From Rariglobus sp. (GTDB lineage Bacteria > Verrucomicrobiota > Verrucomicrobiia > Opitutales > Opitutaceae): 51,993 nucleotides of DNA. Position numbers and translations under genes: made by a program. Positions 1 to 51,993 of this stretch are shown here, one piece after another. Below the pieces are notes generated by a model. The model searched no databases, was not told the DNA's origin, and was given only the letters and a program-made list of their open reading frames with translations. The stretch covers positions 1-51,993 of the forward strand of contig JAQSWS010000020.1 of assembly GCA_029266495.1 (NCBI GenBank). Reading direction: 5' to 3'. Position 1 is the first letter of the stretch; every line of letters starts with the position of its first letter.

Positions 1-208
1 ATTCATTTAGAGATATCGTCAGCAGGTCGTTGGTTGTGTTTTTAACCGCACAAACGACATTGACGTGATTGAAACGAGCGGCCTTTTCCGCTGACTCTTG
101 TGATTCGAAAACACGCGTCTTCCACGAAAATTTGTAATAGGCCGCGATCTCTTGAGAAGAAGCTCTACATGCCGCCACTAGAAAGAATAGGAGAATGGAA
201 AGTTTCAT
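1..208 (-). CDS. Cassette 1: lipoprotein, partial (3' end outside window)
   Basis: This open frame starts at an ATG two bases clear of attC site 2-type spacing (7 bases from the box at 215) and runs off the left edge after 69 codons. The first residues, MKLSILLFFLVAAC, form a short lipoprotein signal peptide with a lipobox ending V-A-A-C, so the mature protein should be lipid-anchored in the envelope. The rest (from RASSQEIAAYYKF) matches no family I recognise. It sits first in the window and last in transcription order of the visible array. The function is unknown. Confidence 0.75.
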   Translation of the reverse strand, partial: MKLSILLFFLVAACRASSQEIAAYYKFSWKTRVFESQESAEKAARFNHVNVVCAVKNTTNDLLTISLNE

Positions 209-214
209 GTTTTT

Positions 215-313
215 GCCGAACGCTTTAGATCAGACATTTCGTGCGGTGGCACACAAAGCGGCTCCGCCGCGACTGTGACACTGCACGAAATTGTCTGTAA
301 CGACTGGTTCGGC
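215..313 (-). repeat. attC site 1 (unique type, 99 bp)
   Basis: It is bounded by GCCGAAC (215-221) and GTTCGGC (307-313). The centre holds a long inverted repeat around GCGGCTCCGCCGC and differs from the other families, though the inner CAGACA / TGTCTG arms are kept. It is the recombination site that closes cassette 2. Confidence 0.85.
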
Positions 314-336
314 TCCGTTTTCTTCTTCGTGGGCGG

Positions 337-600
337 TCATGCGGTATAAAAATTGATTCGTCCGAGAATAATACCGAGTGTAATACAAATCAGTAAATTC
401 ACGCCGGCTTTTTTCCATGTCAGTATTCCTTTCAGGAGTAAGAATGACAGAAGACTAGCGGGAAAGCTGAAGAGGAATGATCTCATTCCTATCCCATCGC
501 CTTCTCCAGGGTATCCAATCCACGAGGCCAGCACCGTAGCGAAAATAATCAGGAAGAACTGGCATATGGCCAATAAAGTTTTTAGCACTACGATCTTCAT
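337..600 (-). CDS. Cassette 2: small membrane protein, unknown
   Basis: This 87-residue protein starts at MKIVVLKTLL, eleven bases from the preceding attC box; the open frame extends further upstream, but only through attC sequence. Three hydrophobic stretches are visible (about residues 5-26, 38-54 and 62-79), so it is probably an inner-membrane protein. I recognise no family. It is an ordinary cassette with attC 1 downstream. Confidence 0.7.
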   Translation of the reverse strand: MKIVVLKTLLAICQFFLIIFATVLASWIGYPGEGDGIGMRSFLFSFPASLLSFLLLKGILTWKKAGVNLLICITLGIILGRINFYTA

Positions 601-610
601 TTCTGGATTT

Positions 611-698
611 GCCGAACGTTCCGGGTCAGACATGCGGGGCCTGTGCTATAGCATTCATGGGGAGCTTAAACCGCATTGTCTGTAGCCGCTGGTTAGCC
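611..698 (-). repeat. attC site 2 (family A, 88 bp)
   Basis: Boxes are GCCGAAC (611-617) and GTTAGCC (692-698), with the family A centre around CTGTGCTAT and CATGGGGAG. The box at 692 supplies the TAA stop of cassette 3. Confidence 0.9.
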
Positions 699-1040
699 TC
701 CGTCGTTTTCATCGAATATATTTTTGGTCTCATAACCACCTTGGCGTGCCGCCTCCAATATATGATGAGGGGCATGGATCAATACGGCTTCAACACCGTC
801 TTGAATTTCTTCGTCCGTAAATCTTTCTGGATAGAGCGCGACAGCGACTAGAAACGCGGCTTCAGCCTGCCAGTCCATCAGATGGAATCCGATATCATGA
901 GACTGCTGAATATTTTCTTTTTGGAGTCCCGATGCGATACGATCGATCGAATCAGTCAAAGACTTATTTCCATTCAGCCTGTCCGCGCGCTCGCCAACTA
1001 GCTCGCGAAAGATGGCCAATACTTTTTCGTCGGAGTTCAT
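693..1040 (-). CDS. Cassette 3: hypothetical protein, 115 aa
   Basis: A soluble-looking acidic protein starting MNSDEKVLAIFREL; the ATG is 3 bases from the preceding attC. It has no signal peptide or membrane segment. Predicted helices dominate, and the middle (HLMDWQAEAAFLVAVALYP) resembles helical scaffold proteins without a motif I can name. The TAA stop lies inside the attC box GTTAGCC. The function is unknown. Confidence 0.7.
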   Translation of the reverse strand: MNSDEKVLAIFRELVGERADRLNGNKSLTDSIDRIASGLQKENIQQSHDIGFHLMDWQAEAAFLVAVALYPERFTDEEIQDGVEAVLIHAPHHILEAARQGGYETKNIFDENDGG

Positions 1041-1043
1041 TTT

Positions 1044-1146
1044 GGCTAACGTTCAAGACGAGCCGCGACCCTGTCTGGCGCGGTTCGTGCGGCTCGGAGC
1101 ACGAAACGTGACAGATAGGGTCGTTGGCTCTGGCGCCTGGTTAGGC
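1044..1146 (-). repeat. attC site 3 (family C, 103 bp)
   Basis: Boxes are GGCTAAC (1044-1050) and GTTAGGC (1140-1146). The family C centre carries a long imperfect stem (GAGCCGCGACCCTGTC ... GACAGATAGGGTCG). Confidence 0.9.
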
Positions 1147-1434
1147 TCCGTTTTTCTTTTCTGAATATGACCTGATGCTTTCATCTAAAAACTGTTCGAG
1201 GTTTAGGGTTTTCGATGACCACTTGGCATCGTATGGGCGAATGTATAATCTTCTGTATTCTTCGTCTTCAATCCAAGCGCCGTAGTTTCCTAATATTCCG
1301 GAAATATTATGGAGCGCGTCGCCAAGGTCGTGCAGCTCTTCTTTTTCGGTGTATCGATTATTCCGAATATTCAGGAAAACGCGTGCGACGAGAGCGGCGT
1401 AGGCGTGATGGATGGCGTCGGGAGCGTGATTCAT
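1141..1434 (-). CDS. Cassette 4: hypothetical protein, 97 aa
   Basis: A soluble protein starting MNHAPDAIHHAYAALVARV. It is mainly helical, with a repeated aromatic/acidic character (WIEDEEYRRLYIRPYD). No signal peptide, membrane segment or known motif is visible. The TAA stop is supplied by the attC 3 box GTTAGGC, and the start lies 5 bases from attC 4. The function is unknown. Confidence 0.7.
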   Translation of the reverse strand: MNHAPDAIHHAYAALVARVFLNIRNNRYTEKEELHDLGDALHNISGILGNYGAWIEDEEYRRLYIRPYDAKWSSKTLNLEQFLDESIRSYSEKKNGA

Positions 1435-1439
1435 TTTTT

Positions 1440-1527
1440 GCCTAACGTTTCGGGTCAGACATGCGGGCCCTGTGCTATCGAATTCATGGGGAGCTTAAAC
1501 CGCATTGTCTGTAGCCGTTGGTTAGGC
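1440..1527 (-). repeat. attC site 4 (family A, 88 bp)
   Basis: Boxes are GCCTAAC (1440-1446) and GTTAGGC (1521-1527), with the family A centre. Confidence 0.9.
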
Positions 1528-1884
1528 TCAGTTTTCATTCGATAGATGCGCCTGTATCCCTTCCAATGCAGCCTTTCTCATGTAATCTCTCGCACGCCAC
1601 ATAGCCAGGGCGGAAACGGTGATCCTCGCGCTATTCATTCGATACGCCTCCAGAAGCTCAGCGGTCGATTGGCTCAGTAATTCCGGCATAATGGCTCGGA
1701 TGACGGGAATCTGGCTCGGGGAGGAAAGCTGAAATATGAGGTCATACTCATGCTCCACCTCGACGTCCAATGGGAACGATGCGGTGCCACTTTCACTAAA
1801 GCCGCAATTTTCGCAACGTTGCGTCCAGCAAGTAGTGCCGCTCGTCTCGATCTTCGCGCTGCTGCATTTAGGACATGTCTGCAT
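1528..1884 (-). CDS. Cassette 5: zinc-ribbon protein
   Basis: This 118-residue protein begins MQTCPKCSSAKIETSGTTCW and carries two CxxC knuckles (CPKC at residues 4-7, CENC near residue 25), the pattern of a small zinc ribbon. A helical region of about 80 residues follows (LLEAYRMNSARITVSALAMW). The ATG 8 bases from attC 5 was preferred over an upstream start inside attC DNA. Zinc ribbons bind nucleic acid or protein partners, but no specific role can be assigned. Cassette 21 has a similar N-terminal ribbon. Confidence 0.75.
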   Translation of the reverse strand: MQTCPKCSSAKIETSGTTCWTQRCENCGFSESGTASFPLDVEVEHEYDLIFQLSSPSQIPVIRAIMPELLSQSTAELLEAYRMNSARITVSALAMWRARDYMRKAALEGIQAHLSNEN

Positions 1885-1892
1885 GGTTTTCT

Positions 1893-1995
1893 GCCTAACG
1901 TTCAAGATGAGCCGCGACCTTCGCTGGCGCGCTCCATGCGGCTCGGAGCATGGAGCGTGACAGCGAAGGTCGTTGGCTCTAGCGACTGGTTAGCC
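1893..1995 (-). repeat. attC site 5 (family C, 103 bp)
   Basis: Boxes are GCCTAAC (1893-1899) and GTTAGCC (1989-1995). The long central stem includes GACCTTCGCTG / CAGCGAAGGTC. Confidence 0.9.
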
Positions 1996-2478
1996 CATTT
2001 TTATGTATTTTGTTTTTCCTGAAGCAATCAATCGCTGAAATAACTCCATTAGGTCGTCACTGAGCTTATGAATATCTGAACCTAATTGATCGATCTCTTT
2101 ATATTCGATAAATTTGGCTATTCTTTTAATGCCCTTTCTCTTGGCGCTGACCTTCCATACGCTGACCCTATTTTTCCCCTTCTCCTCGGCGCCAAAGGTG
2201 GCGTGAACCAATAGATTTCTTTCGGGCTCTAGCTTCTCGGCTCGATTTATGATTTCACGAAGAATCAAGAAATCGTCATCTTCACCAATGTGGGCTCTAT
2301 AAACGTTTAGGGCGGCGTCGGCCAATGATCTGAATCGAAGCTCCTTAATCACTGATTGGCCGGTGAAGATATCTGGCGATATCATAATGATCACGATCAT
2401 GCCTAAATTGTGTTCAAATAGTGACCACGCGACAACAACGTTGCCTAATTTGGCTAAAAACTCGGGAGGGTGTTTCAT
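1990..2478 (-). CDS. Cassette 6: HEPN-like hypothetical protein
   Basis: A 162-residue, mostly helical soluble protein starting MKHPPEFLAKLGNVVVAW. Near residue 86 it contains PERNLLVHATFG, which fits the R-N-x3-H form of the HEPN RNase motif (Rx4-6H with a polar residue after the Arg). HEPN proteins often act as toxins or RNases in defence and toxin-antitoxin systems, and such genes are common in integron cassettes. The assignment rests on the motif and helical character only; no antitoxin partner is visible next to it. The stop codon is provided by the attC 5 box. Confidence 0.7.
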   Translation of the reverse strand: MKHPPEFLAKLGNVVVAWSLFEHNLGMIVIIMISPDIFTGQSVIKELRFRSLADAALNVYRAHIGEDDDFLILREIINRAEKLEPERNLLVHATFGAEEKGKNRVSVWKVSAKRKGIKRIAKFIEYKEIDQLGSDIHKLSDDLMELFQRLIASGKTKYIKMG

Positions 2479-2482
2479 TTTT

Positions 2483-2570
2483 GGCTAACGTTCCGGGTCA
2501 GACATGCGGACCCTGTGCTATCGAATTCATGGGGAGATTAAACCGCATTGTCTGTAGCCGCTGGTTCGGC
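2483..2570 (-). repeat. attC site 6 (family A, 88 bp)
   Basis: Boxes are GGCTAAC (2483-2489) and GTTCGGC (2564-2570), with the family A centre. Confidence 0.9.
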
Positions 2571-2790
2571 TCTGTGGCGCGGGTTTCGATTTCGATCAAA
2601 TCATTCATACGCGATCATTTTTCGGGCTGATGGTTTCTGAAATGATTCGTTTTTGGATGAAATCAAAACTGCCGAATTCTGCTTTTAATATAACCATCCG
2701 CCTGCATAAATGATGGTTCTCAGTCTATACGCTGATCGAAAATTTCAGATTTGCGCAAATTGCAGATACGCCGTCCGAAATCTCCGATTT
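2571..2790 (-). other. Cassette 7: no clear gene
   Basis: The 220 bases between attC 6 and attC 7 hold no minus-strand gene of normal size. The only minus-strand frame at the 3' end starts at 2608 (MNDLIEIETRATEPNQ) and ends inside attC 6 at 2498; 24 of its 36 residues would be attC-encoded. A 27-residue plus-strand frame at 2630 (MVSEMIRFWMKSK) is also possible. The cassette may carry a decayed gene, a promoter or an RNA. Confidence 0.6.
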
Positions 2791-2878
2791 GCCGAACGTT
2801 CCGGGTCAGACAGCCGAGCCCTAGACTCTCGCATTCCTGCGGACATCCAATCGGCTTGTCTGTAGCCGCTGGTTAGGC
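2791..2878 (-). repeat. attC site 7 (variant, 88 bp)
   Basis: Boxes are GCCGAAC (2791-2797) and GTTAGGC (2872-2878). The outer arms match the other sites, but the centre (CCGAGCCCTAGACTCTCG) is unique in the array. Confidence 0.85.
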
Positions 2879-2914
2879 TCCGTTTTATTTTTCTGATTAA
2901 TCCGTTGTGAAGGT

Positions 2915-3217
2915 CTATTCAGCATGAGCATAGCGATATGCGGTAAACTCACCAATCAATACGAGAAGCACTACTAGTGACACTAATGAATATGTAAAAC
3001 GAGCGGAACACCGCCTCCAAGCGATGACACCGACGCCAAATAGAACGAGCCAAAAGACACTAAGCGAGAGAGGTCCGAAGAAACGAGGGGAAAGAAGAGC
3101 GGGTGCCATAAGCGGTGCAATGTATCCTCCAATACCGTCAAAGTAATACCGGGAGCCAATACTGGCCAATACGATCACAAGTAGACACGAAGAAAGTGAT
3201 AGCCGCTGGCGATTCAT
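2915..3217 (-). CDS. Cassette 8: membrane protein, unknown
   Basis: A 100-residue protein starting MNRQRLSLSSCLLVIVLASI. Three hydrophobic stretches are visible (about residues 8-22, 48-66 and 76-92), so it should be an inner-membrane protein. The start lies 46 bases from attC 8, a longer leader than its neighbours. It has no known motif. Confidence 0.7.
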   Translation of the reverse strand: MNRQRLSLSSCLLVIVLASIGSRYYFDGIGGYIAPLMAPALLSPRFFGPLSLSVFWLVLFGVGVIAWRRCSARFTYSLVSLVVLLVLIGEFTAYRYAHAE

Positions 3218-3263
3218 GCTTAATGACGTGTAAAGAGTGATGTGCTACGCGATCTATGATTTT

Positions 3264-3351
3264 GCCTAACGTTCCGGGTCAGACATGCGGGCCCTGTGCT
3301 ATCGCATTCATGGGGAGCTTGAACCGCATTGTCTGTAGCCGCTGGTTGGGC
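3264..3351 (-). repeat. attC site 8 (family A, 88 bp)
   Basis: Boxes are GCCTAAC (3264-3270) and GTTGGGC (3345-3351). Confidence 0.9.
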
Positions 3352-3373
3352 GTCTGTCTGTTTGGTTCCGTGG

Positions 3374-3715
3374 TCATCGAAAAAGTAGAATAGGCAGTCC
3401 GAGGTCCCTTGTCTTTCTCGTCCTGTCATAGACTCGATCCAGCAATTTTCCGAAATCTTCGTTCGTAGTCTTCTTTCTTAGTTCGGCCACGATGGGTAGA
3501 AAAACCTGAATATCTGCTGCGGATATAAGCTTTCCGGGATCACCGTTTTTTGGGCGGAGGTGTGGAGCTTGCAGCGCGAGCACGCGCATAAGCTCCATCT
3601 TCTGACTCAGACTGAAGGCCTCGACTTCAAAATTGCGGCGATCATCCAGCGAGGATTCTGCAAAGTCATGGGCCGCCTTATCGTCACGTGGAAAGAATAT
3701 TCGATGCTCGATCAT
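3374..3715 (-). CDS. Cassette 9: hypothetical protein, 113 aa
   Basis: A soluble charged protein starting MIEHRIFFPRDDKAAHDFAE. An upstream TTG inside the attC spacing would add five residues; the ATG was preferred. The first 40 residues look like a small alpha/beta unit and the rest is helical (IVAELRKKTTNEDFGKLLDR). I do not recognise it. Confidence 0.7.
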   Translation of the reverse strand: MIEHRIFFPRDDKAAHDFAESSLDDRRNFEVEAFSLSQKMELMRVLALQAPHLRPKNGDPGKLISAADIQVFLPIVAELRKKTTNEDFGKLLDRVYDRTRKTRDLGLPILLFR

Positions 3716-3724
3716 GTTCTCTTT

Positions 3725-3827
3725 GCCCAACGCTCAGGGTGAGACGCGATCCTCGCTGGCGCGGAGCGTGCTGCTCGGAGCACGATCCGTGACAGTGAGG
3801 ATCGTTGTCTCTGGCGCCTGGTTCGGC
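3725..3827 (-). repeat. attC site 9 (family C, 103 bp)
   Basis: Boxes are GCCCAAC (3725-3731) and GTTCGGC (3821-3827). It is translated in frame by cassette 10, which has no stop before it. Confidence 0.9.
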
Positions 3828-4174
3828 TCCGTTTTTATTTCCGAACATAAAACTTCCAAACAACCTATGGCGTTAAAGTTCAGCTTAAAGTGTCGAACTA
3901 TCTGGGCGCTTCCGATCATGCCTTGATCGTCATGTGCCTTAATCCATTCGGAATTTATAATCTCGTATGTGCTATCAGGTCTTTCGTCTTTATGGAAATA
4001 CTCTATAGGCTGCCATCTAAATGATAAAACATTCGAGCACCTAAAGCTGGTCTTATTTTCTTTCCAGTCGTCAAAACTTACCAACAGCTGCCTGTCGTCA
4101 AAGGAGAGCTTCAGGTTTTCTCCGTCGGCGACCTGAATGCCGAGATCAACTGGTATTGCTTCCGGTGTTTTCAT
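3734..4174 (-). CDS. Cassette 10: hypothetical protein with attC-encoded tail
   Basis: A 146-residue soluble protein starting MKTPEAIPVDLGIQVADGEN. The first ~115 residues look like a compact beta-rich domain (LLVSFDDWKENKTSFRCSNV). There is no stop codon before the attC, so the last ~31 residues from TEPNQAPETTILTV onward come from attC 9, and the stop lies inside that site. I do not know the family. The tail would change if the cassette moved next to another attC type. Confidence 0.7.
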   Translation of the reverse strand: MKTPEAIPVDLGIQVADGENLKLSFDDRQLLVSFDDWKENKTSFRCSNVLSFRWQPIEYFHKDERPDSTYEIINSEWIKAHDDQGMIGSAQIVRHFKLNFNAIGCLEVLCSEIKTEPNQAPETTILTVTDRAPSSTLRASEDRVSP

Positions 4175-4180
4175 TTTATT

Positions 4181-4271
4181 GCCGAACGTTCCGGGTCAGA
4201 CATGCCGAGCCAGAGACTTTAGAAGCTGAAAGGGGAAGCGCCGAGGCATTGTCTGTAGCCGCTGGTTCGGC
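4181..4271 (-). repeat. attC site 10 (family B, 91 bp)
   Basis: Boxes are GCCGAAC (4181-4187) and GTTCGGC (4265-4271). Family B centre: CCGAGCCAGAGACTTTAGA ... GCGCCGAGGC. Confidence 0.9.
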
Positions 4272-4347
4272 TCCGTGGTCTGGATTTTATGACCTGAGAT
4301 GTTCATTCGCGTAGGTTGGGTTCCTGAGTGCCGATGGTCGGAATCTT

Positions 4348-4581
4348 TCAGGCTGATGGAATATCCTCGGGCTGAAAATTCTTCTTTGGCGGTCTCGGAA
4401 AGATCCACCGAGCAACACAAAGGAATAGATACAAAACAAAGATGAAAACAAACCCCGCTCCGCAAAACGAAGCATACAAATGCGACGTCTGGCTATCGAG
4501 TGTGAATGCAAGGACTGCGGCGACGACAAATAAAACTCCGCTCACGGTTAGTGTAACCCGACGCAGTGAGAGGTTTTTCAT
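4348..4581 (-). CDS. Cassette 11: two-span membrane protein
   Basis: A 77-residue protein starting MKNLSLRRVTLTVSGVLFVV, with the ATG 4 bases from attC 11. Two membrane segments (about residues 11-27 and 38-58) are followed by a short basic tail. It was preferred over two overlapping frames because of its start position and coherent hydrophobic pattern. The ~75 bases between its stop and attC 10 resemble the same region of cassette 12. The function is unknown. Confidence 0.65.
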   Translation of the reverse strand: MKNLSLRRVTLTVSGVLFVVAAVLAFTLDSQTSHLYASFCGAGFVFIFVLYLFLCVARWIFPRPPKKNFQPEDIPSA

Positions 4582-4584
4582 TTT

Positions 4585-4675
4585 GCCGAACGTTCCGGGT
4601 CAGACATGCCGAGCCAGAGACTTTAAAAGCTGAAAGGGGAAGCGCCGAGGCATTGTCTGTAGCTGCTGGTTCGGC
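4585..4675 (-). repeat. attC site 11 (family B, 91 bp)
   Basis: Boxes are GCCGAAC (4585-4591) and GTTCGGC (4669-4675). Confidence 0.9.
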
Positions 4676-4759
4676 TCCGTCGTCTGGGTTTTATGACCTG
4701 TGATATTCATTCGCGTGGTTTCGATTCCATCGATTTTCGGCCTTCTTTGAGCGCAAGAT

Positions 4760-4927
4760 TTACGCCGGTGATCGTGGCAAGCATCCATGGCACAATAAAA
4801 TCACCCCGGTTCCTCCTTTGTTCGCTCCTAATATATGGCCTATTGCCGAATGCGCAGCGGCTCCAGCTAGCATTCCTACGATGCCGATCAAAAATGGGAT
4901 TAAATATACGCGTGTTGGAGGCTTCAT
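4760..4927 (-). CDS. Cassette 12: small membrane protein, perhaps frameshifted
   Basis: A 55-residue protein starting MKPPTRVYLIPFLIGIVGML, with a hydrophobic span at about residues 8-30 and the start 7 bases from attC 12. The frame ends in GVILLCHGCLPRSPA, while another frame stays open from 4788 down to attC 11. A frameshift near 4,790 that shortened a longer protein is therefore possible. The 3' flank is similar to that of cassette 11. No family was recognised. Confidence 0.55.
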   Translation of the reverse strand: MKPPTRVYLIPFLIGIVGMLAGAAAHSAIGHILGANKGGTGVILLCHGCLPRSPA

Positions 4928-4934
4928 TTTTTTT

Positions 4935-5025
4935 GCCGAACGTTCCGGGTCAGACATGCCGAGCCAGAGACTTTAAATGCTGAAAGGGGAAGCGCCGAGG
5001 TATTGTCTGTAGCCGTTGGTTGGAC
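4935..5025 (-). repeat. attC site 12 (family B, 91 bp)
   Basis: Boxes are GCCGAAC (4935-4941) and GTTGGAC (5019-5025), the last a one-base variant of the usual box. Confidence 0.88.
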
Positions 5026-5052
5026 TCCGTGTTGCTTGTTTCCGCCTGTATT

Positions 5053-5370
5053 TCATGGTTCGATCCGGCCGCTTATAACATCATCGATGTATTTCGTGAT
5101 CACTTGAAATTCCTCAGGACTAAGGAATTTACGCCTGCATTTTTCTAGTTTCTCCGGGTCCTCGAAGATTTTTCCAAACCGATGCAGCCAACGCCCAAGT
5201 TCCTTGTCGCTATAATAATATAGGTGAAGGCTAAAATCGCCGATCAAATGACCGCGTTTCGCCGCATATTCTTCGGGTGTCATGCCGGAAGCCAGAAACC
5301 AACTTCTCAATTCCGCTTCCGGAAATGGCGAGGATGGTTTTCGGCGGAAAATTGCTAGAGGCCATTTCAT
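5053..5370 (-). CDS. Cassette 13: hypothetical protein, 105 aa
   Basis: A soluble basic protein starting MKWPLAIFRRKPSSPFPEAE; the ATG is 4 bases from attC 13. Several amphipathic helices follow (LRSWFLASGMTPEEYAAKRG). A helical tail contains FLSPEEFQVITKYIDDVISG. No signal peptide or known motif was seen. Confidence 0.7.
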   Translation of the reverse strand: MKWPLAIFRRKPSSPFPEAELRSWFLASGMTPEEYAAKRGHLIGDFSLHLYYYSDKELGRWLHRFGKIFEDPEKLEKCRRKFLSPEEFQVITKYIDDVISGRIEP

Positions 5371-5373
5371 TTT

Positions 5374-5464
5374 GCCCAACGTTCCGGGTCAGACATGCCG
5401 AGCCGGAGACTTTAAAGGCTGAAAGGGGGAGCGCCGAGGTATTGTCTGTAGCCGCTGGTTCGGC
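5374..5464 (-). repeat. attC site 13 (family B, 91 bp)
   Basis: Boxes are GCCCAAC (5374-5380) and GTTCGGC (5458-5464). Confidence 0.9.
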
Positions 5465-5479
5465 TCTGTGGTTTTCATT

Positions 5480-5779
5480 CTATAGTAGTGATTTTGCGTA
5501 GTGGGTGATCTCAGTGCGAGTGGCTTCAGAAAGGCCGGGGAATATGGCTCGAAAAAAATCTTCTGCGGCTTCCTTTTCCGATGTTCCCGAATAAGCAGCT
5601 TTTTGAACTACCTGAAAGCATCCGAACGAAAGCATATCCATCGTTTTTATGATCTCTTGGGCATCCGCTTGCGAGCAGGCGTAATCTTTCATGAATCTCG
5701 AAATCCGATCTGCCGGATTCAGGCTGCCTTCACGCCTATAAAACGTGGAGGCGATTAGATCTACGATTTCCGGAGTCAT
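5480..5779 (-). CDS. Cassette 14: hypothetical protein, 99 aa
   Basis: A soluble helical protein starting MTPEIVDLIASTFYRREGSL, with the ATG 6 bases from attC 14. The reading frame also stays open upstream through the whole of attC 14, so read-through from the previous cassette would be in frame. The middle contains FMKDYACSQADAQEIIKTMD. It has no recognised motif. Confidence 0.7.
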   Translation of the reverse strand: MTPEIVDLIASTFYRREGSLNPADRISRFMKDYACSQADAQEIIKTMDMLSFGCFQVVQKAAYSGTSEKEAAEDFFRAIFPGLSEATRTEITHYAKSLL

Positions 5780-5784
5780 TTTTT

Positions 5785-5872
5785 GCCGAACGTTCCGGGT
5801 CAGACATGCGGGCACTGTGCTATTGCATTCATGGGGAGCTTGAGCCGCATTGTCTGTAGCCGCTGGTTGGGT
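5785..5872 (-). repeat. attC site 14 (family A, 88 bp)
   Basis: Boxes are GCCGAAC (5785-5791) and GTTGGGT (5866-5872). Confidence 0.88.
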
Positions 5873-5933
5873 GGCTGTGGTTTGACGTTTGGATCCGTAA
5901 GATGTGCAATGCCGCTCCCTTGGAATCACGGAC

Positions 5934-6314
5934 TTAATAGCTCCATCGAATGTCACTTCCTCGTATCGCACATTTTATATCAAACTCGTTCCCCAGTCTT
6001 ACGCGAATAGTCCGGTCGTCCTGCTGTGTAATAATTGCGGTTTCGGGATAAAAGCTATCTCCATACACCGAGTAAGCAGTGCGCTCAATATTTCCGGAAT
6101 AAATTCTTATCTTTATGTATCCGGAGAACCGATGGCCACCGTATAAAGGCGTAGCGAGCGAAAATTTAAATGGGATGCGATCTACGCGCACATAGTAATC
6201 ATCTAGTTTGGTTCGTGCTAATTCATGGCCGAATGCGCTCATTTTGAGCGCCCAGCAGCCGTAGATTACGATAATCAGGCCAACAATACATGCGGCTTTC
6301 AGGAATGATTTCAT
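5934..6314 (-). CDS. Cassette 15: exported or anchored protein
   Basis: A 126-residue protein starting MKSFLKAACIVGLIIVIYGC. A single N-terminal hydrophobic segment (residues 8-22) acts as an anchor or signal. The Cys at 20 lies in V-I-Y-G-C, a poor lipobox. The remaining ~100 residues look beta-rich (VRVDRIPFKFSLATPLYGG). The start is 9 bases from attC 15. The function is unknown. Confidence 0.7.
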   Translation of the reverse strand: MKSFLKAACIVGLIIVIYGCWALKMSAFGHELARTKLDDYYVRVDRIPFKFSLATPLYGGHRFSGYIKIRIYSGNIERTAYSVYGDSFYPETAIITQQDDRTIRVRLGNEFDIKCAIRGSDIRWSY

Positions 6315-6322
6315 TTTGTTTT

Positions 6323-6413
6323 GCCCAACGTTCCGGGCCAGACATGCCGAGCCAGAGACTTTAAAAGCTGAAAGGGGAAGCGCCGAGGTATTGTCTGTAG
6401 CCGTTGGTTAGGC
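6323..6413 (-). repeat. attC site 15 (family B, 91 bp)
   Basis: Boxes are GCCCAAC (6323-6329) and GTTAGGC (6407-6413). It provides the stop of cassette 16. Confidence 0.9.
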
Positions 6414-6776
6414 TTCATGATTTTTCTGATCAAGGCGTGCAATAACCAGAATCATACCTGCCCCAGATACAGCGCCCAAGAAAAGGTAGCCCATAATTCT
6501 TTGGTGCCGTAATCTCTCCTTATAATCAGAGAGATTCTGCATGTGCTTCACCACTGAATCCATGGCCCATCTTTTTTTCTCAGGTGAAAGAGCGTGCGCT
6601 ACACTCTTCCGCTCTTCATTCAATGCCGCAATTGCTGGTTTGGCATTACTTTGATAATAAGCCTCAACTCGTGCCTTCTCATATCTACTGTGCAGGAATA
6701 AACGGAGATACATGCCTCCGCCTATTACCAATAACGGTATCGTTAGCGTGAGGATGATTTTCCAACGGGGTTTCAT
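6408..6776 (-). CDS. Cassette 16: two-span membrane protein
   Basis: A 122-residue protein starting MKPRWKIILTLTIPLLVIGG. Membrane segments lie at about residues 7-24 and 97-113, separated by a ~70-residue charged helical region (ARVEAYYQSNAKPAIAALNE), so both ends would face the same side. The TAA stop lies in the attC 15 box. The frame remains open upstream through attC 16. I know no family for it. Confidence 0.7.
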   Translation of the reverse strand: MKPRWKIILTLTIPLLVIGGGMYLRLFLHSRYEKARVEAYYQSNAKPAIAALNEERKSVAHALSPEKKRWAMDSVVKHMQNLSDYKERLRHQRIMGYLFLGAVSGAGMILVIARLDQKNHEA

Positions 6777-6781
6777 GTTTT

Positions 6782-6869
6782 GCCTAACGCTCCGGGTCAG
6801 ACATGCGGGGCCTGTGCTATCGAATTCATGGGGAGCTTGAATCGCATTGTCTGTAGCCGCTGGTTGGGC
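6782..6869 (-). repeat. attC site 16 (family A, 88 bp)
   Basis: Boxes are GCCTAAC (6782-6788) and GTTGGGC (6863-6869). Confidence 0.9.
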
Positions 6870-6879
6870 TCCTTGGTTT

Positions 6880-7197
6880 TCATTTAAAAACGTGTTCCGT
6901 CGTGATAGCTCCAATAACTGCTGAGGGAAGCCAAACAAACATGCGCTTCCAGATCGGAAAACAAAATCGTCTGACATCTCCGTGCTCAGCTAGAGTGCCA
7001 AATAATCCGAGACCTCTTCTTTTTCGTTCGGCAAGCATTTCTTTCATCTGAACTACGCCAAAAACGCCAAGTAGATTTGAAGCTAAAAATATAACAGCGA
7101 TCACTATAGCACCAAGTTGAGTATTCGATGGAACGAGGGTAAGGCTAACTCCGAAAGCCAGTCCTGCGATTAAACTTGTTAGCCAATTAGCGCGCAT
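6880..7197 (-). CDS. Cassette 17: membrane protein, unknown
   Basis: A 105-residue protein starting MRANWLTSLIAGLAFGVSLT. Hydrophobic spans occur at about residues 6-22, 29-49 and 86-98. A basic loop (MLAERKRRGLGLFG) lies between them and should be cytoplasmic. The ATG is 8 bases from attC 17. No motif was recognised. Confidence 0.7.
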   Translation of the reverse strand: MRANWLTSLIAGLAFGVSLTLVPSNTQLGAIVIAVIFLASNLLGVFGVVQMKEMLAERKRRGLGLFGTLAEHGDVRRFCFPIWKRMFVWLPSAVIGAITTEHVFK

Positions 7198-7205
7198 ATT
7201 TTTTT

Positions 7206-7296
7206 GCCCAACGTTCCGGGTCAGACATGCCGAGCCTGAATCTCGCGACCGCCGGACGGGATGCGCCGAGGTATTGTCTGTAGCCGCTGGTTGGGC
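7206..7296 (-). repeat. attC site 17 (family B-like, 91 bp)
   Basis: Boxes are GCCCAAC (7206-7212) and GTTGGGC (7290-7296). The centre (TCTCGCGACCGCCGGACGG) diverges from other family B members, while the arms are the same. Confidence 0.88.
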
Positions 7297-7306
7297 TCCG
7301 TGGGTT

Positions 7307-7762
7307 TCATTTCTTTTCTGCCTTTTTATATGCCTCGACCATCTGCGCGATCTCCGGGTTCGCCGAGAGAAAAACGCCAATTCTCTTTTTAGTGGGCGCT
7401 AAAACAGGCGCGACCATGTCGAATGTCACATGGTTCGCCATCCAGTCGCTTTCAGAGTCCAAGAATTCGGATATCGCCGCGATCTGATACTGAAGCGCTG
7501 CATCATGACCGGATCCAAGTGTAATCAGGCCTTCTGCGAATACCGCCCGAGCTGCCAAGGCCTGTAGCTTTAGGGCAAGTCCATCTTGCTGCATCTCACT
7601 CATAGCCCGCAAATATCGTTCTTTTAGCCGTGGATTCTCCAATGCGGTGATCATCTCATCCGCTGCGTGATGGTCTCGTCGGGACGCGCTGATGGCAAAG
7701 AGCGCGCCACTTATGAGCGCCGCACTAGCAAACCCTGTAATAAACGAATTAATTCGAGGCAT
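7307..7762 (-). CDS. Cassette 18: membrane-anchored protein
   Basis: A 151-residue protein starting MPRINSFITGFASAALISGA. One N-terminal segment (about residues 6-25) anchors or exports it, and the remaining ~125 residues are helical and soluble (LKERYLRAMSEMQQDGLALK). A TTG start upstream would add five residues; the ATG was preferred. No family was recognised. Confidence 0.7.
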   Translation of the reverse strand: MPRINSFITGFASAALISGALFAISASRRDHHAADEMITALENPRLKERYLRAMSEMQQDGLALKLQALAARAVFAEGLITLGSGHDAALQYQIAAISEFLDSESDWMANHVTFDMVAPVLAPTKKRIGVFLSANPEIAQMVEAYKKAEKK

Positions 7763-7771
7763 TTTATTTTT

Positions 7772-7862
7772 GAGCAACGTCTCGGGTCAGACATGCCGAG
7801 CCAGAGACTTTAAAAGCTGAAAGTGGAAGTGCCGAGGCATTGTCTGTAGCCGCTGGTTGGGC
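7772..7862 (-). repeat. attC site 18 (family B, degenerate box)
   Basis: The left box is GAGCAAC (7772-7778) instead of GCCNAAC; the right box is GTTGGGC (7856-7862). The altered box may lower its use as a recombination site. Confidence 0.85.
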
Positions 7863-7872
7863 TCCGTGGTTT

Positions 7873-8385
7873 TCATTTTTTCTCAGTTTCGATTCGTGGA
7901 AAGAAGACCATCGGCGTGGAACTTGATCTCTTCTGCTCTTCCTCATCCCGTGAGGCAAAGATGCTCATATACTCCGTGAGGTCCAACGCGCGCTTTTTCA
8001 CCCGGTGCATGAATTCCATCTTCGATAAGATCTCGCCCTCCCGTCCGAGGGCATGACGCAATTCCGCAGGATCGTTGAAAAAGAAAATACGATCCAAGCT
8101 AAGTGCGTCTTCCCACGCTTTCTGCGACTCTCGAAGCTGCTTCCTGCGTGTGGGAGGAAGCTTTTCCATCAAAAGCCGGAGATTCTCATCCATCAAAGCG
8201 CGCCAATCCGCTTCCGCCTTGCCAATATTCTTCTCCATCTCCTGATTCGAGCCGAGAAACTCTAGCTTTCCGTCATATTTTTTATCTATCGGATGCGGCG
8301 GCGGGGTATCTGCTTGGACGGTATATTGGCCATGCAGGGGGATAATTCCCAAAACCAACGTGAGAAAAATGGTGATGCTTTTCAT
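7873..8385 (-). CDS. Cassette 19: secreted LprI-like protein
   Basis: A 170-residue protein starting MKSITIFLTLVLGIIPLHGQ, a clear signal peptide. The middle (LMEKLPPTRRKQLRESQKAW) fits the LprI/DUF1311 pattern, in which an Arg-rich helix precedes L-R-x-(A/S)-Q-x-x-W. Members of that family include periplasmic lysozyme inhibitors and other small exported proteins. The usual cysteines of the family are missing here, so the match is partial. The ATG is 3 bases from attC 19. Confidence 0.7.
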   Translation of the reverse strand: MKSITIFLTLVLGIIPLHGQYTVQADTPPPHPIDKKYDGKLEFLGSNQEMEKNIGKAEADWRALMDENLRLLMEKLPPTRRKQLRESQKAWEDALSLDRIFFFNDPAELRHALGREGEILSKMEFMHRVKKRALDLTEYMSIFASRDEEEQKRSSSTPMVFFPRIETEKK

Positions 8386-8388
8386 ATT

Positions 8389-8479
8389 GCCCAACGTTCC
8401 GGGTCAGGCATGCCGAGCTAGAGGCTTTAAAAGCTGAAAAGGGAAGCGCCGAGGTGTTGGCTGTAGCCGTTGGTTAGGC
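8389..8479 (-). repeat. attC site 19 (family B, 91 bp)
   Basis: Boxes are GCCCAAC (8389-8395) and GTTAGGC (8473-8479). Confidence 0.9.
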
Positions 8480-8887
8480 TCAGTGTTCTTTCTGTAGCTC
8501 ATAGTTCACTTCAAAAGTCGGGAAACTATTCGCACCGCTGAATCGCGTGCGCTGTTCGGCTCCGCCTACGTAGCCCGTCATACGGAATTCAACAACGCCA
8601 CCCTTGATTCCTTCTGCCGGTCCAAGCCAGAGCGGATAAAACCACTTCATTTCTTTCTTCTCGGCCCTGTATCTTCCTTCGGCGTCGGTCTGAACGGTTA
8701 CGACGGGATCTTTGGTTCGATACCGGAGCACGGTTACGTCGACACCCTTAACTGGCTTCTTTGTTTCCGCATCGATTACTCTACCAGCGAAGGCGGGGGC
8801 AGCGCGTCGGGAATGTGGAATCGGGATAGGCACGCACCCGGAAAGCAATATCGATGCAGCAAAGACAGCGACTACGTGGGGTTTCAT
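8480..8887 (-). CDS. Cassette 20: lipoprotein with carboxypeptidase-regulatory-like fold
   Basis: A 135-residue protein starting MKPHVVAVFAASILLSGCVP, with lipobox L-S-G-C, so it should be lipid-anchored. From residue 34, FAGRVIDAETKKPVKGVDVT followed by TDAEGRYR is the hallmark of the carboxypeptidase regulatory-like (CarbopepD_reg) beta sandwich. Such domains serve as envelope binding or spacer modules. The downstream site is attC 19; the upstream neighbour site (attC 20) is truncated, so this cassette and cassette 21 may move as one unit. Confidence 0.8.
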   Translation of the reverse strand: MKPHVVAVFAASILLSGCVPIPIPHSRRAAPAFAGRVIDAETKKPVKGVDVTVLRYRTKDPVVTVQTDAEGRYRAEKKEMKWFYPLWLGPAEGIKGGVVEFRMTGYVGGAEQRTRFSGANSFPTFEVNYELQKEH

Positions 8888-8894
8888 TTCTTCT

Positions 8895-8926
8895 GCCGAA
8901 GGTTTGAGATGAGCCGCTGGTTAGGC
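8895..8926 (-). repeat. attC site 20, truncated (32 bp)
   Basis: Only the outer parts remain: GCCGAAG (8895-8901, last base changed) and GCCGCTGGTTAGGC (8913-8926). The whole centre and the inner arms are gone. It still provides the stop of cassette 21. Confidence 0.8.
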
Positions 8927-9229
8927 CGATTTTCTATTTCTTGATTCTAGCCGAATACCAAATCTTCTCACCGCATAGTAGCAGACGGACTCAAATGCGA
9001 GAGCTGCAATTACGACTCCAGACAGAGATATAATAACTCCGAAGGGAGACAGGCATGCGCCCACCAACGCGCCTAGAATGCACGCATATACGGTGATAGA
9101 TCGTCCGTGCTTCGCTATACGAAGAGGCTCCTTGCAGGAACTGCATCTTAGGTGGAATGGCGTCGGAGCCTTCGCGAACTGCCAAAACGGCATTTGCGTT
9201 TCACACTTAGGGCATGTGGGGGTTTTCAT
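8921..9229 (-). CDS. Cassette 21: zinc-ribbon membrane protein
   Basis: A 102-residue protein starting MKTPTCPKCETQMPFWQFAK. Two CxxC knuckles (CPKC at residues 6-9, CSSC at 29-32) form a zinc ribbon. Two membrane spans follow at about residues 47-62 and 64-84, then a basic tail. It is a plausible small membrane sensor or scaffold, but no specific function is known. The ATG is 10 bases from attC 21, and the TAA stop is in the truncated attC 20. Confidence 0.72.
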   Translation of the reverse strand: MKTPTCPKCETQMPFWQFAKAPTPFHLRCSSCKEPLRIAKHGRSITVYACILGALVGACLSPFGVIISLSGVVIAALAFESVCYYAVRRFGIRLESRNRKSA

Positions 9230-9239
9230 GTATATTTCT

Positions 9240-9327
9240 GCCTAACGTTCCGGGTCAGACATGCGGGCCCTGTGCAATCGAATTCATGGAGAGCTTAAAC
9301 CGCATTGTCTGTAGCCGCTTGTTAGGC
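9240..9327 (-). repeat. attC site 21 (family A, 88 bp)
   Basis: Boxes are GCCTAAC (9240-9246) and GTTAGGC (9321-9327). It provides the stop of cassette 22. Confidence 0.9.
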
Positions 9328-9711
9328 GCCTTTTGGTATTTCCGAAATGGAATTACAGGTCGTGAAATCAATCTGCATGCGCGTGACCAAATCATGGATG
9401 CTCATCGGCAGGGAATCTAAGGTAGCAGTATTTGTGTCCGCTGGGCTTTTCTTCAATAAATATGGGCCGCCATGAGGCTTCCAGTCATAAATGTAAAACG
9501 GAAGCCCTTCATCTGAGCTTAAATAATCAGAATGCGTGGCCTTATGGGACTTAGGTAAAAGCACGCTGATCGCTGATTCTTGCCTGCCGGCCGTCGCAAG
9601 TGCCACGCACGAAATTGGGCCAAAGCCCGCCGTAGAGAATACGGCCAACCGACCGCATGAATCAGCGGCAAGCCAATCGAATTCCAGTCCAACGTATTGG
9701 TCGTTTCTCAT
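9322..9711 (-). CDS. Cassette 22: hypothetical protein, 129 aa
   Basis: A soluble protein starting MRNDQYVGLEFDWLAADSCG. The opening pattern (FDWLAADSCGRLAVFSTAGF followed by GPIS) resembles small proteins of unknown role that I have seen annotated near polymorphic toxin loci, possibly immunity-like; this is a memory-based resemblance, not a match. The C-terminal half includes FYIYDWKPHGGPYLLKK. The stop codon is supplied by attC 21. Confidence 0.68.
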   Translation of the reverse strand: MRNDQYVGLEFDWLAADSCGRLAVFSTAGFGPISCVALATAGRQESAISVLLPKSHKATHSDYLSSDEGLPFYIYDWKPHGGPYLLKKSPADTNTATLDSLPMSIHDLVTRMQIDFTTCNSISEIPKGA

Positions 9712-9714
9712 TTC

Positions 9715-9805
9715 GCCTAACGTTCCGGGTCAGACATGCCGAGCCGGAGACTTTAACAGCTGGAAGGGGAAGCGCCGAGGCATTGTCTGTAGCCGCTGGT
9801 TGGGC
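9715..9805 (-). repeat. attC site 22 (family B, 91 bp)
   Basis: Boxes are GCCTAAC (9715-9721) and GTTGGGC (9799-9805). It is translated in frame by cassette 23. Confidence 0.9.
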
Positions 9806-10182
9806 TCCGTGGTCTTTTCTTTCTTGATCGTATATCCGATAAAGGTCCCGTCGTCGCGCTTGACGCTAATCATATAAATGCCGCTAAAGAGCTTCGGAAT
9901 CAGAATCTCGACTCGGCAATCGTCTTTCTGCGATTCATATGTGGTGTATTTTTCGGTTTCAGAGATGACGAAGTCGCTAAAAAGTCTGGAGTCCAAGGTT
10001 AATGCGCCGTCTGCTATCATTCCGACTTTCTTTATCTCAGGGTGAGAAGTATATTCGTGGGTGAACCTTTTCGTGCTGGATACGAATCCATGAACTGGAC
10101 CGGACATATCGGCAGGGAGGCCATTGGCGAAAGCCGCCTGCGTGAGCAAGAAGAGGAGGGCTGGTAGTAAGCAGGTTTTCAT
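9730..10182 (-). CDS. Cassette 23: secreted protein with attC-encoded tail
   Basis: A 150-residue protein starting MKTCLLPALLFLLTQAAFAN, a signal peptide with cleavage expected after A-F-A. The mature part is beta-rich (DCRVEILIPKLFSGIYMISV). No stop occurs before attC 22, so the last ~25 residues (from EPNQRLQTMPRRF) are attC-encoded, basic, and end at a stop inside the site. The function is unknown. Confidence 0.72.
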   Translation of the reverse strand: MKTCLLPALLFLLTQAAFANGLPADMSGPVHGFVSSTKRFTHEYTSHPEIKKVGMIADGALTLDSRLFSDFVISETEKYTTYESQKDDCRVEILIPKLFSGIYMISVKRDDGTFIGYTIKKEKTTEPNQRLQTMPRRFPFQLLKSPARHV

Positions 10183-10185
10183 TTT

Positions 10186-10288
10186 GCCGAACGTTCAAGA
10201 TGAGCCGCGACCGCAGCTGGCGCGGAGCGTGTTGCTCTGAGCACGATCCGTGACAGCTGTGGTCGTTGGCTCTAGCGCCTTGTTCGGC
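10186..10288 (-). repeat. attC site 23 (family C, 103 bp)
   Basis: Boxes are GCCGAAC (10186-10192) and GTTCGGC (10282-10288), with the central stem GACCGCAGCTG / CAGCTGTGGTC. Confidence 0.9.
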
Positions 10289-10298
10289 GTGTTTTTCT

Positions 10299-10697
10299 TC
10301 ATGGTAGATGCTGTTCAATCATGTCGGCAATGTGATGCATACCATTCTGTCTTAATACCTCTACGAGGACTTCCCAAGGCGGGATATTGCTGAAGTAGTC
10401 TGACGGGCCGGTATACATGCCTCCTCCCGGGCCAGTATATAGACCTCCCCCTGGCCCCGTGTAGAGCCCGCCGCCCGGTCCGGTATATAAGCCGCCACCA
10501 GGCCCGGTGTATAGTCCTCCACCGGGGCCTGTGTAAAGGCCTCCTCCGGGCCCAGTGTAGCATCCTCCGCCGGGACCGGTATACATGCCGCCGCCTGGGC
10601 CCGTGTAAGCGCCGCCACCCGGTCCTGTGTAAAGGCCGCCGCCGGGGCCAGTATAACGACCGCCGCCGGGACCTGTGTATTGATTTCTTGGCCACAT
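10299..10697 (-). CDS. Cassette 24: YTGPGGG-repeat protein
   Basis: A 132-residue protein starting MWPRNQYTGPGGG. It contains eleven full copies of the eight-residue unit x-Y-T-G-P-G-G-G and a partial twelfth, then a ~36-residue tail, DYFSNIPPWEVLVEVLRQNG and a helix. From memory, proteins with this repeat and a conserved 'NIPPW' tail are widespread in bacteria and have no established role; the repeats would be expected to form a small beta-rich or ring-like fold. It is the first cassette on the attI side, the place best expressed in a normal integron. Confidence 0.8.
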   Translation of the reverse strand: MWPRNQYTGPGGGRYTGPGGGLYTGPGGGAYTGPGGGMYTGPGGGCYTGPGGGLYTGPGGGLYTGPGGGLYTGPGGGLYTGPGGGLYTGPGGGMYTGPSDYFSNIPPWEVLVEVLRQNGMHHIADMIEQHLP

Positions 10698-10711
10698 ATT
10701 TTTTGTTTTTT

Positions 10712-10745
10712 GCCGAACAGTGTTATTAGGCTGCACTCAGTGCAG
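10712..10745 (-). promoter_or_regulatory. Array start: attI-like or remnant recombination box plus palindrome
   Basis: A single box GCCGAAC (10712-10718) lies 15 bases from the start of cassette 24, followed by ATTAGGC (10725-10731) and then the perfect inverted repeat CTGCACT-C-AGTGCAG (10731-10745). No further attC lies to the right. Read on the cassette strand this gives AACACTGTTCGGC, as expected where attI meets the first cassette, but a collapsed attC is equally possible. TGCAAA and TAATAA on the cassette strand, about 18 bases apart around the palindrome, could form a weak promoter. Confidence 0.5.
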
Positions 10746-10932
10746 CTTTGCATGGATGGAGTCTAGCGGAGGCGGAGGGAGAGTCAGGGGCAGGAAGACG
10801 GAGGGCGGTGAGCCGGACTGCCGGTAAGCCGGCGGCCGGAAGGCCGGAGGGACGGAGGACGGGGGATCGGGAGGCGGAGGGCGGACTGGCGGAGGACGGA
10901 AGGCCGGAGGGAAGGATTACCGGAGGGGGAAT

Positions 10933-10952
10933 CCCTGAACTCACGTTCAGGG
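10933..10952. repeat. Hairpin repeat CCCTGAAC-TCAC-GTTCAGGG, copy 1
   Basis: A perfect 8-bp stem with a TCAC loop. Copy 2 at 11,440-11,459 is identical including flanking bases; a third variant lies at 41,864-41,883. Confidence 0.8.
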
Positions 10953-11439
10953 CCGCGGGATCGGAGGTTTCTAGCAGCTAGGTTCTAGCAGCTAGTCGCG
11001 AGCCGGACTGCTAGACGGGCCGGCGGGCGGGTGATCGGAAATTAAGATGGCTTCGCCCCGTCACTTCCTCGGGGCGGTTCTGACGCCGGGGCTGCCGAAA
11101 GCGGGCTCGGAAGTTGTGGGCGTTGCAACCGGGGCATGGCAAGTCGCTAGTGGCTGGTTACTCGTCGCTAGTTGCTAGCTGCTAGTCACTAGTAGCTAGC
11201 CGGAGGGACGGAGGACCGGTGAGCCGGTGACCGGAATGCCGCATGGCTGGATTGTGGGTGGAGTGGACGATGTGGGAGGGGGGAGGCGTGGCGCGAGCGC
11301 CAGCCCTACAGGGGAGGAAGCCGGAGGGACGGAGAACGGAGGGACGGAGAACGGAGGGACGGAGGCAGAGGACGGAGGAGGACCTGCCCGGAGGCCGGAG
11401 GGACGGTGAGCCGGACTGTAGGACTGTCGGAGGGCGGAT

Positions 11440-11459
11440 CCCTGAACTCACGTTCAGGG
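11440..11459. repeat. Hairpin repeat CCCTGAAC-TCAC-GTTCAGGG, copy 2
   Basis: Same hairpin as at 10,933-10,952. It lies ~40 bases past the 3' end of the Fur-family gene and may serve as its terminator region, although no T-run follows. Confidence 0.8.
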
Positions 11460-11501
11460 CCACGAGGCGCTGGAGAGGGGACGGCGGCCGGAGCGGCCGG
11501 G

Positions 11502-11990
11502 TTATGGTTCCTTTTGCTTGCGGCGGGCACAGGCGCCGTGCTGCCGGAGTTCCTCGCAGGAGGCTTCGATGCGGAGGCTCATTTTGCGCGGAGTGAAGCC
11601 GAGTTGCCGGGCGAGGAAACCTTCGCGCAGCGGAAGGCAGTCATCATTCATGGGGACGACTTGTTCGCAGTCGGTGCAGACGATGTGGCTCACACCGGTG
11701 TGGGTGGAGTCGATCAGCGTGTAGCAGCGACGATCATTGGGGCCGACAATTTCGCGAAGGAGGCCGGCCTCCACGAGGCTGCCGAGGGTGCGGTAGATGG
11801 AGGCGTAGGAAATCCCTCGATCGATGCGCCTCGCCTGCGTGCGGAGTTCATCGGCGGAAAAAGGCGCGGCTTGGGCGGCGACGACCCGGGAGAGGATGTC
11901 ACGCACCTGGGTGCGGCGTCCGTCTTTGCTCCAGTGATCCTGAGCGCGGCGACAGAAGGCTTCGATGTCTTCGGGGGATCGCGTCGCCAT
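11502..11990 (-). CDS. fur: Fur-family metal-responsive repressor
   Basis: A 162-residue cytoplasmic DNA-binding regulator of the Fur/Zur/PerR family. The winged-helix part includes RGISYASIYRTLGSLVEAGL (about residues 59-78), the recognition helix region. The metal-binding part HTGVSHIVCTDCEQVV (about residues 96-112) has the H-x4-H-x2-C-x2-C pattern. The second CxxC of many Fur proteins is absent, replaced by single cysteines near the C-terminus, so the metal sensed cannot be fixed by eye. With an iron island next door, iron is the likeliest. The ATG start gives a normal family length. It lies 14 bases after the stop of its upstream partner gene and is probably co-transcribed. Confidence 0.9.
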   Translation of the reverse strand: MATRSPEDIEAFCRRAQDHWSKDGRRTQVRDILSRVVAAQAAPFSADELRTQARRIDRGISYASIYRTLGSLVEAGLLREIVGPNDRRCYTLIDSTHTGVSHIVCTDCEQVVPMNDDCLPLREGFLARQLGFTPRKMSLRIEASCEELRQHGACARRKQKEP

Positions 11991-12003
11991 GGTGCGATCG
12001 GGG

Positions 12004-12426
12004 TCACGCCGCCTGTTTATAGCGGAAGGCGAGGTTGATGCTCGCGGCCGGATAGACGCGGTTTTCGTGAAACTCGGCCATGGTCCGGCGGCAGTAGGCT
12101 TCCAAGTCCTCGGAGCCGGTGAGTCGCAGGGGAAACGCCTCGAGCGGGCGGGCGGCTTCGTCGGAGGCGACCACTTCAATGTGGGTCTCAAGCCAGGTGC
12201 GCAGGGGGCAAAGGCGGGCGATAGCGCGCTCGGCGGCGGCGGCTTGCAACGCAAAGTAGCAGGCGACGCAGCGGCCGGGGCGGACTTTATTCAGGGCGCA
12301 GGCGCGCAGGTCGAGCAGGGTGTCCGCCTGACGGCAGAACGGCTCCGCCAGAGGCGCGAGCACCGGATCGAAGGCGTGGTTGAGTTGCACGCGCCCGAAA
12401 CTGATGAGACTGAGAATCAGGATCAA
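12004..12426 (-). CDS. Cys-rich hypothetical protein upstream of fur
   Basis: A 140-residue frame from a TTG start; a GTG at 12,390 would give 128 residues. It contains several cysteines (FCRQADTLLDLRACALNK, then GRCVACYFALQ) spaced as in small metal- or cluster-binding proteins, and a helical C-terminus. No signal peptide is evident. It ends 14 bases before fur, and a candidate Fur box lies just upstream. I do not recognise the family; a role in metal homeostasis is inferred only from position. Confidence 0.6.
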   Translation of the reverse strand: MILILSLISFGRVQLNHAFDPVLAPLAEPFCRQADTLLDLRACALNKVRPGRCVACYFALQAAAAERAIARLCPLRTWLETHIEVVASDEAARPLEAFPLRLTGSEDLEAYCRRTMAEFHENRVYPAASINLAFRYKQAA

Positions 12427-12448
12427 CTAAAAACCAGTGCTTGATTGC

Positions 12449-12466
12449 AGAAATAAGCGTTATTCT
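12449..12466. promoter_or_regulatory. Candidate Fur box upstream of the fur unit
   Basis: AGAAATAAGCGTTATTCT is an imperfect palindrome (AGAA(A)TAA / TTATTCT) in an AT-rich island within GC-rich DNA, 23 bases upstream of the first possible start. Fur often represses its own unit through such a site. Confidence 0.45.
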
Positions 12467-12479
12467 GACGGGCGCTTTT

Positions 12480-12890
12480 GACTGGGGCCGGCGTTGCCGG
12501 AAAGGGTATGCGCCGCTTGCACACCTCCCTTTTCGCCGCCTTGGCCGCAGCCAAAATCACTCCGCCATTCTATCGCTTATATCCGCAATCAGGCACTAGG
12601 GAAAAACGGGAGCAGTGAGGCTTCCGTTTGCCGGAGAGCGGATTGCGAGGGGCGGGCTGCTTGCGGAGAACGGAGGGACGGAGGACTGAGGACTGAGGCC
12701 GGAAGAAGGAGAACGGAGGACGGAGGACTGAGGCCGGGAGGGCGGAACGACGGAGAACGGAACGACGGAGGACGGTGGGACGGAGAACCGGAGGGGCGGA
12801 AGACTGAGGCCCGGAGGGCGGAACGACGGAGGACGGAAGACCGGTAGGCTGGTAAGCCGGATGACCGGTGAGTCGGAGGGCGGAGGTGAA
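12480..12890. repeat. GC-rich simple repeats, no gene seen
   Basis: From about 12,650 on, degenerate GGACGGAGGAC / GAACGGAGG units fill the gap between the fur unit and the next gene. No credible coding region or RNA was seen. Confidence 0.75.
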
Positions 12891-12892
12891 GG

Positions 12893-13102
12893 TCAGGCGC
12901 GGGCGGCGAAGTCGCCGCACCAGTCTTCGGCTTTGGTAAGCGGGAAGCGGGATTCGAACTTCACGTTGTCGTCGACCGTGAAGGCGATGGTCTGCGGGGC
13001 GTGGCGGCGGCATTCGCCGGTGGTGGGGGCCTTGGCCTGCCAATAGGTGCAACCTTCACATTTCGCGGCGATGGAGATCTTGGGCGTGGTCGTGGTGTTC
13101 AT
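12893..13102 (-). CDS. Small Cys-rich protein (zinc-ribbon-like)
   Basis: A 69-residue protein starting MNTTTTPKISIAAKCEGCTY. The pattern C-x2-C-x-Y-W ... G-E-C-R-R-x-A-P ... D-W-C-G-(D/E)-F recurs in small bacterial proteins of unknown function. Four cysteines could bind zinc or an iron-sulfur cluster. It has no signal peptide. It stands alone between repeat-rich stretches. Confidence 0.75.
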   Translation of the reverse strand: MNTTTTPKISIAAKCEGCTYWQAKAPTTGECRRHAPQTIAFTVDDNVKFESRFPLTKAEDWCGDFAARA

Positions 13103-13334
13103 AGTGGAAGTGAGATTGTGTCCGGATTCTTCCTTTGGTTCGGCATTACGCACAAGACGAGAGGCCGCCCCGGGGCTTCTTGTGGGTGATATTCAGTCGC
13201 AAGAAACCGGCGGTAACCGGTTGTGACTGAGCGACCCGGTTGCCGCGATGAGCACCGGCATGAATACGAGCCAAGCCCGTGGTGTCCTAACATCGAACCA
13301 CCTTAAAACCATTCTCGGAGGGATGGCCGCAAAG

Positions 13335-13468
13335 AGTCACAAAATTCCCAAGAGCGTATGAAGCGTTAATAGGCGCCTATAGGCGCGCGGGAGAGCAACG
13401 TCGGCAGGATCGGCAATTTTTGCGCTTTTTTGCGGCCAACATTCCGACTGAATTAGAAGGAGAACTTC
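13335..13468 (+). repeat. ~133-bp dispersed element, copy 1
   Basis: It is about 90% identical by eye to the reverse complement of 49,653-49,785. It contains the palindrome GCGCCTATAGGCGC, the conserved ends CACAAAATTCCCAAG and AATTAGAAGGAGAACTTC, and an A/T-rich stretch with GGCAATTTTTGCG. No transposase or open frame lies inside. The rest of 13,103-13,529 holds no gene that I can see. Confidence 0.85.
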
Positions 13469-13529
13469 GATGGCAGGGACAGGGTGACGAACCCGGAGCG
13501 CCCGGCGGTCACGCCCTACCACCCATGTT

Positions 13530-13793
13530 CTAGCGCGGTCGCAATGAGAGGAACAGGGAGAGGGTCAAACCGCAGGTTGCCCATCCGATGATCCAGAGAA
13601 CGAGTCCGCCGCCGATGCCATTGGCGGCGATGGCACAGGCGAGCGCGGCGGTTTGCAGCACACCGCCGGCGATACGCAGCAGAACGCGGTGGTTGCGGGC
13701 GGCCATGCGGGGAAACGCGTGGCGATGGGCGTCCATGACGGAGGCGAAGGCCAGGAGCCCGGCGTAGTTCAGGGCGAGGGACAGCCAGATCAT
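13530..13793 (-). CDS. DUF3325 family membrane protein
   Basis: An 87-residue protein with three to four membrane spans (starting MIWLSLALNYAGLLAFASVM; later LRIAGGVLQTAALACAIAAN and WIIGWATCGLTLSLFL). DUF3325 proteins are small inner-membrane partners of PepSY proteins in ferric-siderophore utilisation loci. It overlaps the upstream PepSY gene by 4 bases (ATGA), so translation is coupled. It is the last gene of the five-gene unit that begins with the receptor at 16,605-18,869. Confidence 0.75.
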   Translation of the reverse strand: MIWLSLALNYAGLLAFASVMDAHRHAFPRMAARNHRVLLRIAGGVLQTAALACAIAANGIGGGLVLWIIGWATCGLTLSLFLSLRPR

Positions 13794-15370
13794 AAGGCGC
13801 CTCCCGGGGCGGCGTCACGGGCCCGACGCTTCGAGATTTTGAAGGCGCCATAGCCGAAGAGGGCTCCGAGCAGAAGCAGGGCGGCGGTGAAATAAACGTA
13901 GAGGCCCTCGGCGCGCGGCCAGGTGTCGAGTTGGCGGCCGGCGGTGAGCAGGTCGACCAGCGGGAGCGCCCCGAACGCGAAGGCGGCGGCGAGGAGTTGC
14001 TCTTTCCAGGCGAATTTCGCCGGGCGGGCAAACGCATGGAGCGCGGCCACGCCCCAGACGATGAGGAAGCAGGTTGTCTCAAGATCCGCGCGGCCGGCTT
14101 GCGCGGCGGGGATCAAGCGGTTGGCCCAGAGGAAGCCGGCGCAGGCGATGGGCAGGCCGGTGATGGCGGTGATGTTGAGCCGGGAAACGAGTCCGTAGCC
14201 AAAGCGTCCGCCGCGACCGGATTCGGTGAGGCGGTCTTTGCGTTTGAGGGTCCAGAGCACGAGGCCGGTGCCAACCATGGCGGCGCCCATCGTGCCCATC
14301 AGGAAGAAAAGCGCGCGCAGCGCGGGTCCGGCGAAGTGGGCGAGGTGAAGTCCGTAGAACACGCCGCGAATGCGCGTGCCGAGGCTCTTGACCGGAGGCG
14401 CGGGATTGGCGAGCGGGAGTCCGGTGAGTCCGGAGAATTTGAGGACTTCGCGGTCGGTGAAAACGTAGGAAGTCGACGGGGCGCTGTCGCGGGTGAAGGT
14501 TGCGGAGGCCTGGGGCGTGCCGCGGTGGGTGATCTCGATGCGTTTGACCGAGCGTTCGGTGCTCCAGGTTTTTTCGACGTGGGCGAGCATCAATTCGAAT
14601 TTATCCGGCGTGATCCAGGAGGCTGCATCGGGCGCGGGGGAATTCAGATTTTCCGGAGCGCGAGCAAGCTCGCGGCCTGCGACGGCGGCAGGCGCGGGTT
14701 TGGCGGGCACCAGGAATTTCGCGGCCAGCGGCATGAGCATCGGCGTGAAGATGACCAGCGCGCTGTAGCTGATCATGAGATAAAACGGCAGCGCGAGCAC
14801 GGCGGTGACGTTGTGAAAATCGAGCCACGGGCGGCGTCCATCGCGGCCGAGACGCAGCAGAAAAAGGTCTTTGAAGAAACGCCGGTGCGTGACGATGCCG
14901 CTGATGAGGGCCACGAACATGAACAACGCGGCGGTGCATGCGAGGAACCGGCCCCATGGATGCGGAAGCATCAGCTGGAAATGAAAGCGGTAGAAAAATT
15001 CGCCGCCCAAGGTGGCGCGAGGAACGGAGTTTTTTTCGCCGGGCTGGCTGACGTCCTCGTTTTTGAAACGTTTTCCGGACTGAGGATCTTCCCAGTAGAT
15101 TTTGAGTTCGCGGCTGCGATCGTCGGGCACGGAAACGAGCCAGCGCTTCGATTCGGGGGCGATCTCCTGAAGCCGTTTGAATCCGGCGCGCGCGGCGTCC
15201 GCCGGCGCGGCGACGATGGCGGTCTCGGGCTGCATCCACGCGGTGATTTCCGGGCGGAAATAGGCGGTGGTTCCGGTGATGAAGATGGCGTAGAGCACCC
15301 AGCCGAGCAGCAGGCCCGACCACGTGTGCAGCCACGTCATCGCGGAGCGGAAAGAGCGGTGCGTGCTCAT
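13790..15370 (-). CDS. PepSY-associated membrane protein (siderophore-iron utilisation)
   Basis: A 526-residue inner-membrane protein of the PiuB/FoxB-like PepSY group. The N-terminal span (TWLHTWSGLLLGWVLYAIFI) is followed by a periplasmic region, a second helix pair and a C-terminal block of four to five spans. Conserved marks include HTWSG near the start, RFHFQLMLPHPWGR, and LHLAHFAGPALR. Related proteins are proposed to help reduce or release iron from siderophores in the periplasm. It is flanked by DUF3649 upstream and DUF3325 downstream, each with a 4-base overlap. Confidence 0.88.
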   Translation of the reverse strand: MSTHRSFRSAMTWLHTWSGLLLGWVLYAIFITGTTAYFRPEITAWMQPETAIVAAPADAARAGFKRLQEIAPESKRWLVSVPDDRSRELKIYWEDPQSGKRFKNEDVSQPGEKNSVPRATLGGEFFYRFHFQLMLPHPWGRFLACTAALFMFVALISGIVTHRRFFKDLFLLRLGRDGRRPWLDFHNVTAVLALPFYLMISYSALVIFTPMLMPLAAKFLVPAKPAPAAVAGRELARAPENLNSPAPDAASWITPDKFELMLAHVEKTWSTERSVKRIEITHRGTPQASATFTRDSAPSTSYVFTDREVLKFSGLTGLPLANPAPPVKSLGTRIRGVFYGLHLAHFAGPALRALFFLMGTMGAAMVGTGLVLWTLKRKDRLTESGRGGRFGYGLVSRLNITAITGLPIACAGFLWANRLIPAAQAGRADLETTCFLIVWGVAALHAFARPAKFAWKEQLLAAAFAFGALPLVDLLTAGRQLDTWPRAEGLYVYFTAALLLLGALFGYGAFKISKRRARDAAPGGAL

Positions 15371-15684
15371 GCGGCGGGAGTGGCGCGGAGCAGCCAGGCG
15401 ACGAGTGCGAGGACGGCGGCGGGCAGGCCGATGCCCAGCCAGGCGCGCGTAGCGTTGGACGCGTAGAAGGCCCAGACGGCTGCGCCTGCATACAAAAGAA
15501 ACGCCGGCAGGGCCGCGGTGTTAACGACCTCCTCCTTGGGCAGCTCCAGCGCGCGCCCGAGCGCCACGGTGAACGCTGTGGCCAGCCCGTAGCCGCCGAC
15601 GAGCGCGGCGAGCGCGCGCGAGGCGACGGCGAACCGGTGGCGCACGGAGGAGGCGTGGCGGGAGCGGTGCGGGTGCGCGGACAT
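15367..15684 (-). CDS. DUF3649 family membrane protein
   Basis: A 105-residue protein starting MSAHPHRSRHASSVRHRFAV. Three membrane spans occur (ALAALVGGYGLATAFTVALG; ALPAFLLYAGAAVWAFYA; GIGLPAAVLALVAWLL). DUF3649 proteins regularly accompany PepSY and DUF3325 in iron uptake loci. The frame continues upstream into the heptamer repeat, giving VIGHWSLVI; the ATG after the repeat was chosen. It overlaps the PepSY gene by 4 bases. Confidence 0.75.
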   Translation of the reverse strand: MSAHPHRSRHASSVRHRFAVASRALAALVGGYGLATAFTVALGRALELPKEEVVNTAALPAFLLYAGAAVWAFYASNATRAWLGIGLPAAVLALVAWLLRATPAA

Positions 15685-15696
15685 GAGGGAGGGGGA

Positions 15697-15779
15697 AATG
15701 ACCAATGACCAATGACCAATGACCAATGACCAATGGCCAATGACCAGTGACCAATGACCAGTGACCAGTGGCCAATGAT
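15697..15779. repeat. Heptamer tandem repeat (CCAATGA)n
   Basis: About twelve units of a 7-base repeat, CCAATGA with CCAATGG and CCAGTGA variants, lie between DUF4198 and DUF3649 genes. The same repeat occurs at 26,075-26,107 inside a gene. Confidence 0.9.
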
Positions 15780-15838
15780 GGGTGGGAGGGACGGAGGCGT
15801 GGGGTGTGCGCGGCGGGCCCAGCGGGCCCGCCCTGCCT

Positions 15839-16486
15839 TCAGGCGGAGACGATGAAGCTGAGGGTGAAGACGTGGCGGATGCCCTCGTAGGCGCGGCCCT
15901 CGTGTTCGCCGGGCTTTTTCTCGACGTGGCCGACTTCGATCACGGCCTGGCCGGGCCACGGGGTCTCGATCGTGACTTTGCCGGAGGCGTCGGTCTTGAA
16001 AGTCCGGTTCCAACCGGAAGACGTGAACAGCGTGACGTCGGCCTCGGGCAGCGGGGCGCCCTTGAGGAGGAGGATGAACGTGTTGCTGTTGGCGGCGACG
16101 GGCACGAGTTCGAGGTCGAATTTCGCCGCGGTCTCGGTGCGGCCGAGCTTGGCCTGGTAGCGGGTGAGGTTCTTCCCCTTCTCCGCGAAATAAACGCTCG
16201 AGAGACGGAGGTCACCGGCGACGTTTTTGGCGGCGACGGGGAGGCGGTCGTTCTGACGCGTGACGACAAGCGCCTTGCCGTCGGCGGCGAAGGCCTGGGG
16301 CGCGGTGATGATCTTGAGGTAACCCTCCTCGGTTTCACGGAGGTTGGCGGCCCATTCGCCGAAGAACGCGGCGACTTCGCCGGTGGCGGCGTCGCGTTCG
16401 AGCCAGACGAAGTGGGCGCGGGCGGCGGTGGCGAGAACGAGGGTGGCGAGGAGAGCGGGAAGGATGCGGAGGCGGGATGTTTTCAT
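15839..16486 (-). CDS. DUF4198 exported protein
   Basis: A 215-residue protein with a signal peptide (MKTSRLRILPALLATLVLAT, cleavage after ARA) followed by HFVWLERD, the typical opening of DUF4198 mature proteins. The body holds two beta-sandwich-like parts, with TDASGKVTIETPWPGQAVIE near the end and an H-x-F tail. DUF4198 proteins are periplasmic and often sit in metal uptake operons next to TonB receptors; a metal-binding or accessory role is inferred. It follows the receptor gene after a 119-base gap with a hairpin. Confidence 0.85.
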   Translation of the reverse strand: MKTSRLRILPALLATLVLATAARAHFVWLERDAATGEVAAFFGEWAANLRETEEGYLKIITAPQAFAADGKALVVTRQNDRLPVAAKNVAGDLRLSSVYFAEKGKNLTRYQAKLGRTETAAKFDLELVPVAANSNTFILLLKGAPLPEADVTLFTSSGWNRTFKTDASGKVTIETPWPGQAVIEVGHVEKKPGEHEGRAYEGIRHVFTLSFIVSA

Positions 16487-16556
16487 GGAGAGAGGAGGGG
16501 GATTTTTTTAGCGCAAAGACGCAAGGACGCGGAGGTCGGAAAGTCCGGCAGGCGGG

Positions 16557-16592
16557 GTTCTCGTTCTCTCGAGAAATCGGGAGAACGAGAAC
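16557..16592. terminator. Intergenic hairpin after the receptor
   Basis: A perfect 12-bp inverted repeat, GTTCTCGTTCTC and its complement around a 12-base loop, lies between the receptor stop and the DUF4198 start. There is no T-run on the minus strand directly after it. It may lower expression of downstream genes or protect the receptor mRNA end. Beside it, TTTTTTTAGCGCAAAGACGC is a simple-repeat type common in many genomes. Confidence 0.5.
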
Positions 16593-16604
16593 GTGTAGGC
16601 GGGG

Positions 16605-18869
16605 TTAGTAGGACCTGCGGAGGGTGAACTGGACGGAGCGGGGTTCGCCGTAGTTCGGGTAGTCGAGGGTGGCCCAGTAGGTTTTGTCGAAGGCGTTGCG
16701 GACGCTGAGGGTGCCGGTGAAGTGATCGGTGAAACGGTAGGTCGCAAAGAAATTCACGAGGGCAAAGGGAGCCTGGCGGACTTCGGTGGGGAGTGCGGAA
16801 GGATGGGTGGTGACGACGCCGGTTTGTTCGCCCTGCCATTGAACGCCGCCGCCAACGCTGAGGCGTTTCCACTCGCCGGGGAGACGGTAGTGGGTGTTGA
16901 GCCGCACGAGGTGCTCGGGCACGTTGGCGTAGGTGAGGTCAGCGGGGTTCCGGCGAGTGTTGACGTTGGCATAGCCGAGGGTGGCGGTCCAACCCTCGGC
17001 GAGGAGGGCATGGAACTCGATTTCGACGCCGCGGCTTTCGGTGCCGTCCACGCCCATGTAGGCGTTGGTGCCGTCGGGCAGGGAGTTGGCCGGCACGGAG
17101 GGATCGAGGACGGCGTAGTTGTCCATCTTGGTTTCGAAGACGGCGAGATCGACCTCGAGACGCTTGCGGATGAGTTCCGCTTTCACGCCGGCTTCGGCGT
17201 TGGTGCCAAGGGTGGGGGAGAGGACGTCGAAGTCTTTGTCCTTCTGGGTTTGGGGGCGGAAGGTCTCGGTGTAGCTGGCGTAGGCGGCGACGGAGTCGGT
17301 GATGTCGTAAACGACACCGACGTAGGGGGTGACTTCGCCGGTGGCCTGGGCAACGCCGGTGCGACCGATATAGGTATCGGAGGTGTTGTAATTTTTGACG
17401 TAGGTTCTCCACTCACTGATGCGGGCGCCGAGGATGACGGCGACGGGATCGATGACACGGAGGCGGGTGGTGCCGTAGAAGCCGCTTTGTTCGGTGTAGG
17501 TCACGCGGCTGGCGCCGGTTTCGGTGATGACAGGGGCAGGGACGCCGCTGCCGTTGTAGTTGCGGTAATCGGGGATGTCGTAGAACCAGCTCGCGGTGCC
17601 GGCGAGGGTGGCGGCGTCGCTTTCGTGGTTGTTGGAATTCCAGCCGAAGACGAGGTCGTGTTCGCGTTCGAGGGCGGTGAATTTGCCGGACAGGTAGAGG
17701 TCGATGTTGTCGCGGACTTCCTCGGAGCGGTTGGCACCGGCGAGGAGGCGGATGCCGGTGCCGGTGGCGGGGTCGGGGAGATAATACGTGAAGGGTCCTG
17801 CGGGGGGGCCCTGGCGGCTTACGGAGTAGACGGCGAGGCGGTCGGTTTTGCCGGTGGTGCGGTTGAAGGAACCGCGGAAGTTCCAGTTTTCGCCGAGCTT
17901 TTGGTCGAGGTTGATGAAGGCGGTGCCGGACTCGCGGTTCCAGTAGGTCCAGTCGGTGGAGAAGTTGGTCGAGCGGGACAGGTGGGCCTCGGAGCCATCG
18001 GCGGCAAACCAAGGAATGGTGCCCCACATGGGATTGTCGGGTTCGTTTTTCTGGAACTGATAGCCGACACCGACGGTGGTGGTGGCGGTGAGGTCGGCTT
18101 CGAGGGAGGCGAGGAAGCCGGTGGTCTCATCGGAGTAGCGGTCGAGGAAGCTGTCGGCGGTTTCACCGAAGACGACGAAGCGGCCGCGCACGCGACCATC
18201 CGGGGTGAAAGGCGTGTTCACATCGATTTCGGTGCGGTAGAGGTCCCAGCTGCCGACGGTGCCGGCGATGGAGGCGTCGAATTCTTTGCCGGGGCGTTTA
18301 CGCTCGAGGTTGACGACGGCGGAGGGAATGCCGGCGCCGGAGATGAGGCTGTTGGCACCACGGATGACGGTCACGCTTTGGTAGAGAGCGGTGTCGTAGT
18401 CCATGTTGCTGGAGCCGCTGTAAGAAGGAATTCCGTCCACCTGGAAGTCGGTGATCTGAAAGCCGCGGGCGTAGTAGAGCGGGCGTTCGGTGTCGAAGAA
18501 GGCGGTGTGGACGCCGGTGACGTTGCGGAGGACGTCGTCCACGCTGAAGAGATTTTCCGCGAGCATTTGGTCGCGGGAGATCGTGCTGATGGACTGGGGG
18601 GTCTCGCGTTCGGTGAGGGCGAGGCGGGTGGACGTGATCGCGGGGGGCGGCGTGGTATCGGTGGCGCCGGTGATCGCGACGGGCGCGAGGAGAACGGCGT
18701 CGTTCCCGGACGCGGGGGAGGCGCTGGACGCCGGGGCGGTGCCGGAGGAGTCGGTGGCGCCGGGGGTGGTGGCGGTTTCGTCCGCGTGAAGCGCGGGGGC
18801 GAGAGTGATGAGAGCCGCGAGAACGCGGAGCAGCGTCGTCGAGTGGCCGGAGGTGATGAGCGGGGACAT
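16605..18869 (-). CDS. TonB-dependent siderophore receptor
   Basis: A 754-residue outer-membrane receptor. Signal peptide at residues 1-29 (LLRVLAALITLAPALHA). The plug domain follows, with TERETPQSISTISRDQMLAE and a DGIPSY-type segment. The C-terminal part is a 22-strand beta-barrel, ending in FTLRRSY with a terminal aromatic residue. It imports a ferric complex using TonB energy; the exact ligand cannot be read. A promoter with the shared 21-bp repeat operator lies directly upstream, and DUF4198, DUF3649, PepSY and DUF3325 genes follow. No STN domain is present, so it does not signal through a FecR partner. Confidence 0.93.
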   Translation of the reverse strand: MSPLITSGHSTTLLRVLAALITLAPALHADETATTPGATDSSGTAPASSASPASGNDAVLLAPVAITGATDTTPPPAITSTRLALTERETPQSISTISRDQMLAENLFSVDDVLRNVTGVHTAFFDTERPLYYARGFQITDFQVDGIPSYSGSSNMDYDTALYQSVTVIRGANSLISGAGIPSAVVNLERKRPGKEFDASIAGTVGSWDLYRTEIDVNTPFTPDGRVRGRFVVFGETADSFLDRYSDETTGFLASLEADLTATTTVGVGYQFQKNEPDNPMWGTIPWFAADGSEAHLSRSTNFSTDWTYWNRESGTAFINLDQKLGENWNFRGSFNRTTGKTDRLAVYSVSRQGPPAGPFTYYLPDPATGTGIRLLAGANRSEEVRDNIDLYLSGKFTALEREHDLVFGWNSNNHESDAATLAGTASWFYDIPDYRNYNGSGVPAPVITETGASRVTYTEQSGFYGTTRLRVIDPVAVILGARISEWRTYVKNYNTSDTYIGRTGVAQATGEVTPYVGVVYDITDSVAAYASYTETFRPQTQKDKDFDVLSPTLGTNAEAGVKAELIRKRLEVDLAVFETKMDNYAVLDPSVPANSLPDGTNAYMGVDGTESRGVEIEFHALLAEGWTATLGYANVNTRRNPADLTYANVPEHLVRLNTHYRLPGEWKRLSVGGGVQWQGEQTGVVTTHPSALPTEVRQAPFALVNFFATYRFTDHFTGTLSVRNAFDKTYWATLDYPNYGEPRSVQFTLRRSY

Positions 18870-18880
18870 GGAACGCCCAG

Positions 18881-18943
18881 ATTATCAAAGTGGCGTCGAG
18901 GAAAGCTTACCCGGCCTTGTGGTATGTTTGCGGAGTCTTGCGG
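18881..18943 (-). promoter_or_regulatory. Iron-island operator-promoter A
   Basis: On the plus strand the half-sites GCTTACCCGGCCTTGTGG (18,905-18,922) and GTTTGCGGAGTCTTGCGG (18,926-18,943) start 21 bases apart. On the minus strand they are followed by an 18-base spacer and GATAAT (18,886-18,881) as -10, then the receptor ATG only 12 bases further. The 21-bp direct repeat next to a -35 region is the layout expected for an AraC-family activator. Confidence 0.75.
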
Positions 18944-19001
18944 TGGAAGTGGATTGTCGCTGGCGGTTTGCGTTTTGGGCGGGCCGCCCGCGAGCGAAGG
19001 A

Positions 19002-21155
19002 TCAGAACTCGAGGGTGGTGGAGACGCGGACGGTGCGGGGCGCCCCGACGTAGTTGCTCTTCAACCAGTAGTTCTCGTTGGTGACGTTGGAGACGTTGAG
19101 GCGGAAGGTGAGCGGGAGGTCGGACACGCGGGTCTCATAACGGAAGCCGAGGTCGCCGGTGAGGAAGTCGGGGATCTTGTCGGTGTTGGTGTTATTCACG
19201 TATTGGGAGCCGGTGTAGAACAGGCCGCCGGTGAGGATGAGGCCGGAGGGTTCGCCGAGGTCGTATTCGGCGTAGAGCTTGGCGAAGAACTCGGCGACGT
19301 CCGGAGGCGTTTTGCCTTCGAAGAGGGGATTGGAGGCGTTCTCCTTGATCTTGGCATCCAGCACGGTGAAACCGCCGAGGAGAGTGAGTCGTTCGGTGGC
19401 CTGGCCGGTGGCGGTGAACTCGAAACCGCGGTGGACCTGGCGGCCGTCCTGCACGTAGACGGGCGCGGTGGGAACGGTGACGTCGTAATACTGGAGGCCC
19501 TTGTCGATTTCAAAGAGGGCTCCGGTGAAGAGAATGCCGTGAACGCGGGCCTTGGCGCCGATTTCGATCTGCTCGCTGACGAGCGGGGGCATGGTTTCGT
19601 CCGGATTGACCACGGGGAATCCGCCGAAGGTCGTGCCGGAGGTGCCGCCTTTTTCGAGGCTCTCGATGTAGCTGGCGTAGACGGAGACGGTTTCGACCGG
19701 CTTGAAGATCAGCGAGACGGTGGGGGAGACGCGGGTGTCGCGGTATTCAGCCGTGGATACACCGGCGGCGTTGAAGTCCTCGGTGTCGATCGTCGAGCGG
19801 TTGACGCCGGCCAGGGCGGACCACCGTTTCGTGAAGCGAACGTCATCGGCGAGGATGAAGTTGTGGTAGGTGGACTCGTTGGCGCGGTATTTGTCGGCGG
19901 TGGGCGGCGGGGGCAGGGCGCTGAGGTCGGGGGGATTGGAGACGTTGTAGACCGTGGGATCGTTGAGCCAGCCGGGGCCGTTGAACTGGGTGCGCTTGTT
20001 GATGTCACCGTAATAGCCGGTGGTCACGCGGTGTTCGATGGAGCCGGTGTCGAAGTTGATATCCACGAGGAGCGAGCCGCCGTCCGTGGTGACGTCGGGA
20101 TATTCCCAGTGGCCGGAGCCGATGATGTAGTCGCCCGGGGCGCCGGCGACGAAGGTGTTGTTGACGGCGAGGAGCTCGATGTTCGATTCGCGGCGGGCGT
20201 ATTTGGTGCGCAGCGTGACGTCGGGGGAAATCTCCCAGCGCAGGCCGCCGCCGACGTGATACTGGTTGGATTCGGTGAAGGAGTAGGACTGGCCGTAGTA
20301 TTCATCGGCGTCGGGCGCGTCGGGGTATTCGACGCCGGCGGTGGTGGCCCAATAGGGCTCGGTTCCCTCCATGCGGTAGTGGCTGTGGGAGGCGTCGACT
20401 TGAAGGGTGAGTGTTTCGGTGAGGTGCCAGTCGAAGGCGGCGCTGACAAACTGGCGGCGGATTGTCTGGTCCTCGACCGCGGTGTCGCCGTCCTGGCCGA
20501 GGACGTTGACGCGGTAGCCGAACTTGCCGGCGGCATCGATGGGGCCGCCGAGGTCGGCGTGGGCGTAGAGGTTGGCGCCGCTGGTGTTGCCGACGGTGAG
20601 GCGGTTGAGGCGTTCGGCAGTGGGACGTTTGAGCACGTAGTTGACGGTGCCGCCGACATTGCCGATGCCGTAGAGGAAGCCGGAGAGACCGGTGATGATC
20701 TCGACGCTTTCCTTGTCCTCGAGGTCGACGTTGACGTAGCTCTCGCTGCTGGGGATGCCGTCGATGCGCTTGGTGGAGTTGGTGCTGAAGCCGCGGAGGG
20801 TGGCCGCGGGAAAAAAGCGTGATTGCGGCGAGGTGAACTGAACAACGGGACTGAGTTTGAAAATGTCGTCCGCGGTCGCGGCCTGGGTGTTCCGGATGAG
20901 GTCGTTGGTGATGACGTTGATCGAGAAGGGCGTATCAAGGAGGTCCTTGGCGCCGAGCGGGCCGACCTGGGTCGCGGTGTCCGGCACGTAGCGGGCGCCG
21001 GTCTGCGCGGAAACCTCCACGCTCTCGAGCTGGACGACTCCTTCGCCCCGGGTGGCGGGGCCGGCCGGTTTCGCGGTGTCGGCTTGCTGGGCGGACAGGC
21101 GGGCGAGGCCGGCGACGGCGGTGGCGAGGAGGGTGAAACGAAGCGGGATGTTCAT
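19002..21155 (-). CDS. TonB-dependent siderophore receptor
   Basis: A 717-residue outer-membrane receptor. Signal peptide at residues 1-23 (RFTLLATAVAGLARLSAQ), then a TonB-box-like segment (VVQLESVEVSA), the plug (DTPFSINVITNDLIRNTQAA), and a beta-barrel ending RTVRVSTTLEF. It is closest in pattern to ferric-siderophore receptors of the 'LDTPFSINV' kind found in Verrucomicrobia and Proteobacteria. It lies downstream of the flavodoxin gene in the unit driven by promoter F. The ATG follows a sensible leader; an upstream start would add non-signal residues. Confidence 0.92.
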   Translation of the reverse strand: MNIPLRFTLLATAVAGLARLSAQQADTAKPAGPATRGEGVVQLESVEVSAQTGARYVPDTATQVGPLGAKDLLDTPFSINVITNDLIRNTQAATADDIFKLSPVVQFTSPQSRFFPAATLRGFSTNSTKRIDGIPSSESYVNVDLEDKESVEIITGLSGFLYGIGNVGGTVNYVLKRPTAERLNRLTVGNTSGANLYAHADLGGPIDAAGKFGYRVNVLGQDGDTAVEDQTIRRQFVSAAFDWHLTETLTLQVDASHSHYRMEGTEPYWATTAGVEYPDAPDADEYYGQSYSFTESNQYHVGGGLRWEISPDVTLRTKYARRESNIELLAVNNTFVAGAPGDYIIGSGHWEYPDVTTDGGSLLVDINFDTGSIEHRVTTGYYGDINKRTQFNGPGWLNDPTVYNVSNPPDLSALPPPPTADKYRANESTYHNFILADDVRFTKRWSALAGVNRSTIDTEDFNAAGVSTAEYRDTRVSPTVSLIFKPVETVSVYASYIESLEKGGTSGTTFGGFPVVNPDETMPPLVSEQIEIGAKARVHGILFTGALFEIDKGLQYYDVTVPTAPVYVQDGRQVHRGFEFTATGQATERLTLLGGFTVLDAKIKENASNPLFEGKTPPDVAEFFAKLYAEYDLGEPSGLILTGGLFYTGSQYVNNTNTDKIPDFLTGDLGFRYETRVSDLPLTFRLNVSNVTNENYWLKSNYVGAPRTVRVSTTLEF

Positions 21156-21198
21156 GGGAGCGGGAAGGGGAGGGTCGGGGAAGGCGGGAACAAAGGAG

Positions 21199-21222
21199 CC
21201 GCCGGGCGACCAAACCCGGCGG
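21199..21222 (-). terminator. Leader hairpin upstream of receptor
   Basis: CCGCCGGG and CCCGGCGG form an 8-bp stem, 44 bases upstream of the receptor start. The block resembles the terminator at 29,450-29,480 in stem, loop and upstream bases, but lacks the T-run. It may be a weak attenuator or a processed mRNA end. Confidence 0.5.
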
Positions 21223-21286
21223 CCAGTGTTGACCTTGTTGACCTTTGACCTGACGACGTCCGCCCCGTGGGCGAACGTAAGGGATG

Positions 21287-21358
21287 TTAGCGGTGGAGCA
21301 GGAGAAGGAAGGCGGTGAGGAGGGCGACGGCGCAGACGATGCAAAGGCGAACCTCCAT
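21287..21358 (-). CDS. Possible 23-residue membrane peptide
   Basis: The frame starting MEVRLCIVCAVALLTAFLLL encodes one hydrophobic helix with basic ends, like known small inner-membrane proteins. It lies 37 bases after the flavodoxin stop and 131 bases before the receptor start in the same direction. Support is limited to its hydrophobic pattern and position. Confidence 0.35.
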   Translation of the reverse strand: MEVRLCIVCAVALLTAFLLLLHR

Positions 21359-21395
21359 GCCCCGATCACCGTCGCGACCGGTGCCTTCATGGTAT

Positions 21396-21860
21396 TCAAA
21401 CCGTGGTGACGGAGGGTTCGCCGATCAACGGGAAGAGGCGGTCCGCCCATTGCGTGTAGGTCTCCTCGTAGTCGAGGTCGGCCTCGACGCGGGCGAGGAC
21501 GGGCTTCGCACCGAGGGCGGCGAGGCGTTCGTCGAGCTTGCGGGCGAAGGCGTTGAAATCGGAGTAGTCGCGATCGCCGAGCCCGAGGACGGCGTAGCGG
21601 AGGCCGGAGAGGTCGAGCGGCGCCTTTTCGAGTCCGTAGTGGAAGTCGGTCGCGTCGCTGGGCGGTTCGCCGTCGCCCCACGTGCTGACGACGAAGAGGG
21701 CGAGCGGGTGCGAGGCGAGGGTGGCGGGCTGGAGTTGGGAGATGTTGGAGACGGTGGCGGTCCAGCCTTCGGCGACGGCGCGTTCGTGGGCCTGGCGGGC
21801 GAGGGTCTCGGCGTTGCCGGTTTCGGTGGCGTAGTAGATGGCGAGGACGGGCTTGCTCAT
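21396..21860 (-). CDS. Flavodoxin-like protein
   Basis: A 154-residue cytoplasmic FMN-binding electron carrier. The N-terminus MSKPVLAIYYATETGNAETL holds the phosphate-binding loop (T-E-T-G-N-A), and FVVSTWGDGEPPSDATDFHY and LGLGDRDYSDFN form the flavin-contacting loops typical of the sulfite-reductase/MioC subfamily. It probably gives electrons for iron release from siderophores or for heme breakdown. It is the first gene after promoter F and precedes a TonB receptor. An upstream start at 21,893 would add 11 Ser/Ala-rich residues and is less likely. Confidence 0.88.
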   Translation of the reverse strand: MSKPVLAIYYATETGNAETLARQAHERAVAEGWTATVSNISQLQPATLASHPLALFVVSTWGDGEPPSDATDFHYGLEKAPLDLSGLRYAVLGLGDRDYSDFNAFARKLDERLAALGAKPVLARVEADLDYEETYTQWADRLFPLIGEPSVTTV

Positions 21861-21933
21861 GGCTGAGGAGGAGGCGTTGAGGTCGAGATTCAAAAGTGGA
21901 TGCGATGGCGCCGTGTGGACGGACGTGAGGTTG

Positions 21934-21998
21934 AAATTAACAAATGAGCGGAGCGGTTTGCTTACCCATCGTTGCGGTCATTTTGCCCATCCTTGTGT
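21934..21998 (-). promoter_or_regulatory. Iron-island operator-promoter F
   Basis: Half-sites GCTTACCCATCGTTGCGG (21,960-21,977) and TTTTGCCCATCCTTGTGT (21,981-21,998) start 21 bases apart; then a 20-base spacer and TAATTT (21,939-21,934) as -10 on the minus strand. It would drive the flavodoxin and the downstream receptor. Confidence 0.7.
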
Positions 21999-22037
21999 TG
22001 GGTTTGGAGGGCCGGGAGCGAGAGGGTCGGACGTGCG

Positions 22038-22889
22038 TTAGTTATCTGTAAGAACGGTGTGGAGGAGGGCGGACCAGAGGCAGGCGCCGTCGGGGGTGCC
22101 TGCGGGGCCCAGTTCAAGGAGGTGGGTGCCCTCCCTGCCGACCAAGTGGAGCGGGCGTTGGCGGTGGTCATTCCGCCAGGCCAGATGGTGGACGGCGGGG
22201 AGGACGATCTGCACGGTGTGCTGGCCGTCGCTGGCGGTGAGCAGCCCGTGTTCGAAGGTGAGGTGGCGCGGGGTGAGTTCGCGACGTTGGGTCGCGGCGG
22301 GCGACGGGAGGGTGCAGGTGAAGGACGCCGCCTCCCGGGCAAACAAATCGAAGAGCGCGGGCAGGAGCGCGGGATCGTGCAACGAGATGCCGGCGGGTGG
22401 GTGGAACCGGGGGCCGGGGTAAAAAATGCCGCGAGGAGCCGGGCGCAGGGTGGCGTTGCACGGGGCGGCGAGCGGGGCCAGGCAGGCGGCCCATGCGGTG
22501 GACGAGATCTCGGGAACGGCGCACATCTGGAGGCGTTCGGCACCTGCGGCGTCGAAGACCTGGAGTTTTCCCGGCGAGGCGCAGCAGGCACACGGTTCGA
22601 GGCGGGCGTAGGCTTGGTGCCAGAGGCCGGAATGCAGGGTGAACGTGCCGTGGGTGTCGTGCGCGGATTCCCGGGTGGGAGACCAGGTGAGCGCGGGAAG
22701 GGGGCCGCTGGTCACCAGCCGGACGCAGGTGTTTCGCGTCTGGAGGACGATGCGATTGAAGGCGCCGGTCCGGGAGAGGAGGCTGAACCAGTCGCGGGAG
22801 AGCGGGATGTTGCCCGCGGCATCAGTTCGAAATCGAAAGTCGGCGGGACAAGAAATGCGCGGGGGTGGAGTGGACCGGGCGAAGTGCAT
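22038..22889 (-). CDS. HmuS/HemS-like heme-handling protein
   Basis: A 283-residue cytoplasmic protein. The part SRDWFSLLSRTGAFNRIVLQ followed by TRN resembles the HemS/HmuS opening of each repeat, and FTLHSGLWHQAYARLE with KLQVFDAAGAERLQM resembles the heme-contact and 'LQFFD..G' segments of that family. Known members bind heme for transport or anaerobic breakdown. The length is shorter than the usual ~340 residues and the match is divergent. It starts 8 bases after the stop of the Cys-rich gene upstream, under promoter B. Confidence 0.6.
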   Translation of the reverse strand: MHFARSTPPPRISCPADFRFRTDAAGNIPLSRDWFSLLSRTGAFNRIVLQTRNTCVRLVTSGPLPALTWSPTRESAHDTHGTFTLHSGLWHQAYARLEPCACCASPGKLQVFDAAGAERLQMCAVPEISSTAWAACLAPLAAPCNATLRPAPRGIFYPGPRFHPPAGISLHDPALLPALFDLFAREAASFTCTLPSPAATQRRELTPRHLTFEHGLLTASDGQHTVQIVLPAVHHLAWRNDHRQRPLHLVGREGTHLLELGPAGTPDGACLWSALLHTVLTDN

Positions 22890-22897
22890 GGGGAGGA

Positions 22898-23248
22898 TCA
22901 GGCGGCCCGCCGGCGGCGGGCACGTTGAGGGGCGGCGAAGGCTTGGGCGCCCTGGATGAGCACGCTGATGCGGACGTCCGGCAGAAAGCAGGCGAGACGG
23001 CAGCCGAGGCACCACACCGGGTGCTGGGTGGCGGCGAGTTCAGCGGGGAGGTGCAGGGTCAGCGAGGACGGCGCGGGTTTTCCCTGTCCGCCGTTCCCTG
23101 GCGGAAGGGTTTTGAAGACGAGTTTTTGTCCGACGTCGTGCGCGCAGATCACGGCGATGGCGGAAAGTGAGTCCGCGTGCGCAGGATCCCGGGCGCAAAT
23201 TTCGCACAGGAGCGGAGGGCGGATCGAAGGCGTGCGCGGTTTCGACAT
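22898..23248 (-). CDS. Cys-rich hypothetical protein, 116 aa
   Basis: It starts MSKPRTPSIRPPLLCEICAR. Cysteine groups C-E-I-C, V-I-C-A-H-D and C-L-G-C-R-L-A-C suggest a metal- or heme-binding protein, and no signal peptide is present. An ATG at 23,263 was rejected because it overlaps the predicted -10 hexamer. It is the first gene after promoter B and precedes the HmuS-like gene by 8 bases. I do not recognise the family. Confidence 0.65.
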   Translation of the reverse strand: MSKPRTPSIRPPLLCEICARDPAHADSLSAIAVICAHDVGQKLVFKTLPPGNGGQGKPAPSSLTLHLPAELAATQHPVWCLGCRLACFLPDVRISVLIQGAQAFAAPQRARRRRAA

Positions 23249-23258
23249 TGAGGCCGAG

Positions 23259-23323
23259 AGCATAGCAGCCGGGGAAGGAGGGATGCTTACCGGTCCTTGT
23301 GGAAGATTTGCGGAGTCTTGCGG
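23259..23323 (-). promoter_or_regulatory. Iron-island operator-promoter B
   Basis: Half-sites GCTTACCGGTCCTTGTGG (23,285-23,302) and ATTTGCGGAGTCTTGCGG (23,306-23,323) start 21 bases apart; then a 20-base spacer and TATGCT (23,264-23,259) as -10. The first ATG follows 11 bases later, so the leader would be very short. Confidence 0.72.
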
Positions 23324-23341
23324 GGCGGCCGCGCGAATGGA

Positions 23342-24154
23342 TCAGAGGGCGGCGGGGCCGAGGAGCAACTGGTGGGGAGTGCCGTCGCCGAGATCGATCA
23401 GCCGGGCGGGAATGCGGAAGACCTCATGGATGAGCGTCGGGGCAAGAGTGGATGCGACGGGGCCGGAGGCAGCAACACGTCCGCGGGAGAGGACGACCAG
23501 GTCGTCGGCATAGGCGAGGACGAGGTTGAGGTCGTGGAGGATGGCGAGGACGGCGACGTGTTCACGGCGCGCGAGGTCACGGGCGAGGGCGAGGACGGCG
23601 TGCTGGTGTGCGAGGTCGAGGCTGGCGGTGGGTTCGTCGAGGAGGAGGGCGCGTGCGGCGGGCGGGGGTGCGGCGGGGTCGGGCTGGAGTTGGGCGAGGG
23701 CACGGGCGAGGTGGACGCGTTGTTTTTCGCCGCCGGAGAGCGTGGGGTAGAAACGATCGGCGAAAGCGGTCAGGTCCACACGGGCGAGCAAGGTGCGAGC
23801 GAGTGCATGGTCGGCGGCGGAGTCGCCTCCGCCGGAGTGGGGGATGCGGCCGAGCCGGACGACCTCTTCGACGCGAAAGGGAAAGTGGAGATCGCTTTCC
23901 TGCGGGAGCACGGCGCGGTGCCGGGCGAGTTCGGCGGCGGGCCACGCGGAGAGCGGACGATCGAGGAAGCGGACCAAGCCGCCGTCGGGCGAAAGTTCGC
24001 CGGAGAGAAGACGGAGGAGCGTGGATTTGCCGGCGCCATTGGGGCCGACAACGGCGGTGACGCGGCCGGGGGCGAGGGCGAGCGAGACGCGGTCGAGCAA
24101 CGTGTGATCGCCGCGGCGCACGACGAGATCGGTGGCGGTGAGGACGGGCTTCAT
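23342..24154 (-). CDS. hmuV: Heme ABC transporter ATP-binding protein
   Basis: A 270-residue ATPase that powers heme import across the inner membrane. Walker A GPNGAGKST lies at residues 37-45, the signature LSGGEKQ at 139-145, and Walker B LLLDEP near 170, followed by a switch His (ILHD). LHFPFRVEEVVRLGR is typical of HmuV/FecE-type ATPases. A Pro/Ala-rich stretch (PDPAAPPPAARA) sits just before Walker B. The start overlaps the stop of hmuU by one base, so the two are translationally coupled. Its stop lies 19 bases before operator B. Confidence 0.93.
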   Translation of the reverse strand: MKPVLTATDLVVRRGDHTLLDRVSLALAPGRVTAVVGPNGAGKSTLLRLLSGELSPDGGLVRFLDRPLSAWPAAELARHRAVLPQESDLHFPFRVEEVVRLGRIPHSGGGDSAADHALARTLLARVDLTAFADRFYPTLSGGEKQRVHLARALAQLQPDPAAPPPAARALLLDEPTASLDLAHQHAVLALARDLARREHVAVLAILHDLNLVLAYADDLVVLSRGRVAASGPVASTLAPTLIHEVFRIPARLIDLGDGTPHQLLLGPAAL

Positions 24155-25200
24155 CAAAACAGGCGCGAGCGGCGTCCGCGCTGAAGCAGGCTGAAGAAGA
24201 CCGGGGCGCCGAGGGCGGCGGTGATGATGCCGACGGGCAGTTCGGCCGGTGAGGCGGCGGTGCGCGCGAGCAGATCGGCGGCGAGGAGAAGCGTGGCGCC
24301 GAGCAAGGCGGAGCCCGGGACAAGCCAGCGGTGATCGGGACCGAAGCACTGGCGCACAAGATGCGGGACGACGAGTCCGATGAAACCGATGCCGCCCGCG
24401 ATGGAGACGGCGGCGCCGACGCCGGCGGCGGTGGCGAAGACGAGCGTGCGTTTGAGGCGGGCGAGATCGATGCCGAGGTGGCCGGCCTCGGCTTCGCCGA
24501 GGAGGAGGGCGTTGAGCGCGCGGGCGTGGCGCGGGATGAGGATCACGGCGGGCAGGATGAAGGGAAAGGCGGCGGCGAGGCGGGGCCACGTGACCTGGCC
24601 GAGACTGCCGAGGGTCCAGAAGGTGAACTGGCGGAGCTGGTCGTCATCGGCGAAGAAAAGCACGAGACCGGTGCCGGCCCCGGCGAGGGCGTTGATGCCG
24701 ACGCCGGCGAGCAGCATGAGGGCGACCACGACGCGGCCCTCGACCACGGCGGCCCGGTGCATGAAGATCACGGCGAAGAGGGCTCCGGCGAGGGCGAAAA
24801 TCGGAAGGGTGAGTTGTCCCAGAAAAACGGATACGCCAAGCAGGGTTGTGGCGGCGAACTTGACGTGGAGCACGGCCCCGAGGGCGGCGCCGCCGGTGAC
24901 GCCGATGAGGCCGGGGTCGGCGAGCGGATTGCGGAAGAGTCCCTGCATGCCGGCGCCGCAGAGGCCGAGGACGGAGCCGACGAGAAGCGCGCCGAGGGCG
25001 CGGGGCAGGCGGATCGAAAAGAGGATGGCGTGGTCGAGCGGCGCGAGTTGCGCGTGGCGTCCGGTGAAGCCGAGCCAGAGGGCATCGGGTGCAAGCGAGG
25101 CGGCGCCGAAGACGAGCGCGGCGGCGAAGGAGAGAACGAGCACCGCCGCCAGCGCAAGGAGCAGCGGGCGGCGAAGGTTGGGACGAAGGGGAGTGGTCAA
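24154..25200 (-). CDS. hmuU: Heme ABC transporter permease (FecCD family)
   Basis: A 348-residue inner-membrane permease with about ten spans. FecCD hallmarks include RLPRALGALLVGSVLGLCGA with GMQGLFRNPLADPGLIGVT, and GGIGFIGLVVPHLVR near residue 275. It forms the channel through which heme, delivered by HmuT, is moved by HmuV. It lies between hmuT and hmuV. The 65-base gap from hmuT holds a 15-bp hairpin. Confidence 0.93.
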   Translation of the reverse strand: MTTPLRPNLRRPLLLALAAVLVLSFAAALVFGAASLAPDALWLGFTGRHAQLAPLDHAILFSIRLPRALGALLVGSVLGLCGAGMQGLFRNPLADPGLIGVTGGAALGAVLHVKFAATTLLGVSVFLGQLTLPIFALAGALFAVIFMHRAAVVEGRVVVALMLLAGVGINALAGAGTGLVLFFADDDQLRQFTFWTLGSLGQVTWPRLAAAFPFILPAVILIPRHARALNALLLGEAEAGHLGIDLARLKRTLVFATAAGVGAAVSIAGGIGFIGLVVPHLVRQCFGPDHRWLVPGSALLGATLLLAADLLARTAASPAELPVGIITAALGAPVFFSLLQRGRRSRLF

Positions 25201-25215
25201 ACGCGGAAAACGAAC

Positions 25216-25250
25216 CGATCCAAAGTAACCTATTGGGTTACTTTGGATCG
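25216..25250. terminator. 15-bp hairpin between hmuT and hmuU
   Basis: Perfect arms CGATCCAAAGTAACC and its complement surround the loop TATTG. A shorter relative of the same hairpin lies at 43,440-43,466. It has no T-run. It may partly stop transcription or mark mRNA processing between the binding protein and the permease. Confidence 0.6.
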
Positions 25251-25265
25251 GGAGGGACGGGAGGG

Positions 25266-26138
25266 TTATTGGTTGGTGGAAGCGAGCGGGGGTGTCGCGG
25301 CCGGGTGGAGAAGGGAGGCGACCTCGGTGACGGCGTCGCCGAGGCGGGGGCCGAAGGCGAGGTGGTAGCCGAGATCGAGGGCGTGAATGCGACCGGTGCG
25401 GCCGGCGCGCGTGCCTTGAAGCCAGCCGGGGGGCTTGACGGCCTGGGGCATCATCGGATTGACCCCGTAGAGAATGACGTCGGGGTCGAGCGCGAGGAGG
25501 GCCTCGGCGTTGAGCGGTTTGTAGCCGGTGAGGCCGGTGAGCGGATTGTGTCCGCCGGCGAGCACGATGAGCGCGGTGGCGGCGGTGCCGTCGTAGGCGG
25601 CCTGGGTGGCGGTTTCGTTCATGCTCATGAGGAATACGACACGCGGAGGTCCGGCGGACGCGGTGCGACGACGGACGGCGTCGAGTTGACCTCGGAGTTT
25701 TTGCACGAGGGCGGCCGCCTCGGTTTCGCGGTGGAGGACCTCACCGAGGCGGGTGACGTTGGCGAGGAGGGTGTCGGCGGAGGGACGGGCGTCGAGGTGG
25801 ACGAAGGCGACGCCGGAGTGTTTGAGGAGCTCGACCTGCGGAGCGGGACCGGTGCCCTGGGCGGCGAGGATGAGAGTGGGGTTTTGCGCGAGCACGCCTT
25901 CGGCTCCGATCGTGCGGAAGTAGCCGACATCGGGCAGGCGGTGGACGGCGGGCGGGAAGACGCTGGAGGTGTCGCGGGCGACGACCTGATCGCCGGCGCC
26001 GAGGGCAAAGACGGTTTCGGTGATGGCGCCGCCGAGGCTGACGATGCGCTCCGGCTCCGGCGCGGCCGGAGCGGAATGACCAATGGCCAATGACCAATGA
26101 CCAATGAGGAATGCGCAGAGGATGCGGAGGGAGGGCAT
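25266..26138 (-). CDS. hmuT: Heme ABC transporter substrate-binding protein
   Basis: A 290-residue periplasmic binding protein that hands heme to HmuU. After an N-terminal signal (MPSLRILCAFLIGHWSLAIG) the mature protein begins PEPERIVSLGGAITETVFAL, typical for HmuT. The middle has DVGYFRTIGAEGVLAQNPTL and MSMNETATQAAYDGTAATAL; the tail LGYHLAFGPRLGDAV is also HmuT-like. Part of the signal peptide (LIGHWSLAIGH) is encoded by the 7-base CCAATGA repeat. The start lies 4 bases after the hugZ stop, so heme oxygenase and importer are in one unit. Confidence 0.92.
   Translation of the reverse strand: MPSLRILCAFLIGHWSLAIGHSAPAAPEPERIVSLGGAITETVFALGAGDQVVARDTSSVFPPAVHRLPDVGYFRTIGAEGVLAQNPTLILAAQGTGPAPQVELLKHSGVAFVHLDARPSADTLLANVTRLGEVLHRETEAAALVQKLRGQLDAVRRRTASAGPPRVVFLMSMNETATQAAYDGTAATALIVLAGGHNPLTGLTGYKPLNAEALLALDPDVILYGVNPMMPQAVKPPGWLQGTRAGRTGRIHALDLGYHLAFGPRLGDAVTEVASLLHPAATPPLASTNQ
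26075..26107. repeat. Heptamer repeat inside the hmuT signal peptide
   Basis: Four to five units of CCAATGA / CCAATGG encode residues 11-21 of HmuT. The unit is 7 bases, so gain or loss of one unit shifts the reading frame. Confidence 0.88.
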
Positions 26139-26142
26139 GGCG

Positions 26143-26967
26143 TCAGGCTTTTTGAGAGATGTGGGTGTGGCCGGTGTCGTTGACGTGGCGGAGGTCGGTC
26201 CAGTCGAGGGGATGGGCGTCGTAGGCCTGGCCGAAACCGGCGACGAGGCGAGCGCGGTCGGGGACGAGGCGCACGAGGTGGAAGTCGTGCATGGTTTCGA
26301 GTTGCTCCATGACGGAGCCGAATTTTTTGCGGAGGGCCTGCATGGGGGCGGTGAAGGCGTCGTCGTTGCGGGCGATGAACGTGGCGGTGCAGCGCAGCGT
26401 GAGCCGGCGGCGGGCGAGGAGATGGCTGGCGTTGGCCTCGTCCTCGATCAGGAGCGCCGAGGCATGGGCGTTGGCACGGAGGTTGGCGGTGTGATGGGAG
26501 AGGGAGCTGATGAACGTGTGGAGCGTGCCGTCGGCCGAGAGAACGAAAGGGGCGACGGAGCAATCGGGCAGTCCGTCGGCGGAGACGGTGGCGAGGAGGA
26601 CGGTCTGGGCGGTGTCGCGCAGGTGGAGGACGGCGGCACGGGCGCGTTCGGGGATGGGCTTCGGAGCGGCGTGGAGCGCGGCGGTGGCTTCCCGGGACAT
26701 GTCGATGAGGACGTGGTGGGCATCGGAGGCGCCGGTGAGCGGGGGATCGAATGGGATGCGCAACGAGGCTTCGCCGGACGGCTCGGTCACGACGAGGTCC
26801 ATGCCGTTCTGGTCGATGCCGGCGAGGGTGGCGGCGGTGGCCGAGAGACGTCCGCCGAAGTGACGGGCGTAGGCGAGGACGGAGTCGGCGTGGTCCTCGT
26901 TCATGTGGCCGAGGATGCGGGCGCGGTGCGCGGCGGGGAGGAGGTTGGTTGGGTCGGTGGTGGTCAT
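26143..26967 (-). CDS. hugZ: HugZ-type heme oxygenase
   Basis: A 274-residue cytoplasmic protein that would open the heme ring and free iron. The N-terminal ~80 residues (AHRARILGHMNEDHADSVLA) form a DUF2470 domain. From about residue 100 a pyridoxamine-oxidase-like split barrel follows (TVLLATVSADGLPDCSVAPF; ASALLIEDE). The C-terminal RLVAGFGQAYD is the conserved HugZ/HutZ heme-contact segment. The order of DUF2470 first, barrel second is found in some family members. It is directly upstream of hmuT (4-base gap) and downstream of two PEP-CTERM genes. Confidence 0.88.
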   Translation of the reverse strand: MTTTDPTNLLPAAHRARILGHMNEDHADSVLAYARHFGGRLSATAATLAGIDQNGMDLVVTEPSGEASLRIPFDPPLTGASDAHHVLIDMSREATAALHAAPKPIPERARAAVLHLRDTAQTVLLATVSADGLPDCSVAPFVLSADGTLHTFISSLSHHTANLRANAHASALLIEDEANASHLLARRRLTLRCTATFIARNDDAFTAPMQALRKKFGSVMEQLETMHDFHLVRLVPDRARLVAGFGQAYDAHPLDWTDLRHVNDTGHTHISQKA

Positions 26968-27040
26968 GGTGTTTGGAAACGGGAAGCGCGCGGCCGGTGA
27001 AACGGTCGCGCGCACGGTTGACGGTTGTGGCGGGTTTCTA

Positions 27041-27751
27041 TCAAGCGCGACGACGGCGGCGCAGGGCGGCGGCGCCGAGCGTGGCAAGGCCGGCGAAGGC
27101 CGCGAAGGAGGAGGGCTCGGGGATGGCAGAGCCGGCGAAGGTGTCGGATTGCTGGAGCTGCGCGCCGTAGGTGAGGGTGTGGGCGGCGGGGACGGTCCAG
27201 GAGACGGTGAAGTCGGTGATCGTGCCGGCGGAGACGAGGTCCCACTGGAAGGCGTAGACGTAGCGGGTGCTGGAGCCCATGCCGCCGCTTTTCACCTCGG
27301 TGAAAAGCGTGGCGGTGAAGTCGGCCATGAGGTTTTGGTTGCCGCCGTTGTAGCTGAGGACGGGGGCGACGAAGGTGCCGGAGGCCATCTCGAAATCGAG
27401 TTGGAAGACGATCGTCTCAAGGCCGGCCAGCGGCGTGGAGTCGGTGATGGTGAAGGCGCCGAGAGGAGTGGACGGCGTGTAGATGGCGTTGGTGGAGGCG
27501 CCGCCGAGGTAGCCGGAGGTGCCGGCGACCTTGTCCCACGCGGCGTCGCCCGAGCCGAAGTTGGAGGCGATGGCGGCGGGCCAGGCGGCGGTGGAGGTCG
27601 GATGCGTGCCGTAACCGGAGTAAGCGGTGCTGTTGAGGTTATACCAGCCCTCGGAGGCGGAGGTGCCGGCGAGGGAGAAGTCGGTGAATTCCTGGGCGGC
27701 GTGGGCGGCCGCGGCGAGGAGAAGGAACGGAAGGAGGAGGCGTGATTTCAT
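27041..27751 (-). CDS. PEP-CTERM surface protein
   Basis: A 236-residue exported protein. Signal peptide MKSRLLLPFLLLAAAAHA, a beta-rich body (LGAFTITDSTPLAGLETIVF), and a C-terminal sorting signal PEPSSFAAFAGLATLGAAAL followed by RRRRR. Such signals are cut by an exosortase in the inner membrane. The body is not a family I know. It shares its layout with the next gene upstream and lies between it and hugZ; a heme- or iron-binding surface role is inferred from position only. Confidence 0.88.
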   Translation of the reverse strand: MKSRLLLPFLLLAAAAHAAQEFTDFSLAGTSASEGWYNLNSTAYSGYGTHPTSTAAWPAAIASNFGSGDAAWDKVAGTSGYLGGASTNAIYTPSTPLGAFTITDSTPLAGLETIVFQLDFEMASGTFVAPVLSYNGGNQNLMADFTATLFTEVKSGGMGSSTRYVYAFQWDLVSAGTITDFTVSWTVPAAHTLTYGAQLQQSDTFAGSAIPEPSSFAAFAGLATLGAAALRRRRRA

Positions 27752-27784
27752 GGTGTGTGGTTGCAGGTGGAAATAAGGGAAGGA

Positions 27785-28489
27785 TCAGGCGGACCGGCGG
27801 CGGCGCAGGATCGCGATCACGAGGGTGCCGAGGCCGGCGAACGCGGCATAGGCGGAGGGCTCGGGCACGGCGGAGGTCTGCGTGAGGGTGACGCCGTTGA
27901 AGGCGTTGTGACTGCCGAGGCTCCAGGTGAGGGAGAGTTCGTCGGTGGAGCCGAGGCCGAGGACGCTCCAGGTGAAGCTGTAGTTGGTGAATGTCTGGTT
28001 TCCGAAGGCGGTGCTGATGGTCTCGCTGGAGCCGACGGTGACGGAGTCGGCGACGAGGGCGGAGTGGGATGCGTTGAAGTTGAGCGTGAGGCCGATGGCC
28101 TCGACGGCGGTGAGTCCGGCGGCGTAGGAGAAATCGAAGGTGACGGTGGAGAGGCCGGAGAGAATGCTGCCGGTCGAGAGGGTGAACACGGGCGCGGTGA
28201 AGAAGGTGTAATAGAACGTGCCGTAGAGGCCGCCGGTGGGGGCGAGTCCGCTGGTGGACGGACGCACGGAAGCGTGCAGGCTGGCGCCGGAGTCGGCGGA
28301 GGCGTCGGGGAAGAGCTGGTTGGTGGTGGTCCAGTCGGTTTGATAGACGTGATCCCACGCGCCGCCGGCGGTGCTCCAGCGATCGATCTGCGTGGCGGCG
28401 GAAGCGGCCGGGACGGCGGCGAGGGCGCACACGGCGAAAGCCGCGAGGCGCGTGATGAAAGAGGCGGGACGGTTATGGTGCATGGGCAT
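27785..28489 (-). CDS. PEP-CTERM surface protein
   Basis: A 234-residue exported protein. The signal peptide (ITRLAAFAVCALAAVPAASA) is followed by a beta-rich body (FTNYSFTWSVLGLGSTDELS) and the sorting signal PEPSAYAAFAGLGTLVIAIL with RRRRSA. The body resembles the neighbouring PEP-CTERM protein in order of segments (aromatic start with GAWDHVYQ, a 'TFDFSYAAG' core), suggesting an old duplication. It starts 12 bases after the pseudopilin stop, so it belongs to unit C. Confidence 0.88.
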   Translation of the reverse strand: MPMHHNRPASFITRLAAFAVCALAAVPAASAATQIDRWSTAGGAWDHVYQTDWTTTNQLFPDASADSGASLHASVRPSTSGLAPTGGLYGTFYYTFFTAPVFTLSTGSILSGLSTVTFDFSYAAGLTAVEAIGLTLNFNASHSALVADSVTVGSSETISTAFGNQTFTNYSFTWSVLGLGSTDELSLTWSLGSHNAFNGVTLTQTSAVPEPSAYAAFAGLGTLVIAILRRRRSA

Positions 28490-28501
28490 GGCGGGAAAGT
28501 G

Positions 28502-29317
28502 TCAGAGAGGGGGTCGATACGACGGATCGTTGGCGCGGCGGGCGGCGTCGGACCAAAGGCGCATGTCGCGAAGCTCGGCGCAGGTGTGGAGCCCGACATG
28601 GCTGTCGAGGTAGGCGACGACCGCGCGCCCGTTGTGACGGTAGGCGAGCCAGCCGTAGCTCATGTCCTGCGAGAGCGCGGCGGGGAGTCCGTCGAGATCG
28701 GCCGCGGGCCAGTCGGGGGCGGTCGAGGCGGTGAGGGGCGAGCTGATGCGCCAGTAACCGGATTTTTCGTTGAGCGTGCGGGAGTGGGCCGAGGCGAAGG
28801 CGATGAGGCGCGAAGGATCGGAGGCCTGGACGAGGGAGCGGACGGGGACGTCCTTGACGAGCGAGGAGGCGTCGCCGCCGACGAAGGGGCCGTTGAGTCC
28901 GAACGTGGTGCCGACGCTGAGCGTGTAGTCGTCGGCCGCGGCGGTTTCGTTGTAGTAGTCGGCCTGGGTGTTGACGTAGAGCGTGTCGCGGAAGCGGTCC
29001 CCGAGGAAAGGGCGAAGCCGGTGGGGCCAGCGGATGCCGGTGATGCCGGAGACCGTCTGGCCGCGCTCGTTGAGGGTGCCGGTGGCGCCGGCCTCCTGAA
29101 GCGGGAGGAGACGTCCGCGGTTTTCGGCGGCATAGAGGTGGTAGGCGGCCATGAGCTGGCGCGCGGCGGAGAGCTCGACGGTTTTTGATCCGTGGGCGCG
29201 GACGGCGGCGGCCGTCGGGATGAGAATGGCCGCGAGGATGCCGACGATTGCGATGACGGTGAGGAGCTCCACGAGAGTGAAGGCGGCGCGTGGCGACGGC
29301 GTGTATCGAAATTTCAT
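28502..29317 (-). CDS. Pseudopilin-like protein (prepilin N-terminus)
   Basis: A 271-residue protein starting MKFRYTPSPRAAFTLVELLT. The prepilin peptidase motif A-FTLVELL with a hydrophobic helix to about residue 38 would anchor it and allow assembly into a type II secretion-like pseudopilus. The C-terminal domain has GWLAYRHNGRAVVAYLDSHV, a feature shared with the many prepilin-like proteins of Planctomycetes and Verrucomicrobia. It is the first gene after promoter C; the PEP-CTERM and heme genes follow. No secretion motor is in the window. Confidence 0.88.
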   Translation of the reverse strand: MKFRYTPSPRAAFTLVELLTVIAIVGILAAILIPTAAAVRAHGSKTVELSAARQLMAAYHLYAAENRGRLLPLQEAGATGTLNERGQTVSGITGIRWPHRLRPFLGDRFRDTLYVNTQADYYNETAAADDYTLSVGTTFGLNGPFVGGDASSLVKDVPVRSLVQASDPSRLIAFASAHSRTLNEKSGYWRISSPLTASTAPDWPAADLDGLPAALSQDMSYGWLAYRHNGRAVVAYLDSHVGLHTCAELRDMRLWSDAARRANDPSYRPPL

Positions 29318-29328
29318 TACGATGACGG

Positions 29329-29393
29329 ATCGTAACAGCCGTGCGGCGCGAAATGCTTACCAGTCCTTGTGGTTTGTTTGCGGAGTCTTGATC
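29329..29393 (-). promoter_or_regulatory. Iron-island operator-promoter C
   Basis: Half-sites GCTTACCAGTCCTTGTGG (29,355-29,372) and GTTTGCGGAGTCTTGATC (29,376-29,393) start 21 bases apart; then a 20-base spacer and TACGAT (29,334-29,329) as -10. It faces the pseudopilin/PEP-CTERM/hugZ/hmuTUV unit; the ATG lies 12 bases after the -10. Confidence 0.72.
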
Positions 29394-29449
29394 CACGAGG
29401 CATGTATTCGAATTTTAGTTACGATGGATCCGTGCCGATTGCCGGGCGC

Positions 29450-29480
29450 AAAAAAACCGCCGGGCGACCAAGCCCGGCGG
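29450..29480 (-). terminator. Rho-independent terminator
   Basis: A perfect 9-bp stem (CCGCCGGGC / GCCCGGCGG) with a six-base loop, followed on the minus strand by seven T. It would end the PepSY mRNA and any transcript from promoter D. Confidence 0.85.
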
Positions 29481-29544
29481 CGATTGATTGACCTTTATAC
29501 ACCGTCCAAAGAACGCGGTTTGCCGGGTGGCCCGGCCAAAACAC
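29450..29544 (-). ncRNA. Candidate ~95-nt iron-island small RNA
   Basis: Promoter D on the minus strand should start transcription near 29,544, and the strong terminator ends at 29,450. No start codon with a meaningful frame lies between. The RNA would contain a 5' hairpin (GCCGGG-CCA-CCCGGC), an open AU-richer stretch (GTGTATAAAGGTCAATCAAT) and the terminator stem with seven U. An iron-linked regulatory RNA is the best reading. Alternatively the region is just the 3' end of the upstream PepSY mRNA with a vestigial promoter. Confidence 0.45.
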
Positions 29545-29550
29545 GGGGAG

Positions 29551-29615
29551 AGATTAACACGGACGCGGGGCGGAAAGCTTACCCGTCCTTGCGGAAAGCT
29601 TGCCCGTTGTTGCGG
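29551..29615 (-). promoter_or_regulatory. Iron-island operator-promoter D
   Basis: Half-sites GCTTACCCGTCCTTGCGG (29,577-29,594) and GCTTGCCCGTTGTTGCGG (29,598-29,615), the two most alike of all six sites, start 21 bases apart; then a 20-base spacer and TAATCT (29,556-29,551). It abuts the stop of the PepSY gene and faces no protein gene before the terminator. Confidence 0.72.
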
Positions 29616-30773
29616 CTATCGGAGGCCGCGGGCTTTCAGGAAGCGCCGCCATGAAAGGGCGAAGCCGGTGTAAACCAGCACCAGGGAGGCGAGGGTGGCC
29701 AGGGTCGCGATGATCTTCCCGGGGAGCCCGAGACCCGCGCCGGTGTGGAGGAAACGCATCCATACGCGCGCCTGCAGGCCGGCGCTGCGATCCTGGAAAC
29801 GCACGGCCTGGAGGATTTCGCCGGTGTAGGGATCCATCTCGACGGGGACGTAGGCGCGGCTCGGCATGAAGTCGGGCAAGGTCACGTCGAGCTTGAGCGG
29901 AGCAGGCGGCGCACCGGGGGCGGCGGGTTGAGGGAAGTGGATCCCGATGTGCCGGGCGTCGGGAAAATGTTCGCGTGCGGTCGCGAGGATGCGGTCGAGC
30001 GGGAGGCGTTCCGCCGAGGGCGAGGGCGCGGGCACGATGGCGGGCGGCATGGCCATCATGCCGAAGTTGCGCGACTGCGGGGCCTCCTCGCCAGCGAGCG
30101 TGAACACCAGGCGGTGCGCCCAGCCGTAGGAGATGACCACGGCGGTGACGGCGAGAACGAGGAGGACGGGGAATGACCAAAGTCCGATGACATGATGCCA
30201 GGTATAGTCACGGGCCCGGGTGGTGGTCGCGGGGGAAAACCACAGGCGGGGGCGGAGGGCGCGACGGCTCCACGTGCGCGGAAACCAAAGCCACAGTCCC
30301 GTGAGGCAGAGGATGACAAGGGCGAGATTGCAGGCGCCGGTGATCGCCCTGCCGAATGCAAACCCCTTCCCGTGCAGCCCGAGCCAGCGGTGCCACTCTT
30401 CCAATTCGTGGAGAAATTCGTGAAGCGCGTGGGCGCGCGATTCGCGAAGTTTTCCCGTGTGCGGGTCGGTGTAGAGGGGGCCCTCGCGTCCGGCGTAGAG
30501 TTCGCAGGCGCGCAGGGGATCGCGAGGAACGACGATCCGGGTGACGGCAAAATCCGGGTATTCGCGCAGCGAGCGGGCGCGCAGCTCGTCGGGCGTGAGC
30601 CGTGCCGCCCCCGCCTGCGGGAGGGCGGCACGGCTCACCTCGCGGTCGCGCCACGCGAGGATTTCCTCCTCAAACGCAATGGCGACGCCGGTCACGGACA
30701 TGATTGCGATGACCACGCCGGCGATCAGGCCGGAGGCGAGGTGAACCCAGAAGACGGCCTTGCGGAATGACAT
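29616..30773 (-). CDS. PepSY-associated membrane protein
   Basis: A 385-residue inner-membrane protein starting MSFRKAVFWVHLASGLIAGV. It has four main spans (residues ~8-30, ~145-165, ~200-220, ~350-372), with PepSY-like periplasmic parts between. Typical marks are WVHLASG, WHRWLGLHGKGFAFGRAITG, WHHVIGLWSFP and WMRFLHTGAGLGLPGK. Such proteins accompany siderophore receptors and probably help reduce or release iron. It starts 2 bases after the receptor stop. It is similar to the 35,692-36,879 gene. Confidence 0.88.
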   Translation of the reverse strand: MSFRKAVFWVHLASGLIAGVVIAIMSVTGVAIAFEEEILAWRDREVSRAALPQAGAARLTPDELRARSLREYPDFAVTRIVVPRDPLRACELYAGREGPLYTDPHTGKLRESRAHALHEFLHELEEWHRWLGLHGKGFAFGRAITGACNLALVILCLTGLWLWFPRTWSRRALRPRLWFSPATTTRARDYTWHHVIGLWSFPVLLVLAVTAVVISYGWAHRLVFTLAGEEAPQSRNFGMMAMPPAIVPAPSPSAERLPLDRILATAREHFPDARHIGIHFPQPAAPGAPPAPLKLDVTLPDFMPSRAYVPVEMDPYTGEILQAVRFQDRSAGLQARVWMRFLHTGAGLGLPGKIIATLATLASLVLVYTGFALSWRRFLKARGLR

Positions 30774-30775
30774 TC

Positions 30776-33085
30776 CTAGAACCGAAGCGTGACGGAGACG
30801 CGGATGTCGCGACCGGGCTCGGGTGCGCCATGGACGGCGGCGAACCCGGGGAAGGCGGTCAGATCTTCCACGCTGCCGTGGCTGAGGTATTGTTTGTCGA
30901 AGATATTTTTGACCGTGAGATTCACCGTGAGCGCCTTGGTGAAGGCGGGGCGCCAGCGAAGAAAAACGTCGTGCGTGGTGTAGCCGGGTTTGTCGATGGT
31001 CGAGCCGGCGACGCCGGTGATGGCGAAGGGCACCTCGATATCGTCGATGCCCTGCACGAGGCGCATGTTCCAGCCGAGGTCGAGCTGGTCGACCGGCCGC
31101 CACACGAGGTCGAGCACCCAGGTGTCGCCGATGCTGGAGACGAGCGAGCTGTATTGGTAGCGGGTGGCGGTCTGGCCATCGAGCGTGGTGTCGGCGTGAT
31201 TGAACTGAAGTCCCGCCGTGACGTCGCCCAGCGTATAGGAGGCGCGGGCAAAGAAGCCTTCGGTCTCCAGTTCGCCGGCGTTGGTGTAGACGTTGGACCA
31301 GGGCAGCGTGTTGGTAATGACATCGTCAATACGGTTGATGTAGCCGCCGGTCTCGAGCTGGAGTCCGGCCTTCTGGTAAAGCGCGCGGAGTTCGTAGTTG
31401 ACCGCCTTTTCGGCTTCGAGGTCGGGATCATTGCTGGCGATGTCCACGCGGAAGGCGTCGTTGATGTCGGGTCCGCGGTAGGCGGTGGCGACGTTGGCGT
31501 TGAGGCTGAACGCCTTCGTGACCTGGTAGGCTGCGCCGAGGTTCGGGCTGAAGCCCTCGTGTTTGAAGTCCTGGTCGAGGCGGTCGTGCAGACGATAGGT
31601 GTCGAAGCGCGTGCCGGCGTTGACGGTGAGGCGGTCGGTGACGGCGAACGCGTTCTGGGTGAAGAGGCCGGTGACGCTGCCGTCCTCGCCGTAGGTCTGG
31701 GGGGCGGAGGACGGGCCGGCGTTCACTTCATCGCGGCGGTGATCGATGCCATAAACCAGGGTGTGTGCACCGATGCGCTGGGTGTTGCGCAGGTCGAATT
31801 GCAGGCCCTCGATCGTGCCGCGGTAGGGGCCGAAGACGCCGACCTGCAGGAGGTCGGCCTCGGTGTAGCTCGCGGTGAATTGGAGATCGAGCCACTCCAT
31901 CGTCTCAGGGCGGATACCGTAGCCGAAGGTGCCGGTGTTGCGTTCGACCTCCATGTAGAAGGACGGGTTGGCCGGGCCGGGCGCCCATTCGGGGCGGCGG
32001 AGCTTGTTGCCCTCTTCCTGGAGGTTTTCGTAGCTGAAGCGGACGGTCTGGCCGTTTTTGAAACTGCCGACGACTTTGCCGAAGGCGACTTGCTGCTGAC
32101 TGTCGGAGCCGTCGAGCGAGTTGCCCTCGCCGTCTTCGATTTCGCCGTAATCGGCGTAAACGAGGCTGAGGAGGCCGCTCCATGTGTCGTTGGCACGACC
32201 GAAGCCGGTGACGCTGGTCTTGCTGCCGTCGGTGTTGCTGAAATAGCTCTGCTTGACGAGCGCGCCCCCGGATTCGCCGGGACGCAGCAGATCGGCAGGA
32301 TCCTTGGTGACGAAGCGGATGGCGCCGCCGAGCGCGCCCGGGCCGTCGGCGGCATTGCCGGTGCCGGGCTGGATTTCGACCTGCTGGAGCAACTCGGGTT
32401 CGAGGGTGTTGCGGCCGATGTGGTGGAAGAGCGAACCGGACTGGGTGGCGCCGTCGACGGAGACATTGATGAGGCCTTCGCCGAGGTTGCGGACGTAGAT
32501 TTTCTGGGCGACCGCGGTGGAGCCGCCGACGGTGACGGCGGGGTCGATGGAGAGGGTGTCCTCCAGATCATTGGCCTGGCGCAGGTCGAGGTCGGTGCGG
32601 GTGACGACCAGCACGCGCTGGGCGCCTTCGCTGGTCACGAGAAGCGGCTCCAGCACGGTGATCTCGTTGGATGCAGGCGCGGGAGCGGTGTCAGTGGAGT
32701 GTGCCGCCGGAGGCGGCGAACCGGTCCCGACGATGGAGACGTTGCGGGCGCCGCTGGTGCGGTGCGTGAGGCCGCTGCCGGCGAGCAGGTGATCGAGGGC
32801 GGCGGAGGCGGTGTAGTCACCCTGCAGGGCGGGAGCGGTCTTGCCGGCCAGCAACTCGGAGCGTGCGGCGGCGCTGATGCCGGTGACGGCGGAGAATGTG
32901 TCCAGCGCGTCGGCCAGGGGTTGCGCGGACTGTGCGAACCGGTGGACGGCGGTCGCGGCGGGCGCGGAGGCCGGAGGGGTGCTGTCGGCGTGGGCGGCGG
33001 CCGGCAGCGCGAGGCAGAGAAGGCAGGCGAGCGCGGCATGACGCGCGGGTTGCCGGCGGGAGCGGAAGGAGGACTGGGTTTGCAT
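30776..33085 (-). CDS. TonB-dependent receptor with STN signalling domain (FecA-type)
   Basis: A 769-residue outer-membrane receptor. After the signal peptide (residues 1-34), an STN domain covers ~45-120 (RFAQSAQPLADALDTFSAVT), the part that contacts FecR. Then come the plug (ITVLEPLLVTSEGAQRVLVV; NPRF-free 'KIYVRNLGEGLINVSVDG') and the barrel, ending DIRVSVTLRF. The sigma factor and FecR genes lie directly upstream, making a complete cell-surface signalling unit: ligand binding would release the ECF sigma factor. The ligand is probably a ferric chelate. Confidence 0.93.
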   Translation of the reverse strand: MQTQSSFRSRRQPARHAALACLLCLALPAAAHADSTPPASAPAATAVHRFAQSAQPLADALDTFSAVTGISAAARSELLAGKTAPALQGDYTASAALDHLLAGSGLTHRTSGARNVSIVGTGSPPPAAHSTDTAPAPASNEITVLEPLLVTSEGAQRVLVVTRTDLDLRQANDLEDTLSIDPAVTVGGSTAVAQKIYVRNLGEGLINVSVDGATQSGSLFHHIGRNTLEPELLQQVEIQPGTGNAADGPGALGGAIRFVTKDPADLLRPGESGGALVKQSYFSNTDGSKTSVTGFGRANDTWSGLLSLVYADYGEIEDGEGNSLDGSDSQQQVAFGKVVGSFKNGQTVRFSYENLQEEGNKLRRPEWAPGPANPSFYMEVERNTGTFGYGIRPETMEWLDLQFTASYTEADLLQVGVFGPYRGTIEGLQFDLRNTQRIGAHTLVYGIDHRRDEVNAGPSSAPQTYGEDGSVTGLFTQNAFAVTDRLTVNAGTRFDTYRLHDRLDQDFKHEGFSPNLGAAYQVTKAFSLNANVATAYRGPDINDAFRVDIASNDPDLEAEKAVNYELRALYQKAGLQLETGGYINRIDDVITNTLPWSNVYTNAGELETEGFFARASYTLGDVTAGLQFNHADTTLDGQTATRYQYSSLVSSIGDTWVLDLVWRPVDQLDLGWNMRLVQGIDDIEVPFAITGVAGSTIDKPGYTTHDVFLRWRPAFTKALTVNLTVKNIFDKQYLSHGSVEDLTAFPGFAAVHGAPEPGRDIRVSVTLRF

Positions 33086-33175
33086 GGAGGAAAACGAACG
33101 GCGAACGGGCCGTCTCGTCTTTGCTGACGCTGGGGGCGCGCGATACCTCCATGCCACGCGCACATTTTTTTTAGA

Positions 33176-34210
33176 TCACGGCACCGGTGCGGGGGCGGCC
33201 GGGATGATCACAAGGTGGCCGGGTGCGGGTTGCTCCAGGCGAAGCGGGAGAATGTCCGCCAGGGTGGCGAGCGCGTCTTGCGGTGCATCGGCGCGGAGCG
33301 TGCCGGTGACGCGCAGGTTCGCGAGGGCCGGGTCGGTCAGGTCGATGCGACCGGGAAAATAGGCGGCGAGATCGGCCAGCACGTCGTCGAGGCGGGCGTT
33401 GCGGTAGCGAAGTTGACCCTCGCGCCAGGCGGCGAAGGCGTCGGCGGGCAACGTGGCGACTTGCGGTAGTGCGGAATCGGGAAACCAGCGGGTTTGCTGC
33501 CGTGCGGTGAGGCGCAACGCGAAGAGATCGCGGCCGTCGGGGCGGCGCGTCCGCAATTCGACGATGCCTTCGTTGACGGCAACGTGCACCGGCGCGGGGA
33601 GGCCGGCGGCCGGCCGCCAGGCGACCTCGAAGAATGTGCCGACCACGCGCACGACGCGGTCGCCGGCGGAGACGGTGAAGGGGCGATGGGAGTCGGGGGT
33701 GACTTGAAACGTCGCGCGTCCGCCGAGCAGTTGCACGCGCCGGGCGTCACGGGTGAAATCACACGTCAAGGTCGTGCGGGCGTCGAGCGAGACGCGGGAG
33801 CCGTCGGGCAGGGTGACTTCACGCCGTTCCGCGATTTGGGTTGTGAATTCCTGCTGCCAGTGAACCGGCCAGAGCAGGACCGCCATGAGGACCAGCGCGG
33901 CCGCGGCGAGGGCGGGGAGCGCCCAGGCGGCGAGGGTGCGGCGGCTGGATTTGCGGGCGGGGCGCGCGGCGAGCACGCGATCGATTTCGCCCTCGGGAAA
34001 AACGGTGCGGTTGTCGAGTGCGGCCAGCGTTTGCCCGGCGCGATGGAAGGCTTCGGCGTGCGCGGGGGAAGCGGCGAGCCATTGCTGCAATTCCGCCTCG
34101 TCGTGCGCGGTCCAGCGGGGGGGATCCAGCCGGCGGGCGAGAAGGCGAAGCGCGGTGGCGTCGGGGGTCTCGTCGTCCGGACCGGCGGGGTTGGGAGGAG
34201 GCACGTGCAT
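33176..34210 (-). CDS. fecR: FecR-type anti-sigma/signal transducer
   Basis: A 344-residue inner-membrane protein. The cytoplasmic N-terminus (AELQQWLAASPAHAEAFHRA) fits the FecR sigma-binding domain; one membrane span lies at residues ~91-112 (AWALPALAAAALVLMAVLLW). The periplasmic FecR domain holds EVTLPDGSRVSLDARTTLTC and RVVRVVGTFFEVAW. The C-terminal part has the STN-like stretch YRNARLDDVLADLAAYFPGR. It relays receptor occupancy to the sigma factor encoded just upstream. Confidence 0.92.
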   Translation of the reverse strand: MHVPPPNPAGPDDETPDATALRLLARRLDPPRWTAHDEAELQQWLAASPAHAEAFHRAGQTLAALDNRTVFPEGEIDRVLAARPARKSSRRTLAAWALPALAAAALVLMAVLLWPVHWQQEFTTQIAERREVTLPDGSRVSLDARTTLTCDFTRDARRVQLLGGRATFQVTPDSHRPFTVSAGDRVVRVVGTFFEVAWRPAAGLPAPVHVAVNEGIVELRTRRPDGRDLFALRLTARQQTRWFPDSALPQVATLPADAFAAWREGQLRYRNARLDDVLADLAAYFPGRIDLTDPALANLRVTGTLRADAPQDALATLADILPLRLEQPAPGHLVIIPAAPAPVP

Positions 34211-34268
34211 GCGGGCGGTTAGCTATGGAGACGCCGCGGGGGCTGTCCACCTCCACCGGGTGGGCGGT

Positions 34269-34775
34269 TTATTTTTCGGCGAGGGCGGCGTGGCAGGCGG
34301 CGAGGGCCTTGATCATGTGTTTCTCGACGGTGCTGGGGGAGAGGCCGAGGCGGTCGGCGATGTCGGCGTAGGCGAGGCCGCCAAAGCGGTTGAGGATAAA
34401 AACCTCGCGGCAGCGGGGAGGGAGGGCGGCGATGGCGGCGCGCACCAGGCGGAGGCGTTCGGCGGCGTCGGCGGAGCGGGCGGGGCAGGTGAAGGTGCGG
34501 GCGGTGGTGCCGGGGGTGGCGTCGAGTGGCAGGTTCTCGGGCCGGCGGGAGCGGCGGCGGGCGCGATCGACGAGGAGGTTGCGGGCGATGCGGTAGAGGA
34601 CGCTTTCGCCGCGTTCGATGCGCGTTTGTTGATCCCAGCGAAGGGCGCGGAGGTAGGTTTCCTGGGTGAGGTCGTCCGCTTCATGCCGGCAGCCGACGCT
34701 GCGCCCAAGAAAGTTTTTCAGCTTTTGATAATGCGGCAGGAGGGGCGAGACCTCACAGGAGGAAGGGGAGATCAT
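34269..34775 (-). CDS. fecI: ECF sigma factor (FecI-type)
   Basis: A 168-residue sigma-70 family protein. Region 2 contains EADDLTQETYLRALRWDQQT and SVLYRIARNLLVDRAR; region 4 contains LPPRCREVFILNRFGGLAYA with the helix-turn-helix DIADRLGLSPSTVEKHMIKA. These are FecI-group marks. It would switch on the receptor unit when FecR signals. Promoter E with the shared AraC-type operator lies upstream, so the sigma gene itself is under a second regulator. Confidence 0.93.
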   Translation of the reverse strand: MISPSSCEVSPLLPHYQKLKNFLGRSVGCRHEADDLTQETYLRALRWDQQTRIERGESVLYRIARNLLVDRARRRSRRPENLPLDATPGTTARTFTCPARSADAAERLRLVRAAIAALPPRCREVFILNRFGGLAYADIADRLGLSPSTVEKHMIKALAACHAALAEK

Positions 34776-34790
34776 GGCACGGGAACGGCG

Positions 34791-34856
34791 AGCATAGCAG
34801 GCGGGGCGGGGAGAAATGCTTACCGGTCCTTGTGGAAAGCTTACCCGTTGTTGCGC
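34791..34856 (-). promoter_or_regulatory. Iron-island operator-promoter E
   Basis: Half-sites GCTTACCGGTCCTTGTGG (34,818-34,835) and GCTTACCCGTTGTTGCGC (34,839-34,856) start 21 bases apart; then a 21-base spacer and TATGCT (34,796-34,791). It overlaps the 3' end of the AraC-type gene and drives the sigma factor, FecR, receptor and PepSY genes. Confidence 0.75.
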
Positions 34857-35680
34857 GGGATCAGGGCGCTGGGGGGGCGGCCGTGGTGTTCGGAGAATGC
34901 GCGGCTGAACTGGCCGAGGCTTTGGTAGCCGGCGGCGAGGGCGGCTTCGGTGACGTTGGCCTGGCCCGAGCGGAGCAGGGCGGCGGCGTGGTCGAGGCGG
35001 AGGCGGCGCAGGTGGATGGTCGGGCCGTGGCCGAATTCGGCGGTGAAGAGGCGGCTCAGGTGCGAGGGGCTGCTGTGCACGGCGGCGGCCATTTCGGGCA
35101 GGCCGATGGGTTCGGCGAGGTGGGCGGTCATGTAGTCGATGACGGCGCGGAGGGCGGGGTGGAGGACCCGGGACTGGGCTTGGGCGGGAGCGGGGTCGGC
35201 CGGCGGCGGCAGGAGAAGGGTGAGGAGCTCAATGAGTTTGCCGGTGCCCCAGATGTTGCGCAGGGCGGGGGCGACGGGGCAGCCGCGCAGGCCGAGGAGG
35301 AGCGTCTGCATCGAAGGGGTGAGCGGGGCGGGTCCATGGGCGGGGGTGCGCGAAGGGGCGGGCAGCAGCGGGTGGATCGCGACGGGCAGGGCGGTGGCGG
35401 TGAAACGCCAGACGAGGAGGTCGGAGGGGCGCGTCGTCGCGGGACGGAGGTTGGTGGCGGCGGTGGGCGTGAGCCAGACGAAGTGCTGGGCTTCGAGGTG
35501 CCAGGCGAGTTCGGCGTGGAAGCAGGCGATGCAGCCCTGGAGGCAGAAGAGCAGCAGGTGGCCGGGCGTCGGGGACGTGGAATGAGGCAGCACGAGACCG
35601 TCCGCGGGGAGGCGGAGTTCGGCGAGGTGCTGGGGCGAGGCGACTTCACCGGAGAGCGTGCGTGCATCCGGCGGGAGCAT
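34841..35680 (-). CDS. AraC-family regulator (PchR-like)
   Basis: A 279-residue activator. The C-terminal ~100 residues carry two helix-turn-helix units: IGLPEMAAAVHSSPSHLSRL followed by FGHGPTIHLRRLRLDHAAAL, and NVTEAALAAGYQSLGQFSRA with the closing F-x-x-x-x-G-x-x-P pattern (FSEHHGRPPSAL). The N-terminal ~150 residues (GHLLLFCLQGCIACFHAELA) would bind an effector, as PchR/YbtA proteins bind a ferric siderophore. It is last in the receptor-PepSY-AraC unit and is the natural candidate to read the six 21-bp repeat operators. Confidence 0.9.
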   Translation of the reverse strand: MLPPDARTLSGEVASPQHLAELRLPADGLVLPHSTSPTPGHLLLFCLQGCIACFHAELAWHLEAQHFVWLTPTAATNLRPATTRPSDLLVWRFTATALPVAIHPLLPAPSRTPAHGPAPLTPSMQTLLLGLRGCPVAPALRNIWGTGKLIELLTLLLPPPADPAPAQAQSRVLHPALRAVIDYMTAHLAEPIGLPEMAAAVHSSPSHLSRLFTAEFGHGPTIHLRRLRLDHAAALLRSGQANVTEAALAAGYQSLGQFSRAFSEHHGRPPSALIPRNNG

Positions 35681-35691
35681 GAGGTCAGGCG

Positions 35692-36879
35692 TCAGTCAGC
35701 CGTGCCTTTCCGGCTGAAGAACCGGCGCCAGGCGAGGGCGAAGCCGGTGTAAACGAGGAGAAGGCCGCCCAGTGAGGCGAGGGCGGCAACGAGTTGACCG
35801 ATCCACCCGAGGGCCTGGCCGGTGTGGAGGTAACGCATCCAGGTGCGGGCCTTGCGACCGGTGGTTTGTTCGGGGTAGCCGGCACGGTCGAGGAGGTCGC
35901 CGGTGAAGGCGTTGATCACCACGACCGTGCTGGCGGCGACGTAGTTTTTTCCGGCTTCAACGACGGTGGCGCTGTAGGGCTGGGGGCCGCGGGGGGCGGA
36001 GGGTGGCGTCGCGGGTGCGGCGCCACGGCGGGGTGGGAGGCCCTGGCGCAGCGTGATGGTTTTCCAGTCGGGGAAGGCGGATTGAATATGGGTCAGCGCG
36101 GCGGCGTAGGAGATCGGGCGGGCGTCGGGCGAGGGCGGGGCGAAGTCGGCCGAGAGCGCCGGCGAGAGGGCGCCGGGAGGCTGCGGGGTTTCGCCGGCGG
36201 CACGGTAGACGAGGTCGCTGGCCCATTTGTAGCCGATCACGGCGCCGCTGATGGTGAGAACGATGAGGACGGGCAGGGACCAAAAGCCGGTGACGTTGTG
36301 CCAGTTCCAGTCGCGGGTCTTTCCGGAGGCGCCGCGCACGAACCAGAGGGACGGGCGGAGGGCGCGGGCATTCCATGCGCGGGGCCACCAGAGCCAGAGG
36401 CCGGAGCAGGCGAGGAAGAGGAAGGCGAGGTTGCAGGCGCCGGTGACGGCCTTGCCGAGAGGGCGTTTTTCCCCGGACCGCCCGAGGTAGCGGTGCCATT
36501 CGACGAGGGTGCGCATGAGGTCGGCGGTGCGCATGGAGGCGGGTTTGATCGTGTCGCCGGTGTAGTGGTTGACGTAATACACGCCGGCTTCGCGGCCGAA
36601 GTTGACGGCGACGGCGTCGCGAGGGTCGCGGGAGACGGTGACGCCGGAGAGTTTGGCGTTCTCGGGGGCGGCGGCGCGCGCTTTGGCGAGGAGGTCGTCG
36701 AGCGGCAGGGCGGTGGCGGACGCGGGGGCGTCGACGCGGCGGACATCGCGCTCGGCCCAGGCGACGATTTCGTGTTCGAAGGCGAGGGCGACGCCGGTGG
36801 CGGACATGACCGCGATGATGACGCCCGCGACGAGGCCGGCGGTCAGGTGGAGCCAGAAGACGACTTTGCGGACGGACAT
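35692..36879 (-). CDS. PepSY-associated membrane protein
   Basis: A 395-residue inner-membrane protein starting MSVRKVVFWLHLTAGLVAGV. Four spans and PepSY-like periplasmic parts are arranged as in the 29,616-30,773 protein; shared segments include WHRYLGRSGEKRPLGKAVTG, WHNVTGFWSLPVLIVLTISG and WMRYLHTGQALGWIGQLVAA. It probably assists iron release from siderophores. It lies between a catecholate-type receptor and the AraC gene (11-base gap), with a strong hairpin between receptor and this gene. Confidence 0.88.
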   Translation of the reverse strand: MSVRKVVFWLHLTAGLVAGVIIAVMSATGVALAFEHEIVAWAERDVRRVDAPASATALPLDDLLAKARAAAPENAKLSGVTVSRDPRDAVAVNFGREAGVYYVNHYTGDTIKPASMRTADLMRTLVEWHRYLGRSGEKRPLGKAVTGACNLAFLFLACSGLWLWWPRAWNARALRPSLWFVRGASGKTRDWNWHNVTGFWSLPVLIVLTISGAVIGYKWASDLVYRAAGETPQPPGALSPALSADFAPPSPDARPISYAAALTHIQSAFPDWKTITLRQGLPPRRGAAPATPPSAPRGPQPYSATVVEAGKNYVAASTVVVINAFTGDLLDRAGYPEQTTGRKARTWMRYLHTGQALGWIGQLVAALASLGGLLLVYTGFALAWRRFFSRKGTAD

Positions 36880-36900
36880 GGGTGACGGGCTAAAATAAGT

Positions 36901-36926
36901 GCCGCCTGGCCGGGGAGCCAGGCGGC
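36901..36926. terminator. 10-bp hairpin between receptor and PepSY genes
   Basis: Perfect arms GCCGCCTGGC / GCCAGGCGGC with a six-base loop; on the minus strand ACTTATTTTAG follows. It is likely a weak terminator or an mRNA-end stabiliser that makes receptor mRNA more abundant than the downstream genes. Confidence 0.6.
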
Positions 36927-36965
36927 GATGCTAGTGCCGGCCGTCGAGCACGGACGGCGGCCTGG

Positions 36966-39104
36966 TCAGAACCGGGCGGTGACGCCGAGGCGGAACGCGA
37001 GCGGTGAACCGGGGCTGATGTTGTTGTTGTTATGGGCGCTCGCGTAGTAGTCCTTCTCGAAAATATTTTCGATATTGAGCTGGGCGCGGAGGTGATCGTT
37101 GAAGCGATAGAACAGGGCGGCGTCGAAGCGCACGAAGCTCGGCAGCGTCGTGGCGGGAATGGGGGTGGCGGTGGGGAGAGCGGCGAAGATTTCGTCGCGG
37201 TAGATGACACCGAGGCCCACGCCCCACGTGGAGTTGAAGTCGTAGCGGTTCCAGAGCGAGAAGGTGTTGCGAGGAAGCTGTTGAATGCGGGTGCCGGCGG
37301 GGGTCGTGCCGCTGTCGGTGCGGGTCTCGCCGTTCTGATGGGCGTAGCCGCCGGTGATGCTCCACTCATCGGTGATGCGGCCGGAGGCGCCGAGTTCGAT
37401 GCCTTTGACGCGCTGGCCATCGACGAGGATGAGGGTGGTGGGATCGATGGGATTGGTGATCGCCTGGTTGGAGCGGTCGAGCTGGTAGGCGGCGGCGGTC
37501 AACGAAAGGCGGGGGTTCACATCCCACTTGGCGCCGATCTCGAAATTTTCGAACTCCTCGGGGTCGAGGGCGGCATTGGTGGCGGAAAGGGAGGCGAGCT
37601 GTTCTCCGGCGCGGGGGACGTAGGAGAGGGTGTAGCTGGCGTAGAGAGCGAGATTCTCAACTGGCTTGTAGATGAGGCCCACGCGCGGGGACAGGAGGTC
37701 GTCGTTGGATTTGAGATCGGTGCTGATGAGGCGTCGGTCGTCGAAATCCACTTCGAAATGATCATAGCGCAGACCGGCGATCAACTGGAGCTTCGGCAGG
37801 AGTTGGATCTGGTCCTGGATATAGACGGCGATATTTTCGGCGACGCTGTAGTTGTTGGCGTCGGTGGTGCTGGCGTTGAAGAAGAGCGGACCGGTGTAGC
37901 GGGGATTGCTGACGGGGACGCTGCCCAGCGAGGTGATGCCGACGGGGGTGGACGAGCCAGTGAGGCGCAGATTGTCGGTTTCCTGGCGGCCGAGTTCGAC
38001 GCCGGTGAGAAGCTTGTGCTCGATGGGGCCGGTGTCGAAATCGAAGACGACATCGGTTTGGTTGAGGATGTTTTCGCGGTCGGTGGCGTTATTGTAGGCG
38101 CCAATGGCCACGGTGCCGGCGGTGACGGCGCCGTTGGCGAACACGTTTTGATAGAACTTGTCGTAGGAGGCGTAGCGGGTGGCGTTGCGCAGCGTGGTGC
38201 CGTTGACAAACTTGTGATCGAGCGAGGCGGTCACGGCGCGCATGTAGGAATGGGTGGGGCTGCGGTCGGGATCGCCGAAGAAGGTGGATTCGTCGGTCTC
38301 GAGCGGTTCGCCCTGGAAGGAGGGGATGCCGCGGTCGGCGACGCGCTCGTCGTTGAAGTATTCGAAGCCGATGCGGAGGGTGGTCTGTTCGGAGAGCGCC
38401 CAGCCGAGGGTGGGATTGATGCCTTGGCGGCGGAGGTCGACGTCGTCGCGGAAGCTGTCGGACTCCTCGTAAAGGGCGGTGAGGCGGAGAGCGACCGTGG
38501 TGCTCAAGGACTGGTTGAAGTCGATGGTGGAACGGTATTGGTCCCACGAGCCGGCAAGGGCGGAGACTTCGTAGAAGGACTTGCCGTCGAGCACGGCCTG
38601 CTTGGTGACGCGGTTGATGACGCCGCCGGGGCCGCCACGGCCAAAGATCATGCCGTTGGGGCCCTTCAACGCCTCCAGGCGTTCGATGTTGTAGAAATCG
38701 CGGTAGTATTGGACGTCGTCGCGGAGGCCATCGACGAAGTAGTCGCCGGTGGAGCTGTTGCCGCGGAGAACGACGGTGTCGCGGTTGCCTTCGCCTTGGG
38801 CGGTGCCCACGCCGGGGACGTAGCGAACGGCATCGCCGATGCTCGTGGTGGCGGTGTCGTCGAGGAGGGATTCGGTGAGGACGCTGATGGACTGCGGCGT
38901 GTCGATGAGGGCGGTGTCCGTCCGGGTGCCGATGGTGGCACGTTTGACCTGGTAGGGTTCACTTTGCGTGCCTTTGACCTCCACCGGGTCGAGGACGACC
39001 GACTGGTCGCCGGGCTGCGCGGTGGATTGCGCGAAGCCTGCCGAGTGCAGACTGAGGAATGTGCCGAGCAGTGCGATGCCGGCGGAGAGGGATTTGTGGT
39101 GCAT
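36966..39104 (-). CDS. TonB-dependent catecholate-siderophore receptor (Fiu-like)
   Basis: A 712-residue outer-membrane receptor. After the signal peptide (residues 1-25, ending GFAQ) the plug holds LIDTPQSISVLTESLLDD, RDTVVLRGNSSTGDYFVDGL and FYNIERLEALKGPNGMIFGR with GGPGGVINRVTK, which closely follows the Fiu/FiuA catecholate receptor pattern. The barrel ends FRLGVTARF. No STN domain is present. It is first in a unit with a PepSY gene and the AraC regulator. Upstream is a Fur-box-like palindrome rather than the AraC-type operator. Confidence 0.93.
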   Translation of the reverse strand: MHHKSLSAGIALLGTFLSLHSAGFAQSTAQPGDQSVVLDPVEVKGTQSEPYQVKRATIGTRTDTALIDTPQSISVLTESLLDDTATTSIGDAVRYVPGVGTAQGEGNRDTVVLRGNSSTGDYFVDGLRDDVQYYRDFYNIERLEALKGPNGMIFGRGGPGGVINRVTKQAVLDGKSFYEVSALAGSWDQYRSTIDFNQSLSTTVALRLTALYEESDSFRDDVDLRRQGINPTLGWALSEQTTLRIGFEYFNDERVADRGIPSFQGEPLETDESTFFGDPDRSPTHSYMRAVTASLDHKFVNGTTLRNATRYASYDKFYQNVFANGAVTAGTVAIGAYNNATDRENILNQTDVVFDFDTGPIEHKLLTGVELGRQETDNLRLTGSSTPVGITSLGSVPVSNPRYTGPLFFNASTTDANNYSVAENIAVYIQDQIQLLPKLQLIAGLRYDHFEVDFDDRRLISTDLKSNDDLLSPRVGLIYKPVENLALYASYTLSYVPRAGEQLASLSATNAALDPEEFENFEIGAKWDVNPRLSLTAAAYQLDRSNQAITNPIDPTTLILVDGQRVKGIELGASGRITDEWSITGGYAHQNGETRTDSGTTPAGTRIQQLPRNTFSLWNRYDFNSTWGVGLGVIYRDEIFAALPTATPIPATTLPSFVRFDAALFYRFNDHLRAQLNIENIFEKDYYASAHNNNNISPGSPLAFRLGVTARF

Positions 39105-39167
39105 GGTGTGAAGTGAGGGTGCCCGAACTCGACGGAGTTGAAGGCGGGAGGATGGCAGCGTTCTAGG

Positions 39168-39182
39168 TGAGACTCTATCTCA
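39168..39182. promoter_or_regulatory. Candidate Fur box upstream of receptor-PepSY-AraC unit
   Basis: TGAGACTCTATCTCA is an inverted repeat (TGAGA-N5-TCTCA) fitting the 7-1-7 shape of Fur-type operators, 64 bases upstream of the receptor start in a locally AT-rich stretch. The remaining intergenic space 39,105-39,293 shows no gene. Confidence 0.5.
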
Positions 39183-39293
39183 GAAGGGGCAAGGGTAAAT
39201 TAATACTGGGTCTCAATTTCAGCAAAAAGGGGGACAAATGGGTGAGGATGAGCCTTGCGAAGGGGGCGGGAGCGGGGCACTGACGGGGTTTTT

Positions 39294-40655
39294 ATGAGTG
39301 AACCGCAGACCCAAGGTTTCGAGAAGGTGCAGCAGGACGCGCAGGCGGCGGTGCGTCTGGCCGAGGATGCATGGAAGTCCCAGGCGCCGGCCCGGTTGCT
39401 GGCGGCGTTGCAGGAATGCGACCGGGTGCTGCAGGCGTTGCCGGCGGAGCTGACCGTCGAGGGCACCGGGGCGCCGGATCCGGCGGATGCGCTGGCGAAG
39501 GAACGGGCGTTATTGTGGCTTTGGCGGGGGCGTTTTTTGGTGATGGCGGACAAGACCGAGGTCGTGGTGCAGGGATTGCACAGCCTCGACCAGGCGATCG
39601 CACGGTTGCGTCCGGCGGGAGCGCGTGACGGGGCGGAGGAGGCGCTGGCGATTGCGTGGATGAATCGTGGAAGCGGGCTGTTCCGGCTGGAGTCGCGGGA
39701 TGCGCTGGCCGAGGCCGTGCGCAGTTACGACCAGGCGATCGAGCTTCTGGAGCGCGCTCCGGAGCGCATGTGCAACGCGCTCGGTGCTTCGTGGATGAAC
39801 CGGGGCGTGGGCCTGATGAATCTCGACCACGTGAAGGATACCAAGGACGCGACGGCGGCCCGGCTGGCGGACGCGGCCAAGTCGCTCGAACGGGCGATTT
39901 CCGTGCTGGAGCCCGTCGCGTCCACGCAACCGGCGGCGCGGCATAACCTCGCGTCAACGTGGTCGAATCTCGGGATGTTGCGCACCCGTCTGGAGGATCC
40001 GGCTGGTGCGATGGCGGCGCACCGGAACGCGGTGGATTTGTTTCGTCCGCTCGTGGCGGCGGCGGGGGACGCGGGCGAGACTTTTGAACTGGCGGCGCGG
40101 TTGTTCAATCTTGGGCAGGCGTGCGGCGCGGCGGGCGATACCGCGGCGGCGCTGGCGGCGGGGCGCGAGGCGCTGGCGCTCGCCGGCTCCGTGAAGACGG
40201 GGGATCCGCAGGCGGTCGAGCTCATGCTGCGCACGCGTCACGCGTTGTGCGTGGTGCTGGGGGGGCTGCTGGCGGCGGGGCGGACGAAGACGGCGGATCC
40301 GGAGCGGGCCGCGCGCCTGGCAGAGGCGGGCGACCTGGTGGAGGACGGCCTGGCGGATTTGCGCGCGCGCGGCCAGGTGTCCGCGGGCGTGGCGGCGGCG
40401 GGCACGCGGCTGTATGAATTCGGCGCGTGGCTTTATCGCACGCAGCAGCCCCAGTTTCTCGGCGAGTTTTTGCTGGAGCATCTGGGTGAGGACAAGGCGA
40501 GGGCGGGAATCGCGGCGGCGGCGGTGCAGGCGGCGCGGCAGGCGTTTGTGCAGCGTAGTTTCACGGACACTACACACGGCGATATGGAGCGCGTGCTCGA
40601 CATCCTGCAGGAGCTGGGCGCGGTGGAGGCACGGGTGAAGGCGCTGGGGACGTGA
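39294..40655 (+). CDS. Tetratricopeptide-like helical protein
   Basis: A 453-residue cytoplasmic protein starting MSEPQTQGFEKVQQDAQAAV. It is almost entirely paired helices with TPR-like spacing (AIAWMNRGSGLFRLESRDAL; GASWMNRGVGLMNLDHVKDT; STWSNLGMLRTRLEDPAGAM). Such folds act as protein-binding scaffolds. It is the first gene on the plus strand after the iron island, and the CobW-type gene begins 30 bases after its stop, so they may share an mRNA. No partner is known. Confidence 0.8.
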   Translation: MSEPQTQGFEKVQQDAQAAVRLAEDAWKSQAPARLLAALQECDRVLQALPAELTVEGTGAPDPADALAKERALLWLWRGRFLVMADKTEVVVQGLHSLDQAIARLRPAGARDGAEEALAIAWMNRGSGLFRLESRDALAEAVRSYDQAIELLERAPERMCNALGASWMNRGVGLMNLDHVKDTKDATAARLADAAKSLERAISVLEPVASTQPAARHNLASTWSNLGMLRTRLEDPAGAMAAHRNAVDLFRPLVAAAGDAGETFELAARLFNLGQACGAAGDTAAALAAGREALALAGSVKTGDPQAVELMLRTRHALCVVLGGLLAAGRTKTADPERAARLAEAGDLVEDGLADLRARGQVSAGVAAAGTRLYEFGAWLYRTQQPQFLGEFLLEHLGEDKARAGIAAAAVQAARQAFVQRSFTDTTHGDMERVLDILQELGAVEARVKALGT

Positions 40656-40685
40656 GTGTCACGGTTTGATTCTTTTTAATCCACC

Positions 40686-41840
40686 ATGCTGCCACCGCTG
40701 AATACGAAGCCGCCGGTGACGGTGCTTTGCGGGTTTTTGGGCGCGGGGAAGACCACGCTGCTCAACCATCTTTTGCGCCAGGCGGAGGGACGCCGCTGGG
40801 CGGCGGTGGTCAATGATGTGGCGGCGATCAACATCGACGCGGCGGTCGTGCGCGCCGGGGCGGAGACGGCGGCGTCCCGCGATGTCGTGGAACTGGGCAA
40901 TGGCTGCGTGTGCTGCTCCAGCAAGGACGAACTGGCCGAGACCGTCGCCGAGCTCGCGGCGGCGGGCCGCTACGAGCATATCCTGGTGGAGACGACGGGC
41001 GTGGCCGAGCCGCGCGGGATCGCGAATTTGTTTACGCGGAAAAATCCGTTCGGGCGCACGCTGGGGGATTTCGCGACGTTGTCGGCGCTGGTGACCGTGA
41101 TCGACGCGGCTTGTTTTTCGGCGGAGGCCGAAAAACAAAAAATCATGGATCCCCGGCGGCTGAATCCCAAAACCGGAGACCGCCCGGTGTTTGAGTTGAT
41201 GATGGAACAGGTGGAATGCGCGGATGTGGTGGTGATCAACCAGTGTGATCGCGCGAGCGGAACGGAGTTGGCGCGGGTTGAGGAAATCGTGCGCGGGTTG
41301 AATACGCGGGCGGAGATCATGCGCACGGAGCGCGGGCAGGTGGCGAGCGAGTGGTTGCTCGGGCGCGCGCGTTTCGACGCCGCGGAGACGTTGAAGGCGG
41401 CGCGCTGGGTGCGCGTGCTCAACGCCGCCGCGCCCGGGGTGGTTGCGCCGGTGATCAAACGGCCGGCGCACGAGGAGAAATATGGAATAACGAGCTTTGT
41501 GTATCAGGCGCGGCGTCCGTTTGCGCGGGAGCGTTTTCACGCGCTGATGGAAACGGGCGTGCCGGGGCTGCTGAGGGCGAAGGGATTTTTTTGGACGCGG
41601 GAGCAGCCGGACGAGATGGGGTTTCTGTCGGTTGCGGGCGGGGTGGTGCGCTACGACACGCTTAATTACTGGTGGGCGGCGTTGATTGAAAACGGCAAGG
41701 CGCGGCTGGAGGAGCGGCCGGAGATGATCCGCGCATTATGGGTCGAGCCGCATGGCGACCGGCGGCAGGAGCTGGTTTTCATTGGCGTGGGTTTGCAGGA
41801 GGCGGCGGTGCGGACGGCGCTGGATGCGTGCCTGGCGTGA
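40686..41840 (+). CDS. CobW/COG0523 GTPase, metal chaperone
   Basis: A 384-residue cytoplasmic G3E GTPase. Walker [10 protein letters not shown] lies at residues 16-24, the metal-binding CxCC motif GNGCVCC at 71-77, the switch segment [11 protein letters not shown] near residue 100, and the base-specificity segment VVVINQCD near 180. The C-terminal CobW domain holds [13 protein letters not shown] and the short helix-strand units up to the end. Members deliver Zn, Co or other metals to client proteins or act during zinc shortage. The substrate here cannot be told. It sits between a TPR gene and a DUF481-like gene. Confidence 0.92.
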
Positions 41841-41863
41841 GGCGGGGCCTTGGAACGGGAATT

Positions 41864-41883
41864 CCCTGAGCTCCGGCTCAGGG
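41864..41883. repeat. Hairpin repeat variant CCCTGAGC-TCCG-GCTCAGGG
   Basis: It is a stem-loop of the same size and flanks (GAATTCCCTGA / CAGGGCCAC) as the hairpins at 10,933 and 11,440, with paired base changes in the stem. It lies 24 bases after the CobW stop and may terminate that mRNA. Confidence 0.7.
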
Positions 41884-41946
41884 CCACATTTTTAAAGACA
41901 GCGATAAAAGGGGAAACCACGCGGGCGGAGGGGCGTCCAAGGTCGG

Positions 41947-42942
41947 GTGTCATTTGGACTCAAACATGGATTTCGGATCATGGGCGTTGCGGTGGCGGTG
42001 TTGTTGCGCGCGCAGGCGGCGGAGGATGTTCTTCCGCCGGTGCCGGATGTGCTGGTGTATAACGACGGCGATCGCGTGCAGGGGCGGCTGATCACGCGGG
42101 AGGGTGACACGCTGGTTTTCCAGTCGGTGCGTTTCGGTGAGCTCCGTGTGCCGGCGTCGGAGGCGAGCATCGTCACGGCGGGGGCCTCGGCGGGGCCGCT
42201 GCCGGCTCCCCCGGGAACCGGGGCAACGCCGGCGGCCGCGGAATCGCCCCACAGGCTTGCGCAGGCGCTCCGGGATTTTTTCGGGCCGTGGAGCGGACGG
42301 TTTGTGGTTTCGGCGCAGGTGGTGAGCGATGCGAGCGATCGCACCGATGTCATGCTGGAAGCGTCGGTTAATCGCACTTGGGCGAAGGACGAGGTCAACC
42401 TGACGGCGCGTTACGATTTCAACAAGACGGACGAGGTGAACACCACGAACATCTTTCGCACGAACGGCCTGTGGCGGCACACGTTGCCCAGGCGGTTGTT
42501 CACCGTCTACCGGCCCGCGCTGGAATGGAATCGCGGAGACGTGAGCGACGAGGTGGAGCACAACTACATTTTGATGCAGCAGGAGGTGGGTCTTGGCGTG
42601 AAGGTGGTGGACCGCGATGACTGGAAGGTGCGCACGGGTGTCGCCGAGAATTTTTTCAACAACTGGGATTTGCTCACCGATACGCAGCACGCGGCCCGCG
42701 TGGAGTCCGTGTTTTTGGAGGCCGACATCAAGTTCCCCTGGCGCATCGTCGTGACGGAGCGCGCGGTGTATTACTACTCCTTCGCGACCGGCGGGGACGG
42801 CTGGGAACACCAGTTCGAGGTTACGAAGAAACTCACCGACACGCTGAGCCTCGGGCTGCGCCACGAGGTGCGTTACAACGCGCCGGATGTGCGCACGACG
42901 GATTATTCGTTGCTGCGGCTGCTGCTGGGATTCGACTTTTAA
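41947..42942 (+). CDS. DUF481-like outer-membrane protein
   Basis: A 331-residue exported protein. From a GTG start the signal peptide is SFGLKHGFRIMGVAVAVLLR with cleavage after QAA; an ATG at 41,980 is the alternative. The next ~60 residues (VLVYNDGDRVQGRLITREGD) form the small beta domain often seen ahead of DUF481. A Pro/Ala linker follows, then a beta-barrel of ~200 residues (FVVSAQVVSDASDRTDVMLE) ending in LLGFDF. The function of DUF481 proteins is unknown. It lies 106 bases downstream of the CobW gene. Confidence 0.8.
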   Translation: MSFGLKHGFRIMGVAVAVLLRAQAAEDVLPPVPDVLVYNDGDRVQGRLITREGDTLVFQSVRFGELRVPASEASIVTAGASAGPLPAPPGTGATPAAAESPHRLAQALRDFFGPWSGRFVVSAQVVSDASDRTDVMLEASVNRTWAKDEVNLTARYDFNKTDEVNTTNIFRTNGLWRHTLPRRLFTVYRPALEWNRGDVSDEVEHNYILMQQEVGLGVKVVDRDDWKVRTGVAENFFNNWDLLTDTQHAARVESVFLEADIKFPWRIVVTERAVYYYSFATGGDGWEHQFEVTKKLTDTLSLGLRHEVRYNAPDVRTTDYSLLRLLLGFDF

Positions 42943-42956
42943 GCGGGAGGGACGGC

Positions 42957-42993
42957 AGACCGGTTTGTCACTTATTAAGTGACAAACCGGTCT
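42957..42993. terminator. Two-way terminator palindrome
   Basis: Perfect 18-bp arms starting AGACCGGTTTGTCACTTA around a single central base, lying between convergent genes. The core GTCACTTATTAAGTGAC recurs at 49,827-49,843, again between convergent genes. Confidence 0.65.
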
Positions 42994-43117
42994 GAGGGGA
43001 GGGGCCCGGGCCGGACGCGCGGGGTGGCGTGGCGAGGGTTTGTTGTATCAGTATTCTGGTGACGGCGACGGCGGGGTGGGTTCGCCGGGCTCGGGAATGG
43101 AGCGGTGCTGGGCGGGC

Positions 43118-43405
43118 TCAGGCGAGCAGGTCGCGGAATCCGGGGTGACGCTCGATGAAAACGGCGACGTAGGAGCAGGCGGGGACGACGAGCCAGTTGC
43201 GCTGGCGGGCCTCGGCGAGGGCGGCGCGCACGAGTTGCTCGGCGAGTCCGCGTCCGCGGAGGGCGGGCGGAACGTAGGTGTGGGTGAAGATCATACGGTC
43301 GCCCTCGAGCAGGTAGTCGGCGTGCGCGAGGTGGCCGTCGATCTCGGCGACGAATCGGGAGGCGGCGATGTCATGACGGATGGTGACGGGTGGCAGCTCG
43401 GGCAT
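43118..43405 (-). CDS. GNAT-like acetyltransferase (YjdJ type)
   Basis: A 95-residue protein starting MPELPPVTIRHDIAASRFVA. The acetyl-CoA binding segment PPALRGRGLAEQLVRAALAE (about residues 46-65) and the following RNWLVVPACSYVAVFIERHP match the short GNAT subfamily (COG2388). The substrate is unknown. It lies 35 bases after the hairpin that separates it from the WD40 gene upstream. Confidence 0.88.
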   Translation of the reverse strand: MPELPPVTIRHDIAASRFVAEIDGHLAHADYLLEGDRMIFTHTYVPPALRGRGLAEQLVRAALAEARQRNWLVVPACSYVAVFIERHPGFRDLLA

Positions 43406-43439
43406 GACGGGGCGTGGTTAACGGGGAAAGGCCGGGCGT

Positions 43440-43466
43440 CCAAAGTAACCCAATAGGTTACTTTGG
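43440..43466. terminator. 11-bp hairpin after the WD40 gene
   Basis: Arms CCAAAGTAACC and complement around the loop CAATA, related to the hairpin at 25,216-25,250. It lies 9 bases past the WD40 stop and probably ends its mRNA. Confidence 0.6.
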
Positions 43467-43474
43467 GTGTGGGA

Positions 43475-44539
43475 TCAGGCTTCGATTTTGAGCACGTAGA
43501 CGACGCCTTTTTCGCTGCCGACGGCGAGGAAGCGGTCGTCGGGGGACCAGGCGAGTTTGGTGGCGGGCGCGGGCATTTTGACGGTGGCGCGGAGCGGTTG
43601 CGGGCGTTCGGGACTCCAGAGTTGGAGGACGCCATCGGCGCTGGCGGTGGCGAGCAGGCCGTGGGCGCGCTGGAAGGCGACGGCGCAGACTTTCGCGTCG
43701 TGGGGTAACATCACGGGTTCGCGGCCCTCGGGGCCGGCGCCGGTGCAATCCCAGAGGCAGGCGTCCTTGCCGCCGCCGGTGGCGAGCCAGTGCGATTCGC
43801 GGTCGAAGGAGAGTTCCTTCACCTTGCTCTCGTAGCCGCTCATGTGGAACTCGTCGTTGGCCTCCGGAAGCCAGAGGTGGACGCTTGGGTCCTGGTTGCC
43901 GGAGACGAGCCAGCGGTTGTCGGGCGACCAGACGAGGGCGTGAATGCCATTGGCGTAGGCGAATTCTTTTTGGGCGATGAAGTCATCGGCGTCCCACAGG
44001 CACACTCCGCCGAAGTAAGCGGATGCCAGGCAACCGCCGGCGGGTTGCCAGGCGATGGCGCTGATGGTTTTCGGCGCGGGTTTGAAGGCATGGAGCGTCG
44101 AGCCGTCGGGGCGCAGAAACGCGAGGTGACGGCCGGCGGCGGCGGCGAGAATGGAGGAGGAAACCTGAGGGCTGAGGCCTGAAACCTGAGTGGTGACAGG
44201 ACCGGGTCGCCACGCGAGGTGCTCGATCCAGGCGCCGCCGAGTTCGGCGGAGGCGGTGTGCTGGGCGGTGGTGGCGTCCCAAAACTTGACCTTCGAGTCC
44301 TGTCCGCCGGTGGCGAGGAGTGGTTGCGACGGATGCCAGGCAAGGCAATTGGCGCCGTCGTCATGGCCGGGGAGATCGGTGCGCGCGCCGTCGGCGGCGG
44401 CGAAAAGGGAGACGGGGCCGGAGGATGCGGCGGCGGCGAGGGTGTAGGACCCGGGGCCGGCGGCCCCCGCTACGGGGGACCAGCCGAGGTCGATCACGTA
44501 GTCGTCGAGCTGCGCGGCCCAGTGCTTGGTGAGTTGCAT
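43475..44539 (-). CDS. WD40 repeat beta-propeller protein
   Basis: A 354-residue protein without a signal peptide. About seven WD-type blades are visible, for example GANCLAWHPSQPLLATGGQD with SKVKFWD, ISAIAWQPAGGCLASAYFGG with VCLWD, and THGIHALVWSP-like segments with PSVHLWLP. Such propellers are protein-binding platforms. Inside blade-connecting sequence near residue 118, VTTQVSGLSPQVSS is encoded by a short simple repeat. The gene faces the autotransporter with a 270-base gap. No specific partner is known. Confidence 0.9.
   Translation of the reverse strand: MQLTKHWAAQLDDYVIDLGWSPVAGAAGPGSYTLAAAASSGPVSLFAAADGARTDLPGHDDGANCLAWHPSQPLLATGGQDSKVKFWDATTAQHTASAELGGAWIEHLAWRPGPVTTQVSGLSPQVSSSILAAAAGRHLAFLRPDGSTLHAFKPAPKTISAIAWQPAGGCLASAYFGGVCLWDADDFIAQKEFAYANGIHALVWSPDNRWLVSGNQDPSVHLWLPEANDEFHMSGYESKVKELSFDRESHWLATGGGKDACLWDCTGAGPEGREPVMLPHDAKVCAVAFQRAHGLLATASADGVLQLWSPERPQPLRATVKMPAPATKLAWSPDDRFLAVGSEKGVVYVLKIEA
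44160..44190. repeat. Simple repeat inside the WD40 gene
   Basis: Units of the type AAACCTGAGG / GCTGAGGCCT recur across ~31 bases and encode the T-T-Q-V-S-G-L-S-P-Q-V-S linker. It looks like an in-frame repeat insertion. Confidence 0.7.
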
Positions 44540-44813
44540 GAGGGGGTGAAATGAGCGCGGCTTGCCGGCGTGTGCAAGGCGGGAGTCAGAACGCGGTTTT
44601 TGCGCATTTTTTCGGCGTCGGAGCGGCCTTTGAGCCGGGGTAGTTGGAACCTAGATACAAAGACGGGAGAACCTCCGTGGTTGATCGTGTTATTAAAACG
44701 TAAAAATCCATTTGGGCCTAGGGGGTTAGGGGAGATCGGGGCTTATCGATTTGCAGAAGGTTTTCCTTTCCGCCTTCAAGGGCGCGCAAGATCCAGTAGC
44801 GACCGAACTAACG
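44540..44813. other. Divergent intergenic region, WD40 / autotransporter
   Basis: About 270 bases hold no gene. The stretch TTGATCGTGTTATTAAAACGTAAAAATC (44,681-44,708 region) is AT-rich and may carry the autotransporter promoter. No operator was recognised. A TTG-started extension of the autotransporter frame begins at 44,751 but adds no signal-like residues. Confidence 0.5.
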
Positions 44814-47800
44814 ATGCTTAATGTTATGAATCCTTTCAGCTTTTTACGGTTTTCTTTTTTTGGGCGGGCCTCTGCGAAGACTTCGCGTGGTGCTGTTTTC
44901 GTGCTGGCAGGTCTGGCCGGGTTGCAGTGCGACCACGTGTCCGCGCAGCCCGTTGTCAGCACCGGGGACGTCATTCCGGGGCCGGCGGTGTCGCCGACAT
45001 GGAATGTCGGAGCTGACTTGAGGGTGGCTGTTTCCGGTCCCGGCACGCTCACGATCTCGAGCGGTGGACTTGTCTCCGTGGGGTCTTACCTCGAACTGGG
45101 CACTGTCATCGGTGCTTCAGGCACGCTTACTCTGGACACGGGCGGCATTCTCCAGCTCGGCGGCACCAATGGTCTGCGGAAAGGCGGCGGCACGGCGGCG
45201 TTTAATTTTTCCGGAGGCACGCTTCAGGTGACGGGCAGCGATCTCACCACGTCCGTTGCGGCCACGCTGACGAACAACTCAACGGTTGATACGAGCGGTT
45301 TCAACGCGGCGCTTACGGGTGCACTCACCGGCACGGGCGGCCTCAACAAGACCGGCGCGGGTGCGCTCACCCTTTCGGCTGCCAATACGTATGGCGGCGG
45401 CACTCATCTCAGCGAAGGCACGCTGCGCGTCGGCAGCGACACGGCGCTCGGCACGGGTGTCCTGACCATCGAGGCGGGCACAACGCTCGCCGCTGTCGTG
45501 CCCAGCTTTTTCTCATCGCGCACAATCGCCAACGATATCGTGGTGAACGGCGACTTCTCCATTTTTCCCGGAGGCACGATCGTGAACATCAGCGCCTTCT
45601 CGCTCACGGGTGACATCGATCTGACCGGCGGCGATCGCACGATCACCAACCCATCGTTGTTCAGCGCGTCTGAGTATGGGCTGGTGAACTTCGGCGGCGT
45701 GATCAGCAACGGTGGTCTCACGCTCCTGGCCGTGCCGGACAGCTACGCATTTTTCAGCATGGACGGGGCGCAGTCGAACACCTACACGGGCGACACGGTG
45801 ATCGGAACGGGTGTGTCGTTGCAACTGCTCAAGACGGGCGGCGCCCTCGCGATCGCCGGCGATTTGTTCATCGAGAATGACGGTGTCGCCGTGGTGGATA
45901 TCTCCGAGCAGATCGCCAACACGTCGGCCGTGACAATCACCGGCCTCGGTCGTCTGCAGGTGGGCGCGAGCATGGATGTGACCGAGACGATCGGATCGCT
46001 TTTCGGTGACGGCGAGGTGGAGCTGAACGACGACTCCGTTGGCAGCACGCTGCGCGTCGGCGCGGGTGAGTTCAGCGGGACGATCACCGTCGGCATGGCG
46101 GGCGGAACCGCGTTGGAAAAGATCGGTGGCGGCACCCTCGTGCTCACCGGGGCGAACACTTACCTCGGCAACACGGTCATCAGTGGCGGCGTGTTGCAGA
46201 TCGGCGATGGCGGCATAACCGGCACCTTGGGCGCGGGCGACGTGACCAACAACGCTTCGCTGGTCTTCGATCGCGGTGACGCCCTCACGGTTGCCAGCCT
46301 CATCTCGGGCACGGGCGGCGTGACCCAGCAGGGCGCGGGCGCACTGACCCTGACGCGCGCCAATACCTACAGCGGCGGCACCACGCTGGCCGAAGGCACG
46401 CTGCGCGTCGGGCACGACTCCGCGCTCGGCACGGGTGCGTTGACCATCGGGGCGGGCACGACGCTGGCGACGGACGGCAGTCCGCGCACGATCGCCAATG
46501 ACCTGGTGGTGAACGGCGATTTTTCGATTTTCCCCGAAGGCACGATGATCGGCTTCAGTGCGTTTTCGCTCACGGGCGATGTCGATCTTACCGGTGGCAC
46601 GCGCACGATCACCAATCCGTCCGACTTCGGCGCCGGAGAAGATGGTGTGGTGGACCTGGGTGGCGTGATCAGCAACGGCGGTCTCACCCTCAAGGCCCTG
46701 ACCGGCGGCAACGCGTTTTTCAAGATGAGCGGTTCACAGTCCAACACCTACACGGGCGACACGGTGGTGGACACGGGCGTGTCGCTGGAACTCGCGCGCA
46801 ACGCCCAGACCTCCATCGCCGGCGATCTGTTTATCAACGACGGCGCCGTGGTGAAAACGGCTTGGTCCACCCAGATCGCGGAGACCTCCAGTGTCACGAT
46901 CGCCGGCACCGGTCGGCTCGAGATCGGCACGACCGAGGGGCGTTTTGAATCCATCGAGGGGCTCTTCGGCGACGGCGAGGTGGCGCTCTTCGCAGATGCG
47001 CTTGCCGGCGGCGGACTGGACGTGCGTTCGGGTGTGTTCAGCGGTGAAATCACCGGGGGCGCGCCGGATGAGTTCTCGGTCGTGAAGGAAGGTGCCGGTT
47101 TGCTGGTGCTGTCGGGCGCGAACACGTTTCTCGGAAATACGCTCGTCAACGGGGGCACCTTGCAACTCGGCGACGGCGGCACGACGGGCTCGCTCGCGGG
47201 GGCGATCGAGCTCCGCAACGGCTCGTCGCTCGTGTTCGACCGCAGCGACGCGTTCACGGTGGCGAACGTCATCAGCGGCAACGGCACGATGACCAAGAAC
47301 GGCTCGGGCATACTCACGCTCGAGGGCAATAACACCTACAGCGGCGGCACCACCGTCAACGAAGGCCTGGTCGTTTTTGCGGATGGCAACAACTTCGGCA
47401 GCGGCGACATCACGCTCGACGGCGGCGGTCTGCGCTGGGCCACGGGCAACACGCTCGATATCTCCGACCGGCTCAACCCGCTCGGCGCGGGCGGCGGTAT
47501 CTTCGACACGAACGGCAACGATGTCACCTTCGCCAGCGTGATCTCGGGCGCAGGCCAGCTGACCAAGGACGGGGCCGGCGCGCTTACCCTGACGGGCGTC
47601 AATACCTACACGGGCGGCACACTCGTGCTTGGCGGCGAGTTGGTGGTGACGCTTGACGGCCTGCCCGGCGATGTCGAGGTGGGCTCGGGCGCGTTTATCG
47701 TGTTCGACCAGAATCCGGACGGCACCTTTACCGGCCTCGTCAGCGGTGCGGGCGGCGTGCGCTACAACGGTGAAGGCACCATCACCCTCGCCGCGGTGCA

Positions 47801-49640
47801 GACCTACACCGGCGAGACCGAGGTCAACGCCGGCGCGCTCCTGGCCACAGCCGCGATCCTTGAGGACCGCGACATATCGCTCTCCGCCGGCGCGGGCCTG
47901 ATCCTGAATCAAACCGACACCGGCATCTACGCCGGCGAACTCAGCGGCGCGGGCGGCTTCTTGAAGCTCGGCTCGGGCACCCTCGAAATCACCGGCGCGA
48001 ACACCTACAGCGGCCCCACGCTCGTCAACGCGGGCGGACTGCTCGTCAACGGCAGCCTTGGCGACACCACCGTCACCGTCGGCAGCGGCGCGTTTCTCGG
48101 CGGTTCGGGCACCATTGCCGGCGACGTCGTCATTCAGAGCGGCGGTTTCCTCCGCCCGGGCAACAGCCCCGGCATTCTCACGGTCGGTTCGCTGCTCTTG
48201 AATGCGGGCTCGTTCACGGAGATGGAGATCAACGGCCCGGGCGTGGCGGGAACGGACTACGACCAGATTCGCGTGACCGGCGAGGCCACGCTCGGCGGCA
48301 CATTGGAAATCCTGCTCGGAGGCGGCTACGTGCCGCAGGCCGGCGATAGTTTTGTGCTCATCGACGCGGACACGATCACCGCGGGCAGTGACTTTGACGT
48401 GATCAACGGCCTGGGGAACGCGCTCGTGTTCGATACCACGATCACCGACGACTTCACTCTTTCGATCACGGTGCTGCAGACCGATCCGGAGATGGAGCCG
48501 GTCATCACCTACCTGAACGGTCTGCCCGGCAGCTCGCTTCCGGCGGCTTTCGATCTGATCGCGCCCGAGGAATACGCCGCGCTCCCCCGCGTCGCGCAAA
48601 GCAACACCCGCGCGATGTGGTCGGGCCTGCGTCAGCGCTTCGCGGAAATTCGCGGCGGCTCCACCGGCTGGTCGGTGGCGAATTTGAATCTCACCGGCCG
48701 CAGCGGGCACCTCGATCTGAGCAACGGCGTGTTGCTCGCCGCGGTCGGCGACACCGCCGATGCGATCGGCATGCGCGCCCTTGCGGCCCAGGCGCAGGCG
48801 GAGCAGGCGCAGGCGGACGAGCAGCGCGGGTTTTTCGTCTCCGGCACCGGCACCTACGGAGACAGCGAATCCGACGGCAATGCGGCCGGTTATGATTTTG
48901 CCGCGGGCGGAATCACGGCCGGCACCGATGTGCGCCTGACGCCCGATGCGGCGGTGGGCGTGATGGTCGGTTATGGTCACACCGATACGGATTACCAAGG
49001 CGCCTCCTCCACCATTGAGATGGAGACGGCGCGTGTCGGCCTTTATGGAACGTGGTCCGGTTTGAACCAGAGCTGGCTCAATGCCACGGCGGGCGGCGCG
49101 TATCACTGGTATGACTCCGACCGCGAGGCCCTGGGCGGCGACGCCGCGGGCGAGACCGAAGGCATTGAGTTCAACGCGCTGGTCGAGGCGGGGCGCGACA
49201 TCCAGTCCGGTCGCTGGACGCTGACCCCGAGCGCCGCGCTGGACTATCTCTGGCTGCGCGTGGACGGCTTCGAGGAAAGCGGATCGCTGGCGCCCCTGGT
49301 GGTGAGCCGCGAATCGGCTGAGTCGTTGCGCAGCGAACTGGCACTGACGGTCGCTTATCGTATTCAAGCGGGAAATACGCTGTGGAGCCCCTATGTGCGC
49401 GCCGGCTGGCAGCACGAGTTTCTCGACACGCAGGCGGCCGTGGAGGCCCGGCTGGCATCGGGAGCGGGCGGGATGTTCTCCGTCGAAGGCACGCGACTCG
49501 AGCGCGACAGCGCGCTCCTTGGCGCGGGCATTCAGGGCCGGCTGAGCCCCGCGCTCGACGTGGGACTCGCCTACTCGGGCGAACTCAACGCCGATTATCA
49601 GACACACGGCGTGAATGCCAATGTGCGCCTGCGGTTCTAG
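44814..49640 (+). CDS. Large autotransporter with PATR repeats
   Basis: A ~1,608-residue type V secreted protein. The N-terminus includes an extended signal peptide (FGRASAKTSRGAVFVLAGLA, cleavage after VSAQ). The passenger is a beta-helix with about eight autotransporter-associated repeats of the kind GAGALTLSAANTYGGGTHLS and GGGTLVLTGANTYLGNTVIS. Two long segments (about 45,370-46,200 and 46,350-47,160) are internal duplicates, each with 'NGDFSIFP' and 'SQSNTYTGDTV'. The last ~270 residues form the outer-membrane autotransporter barrel, beginning near RGFFVSGTGTYGDSESDGNA and ending VNANVRLRF. Starts at 44,814 or 44,826 are both possible. It is probably an adhesin or surface enzyme; no catalytic motif was seen. 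Confidence 0.92.
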   Translation: MLNVMNPFSFLRFSFFGRASAKTSRGAVFVLAGLAGLQCDHVSAQPVVSTGDVIPGPAVSPTWNVGADLRVAVSGPGTLTISSGGLVSVGSYLELGTVIGASGTLTLDTGGILQLGGTNGLRKGGGTAAFNFSGGTLQVTGSDLTTSVAATLTNNSTVDTSGFNAALTGALTGTGGLNKTGAGALTLSAANTYGGGTHLSEGTLRVGSDTALGTGVLTIEAGTTLAAVVPSFFSSRTIANDIVVNGDFSIFPGGTIVNISAFSLTGDIDLTGGDRTITNPSLFSASEYGLVNFGGVISNGGLTLLAVPDSYAFFSMDGAQSNTYTGDTVIGTGVSLQLLKTGGALAIAGDLFIENDGVAVVDISEQIANTSAVTITGLGRLQVGASMDVTETIGSLFGDGEVELNDDSVGSTLRVGAGEFSGTITVGMAGGTALEKIGGGTLVLTGANTYLGNTVISGGVLQIGDGGITGTLGAGDVTNNASLVFDRGDALTVASLISGTGGVTQQGAGALTLTRANTYSGGTTLAEGTLRVGHDSALGTGALTIGAGTTLATDGSPRTIANDLVVNGDFSIFPEGTMIGFSAFSLTGDVDLTGGTRTITNPSDFGAGEDGVVDLGGVISNGGLTLKALTGGNAFFKMSGSQSNTYTGDTVVDTGVSLELARNAQTSIAGDLFINDGAVVKTAWSTQIAETSSVTIAGTGRLEIGTTEGRFESIEGLFGDGEVALFADALAGGGLDVRSGVFSGEITGGAPDEFSVVKEGAGLLVLSGANTFLGNTLVNGGTLQLGDGGTTGSLAGAIELRNGSSLVFDRSDAFTVANVISGNGTMTKNGSGILTLEGNNTYSGGTTVNEGLVVFADGNNFGSGDITLDGGGLRWATGNTLDISDRLNPLGAGGGIFDTNGNDVTFASVISGAGQLTKDGAGALTLTGVNTYTGGTLVLGGELVVTLDGLPGDVEVGSGAFIVFDQNPDGTFTGLVSGAGGVRYNGEGTITLAAVQTYTGETEVNAGALLATAAILEDRDISLSAGAGLILNQTDTGIYAGELSGAGGFLKLGSGTLEITGANTYSGPTLVNAGGLLVNGSLGDTTVTVGSGAFLGGSGTIAGDVVIQSGGFLRPGNSPGILTVGSLLLNAGSFTEMEINGPGVAGTDYDQIRVTGEATLGGTLEILLGGGYVPQAGDSFVLIDADTITAGSDFDVINGLGNALVFDTTITDDFTLSITVLQTDPEMEPVITYLNGLPGSSLPAAFDLIAPEEYAALPRVAQSNTRAMWSGLRQRFAEIRGGSTGWSVANLNLTGRSGHLDLSNGVLLAAVGDTADAIGMRALAAQAQAEQAQADEQRGFFVSGTGTYGDSESDGNAAGYDFAAGGITAGTDVRLTPDAAVGVMVGYGHTDTDYQGASSTIEMETARVGLYGTWSGLNQSWLNATAGGAYHWYDSDREALGGDAAGETEGIEFNALVEAGRDIQSGRWTLTPSAALDYLWLRVDGFEESGSLAPLVVSRESAESLRSELALTVAYRIQAGNTLWSPYVRAGWQHEFLDTQAAVEARLASGAGGMFSVEGTRLERDSALLGAGIQGRLSPALDVGLAYSGELNADYQTHGVNANVRLRF

Positions 49641-49652
49641 TGCCCCCTCACT

Positions 49653-49785
49653 GAAGTTCTCCTTCTAATTCAGTCGGAATGTTGGCCGCAAAAAGACGCA
49701 AAAATTGCCGATCCTGCCCCTGTTGCCCTCCCGCGCGCCTATAGGCGCCTTTAACGGTGCCTACGCGCTTGGGAATTTTGTGATT
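49653..49785 (-). repeat. ~133-bp dispersed element, copy 2 (inverted)
   Basis: Reverse complement of the element at 13,335-13,468 with about 90% identity by eye, including the GCGCCTATAGGCGC palindrome. It begins 13 bases after the autotransporter stop. The two copies bracket ~36 kb. Confidence 0.85.
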
Positions 49786-49814
49786 CTTAGCGCCCTCTTC
49801 CAGTCGTCGGGACT

Positions 49815-49855
49815 CCAATCTCATTCGTCACTTATTAAGTGACAAATGAGGTTGG
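49815..49855. terminator. Two-way terminator palindrome
   Basis: The ~20-bp arms CCAATCTCATTCGTCACTTA and near-perfect complement share the core GTCACTTATTAAGTGAC with 42,957-42,993. It lies between the autotransporter and the convergent LuxR-type gene and overlaps the latter's stop. Confidence 0.65.
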
Positions 49856-50886
49856 GTTGGAGTGGCAGGCAGCAGGCCGCGGCGTCTGCCGGTGGCGACG
49901 GCCTCCATGCGGTTGCGGGCGTTGAGCCGGACGTAAAGTTCCTCGAGGTGCCGTTTCACCGTGCCTGCGCCGACATGGATGCGTTCGGCGATCTGGGCAT
50001 TGGTCAGGCCTTGCGCAACCCAGGCGAGGATTTCCCGCTGCCGGGGTGAAAGGGTGGTGGAAAACTTTTCCTCGATGAGGAGGAAATGGTCGCCATCCGG
50101 ACGCGCCGACGGTGAGAGGCGCAAGCGCAGCACGCGGTCCTCGCGCTGCCACTGGAGCGGGCGCGGGGCGGAGACCTGACTTCTCCGCGCAAGGGATGTC
50201 CGTATCCATCGGCGTGCTTCTTCCGGCAGGAGCGAGGAGCCGAACCAGTCCTCAAGCAGCAGCCGCGGTCCAAGCGGGACGGGCGATCGCAGCCGTAGCG
50301 TTTTGGGATCGAGGAGCGCCCAGGCGCCGCGCTCTCCTTCTCCGCCGTGCACGGCGGTCAGCCGGTGATAGACGGAGCGCAGGTGCGGCACGAGCAGGTT
50401 CAGCGCGAGTAACTCGGTGCTGCCAAAACTGCAGGTCGAGCGACTCGTGTTGAGGGAAATGTGGCAGCCGTCACCCACGTCCAAATCGATGCCGAGCCCG
50501 TCCTCCTGGCCGATCCTGCGAAAGCCTTCCGCGTAGTGCGCGGTGCGATGCCATTGGGCGCGACTGAGCGTGTCGGAGATGCGTGTCGCCGCCGTGCGTT
50601 TGCCGTAGGAGACGTTTTCGTGAAGCGTGCGGAAGAGCACTTCCTCCACGGACGCCGGGATGGCGCCGGGTGGGTCGATCAGGTGGACGAAGGGCTGGCC
50701 GAAGAAGCCGAGCAGGTTGACCGAACAGATGTCGGCGGGAATCAATTCACGGAGGGCGGCCAGCAGTTGCCGGGAGAAATCGTCCGGCCGCTCCGTGCCA
50801 TGGAGGGTGAGGAGCGCGGCGTTGAATCGCTTGAATTCTGACGAGGTGAGCGCGGCGGACACGGCGGCGAAAAAAGCAAAAAGCAT
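49828..50886 (-). CDS. LuxR-family transcription regulator
   Basis: A 352-residue regulator. The C-terminal ~60 residues carry the LuxR helix-turn-helix (LSPRQREILAWVAQGLTNAQ followed by IAERIHVGAGTVKRHLEELY). The N-terminal ~250 residues (FKRFNAALLTLHGTERPDDF) look like a GAF-type or other sensory fold without a motif I can name. The ATG at 50,886 was preferred over an upstream TTG. It is convergent with the autotransporter and divergent from the PEP-CTERM gene, either of which might be its target. Confidence 0.85.
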   Translation of the reverse strand: MLFAFFAAVSAALTSSEFKRFNAALLTLHGTERPDDFSRQLLAALRELIPADICSVNLLGFFGQPFVHLIDPPGAIPASVEEVLFRTLHENVSYGKRTAATRISDTLSRAQWHRTAHYAEGFRRIGQEDGLGIDLDVGDGCHISLNTSRSTCSFGSTELLALNLLVPHLRSVYHRLTAVHGGEGERGAWALLDPKTLRLRSPVPLGPRLLLEDWFGSSLLPEEARRWIRTSLARRSQVSAPRPLQWQREDRVLRLRLSPSARPDGDHFLLIEEKFSTTLSPRQREILAWVAQGLTNAQIAERIHVGAGTVKRHLEELYVRLNARNRMEAVATGRRRGLLPATPTQPHLSLNK

Positions 50887-51034
50887 GCAACGCGCGAGTC
50901 TTTTTCCGGGCCGATGTGCAAGCGGCCGCGACCCGGATGAGGAACGATGATCCACCCGCGGGGCCGGTATGTGCCGTTCGGCCAATGGCGCCCGGGCGGG
51001 CGCTTTGTTATGATGGGGAGACGATCACGTCATC

Positions 51035-51760
51035 ATGACCTTTCCCTCCCTTGTCTTCTCCTCCGCCGCAGCTGGTTTCATCCGCAGGGCTGCTTCGATC
51101 CGACAGGTCGCCGGCTTGAGCCTGGCCGCATTGGCCGGCCTGGCGGCCTTTGGCCCGCGGGCATCGGCAACGACTTTCGTCAATTTCGCCGATCCCGGCA
51201 CCCCGGTGTTGTTGACGGGGTTCTTTCAGGTGGATGGCGGGGCGACCAACTACATCACCGGAACGAATCCCGCCGAGTTGACCGATGGCGGCATCGCGAG
51301 CTTCAACGGGACGGCCTTGGGGGGGACGCCGAACTTTGGCTTCAATTTCACCCTCTATGATGACGGGATGCTGACGACCGTTCCCGAACTTATCAGCCAG
51401 GCCTCTTTTTATCTGTCCAACTATTCGGGTGCGAAGATCACGGTCGCGGCCAATGGGCTGCGGTTCGGGGTGAGCGGACTTTACGCCCTGGACGGACAGA
51501 CGCTCGATGCCGTATTCAACTACACCTACATTTCGGAGGGAGCGGGCGTGGTCGCGGCCGGCTGGGTTCCGCATTACGATGCGGTCATGGGCGAGTTTTA
51601 TTTCACGAATGCAGACGCCTTTGAAATTTCGAACCAGACGATTCTGATCTTCAACGGCAACTTTACCACCTCCGTGGTGCCCGAGCCCTCGACCTGTGCG
51701 TTGTTCCTGGGCGGCGCGACGATGGGTTTTGCACTGTGGCGCCGGCGCCGGGTTGGTTAG
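51035..51760 (+). CDS. PEP-CTERM surface protein
   Basis: A 241-residue exported protein. A long signal peptide (AASIRQVAGLSLAALAGLAA ending ASA), a beta-rich body (TNYITGTNPAELTDGGIASF), and the sorting signal PEPSTCALFLGGATMGFALW with RRRR. It should be processed by an exosortase. It stands alone, divergent from the LuxR-type gene, and converges on another PEP-CTERM gene. The role of the body is unknown. Confidence 0.88.
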   Translation: MTFPSLVFSSAAAGFIRRAASIRQVAGLSLAALAGLAAFGPRASATTFVNFADPGTPVLLTGFFQVDGGATNYITGTNPAELTDGGIASFNGTALGGTPNFGFNFTLYDDGMLTTVPELISQASFYLSNYSGAKITVAANGLRFGVSGLYALDGQTLDAVFNYTYISEGAGVVAAGWVPHYDAVMGEFYFTNADAFEISNQTILIFNGNFTTSVVPEPSTCALFLGGATMGFALWRRRRVG

Positions 51761-51776
51761 CAGAGCGGGACCGCGG

Positions 51777-51993
51777 TCAGGGCTTCGCACGCCGGCGGCG
51801 GACGACGGCGAAGCCGAGGATCGCGAGGCCGGAGAGCACGGCGACGCTGGCGGGTTCGGGGACAGGGCTGGTGGTGGCGATGAGTTGGAAGAGATCGCCG
51901 TTTTGAACGAAGGTGTAGGTGTAACCGGCGATGACGGTGCCGAGGTCGAAGGAGGTGGCGCCGATGCTGGAGAGGTTCGCGCCGGTCGCGTCG
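51777..51993 (-). CDS. PEP-CTERM protein, partial (5' end outside window)
   Basis: The last 71 codons of a minus-strand gene are visible, starting outside the window. The end TSPVPEPASVAVLSGLAILG followed by FAVVRRRRAKP is a PEP-CTERM sorting signal, and the preceding GYTYTFVQNGDLFQLIAT is typical of the body of such surface proteins. It converges with the upstream-listed PEP-CTERM gene with a 16-base gap. Confidence 0.85.
   Translation of the reverse strand, partial: DATGANLSSIGATSFDLGTVIAGYTYTFVQNGDLFQLIATTSPVPEPASVAVLSGLAILGFAVVRRRRAKP

Follow-up and report, generated by a model that had tools for sequence, protein, structure and literature searches.

A heme-import operon carrying PEP-CTERM proteins and a pseudopilin in Verrucomicrobiota

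The window analysed here, 51,993 nucleotides of a Rariglobus sp. contig, carries on its minus strand a unit of seven genes in which a pseudopilin and two PEP-CTERM proteins stand ahead of genes for heme degradation and import. The initial annotation had described such a series, running with small gaps from the pseudopilin gene (psp) to HmuV, and its order and place agree with what we find. The unit and the features around it are as follows.

23342..29317, minus strand: the whole seven-gene unit (psp, PEP2, PEP1, HugZ-type, HmuT, HmuU, HmuV)
28502..29317, minus strand: psp, pseudopilin of 271 aa, the unit's first gene; PF07963 above cut-off
27785..28489, minus strand: PEP2, PEP-CTERM protein of 234 aa; TIGR02595 above cut-off
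27041..27751, minus strand: PEP1, PEP-CTERM protein of 236 aa; TIGR02595 above cut-off; its family follows heme loci
26143..26970, minus strand: HugZ-type heme oxygenase; DUF2470 and PNPOx
25266..26138, minus strand: HmuT, periplasmic heme-binding protein; PF01497, solved heme-binding relatives
25215..25251, minus strand: hairpin of 16 pairs with a weak T-tail, between hmuT and hmuU
24154..25200, minus strand: HmuU, permease; PF01032, E 6e-83
23342..24157, minus strand: HmuV, heme ABC ATPase; NF010068
29355..29393, minus strand: tandem operator, two half-sites about 21 bp apart, 38 bp upstream of psp
29456..29481, minus strand: hairpin resembling a terminator, with a T-tail, ahead of the unit; consensus match only
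29577..29615, minus strand: second copy of the tandem operator, about 260 bp upstream of psp
30776..33163, minus strand: TonB-dependent receptor belonging to the unit that comes next upstream; top model the heme receptor TIGR01785
34841..35680, minus strand: AraC-family protein (PF12833), a candidate regulator acting on the tandem operator

Calculated from these coordinates, the intergenic gaps are 12 nt (psp to PEP2), 33 nt (PEP2 to PEP1), 70 nt (PEP1 to HugZ) and 4 nt (HugZ to HmuT). The gap between HmuT and HmuU is 65 nt with the longest HmuU start, the true one may be more internal (for example at 25143), and HmuU and HmuV overlap by 4 nt. Judging from its sequence, the hairpin in the HmuT–HmuU gap may split the operon and leave hmuUV partly uncoupled. 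The tandem operator matches eight times in the window at up to three mismatches, where 0.29 matches are expected, and thus exceeds chance; in a whole-genome search at up to two mismatches every match lay inside this contig, and in this genome the operator is confined to this island. By motif match, it also precedes the operon in two of the five relatives checked (L130 and G042), and AraC genes adjoin the unit in G041, G042, G005 and L130 as well.

The unit's inner part belongs with the known HmuTUV systems that are accompanied by HugZ, HmuS or a heme oxygenase. HmuV scores 307.2 bits against the heme ABC ATPase model NF010068, above its curated cut-off of 261, and the solved structures nearest to HmuT belong to heme-binding proteins, with E from 1e-37 to 8e-31, while B12 proteins reach 4e-13 or weaker. 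HmuU belongs to the FecCD family (PF01032), and its top NCBIfam model is BtuC with a score below the cut-off. The fourth gene product has the DUF2470 plus PNPOx architecture in Pfam and matches the solved heme oxygenase/HutZ chains 3gas and 3tgv; because it stays under the cut-off of the NCBI HugZ equivalog TIGR04109 (154.7 bits versus 240, E 3e-45), we call it HugZ-type. What sets the unit apart is its outer part, since PEP-CTERM proteins or a pseudopilin are undescribed in such systems in the literature searched, which was mostly open-access.

Both PEP-CTERM proteins pass the NCBIfam sorting-signal model TIGR02595 (20.4 and 19.7 bits, cut-off 16), and PEP1 falls just short of Pfam PF07589 (18.6 bits, cut-off 20.7). 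They are related to one another (37% identity over 141 aa, E 4e-21; PEP2 against the PEP1-family profile, E 3e-22), and four exosortases in the genome score above cut-off. PEP1 and PEP2 thus share with other PEP-CTERM/exosortase surface proteins the C-terminal sorting signal and the presence of exosortases in the genome, and PEP1 differs in belonging to a family that follows nutrient-import genes. The AlphaFold2 model of PEP1 (pLDDT 87.5) is a common jelly roll. VIA-align 2 places a phage baseplate protein first (Z 9.8) and then, at Z up to 8.9, carbohydrate-binding modules together with Eph ligand-binding domains. The Foldseek list consists chiefly of a mannan-binding module along with Eph ligand-binding domains, at a TM of about 0.3. 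No hemophore fold is among the Foldseek and VIA-align 2 matches listed, and we dropped the idea of a known heme-binding fold; the jelly-roll matches neither prove nor exclude heme binding. The PEP1 profile found no relative among solved chains at E 1, and 21 family rows searched against Pfam for a curated heme-binding family gave only PEP-CTERM (12/21). Within the family, Tyr91 and His191 are invariant in all 21 rows of alignment A5, and 47 of 50 PEP1-family proteins, versus 7 of 23 other PEP-CTERM proteins, have a His 17–34 residues ahead of the PEP motif. This His is also kept in paralogues distant from hmu genes (L114, L118, L120 and others), so it may be structural.

The product of psp has a prepilin signal, scoring 27.5 bits against PF07963 (cut-off 21.2); all 39 family rows have one too, and the genome encodes one prepilin peptidase above cut-off. 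Its AlphaFold2 model (pLDDT 91.1) has an N-terminal helix at residues 15–65, and its closest structure is a type IV pilin (Z 5.3). The signal, the long helix and this weak structural match place psp alongside type IV pilins and the pseudopilins of type II secretion; unlike them, it sits in a heme operon rather than a secretion operon, and its C-terminal domain, which is large and bears an LRDMRxW motif, lies outside Pfam and NCBIfam. To our knowledge, pseudopilins of this kind are largely unexplained. We considered psp residues as heme ligands and rejected them, as many rows have Ser in place of the His in the DG(H/S)V motif.

The initial annotation had proposed a search for conserved co-occurrence of the surface genes with heme genes. 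That search is positive: many relatives also have the surface genes linked to genes for heme import, and within the order the surface genes follow the presence and absence of HmuT. Heme-type HmuT occurs in 32 of the order's 372 genomes, PEP1 in 20 and full-length psp in 18; HmuT is present in 20/20 of the former and 18/18 of the latter (hypergeometric 4e-25 and 2e-22, shared descent ignored). The full-length psp threshold (E 1e-45) was chosen with the gap in the hits, from 1.7e-46 to 3.9e-24, already known; with E 1e-12 instead, as many as 147/372 genomes match, mostly through the common N-terminal helix. Across the phylum, HmuT is found in 24 of 298 genomes and in 15 of the 23 with PEP1 (7e-14, shared descent ignored), and the genome search gave no hit for it in the other eight. 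A strict tie of PEP1 to HmuT thus holds in the order but fails in the phylum. Because the genome searches scored only the best 6 to 9 first-look candidates in each genome, out of as many as 188, an absence is not a firm result.

The association is also one of position. We surveyed 46 HmuT loci of the phylum, one per genome, with profiles run on stop-to-stop frames, and PEP1 and/or psp lies within 10 kb of HmuT at 29 of them; this count includes loci with short flanks (G378, 1.2/2.0 kb; G413, 1.7 kb on a single side) and, in G371 and G377, omits weak PEP-CTERM genes close to hmuT. The surface module is missing at 17 loci, some of them on cut contigs. Its presence goes with that of a heme-degrading enzyme (28 of 38 loci with one versus 1 of 8 without; Fisher 0.002, shared descent ignored). 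The enzyme itself varies while the surface genes persist, being HugZ, HmuS (by Pfam) or a classical heme oxygenase (PF01126), which are three unrelated enzymes, and the linkage recurs in several families with changing gene order. HugZ context was viewed at 29 loci (L010–L038) with 1.5 kb flanks, a span that misses more distant hmu genes. Together, these observations make the association of the surface genes with heme-import genes strong.

TonB-dependent receptors near PEP1 point in the same direction. The nearest in the window scores 245.5 bits against TIGR01785, below the cut-off of 316.85. Five receptors that adjoin PEP1 or lie no more than 3 kb from it were scored; all have the heme/hemoglobin type TIGR01786 as their top model, with its cut-off exceeded in three (L245, L265 and L268), and at L245 and L247 the gene order is PEP1-PEP-TonB receptor-HmuTUV-HugZ. 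L265 and L268 come from genomes with no HmuT found. Among the eight PEP1 genomes of this sort in the phylum, one locus was read in each of five (G602, G637 and G669 being left out): DUF6607 is near PEP1 at four (L265, L266, L267 and L268) and a TonB receptor at three (L265, L266 and L268), and neither was seen near PEP1 at L269. At the f20 loci, a BLAST search found a TonB receptor within 10 kb in 0/10, with the window's four receptors as the only queries, a set that misses receptors visible to Pfam or NCBIfam; hand-over there would be in trans. PEP1, PEP2 and psp are probably not equivalent, PEP1 being the part near heme-type receptors and psp optional.

We consider it somewhat probable that this operon serves heme acquisition and that its outer part forms a surface capture module of a new kind, passing heme to a TonB receptor. 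From the sequences we infer a surface location, binding of heme or a hemoprotein, transfer to a receptor and a role for psp; that the surface proteins gather heme at the cell surface, as the initial annotation suggested, is the reading that best fits them. PEP1, with its relative PEP2, would be exported, processed by an exosortase and retained at the cell surface, where it would bind heme or a hemoprotein and pass heme to a TonB-dependent receptor, as HmuY serves HmuR in Bacteroidota. Heme would then be imported by HmuTUV and opened by HugZ, elsewhere by HmuS or a classical heme oxygenase, freeing iron. As an optional helper, psp would most likely depend for its assembly on machinery like that of type IV pili or type II secretion, and its assembly might extrude or present the PEP-CTERM proteins.

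HmuY-type surface proteins are held by a lipid anchor; the unit described here differs by its PEP-CTERM/exosortase anchoring and the frequent addition of psp. In HmuY/HmuR uptake, as described in PMC8911585 and PMC12106395, the gene for a surface protein likewise accompanies that of a heme-type TonB receptor and further heme genes, and PEP1 differs in having no Pfam match beyond the sorting motif. A link between PEP-CTERM proteins and heme capture is absent from the accessible portions of PMC2907700, PMC11072679 and PMC4960237 and from the mostly open-access literature searched. PMC4960237 gives 23 predicted PEP-CTERM proteins for Akkermansia muciniphila and calls the system little characterised. 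Given their linkage to heme import in many Verrucomicrobiota, the PEP-CTERM family and psp are good candidates for a new surface heme-capture protein, and, as they follow heme-import genes, their function is directly testable. If this is true, surface heme capture would include one more sorting system and one more phylum. We advance only tentatively, as a rather doubtful extension, an unrecognised class of exosortase-sorted hemophores in Verrucomicrobiota in which the invariant His191 and Tyr91 bind heme on a jelly roll resembling that of carbohydrate-binding modules and a dedicated psp pseudopilus extrudes or moves the proteins to feed TonB receptors; PEP-CTERM proteins and the psp pseudopilin family would then gain a nutrient-uptake function.

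The PEP-CTERM proteins and psp could instead form a module for attachment or matrix building under iron control, binding cells, for instance, to particles of polysaccharide or particles rich in heme; it would be needed in the same circumstances as heme import without handling heme itself. Such a module, which we judge unlikely though a serious candidate, would suit the resemblance of the PEP1 jelly roll to carbohydrate-binding modules, the association of PEP-CTERM sorting with exopolysaccharide production (PMC11072679), the PEP1-psp pairs that exist away from hmu genes and the pairing of psp with another surface protein in Planctomycetota; against it speak the way in which the surface genes track heme-degrading loci and the closeness of PEP1 to heme-type TonB receptors. 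Sequestration of heme against toxicity, with no feeding role, is improbable: paralogous PEP1-psp pairs (L114 and L120) lie near what appear by eye to be thioredoxin reductase and peroxiredoxin genes, which fits a stress role, whereas in the window and relatives the operon is shared with an importer that brings heme in. That these genes are hitch-hikers functionally unconnected to heme is very improbable, for although PEP-CTERM and pseudopilin genes are abundant in these genomes (the one that holds the window has 62 first-look candidates for psp and 120 candidates for PEP1), the recurrence of the linkage across several families despite changing gene order and degrading enzyme speaks against it, and the order-level co-occurrence and the survey of HmuT loci already make it unlikely.

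The psp family extends well beyond heme loci. Among the best 80 of 104 psp relatives, gathered with one peptide pattern, no hmu genes were detected nearby at 62 loci and some were at 18, with weak HmuV matches (about 25–33%) taken as generic ABC ATPases and left uncounted; psp also occurs away from hmu genes in G005 and G254 (L073 and L107). In Planctomycetota, the neighbour of psp is a DRWMYP-type protein in 25 loci; a LacI regulator divergent from psp there had been a length-based guess and was dropped when Pfam came back empty for the tested proteins. In a psp tree made by a quick method (98 rows), heme linkage is clustered, with 11 changes (6 forced) versus 25 in shuffles; L154, at a contig end with the end of HmuV plus HmuS, is within the 18 loci yet stands as 'other' in the tree, which requires HmuU.

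The seven genes that the initial annotation had placed in a row do form such a set, on the minus strand at 23342-29317:

28502-29317, minus strand: psp, pseudopilin
27785-28489, minus strand: PEP2, PEP-CTERM protein
27041-27751, minus strand: PEP1, PEP-CTERM protein
26143-26970, minus strand: HugZ-type heme oxygenase, built of DUF2470 plus PNPOx and with heme oxygenases among its solved relatives
25266-26138, minus strand: HmuT; its nearest solved proteins are heme-binding periplasmic proteins (E 1e-37)
24154-25200, minus strand: HmuU
23342-24157, minus strand: HmuV, above the heme ATPase cut-off

The HugZ-type protein scores under the NCBI equivalog cut-off for HugZ, and PEP1 and PEP2 are related proteins (37% identity over 141 amino acids). 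The island around this unit holds four TonB receptors, an ECF sigma factor with FecR, three PepSY proteins, a flavodoxin and an AraC-family regulator. For the TonB receptor at 30776-33163 a heme model is the best match, with a score below that model's cut-off, and the other three receptors lie above the cut-off of a siderophore model. The role of the island is iron in general; that of the psp-PEP-hugZ-hmuTUV unit is heme. The importer and degrading enzymes are already known, and the surface module, comprising psp and the PEP-CTERM genes, is the new part as far as the literature searched shows.

The initial annotation proposed that the pseudopilin and PEP-CTERM proteins gather heme at the cell surface. 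Its check, conserved co-occurrence of the surface genes with heme genes, gave a positive answer: linkage is seen in several families, and an association of the surface genes with heme acquisition across these is close to certain. A search of 150 genomes from the window's own family gives HugZ matches in 32, and in loci viewed with 1.5 kb flanks the hmu genes adjoin hugZ only in the window's genome and four others; surface genes are present in all five. The gene orders in these four, and in an Opitutaceae MAG (L130), are:

G041: hugZ-hmuTUV-araC-psp-PEP1-PEP
G042: araC-PEP-psp-PEP-hugZ-hmuTUV
G053: hugZ-hmuT-psp-PEP1-PEP-hugZ-hmuTUV
G005: araC-psp-PEP1-PEP1-hugZ-hmuTUV
L130: araC-psp-PEP2-PEP1-hugZ-hmuT-hmuU

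Beyond this family the orders include:

f20: hmuVUT / hmuS / PEP1 / longer beta protein / psp (HmuS by Pfam)
f11 (L245, L247, L248): PEP1-PEP-TonB receptor-hmuTUV-hugZ, without psp; receptor frame split in two in L248
f21 (L242, L246): hmuTUV-hugZ-PEP1 with ExbB/ExbD-like genes (assigned by eye); TonB receptor in L246
f47 (L260, L261, L262): PEP1-PEP-TonB receptor-hmuS-hmuTUV; small gene before hmuS in two of three

In addition, psp and a DRWMYP protein adjoin hmuTUV-hmuS in six of seven loci of families f45 and f48. In L151, L174, L175 and L183, two of them in records labelled Chthoniobacterales, one gene lies between psp and hmuT; in L151, the only one of the four tested, it is a PF01126 heme oxygenase. 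Counting this enzyme alongside HugZ and HmuS, the surface genes persist while the degrading enzyme switches among three unrelated families.

The counts in this paragraph, and the Fisher value, ignore shared descent (the tree excepted), and genome searches scored only a few candidates per genome; read in this way, heme-type HmuT is found in 32 of 372 genomes of the order (best matches E 4e-59 or better), PEP1 in 20, all among those 32 (E 1e-15), and full-length psp in 18, again all among the 32, at a threshold (E 1e-45) chosen afterwards inside a score gap. Across 298 genomes of the phylum, PEP1 occurs in 23, HmuT (E 1e-35) in 24 and both in 15. With a single HmuT locus taken from each of 46 genomes, PEP1 and/or psp lie within 10 kb of HmuT in 20 of 32 from the order and 9 of 14 from the rest of the phylum; they are near HmuT in 28 of the 38 loci with a heme-degrading enzyme versus 1 of the 8 without (Fisher 0.002). 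Hmu genes accompany psp at 18 of its 80 loci in named genomes, none of these 18 in a record labelled Planctomycetota. A tree of 98 psp proteins, of which 29 have HmuU close by, requires 11 changes in heme linkage, and well-supported branches force 6 of these: the linkage comes up repeatedly in different branches of the psp family.

The predicted model of PEP1 is a jelly roll (pLDDT 87.5, pTM 0.81) whose top structural match is a phage baseplate protein (Z 9.8, rmsd 3.3 over 142), followed by carbohydrate-binding modules and Eph domains (Z ≤8.9). In Pfam the family matches nothing beyond the sorting motif, which 12 of the 21 rows of its alignment (A5) match; in NCBIfam the rows weakly match several PEP-CTERM models, mainly at the C-terminal end in window PEP1 and PEP2, the only ranges shown. 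Gly29, Trp36, Tyr91, Gln117, Gly137, Gln169, Asp171, His191 and the PEP motif are invariant across A5. A histidine 17-34 residues ahead of the PEP motif is present in 47 of 50 PEP1-family proteins, against 7 of 45 among weak relatives and 7 of 23 among PEP-CTERM proteins of other kinds; because it is also conserved in PEP1 paralogues not near hmu genes, it may be structural. The psp model is pilin-like (pLDDT 91.1), with Thermus PilA4 as top structural match (Z 5.3, rmsd 3.0 over 118), and psp matches only pilin signal-type models in Pfam and NCBIfam. Four exosortases and a single prepilin peptidase exceed the model cut-offs in the window's genome.

Proteins with a DRWMYP(F/S)-type motif pair with psp, often divergently, in Planctomycetota, and also in some Verrucomicrobiota heme loci; the family members tested have no Pfam match. 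They include:

L145:1675-2697
L137:8370-9995
L172:8518-9645
22 other loci

A paralogous psp and a PEP1-type gene, mostly divergent, occur without hmu genes in L114, L118, L119, L120, L123, L124 and L125, and those of L114 and L120 lie near thioredoxin reductase- and peroxiredoxin-like genes (assigned by eye).

For five TonB receptors tested, adjoining PEP1 or within 3 kb of it, the top NCBIfam model is always the hemoglobin/heme type, and three (L245, L265, L268) pass its cut-off. PEP1 beside a heme-type TonB receptor resembles the gene neighbourhood where HmuY works in Bacteroidota. L265 and L268 hold PEP1 together with DUF6607 and the receptor, and a profile search scoring few candidates per genome found no HmuT in their source genomes. 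The main rival reading is that the surface proteins are an attachment or matrix module merely co-expressed with heme import. Surface capture is the most economical putative function: at the surface PEP1, as the central component, would capture heme or hemoproteins and pass them to a TonB receptor, and psp would be an optional presenting or secreting device. A literature search largely outside subscription journals returned no link between these surface proteins and heme capture. DUF6607 also lies near PEP1 in L266, L267, L182 and L191, giving six loci with L265 and L268, three of which have a TonB receptor too; it may be another unrecognised heme-uptake component.

Two further frames, possibly additional heme or iron proteins, are:

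22038-22940: orfX, no match in Pfam or NCBIfam
22898-23263: orfY, no match in NCBIfam
L069, 18177-19415: orfX/orfY also found here

Both reappear near psp and PEP1 in G041 (32% and 56% identity).

The motif GCTTACCNGTCCTTGNGG has six window sites at ≤2 mismatches, and 8 matches at ≤3 mismatches versus 0.29 expected; a whole-genome search at ≤2 mismatches found none outside this contig. A looser second half-site follows after ~21 bp at all six sites (read from sequence; a repeat tool detects three). These tandem operators lie at:

18905
21960
23285
29355
29577
34818

They precede, at short distance, a siderophore-type TonB receptor, the flavodoxin, orfY, the psp unit (two copies, 38 bp and ~260 bp before psp) and the ECF sigma gene, and are likely the target of the AraC-family regulator (34841-35680). 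Matches also lie in L130, 33-50 bp upstream of the start assigned to psp (2 mismatches), and in G042, 36 bp ahead of the operon's first gene (3 mismatches), both without a shuffle control; none adjoins psp at ≤4 mismatches in G041, G005 or Geminisphaera (L133). A terminator-like hairpin at 29456-29481 sets the unit apart from the preceding genes, and hmuT and hmuU are separated by a 16-pair hairpin that has a weak T-tail (25215-25251). At the window's left end (1500-11000), a run of small minus-strand frames, unlike the iron island, is possibly a prophage.
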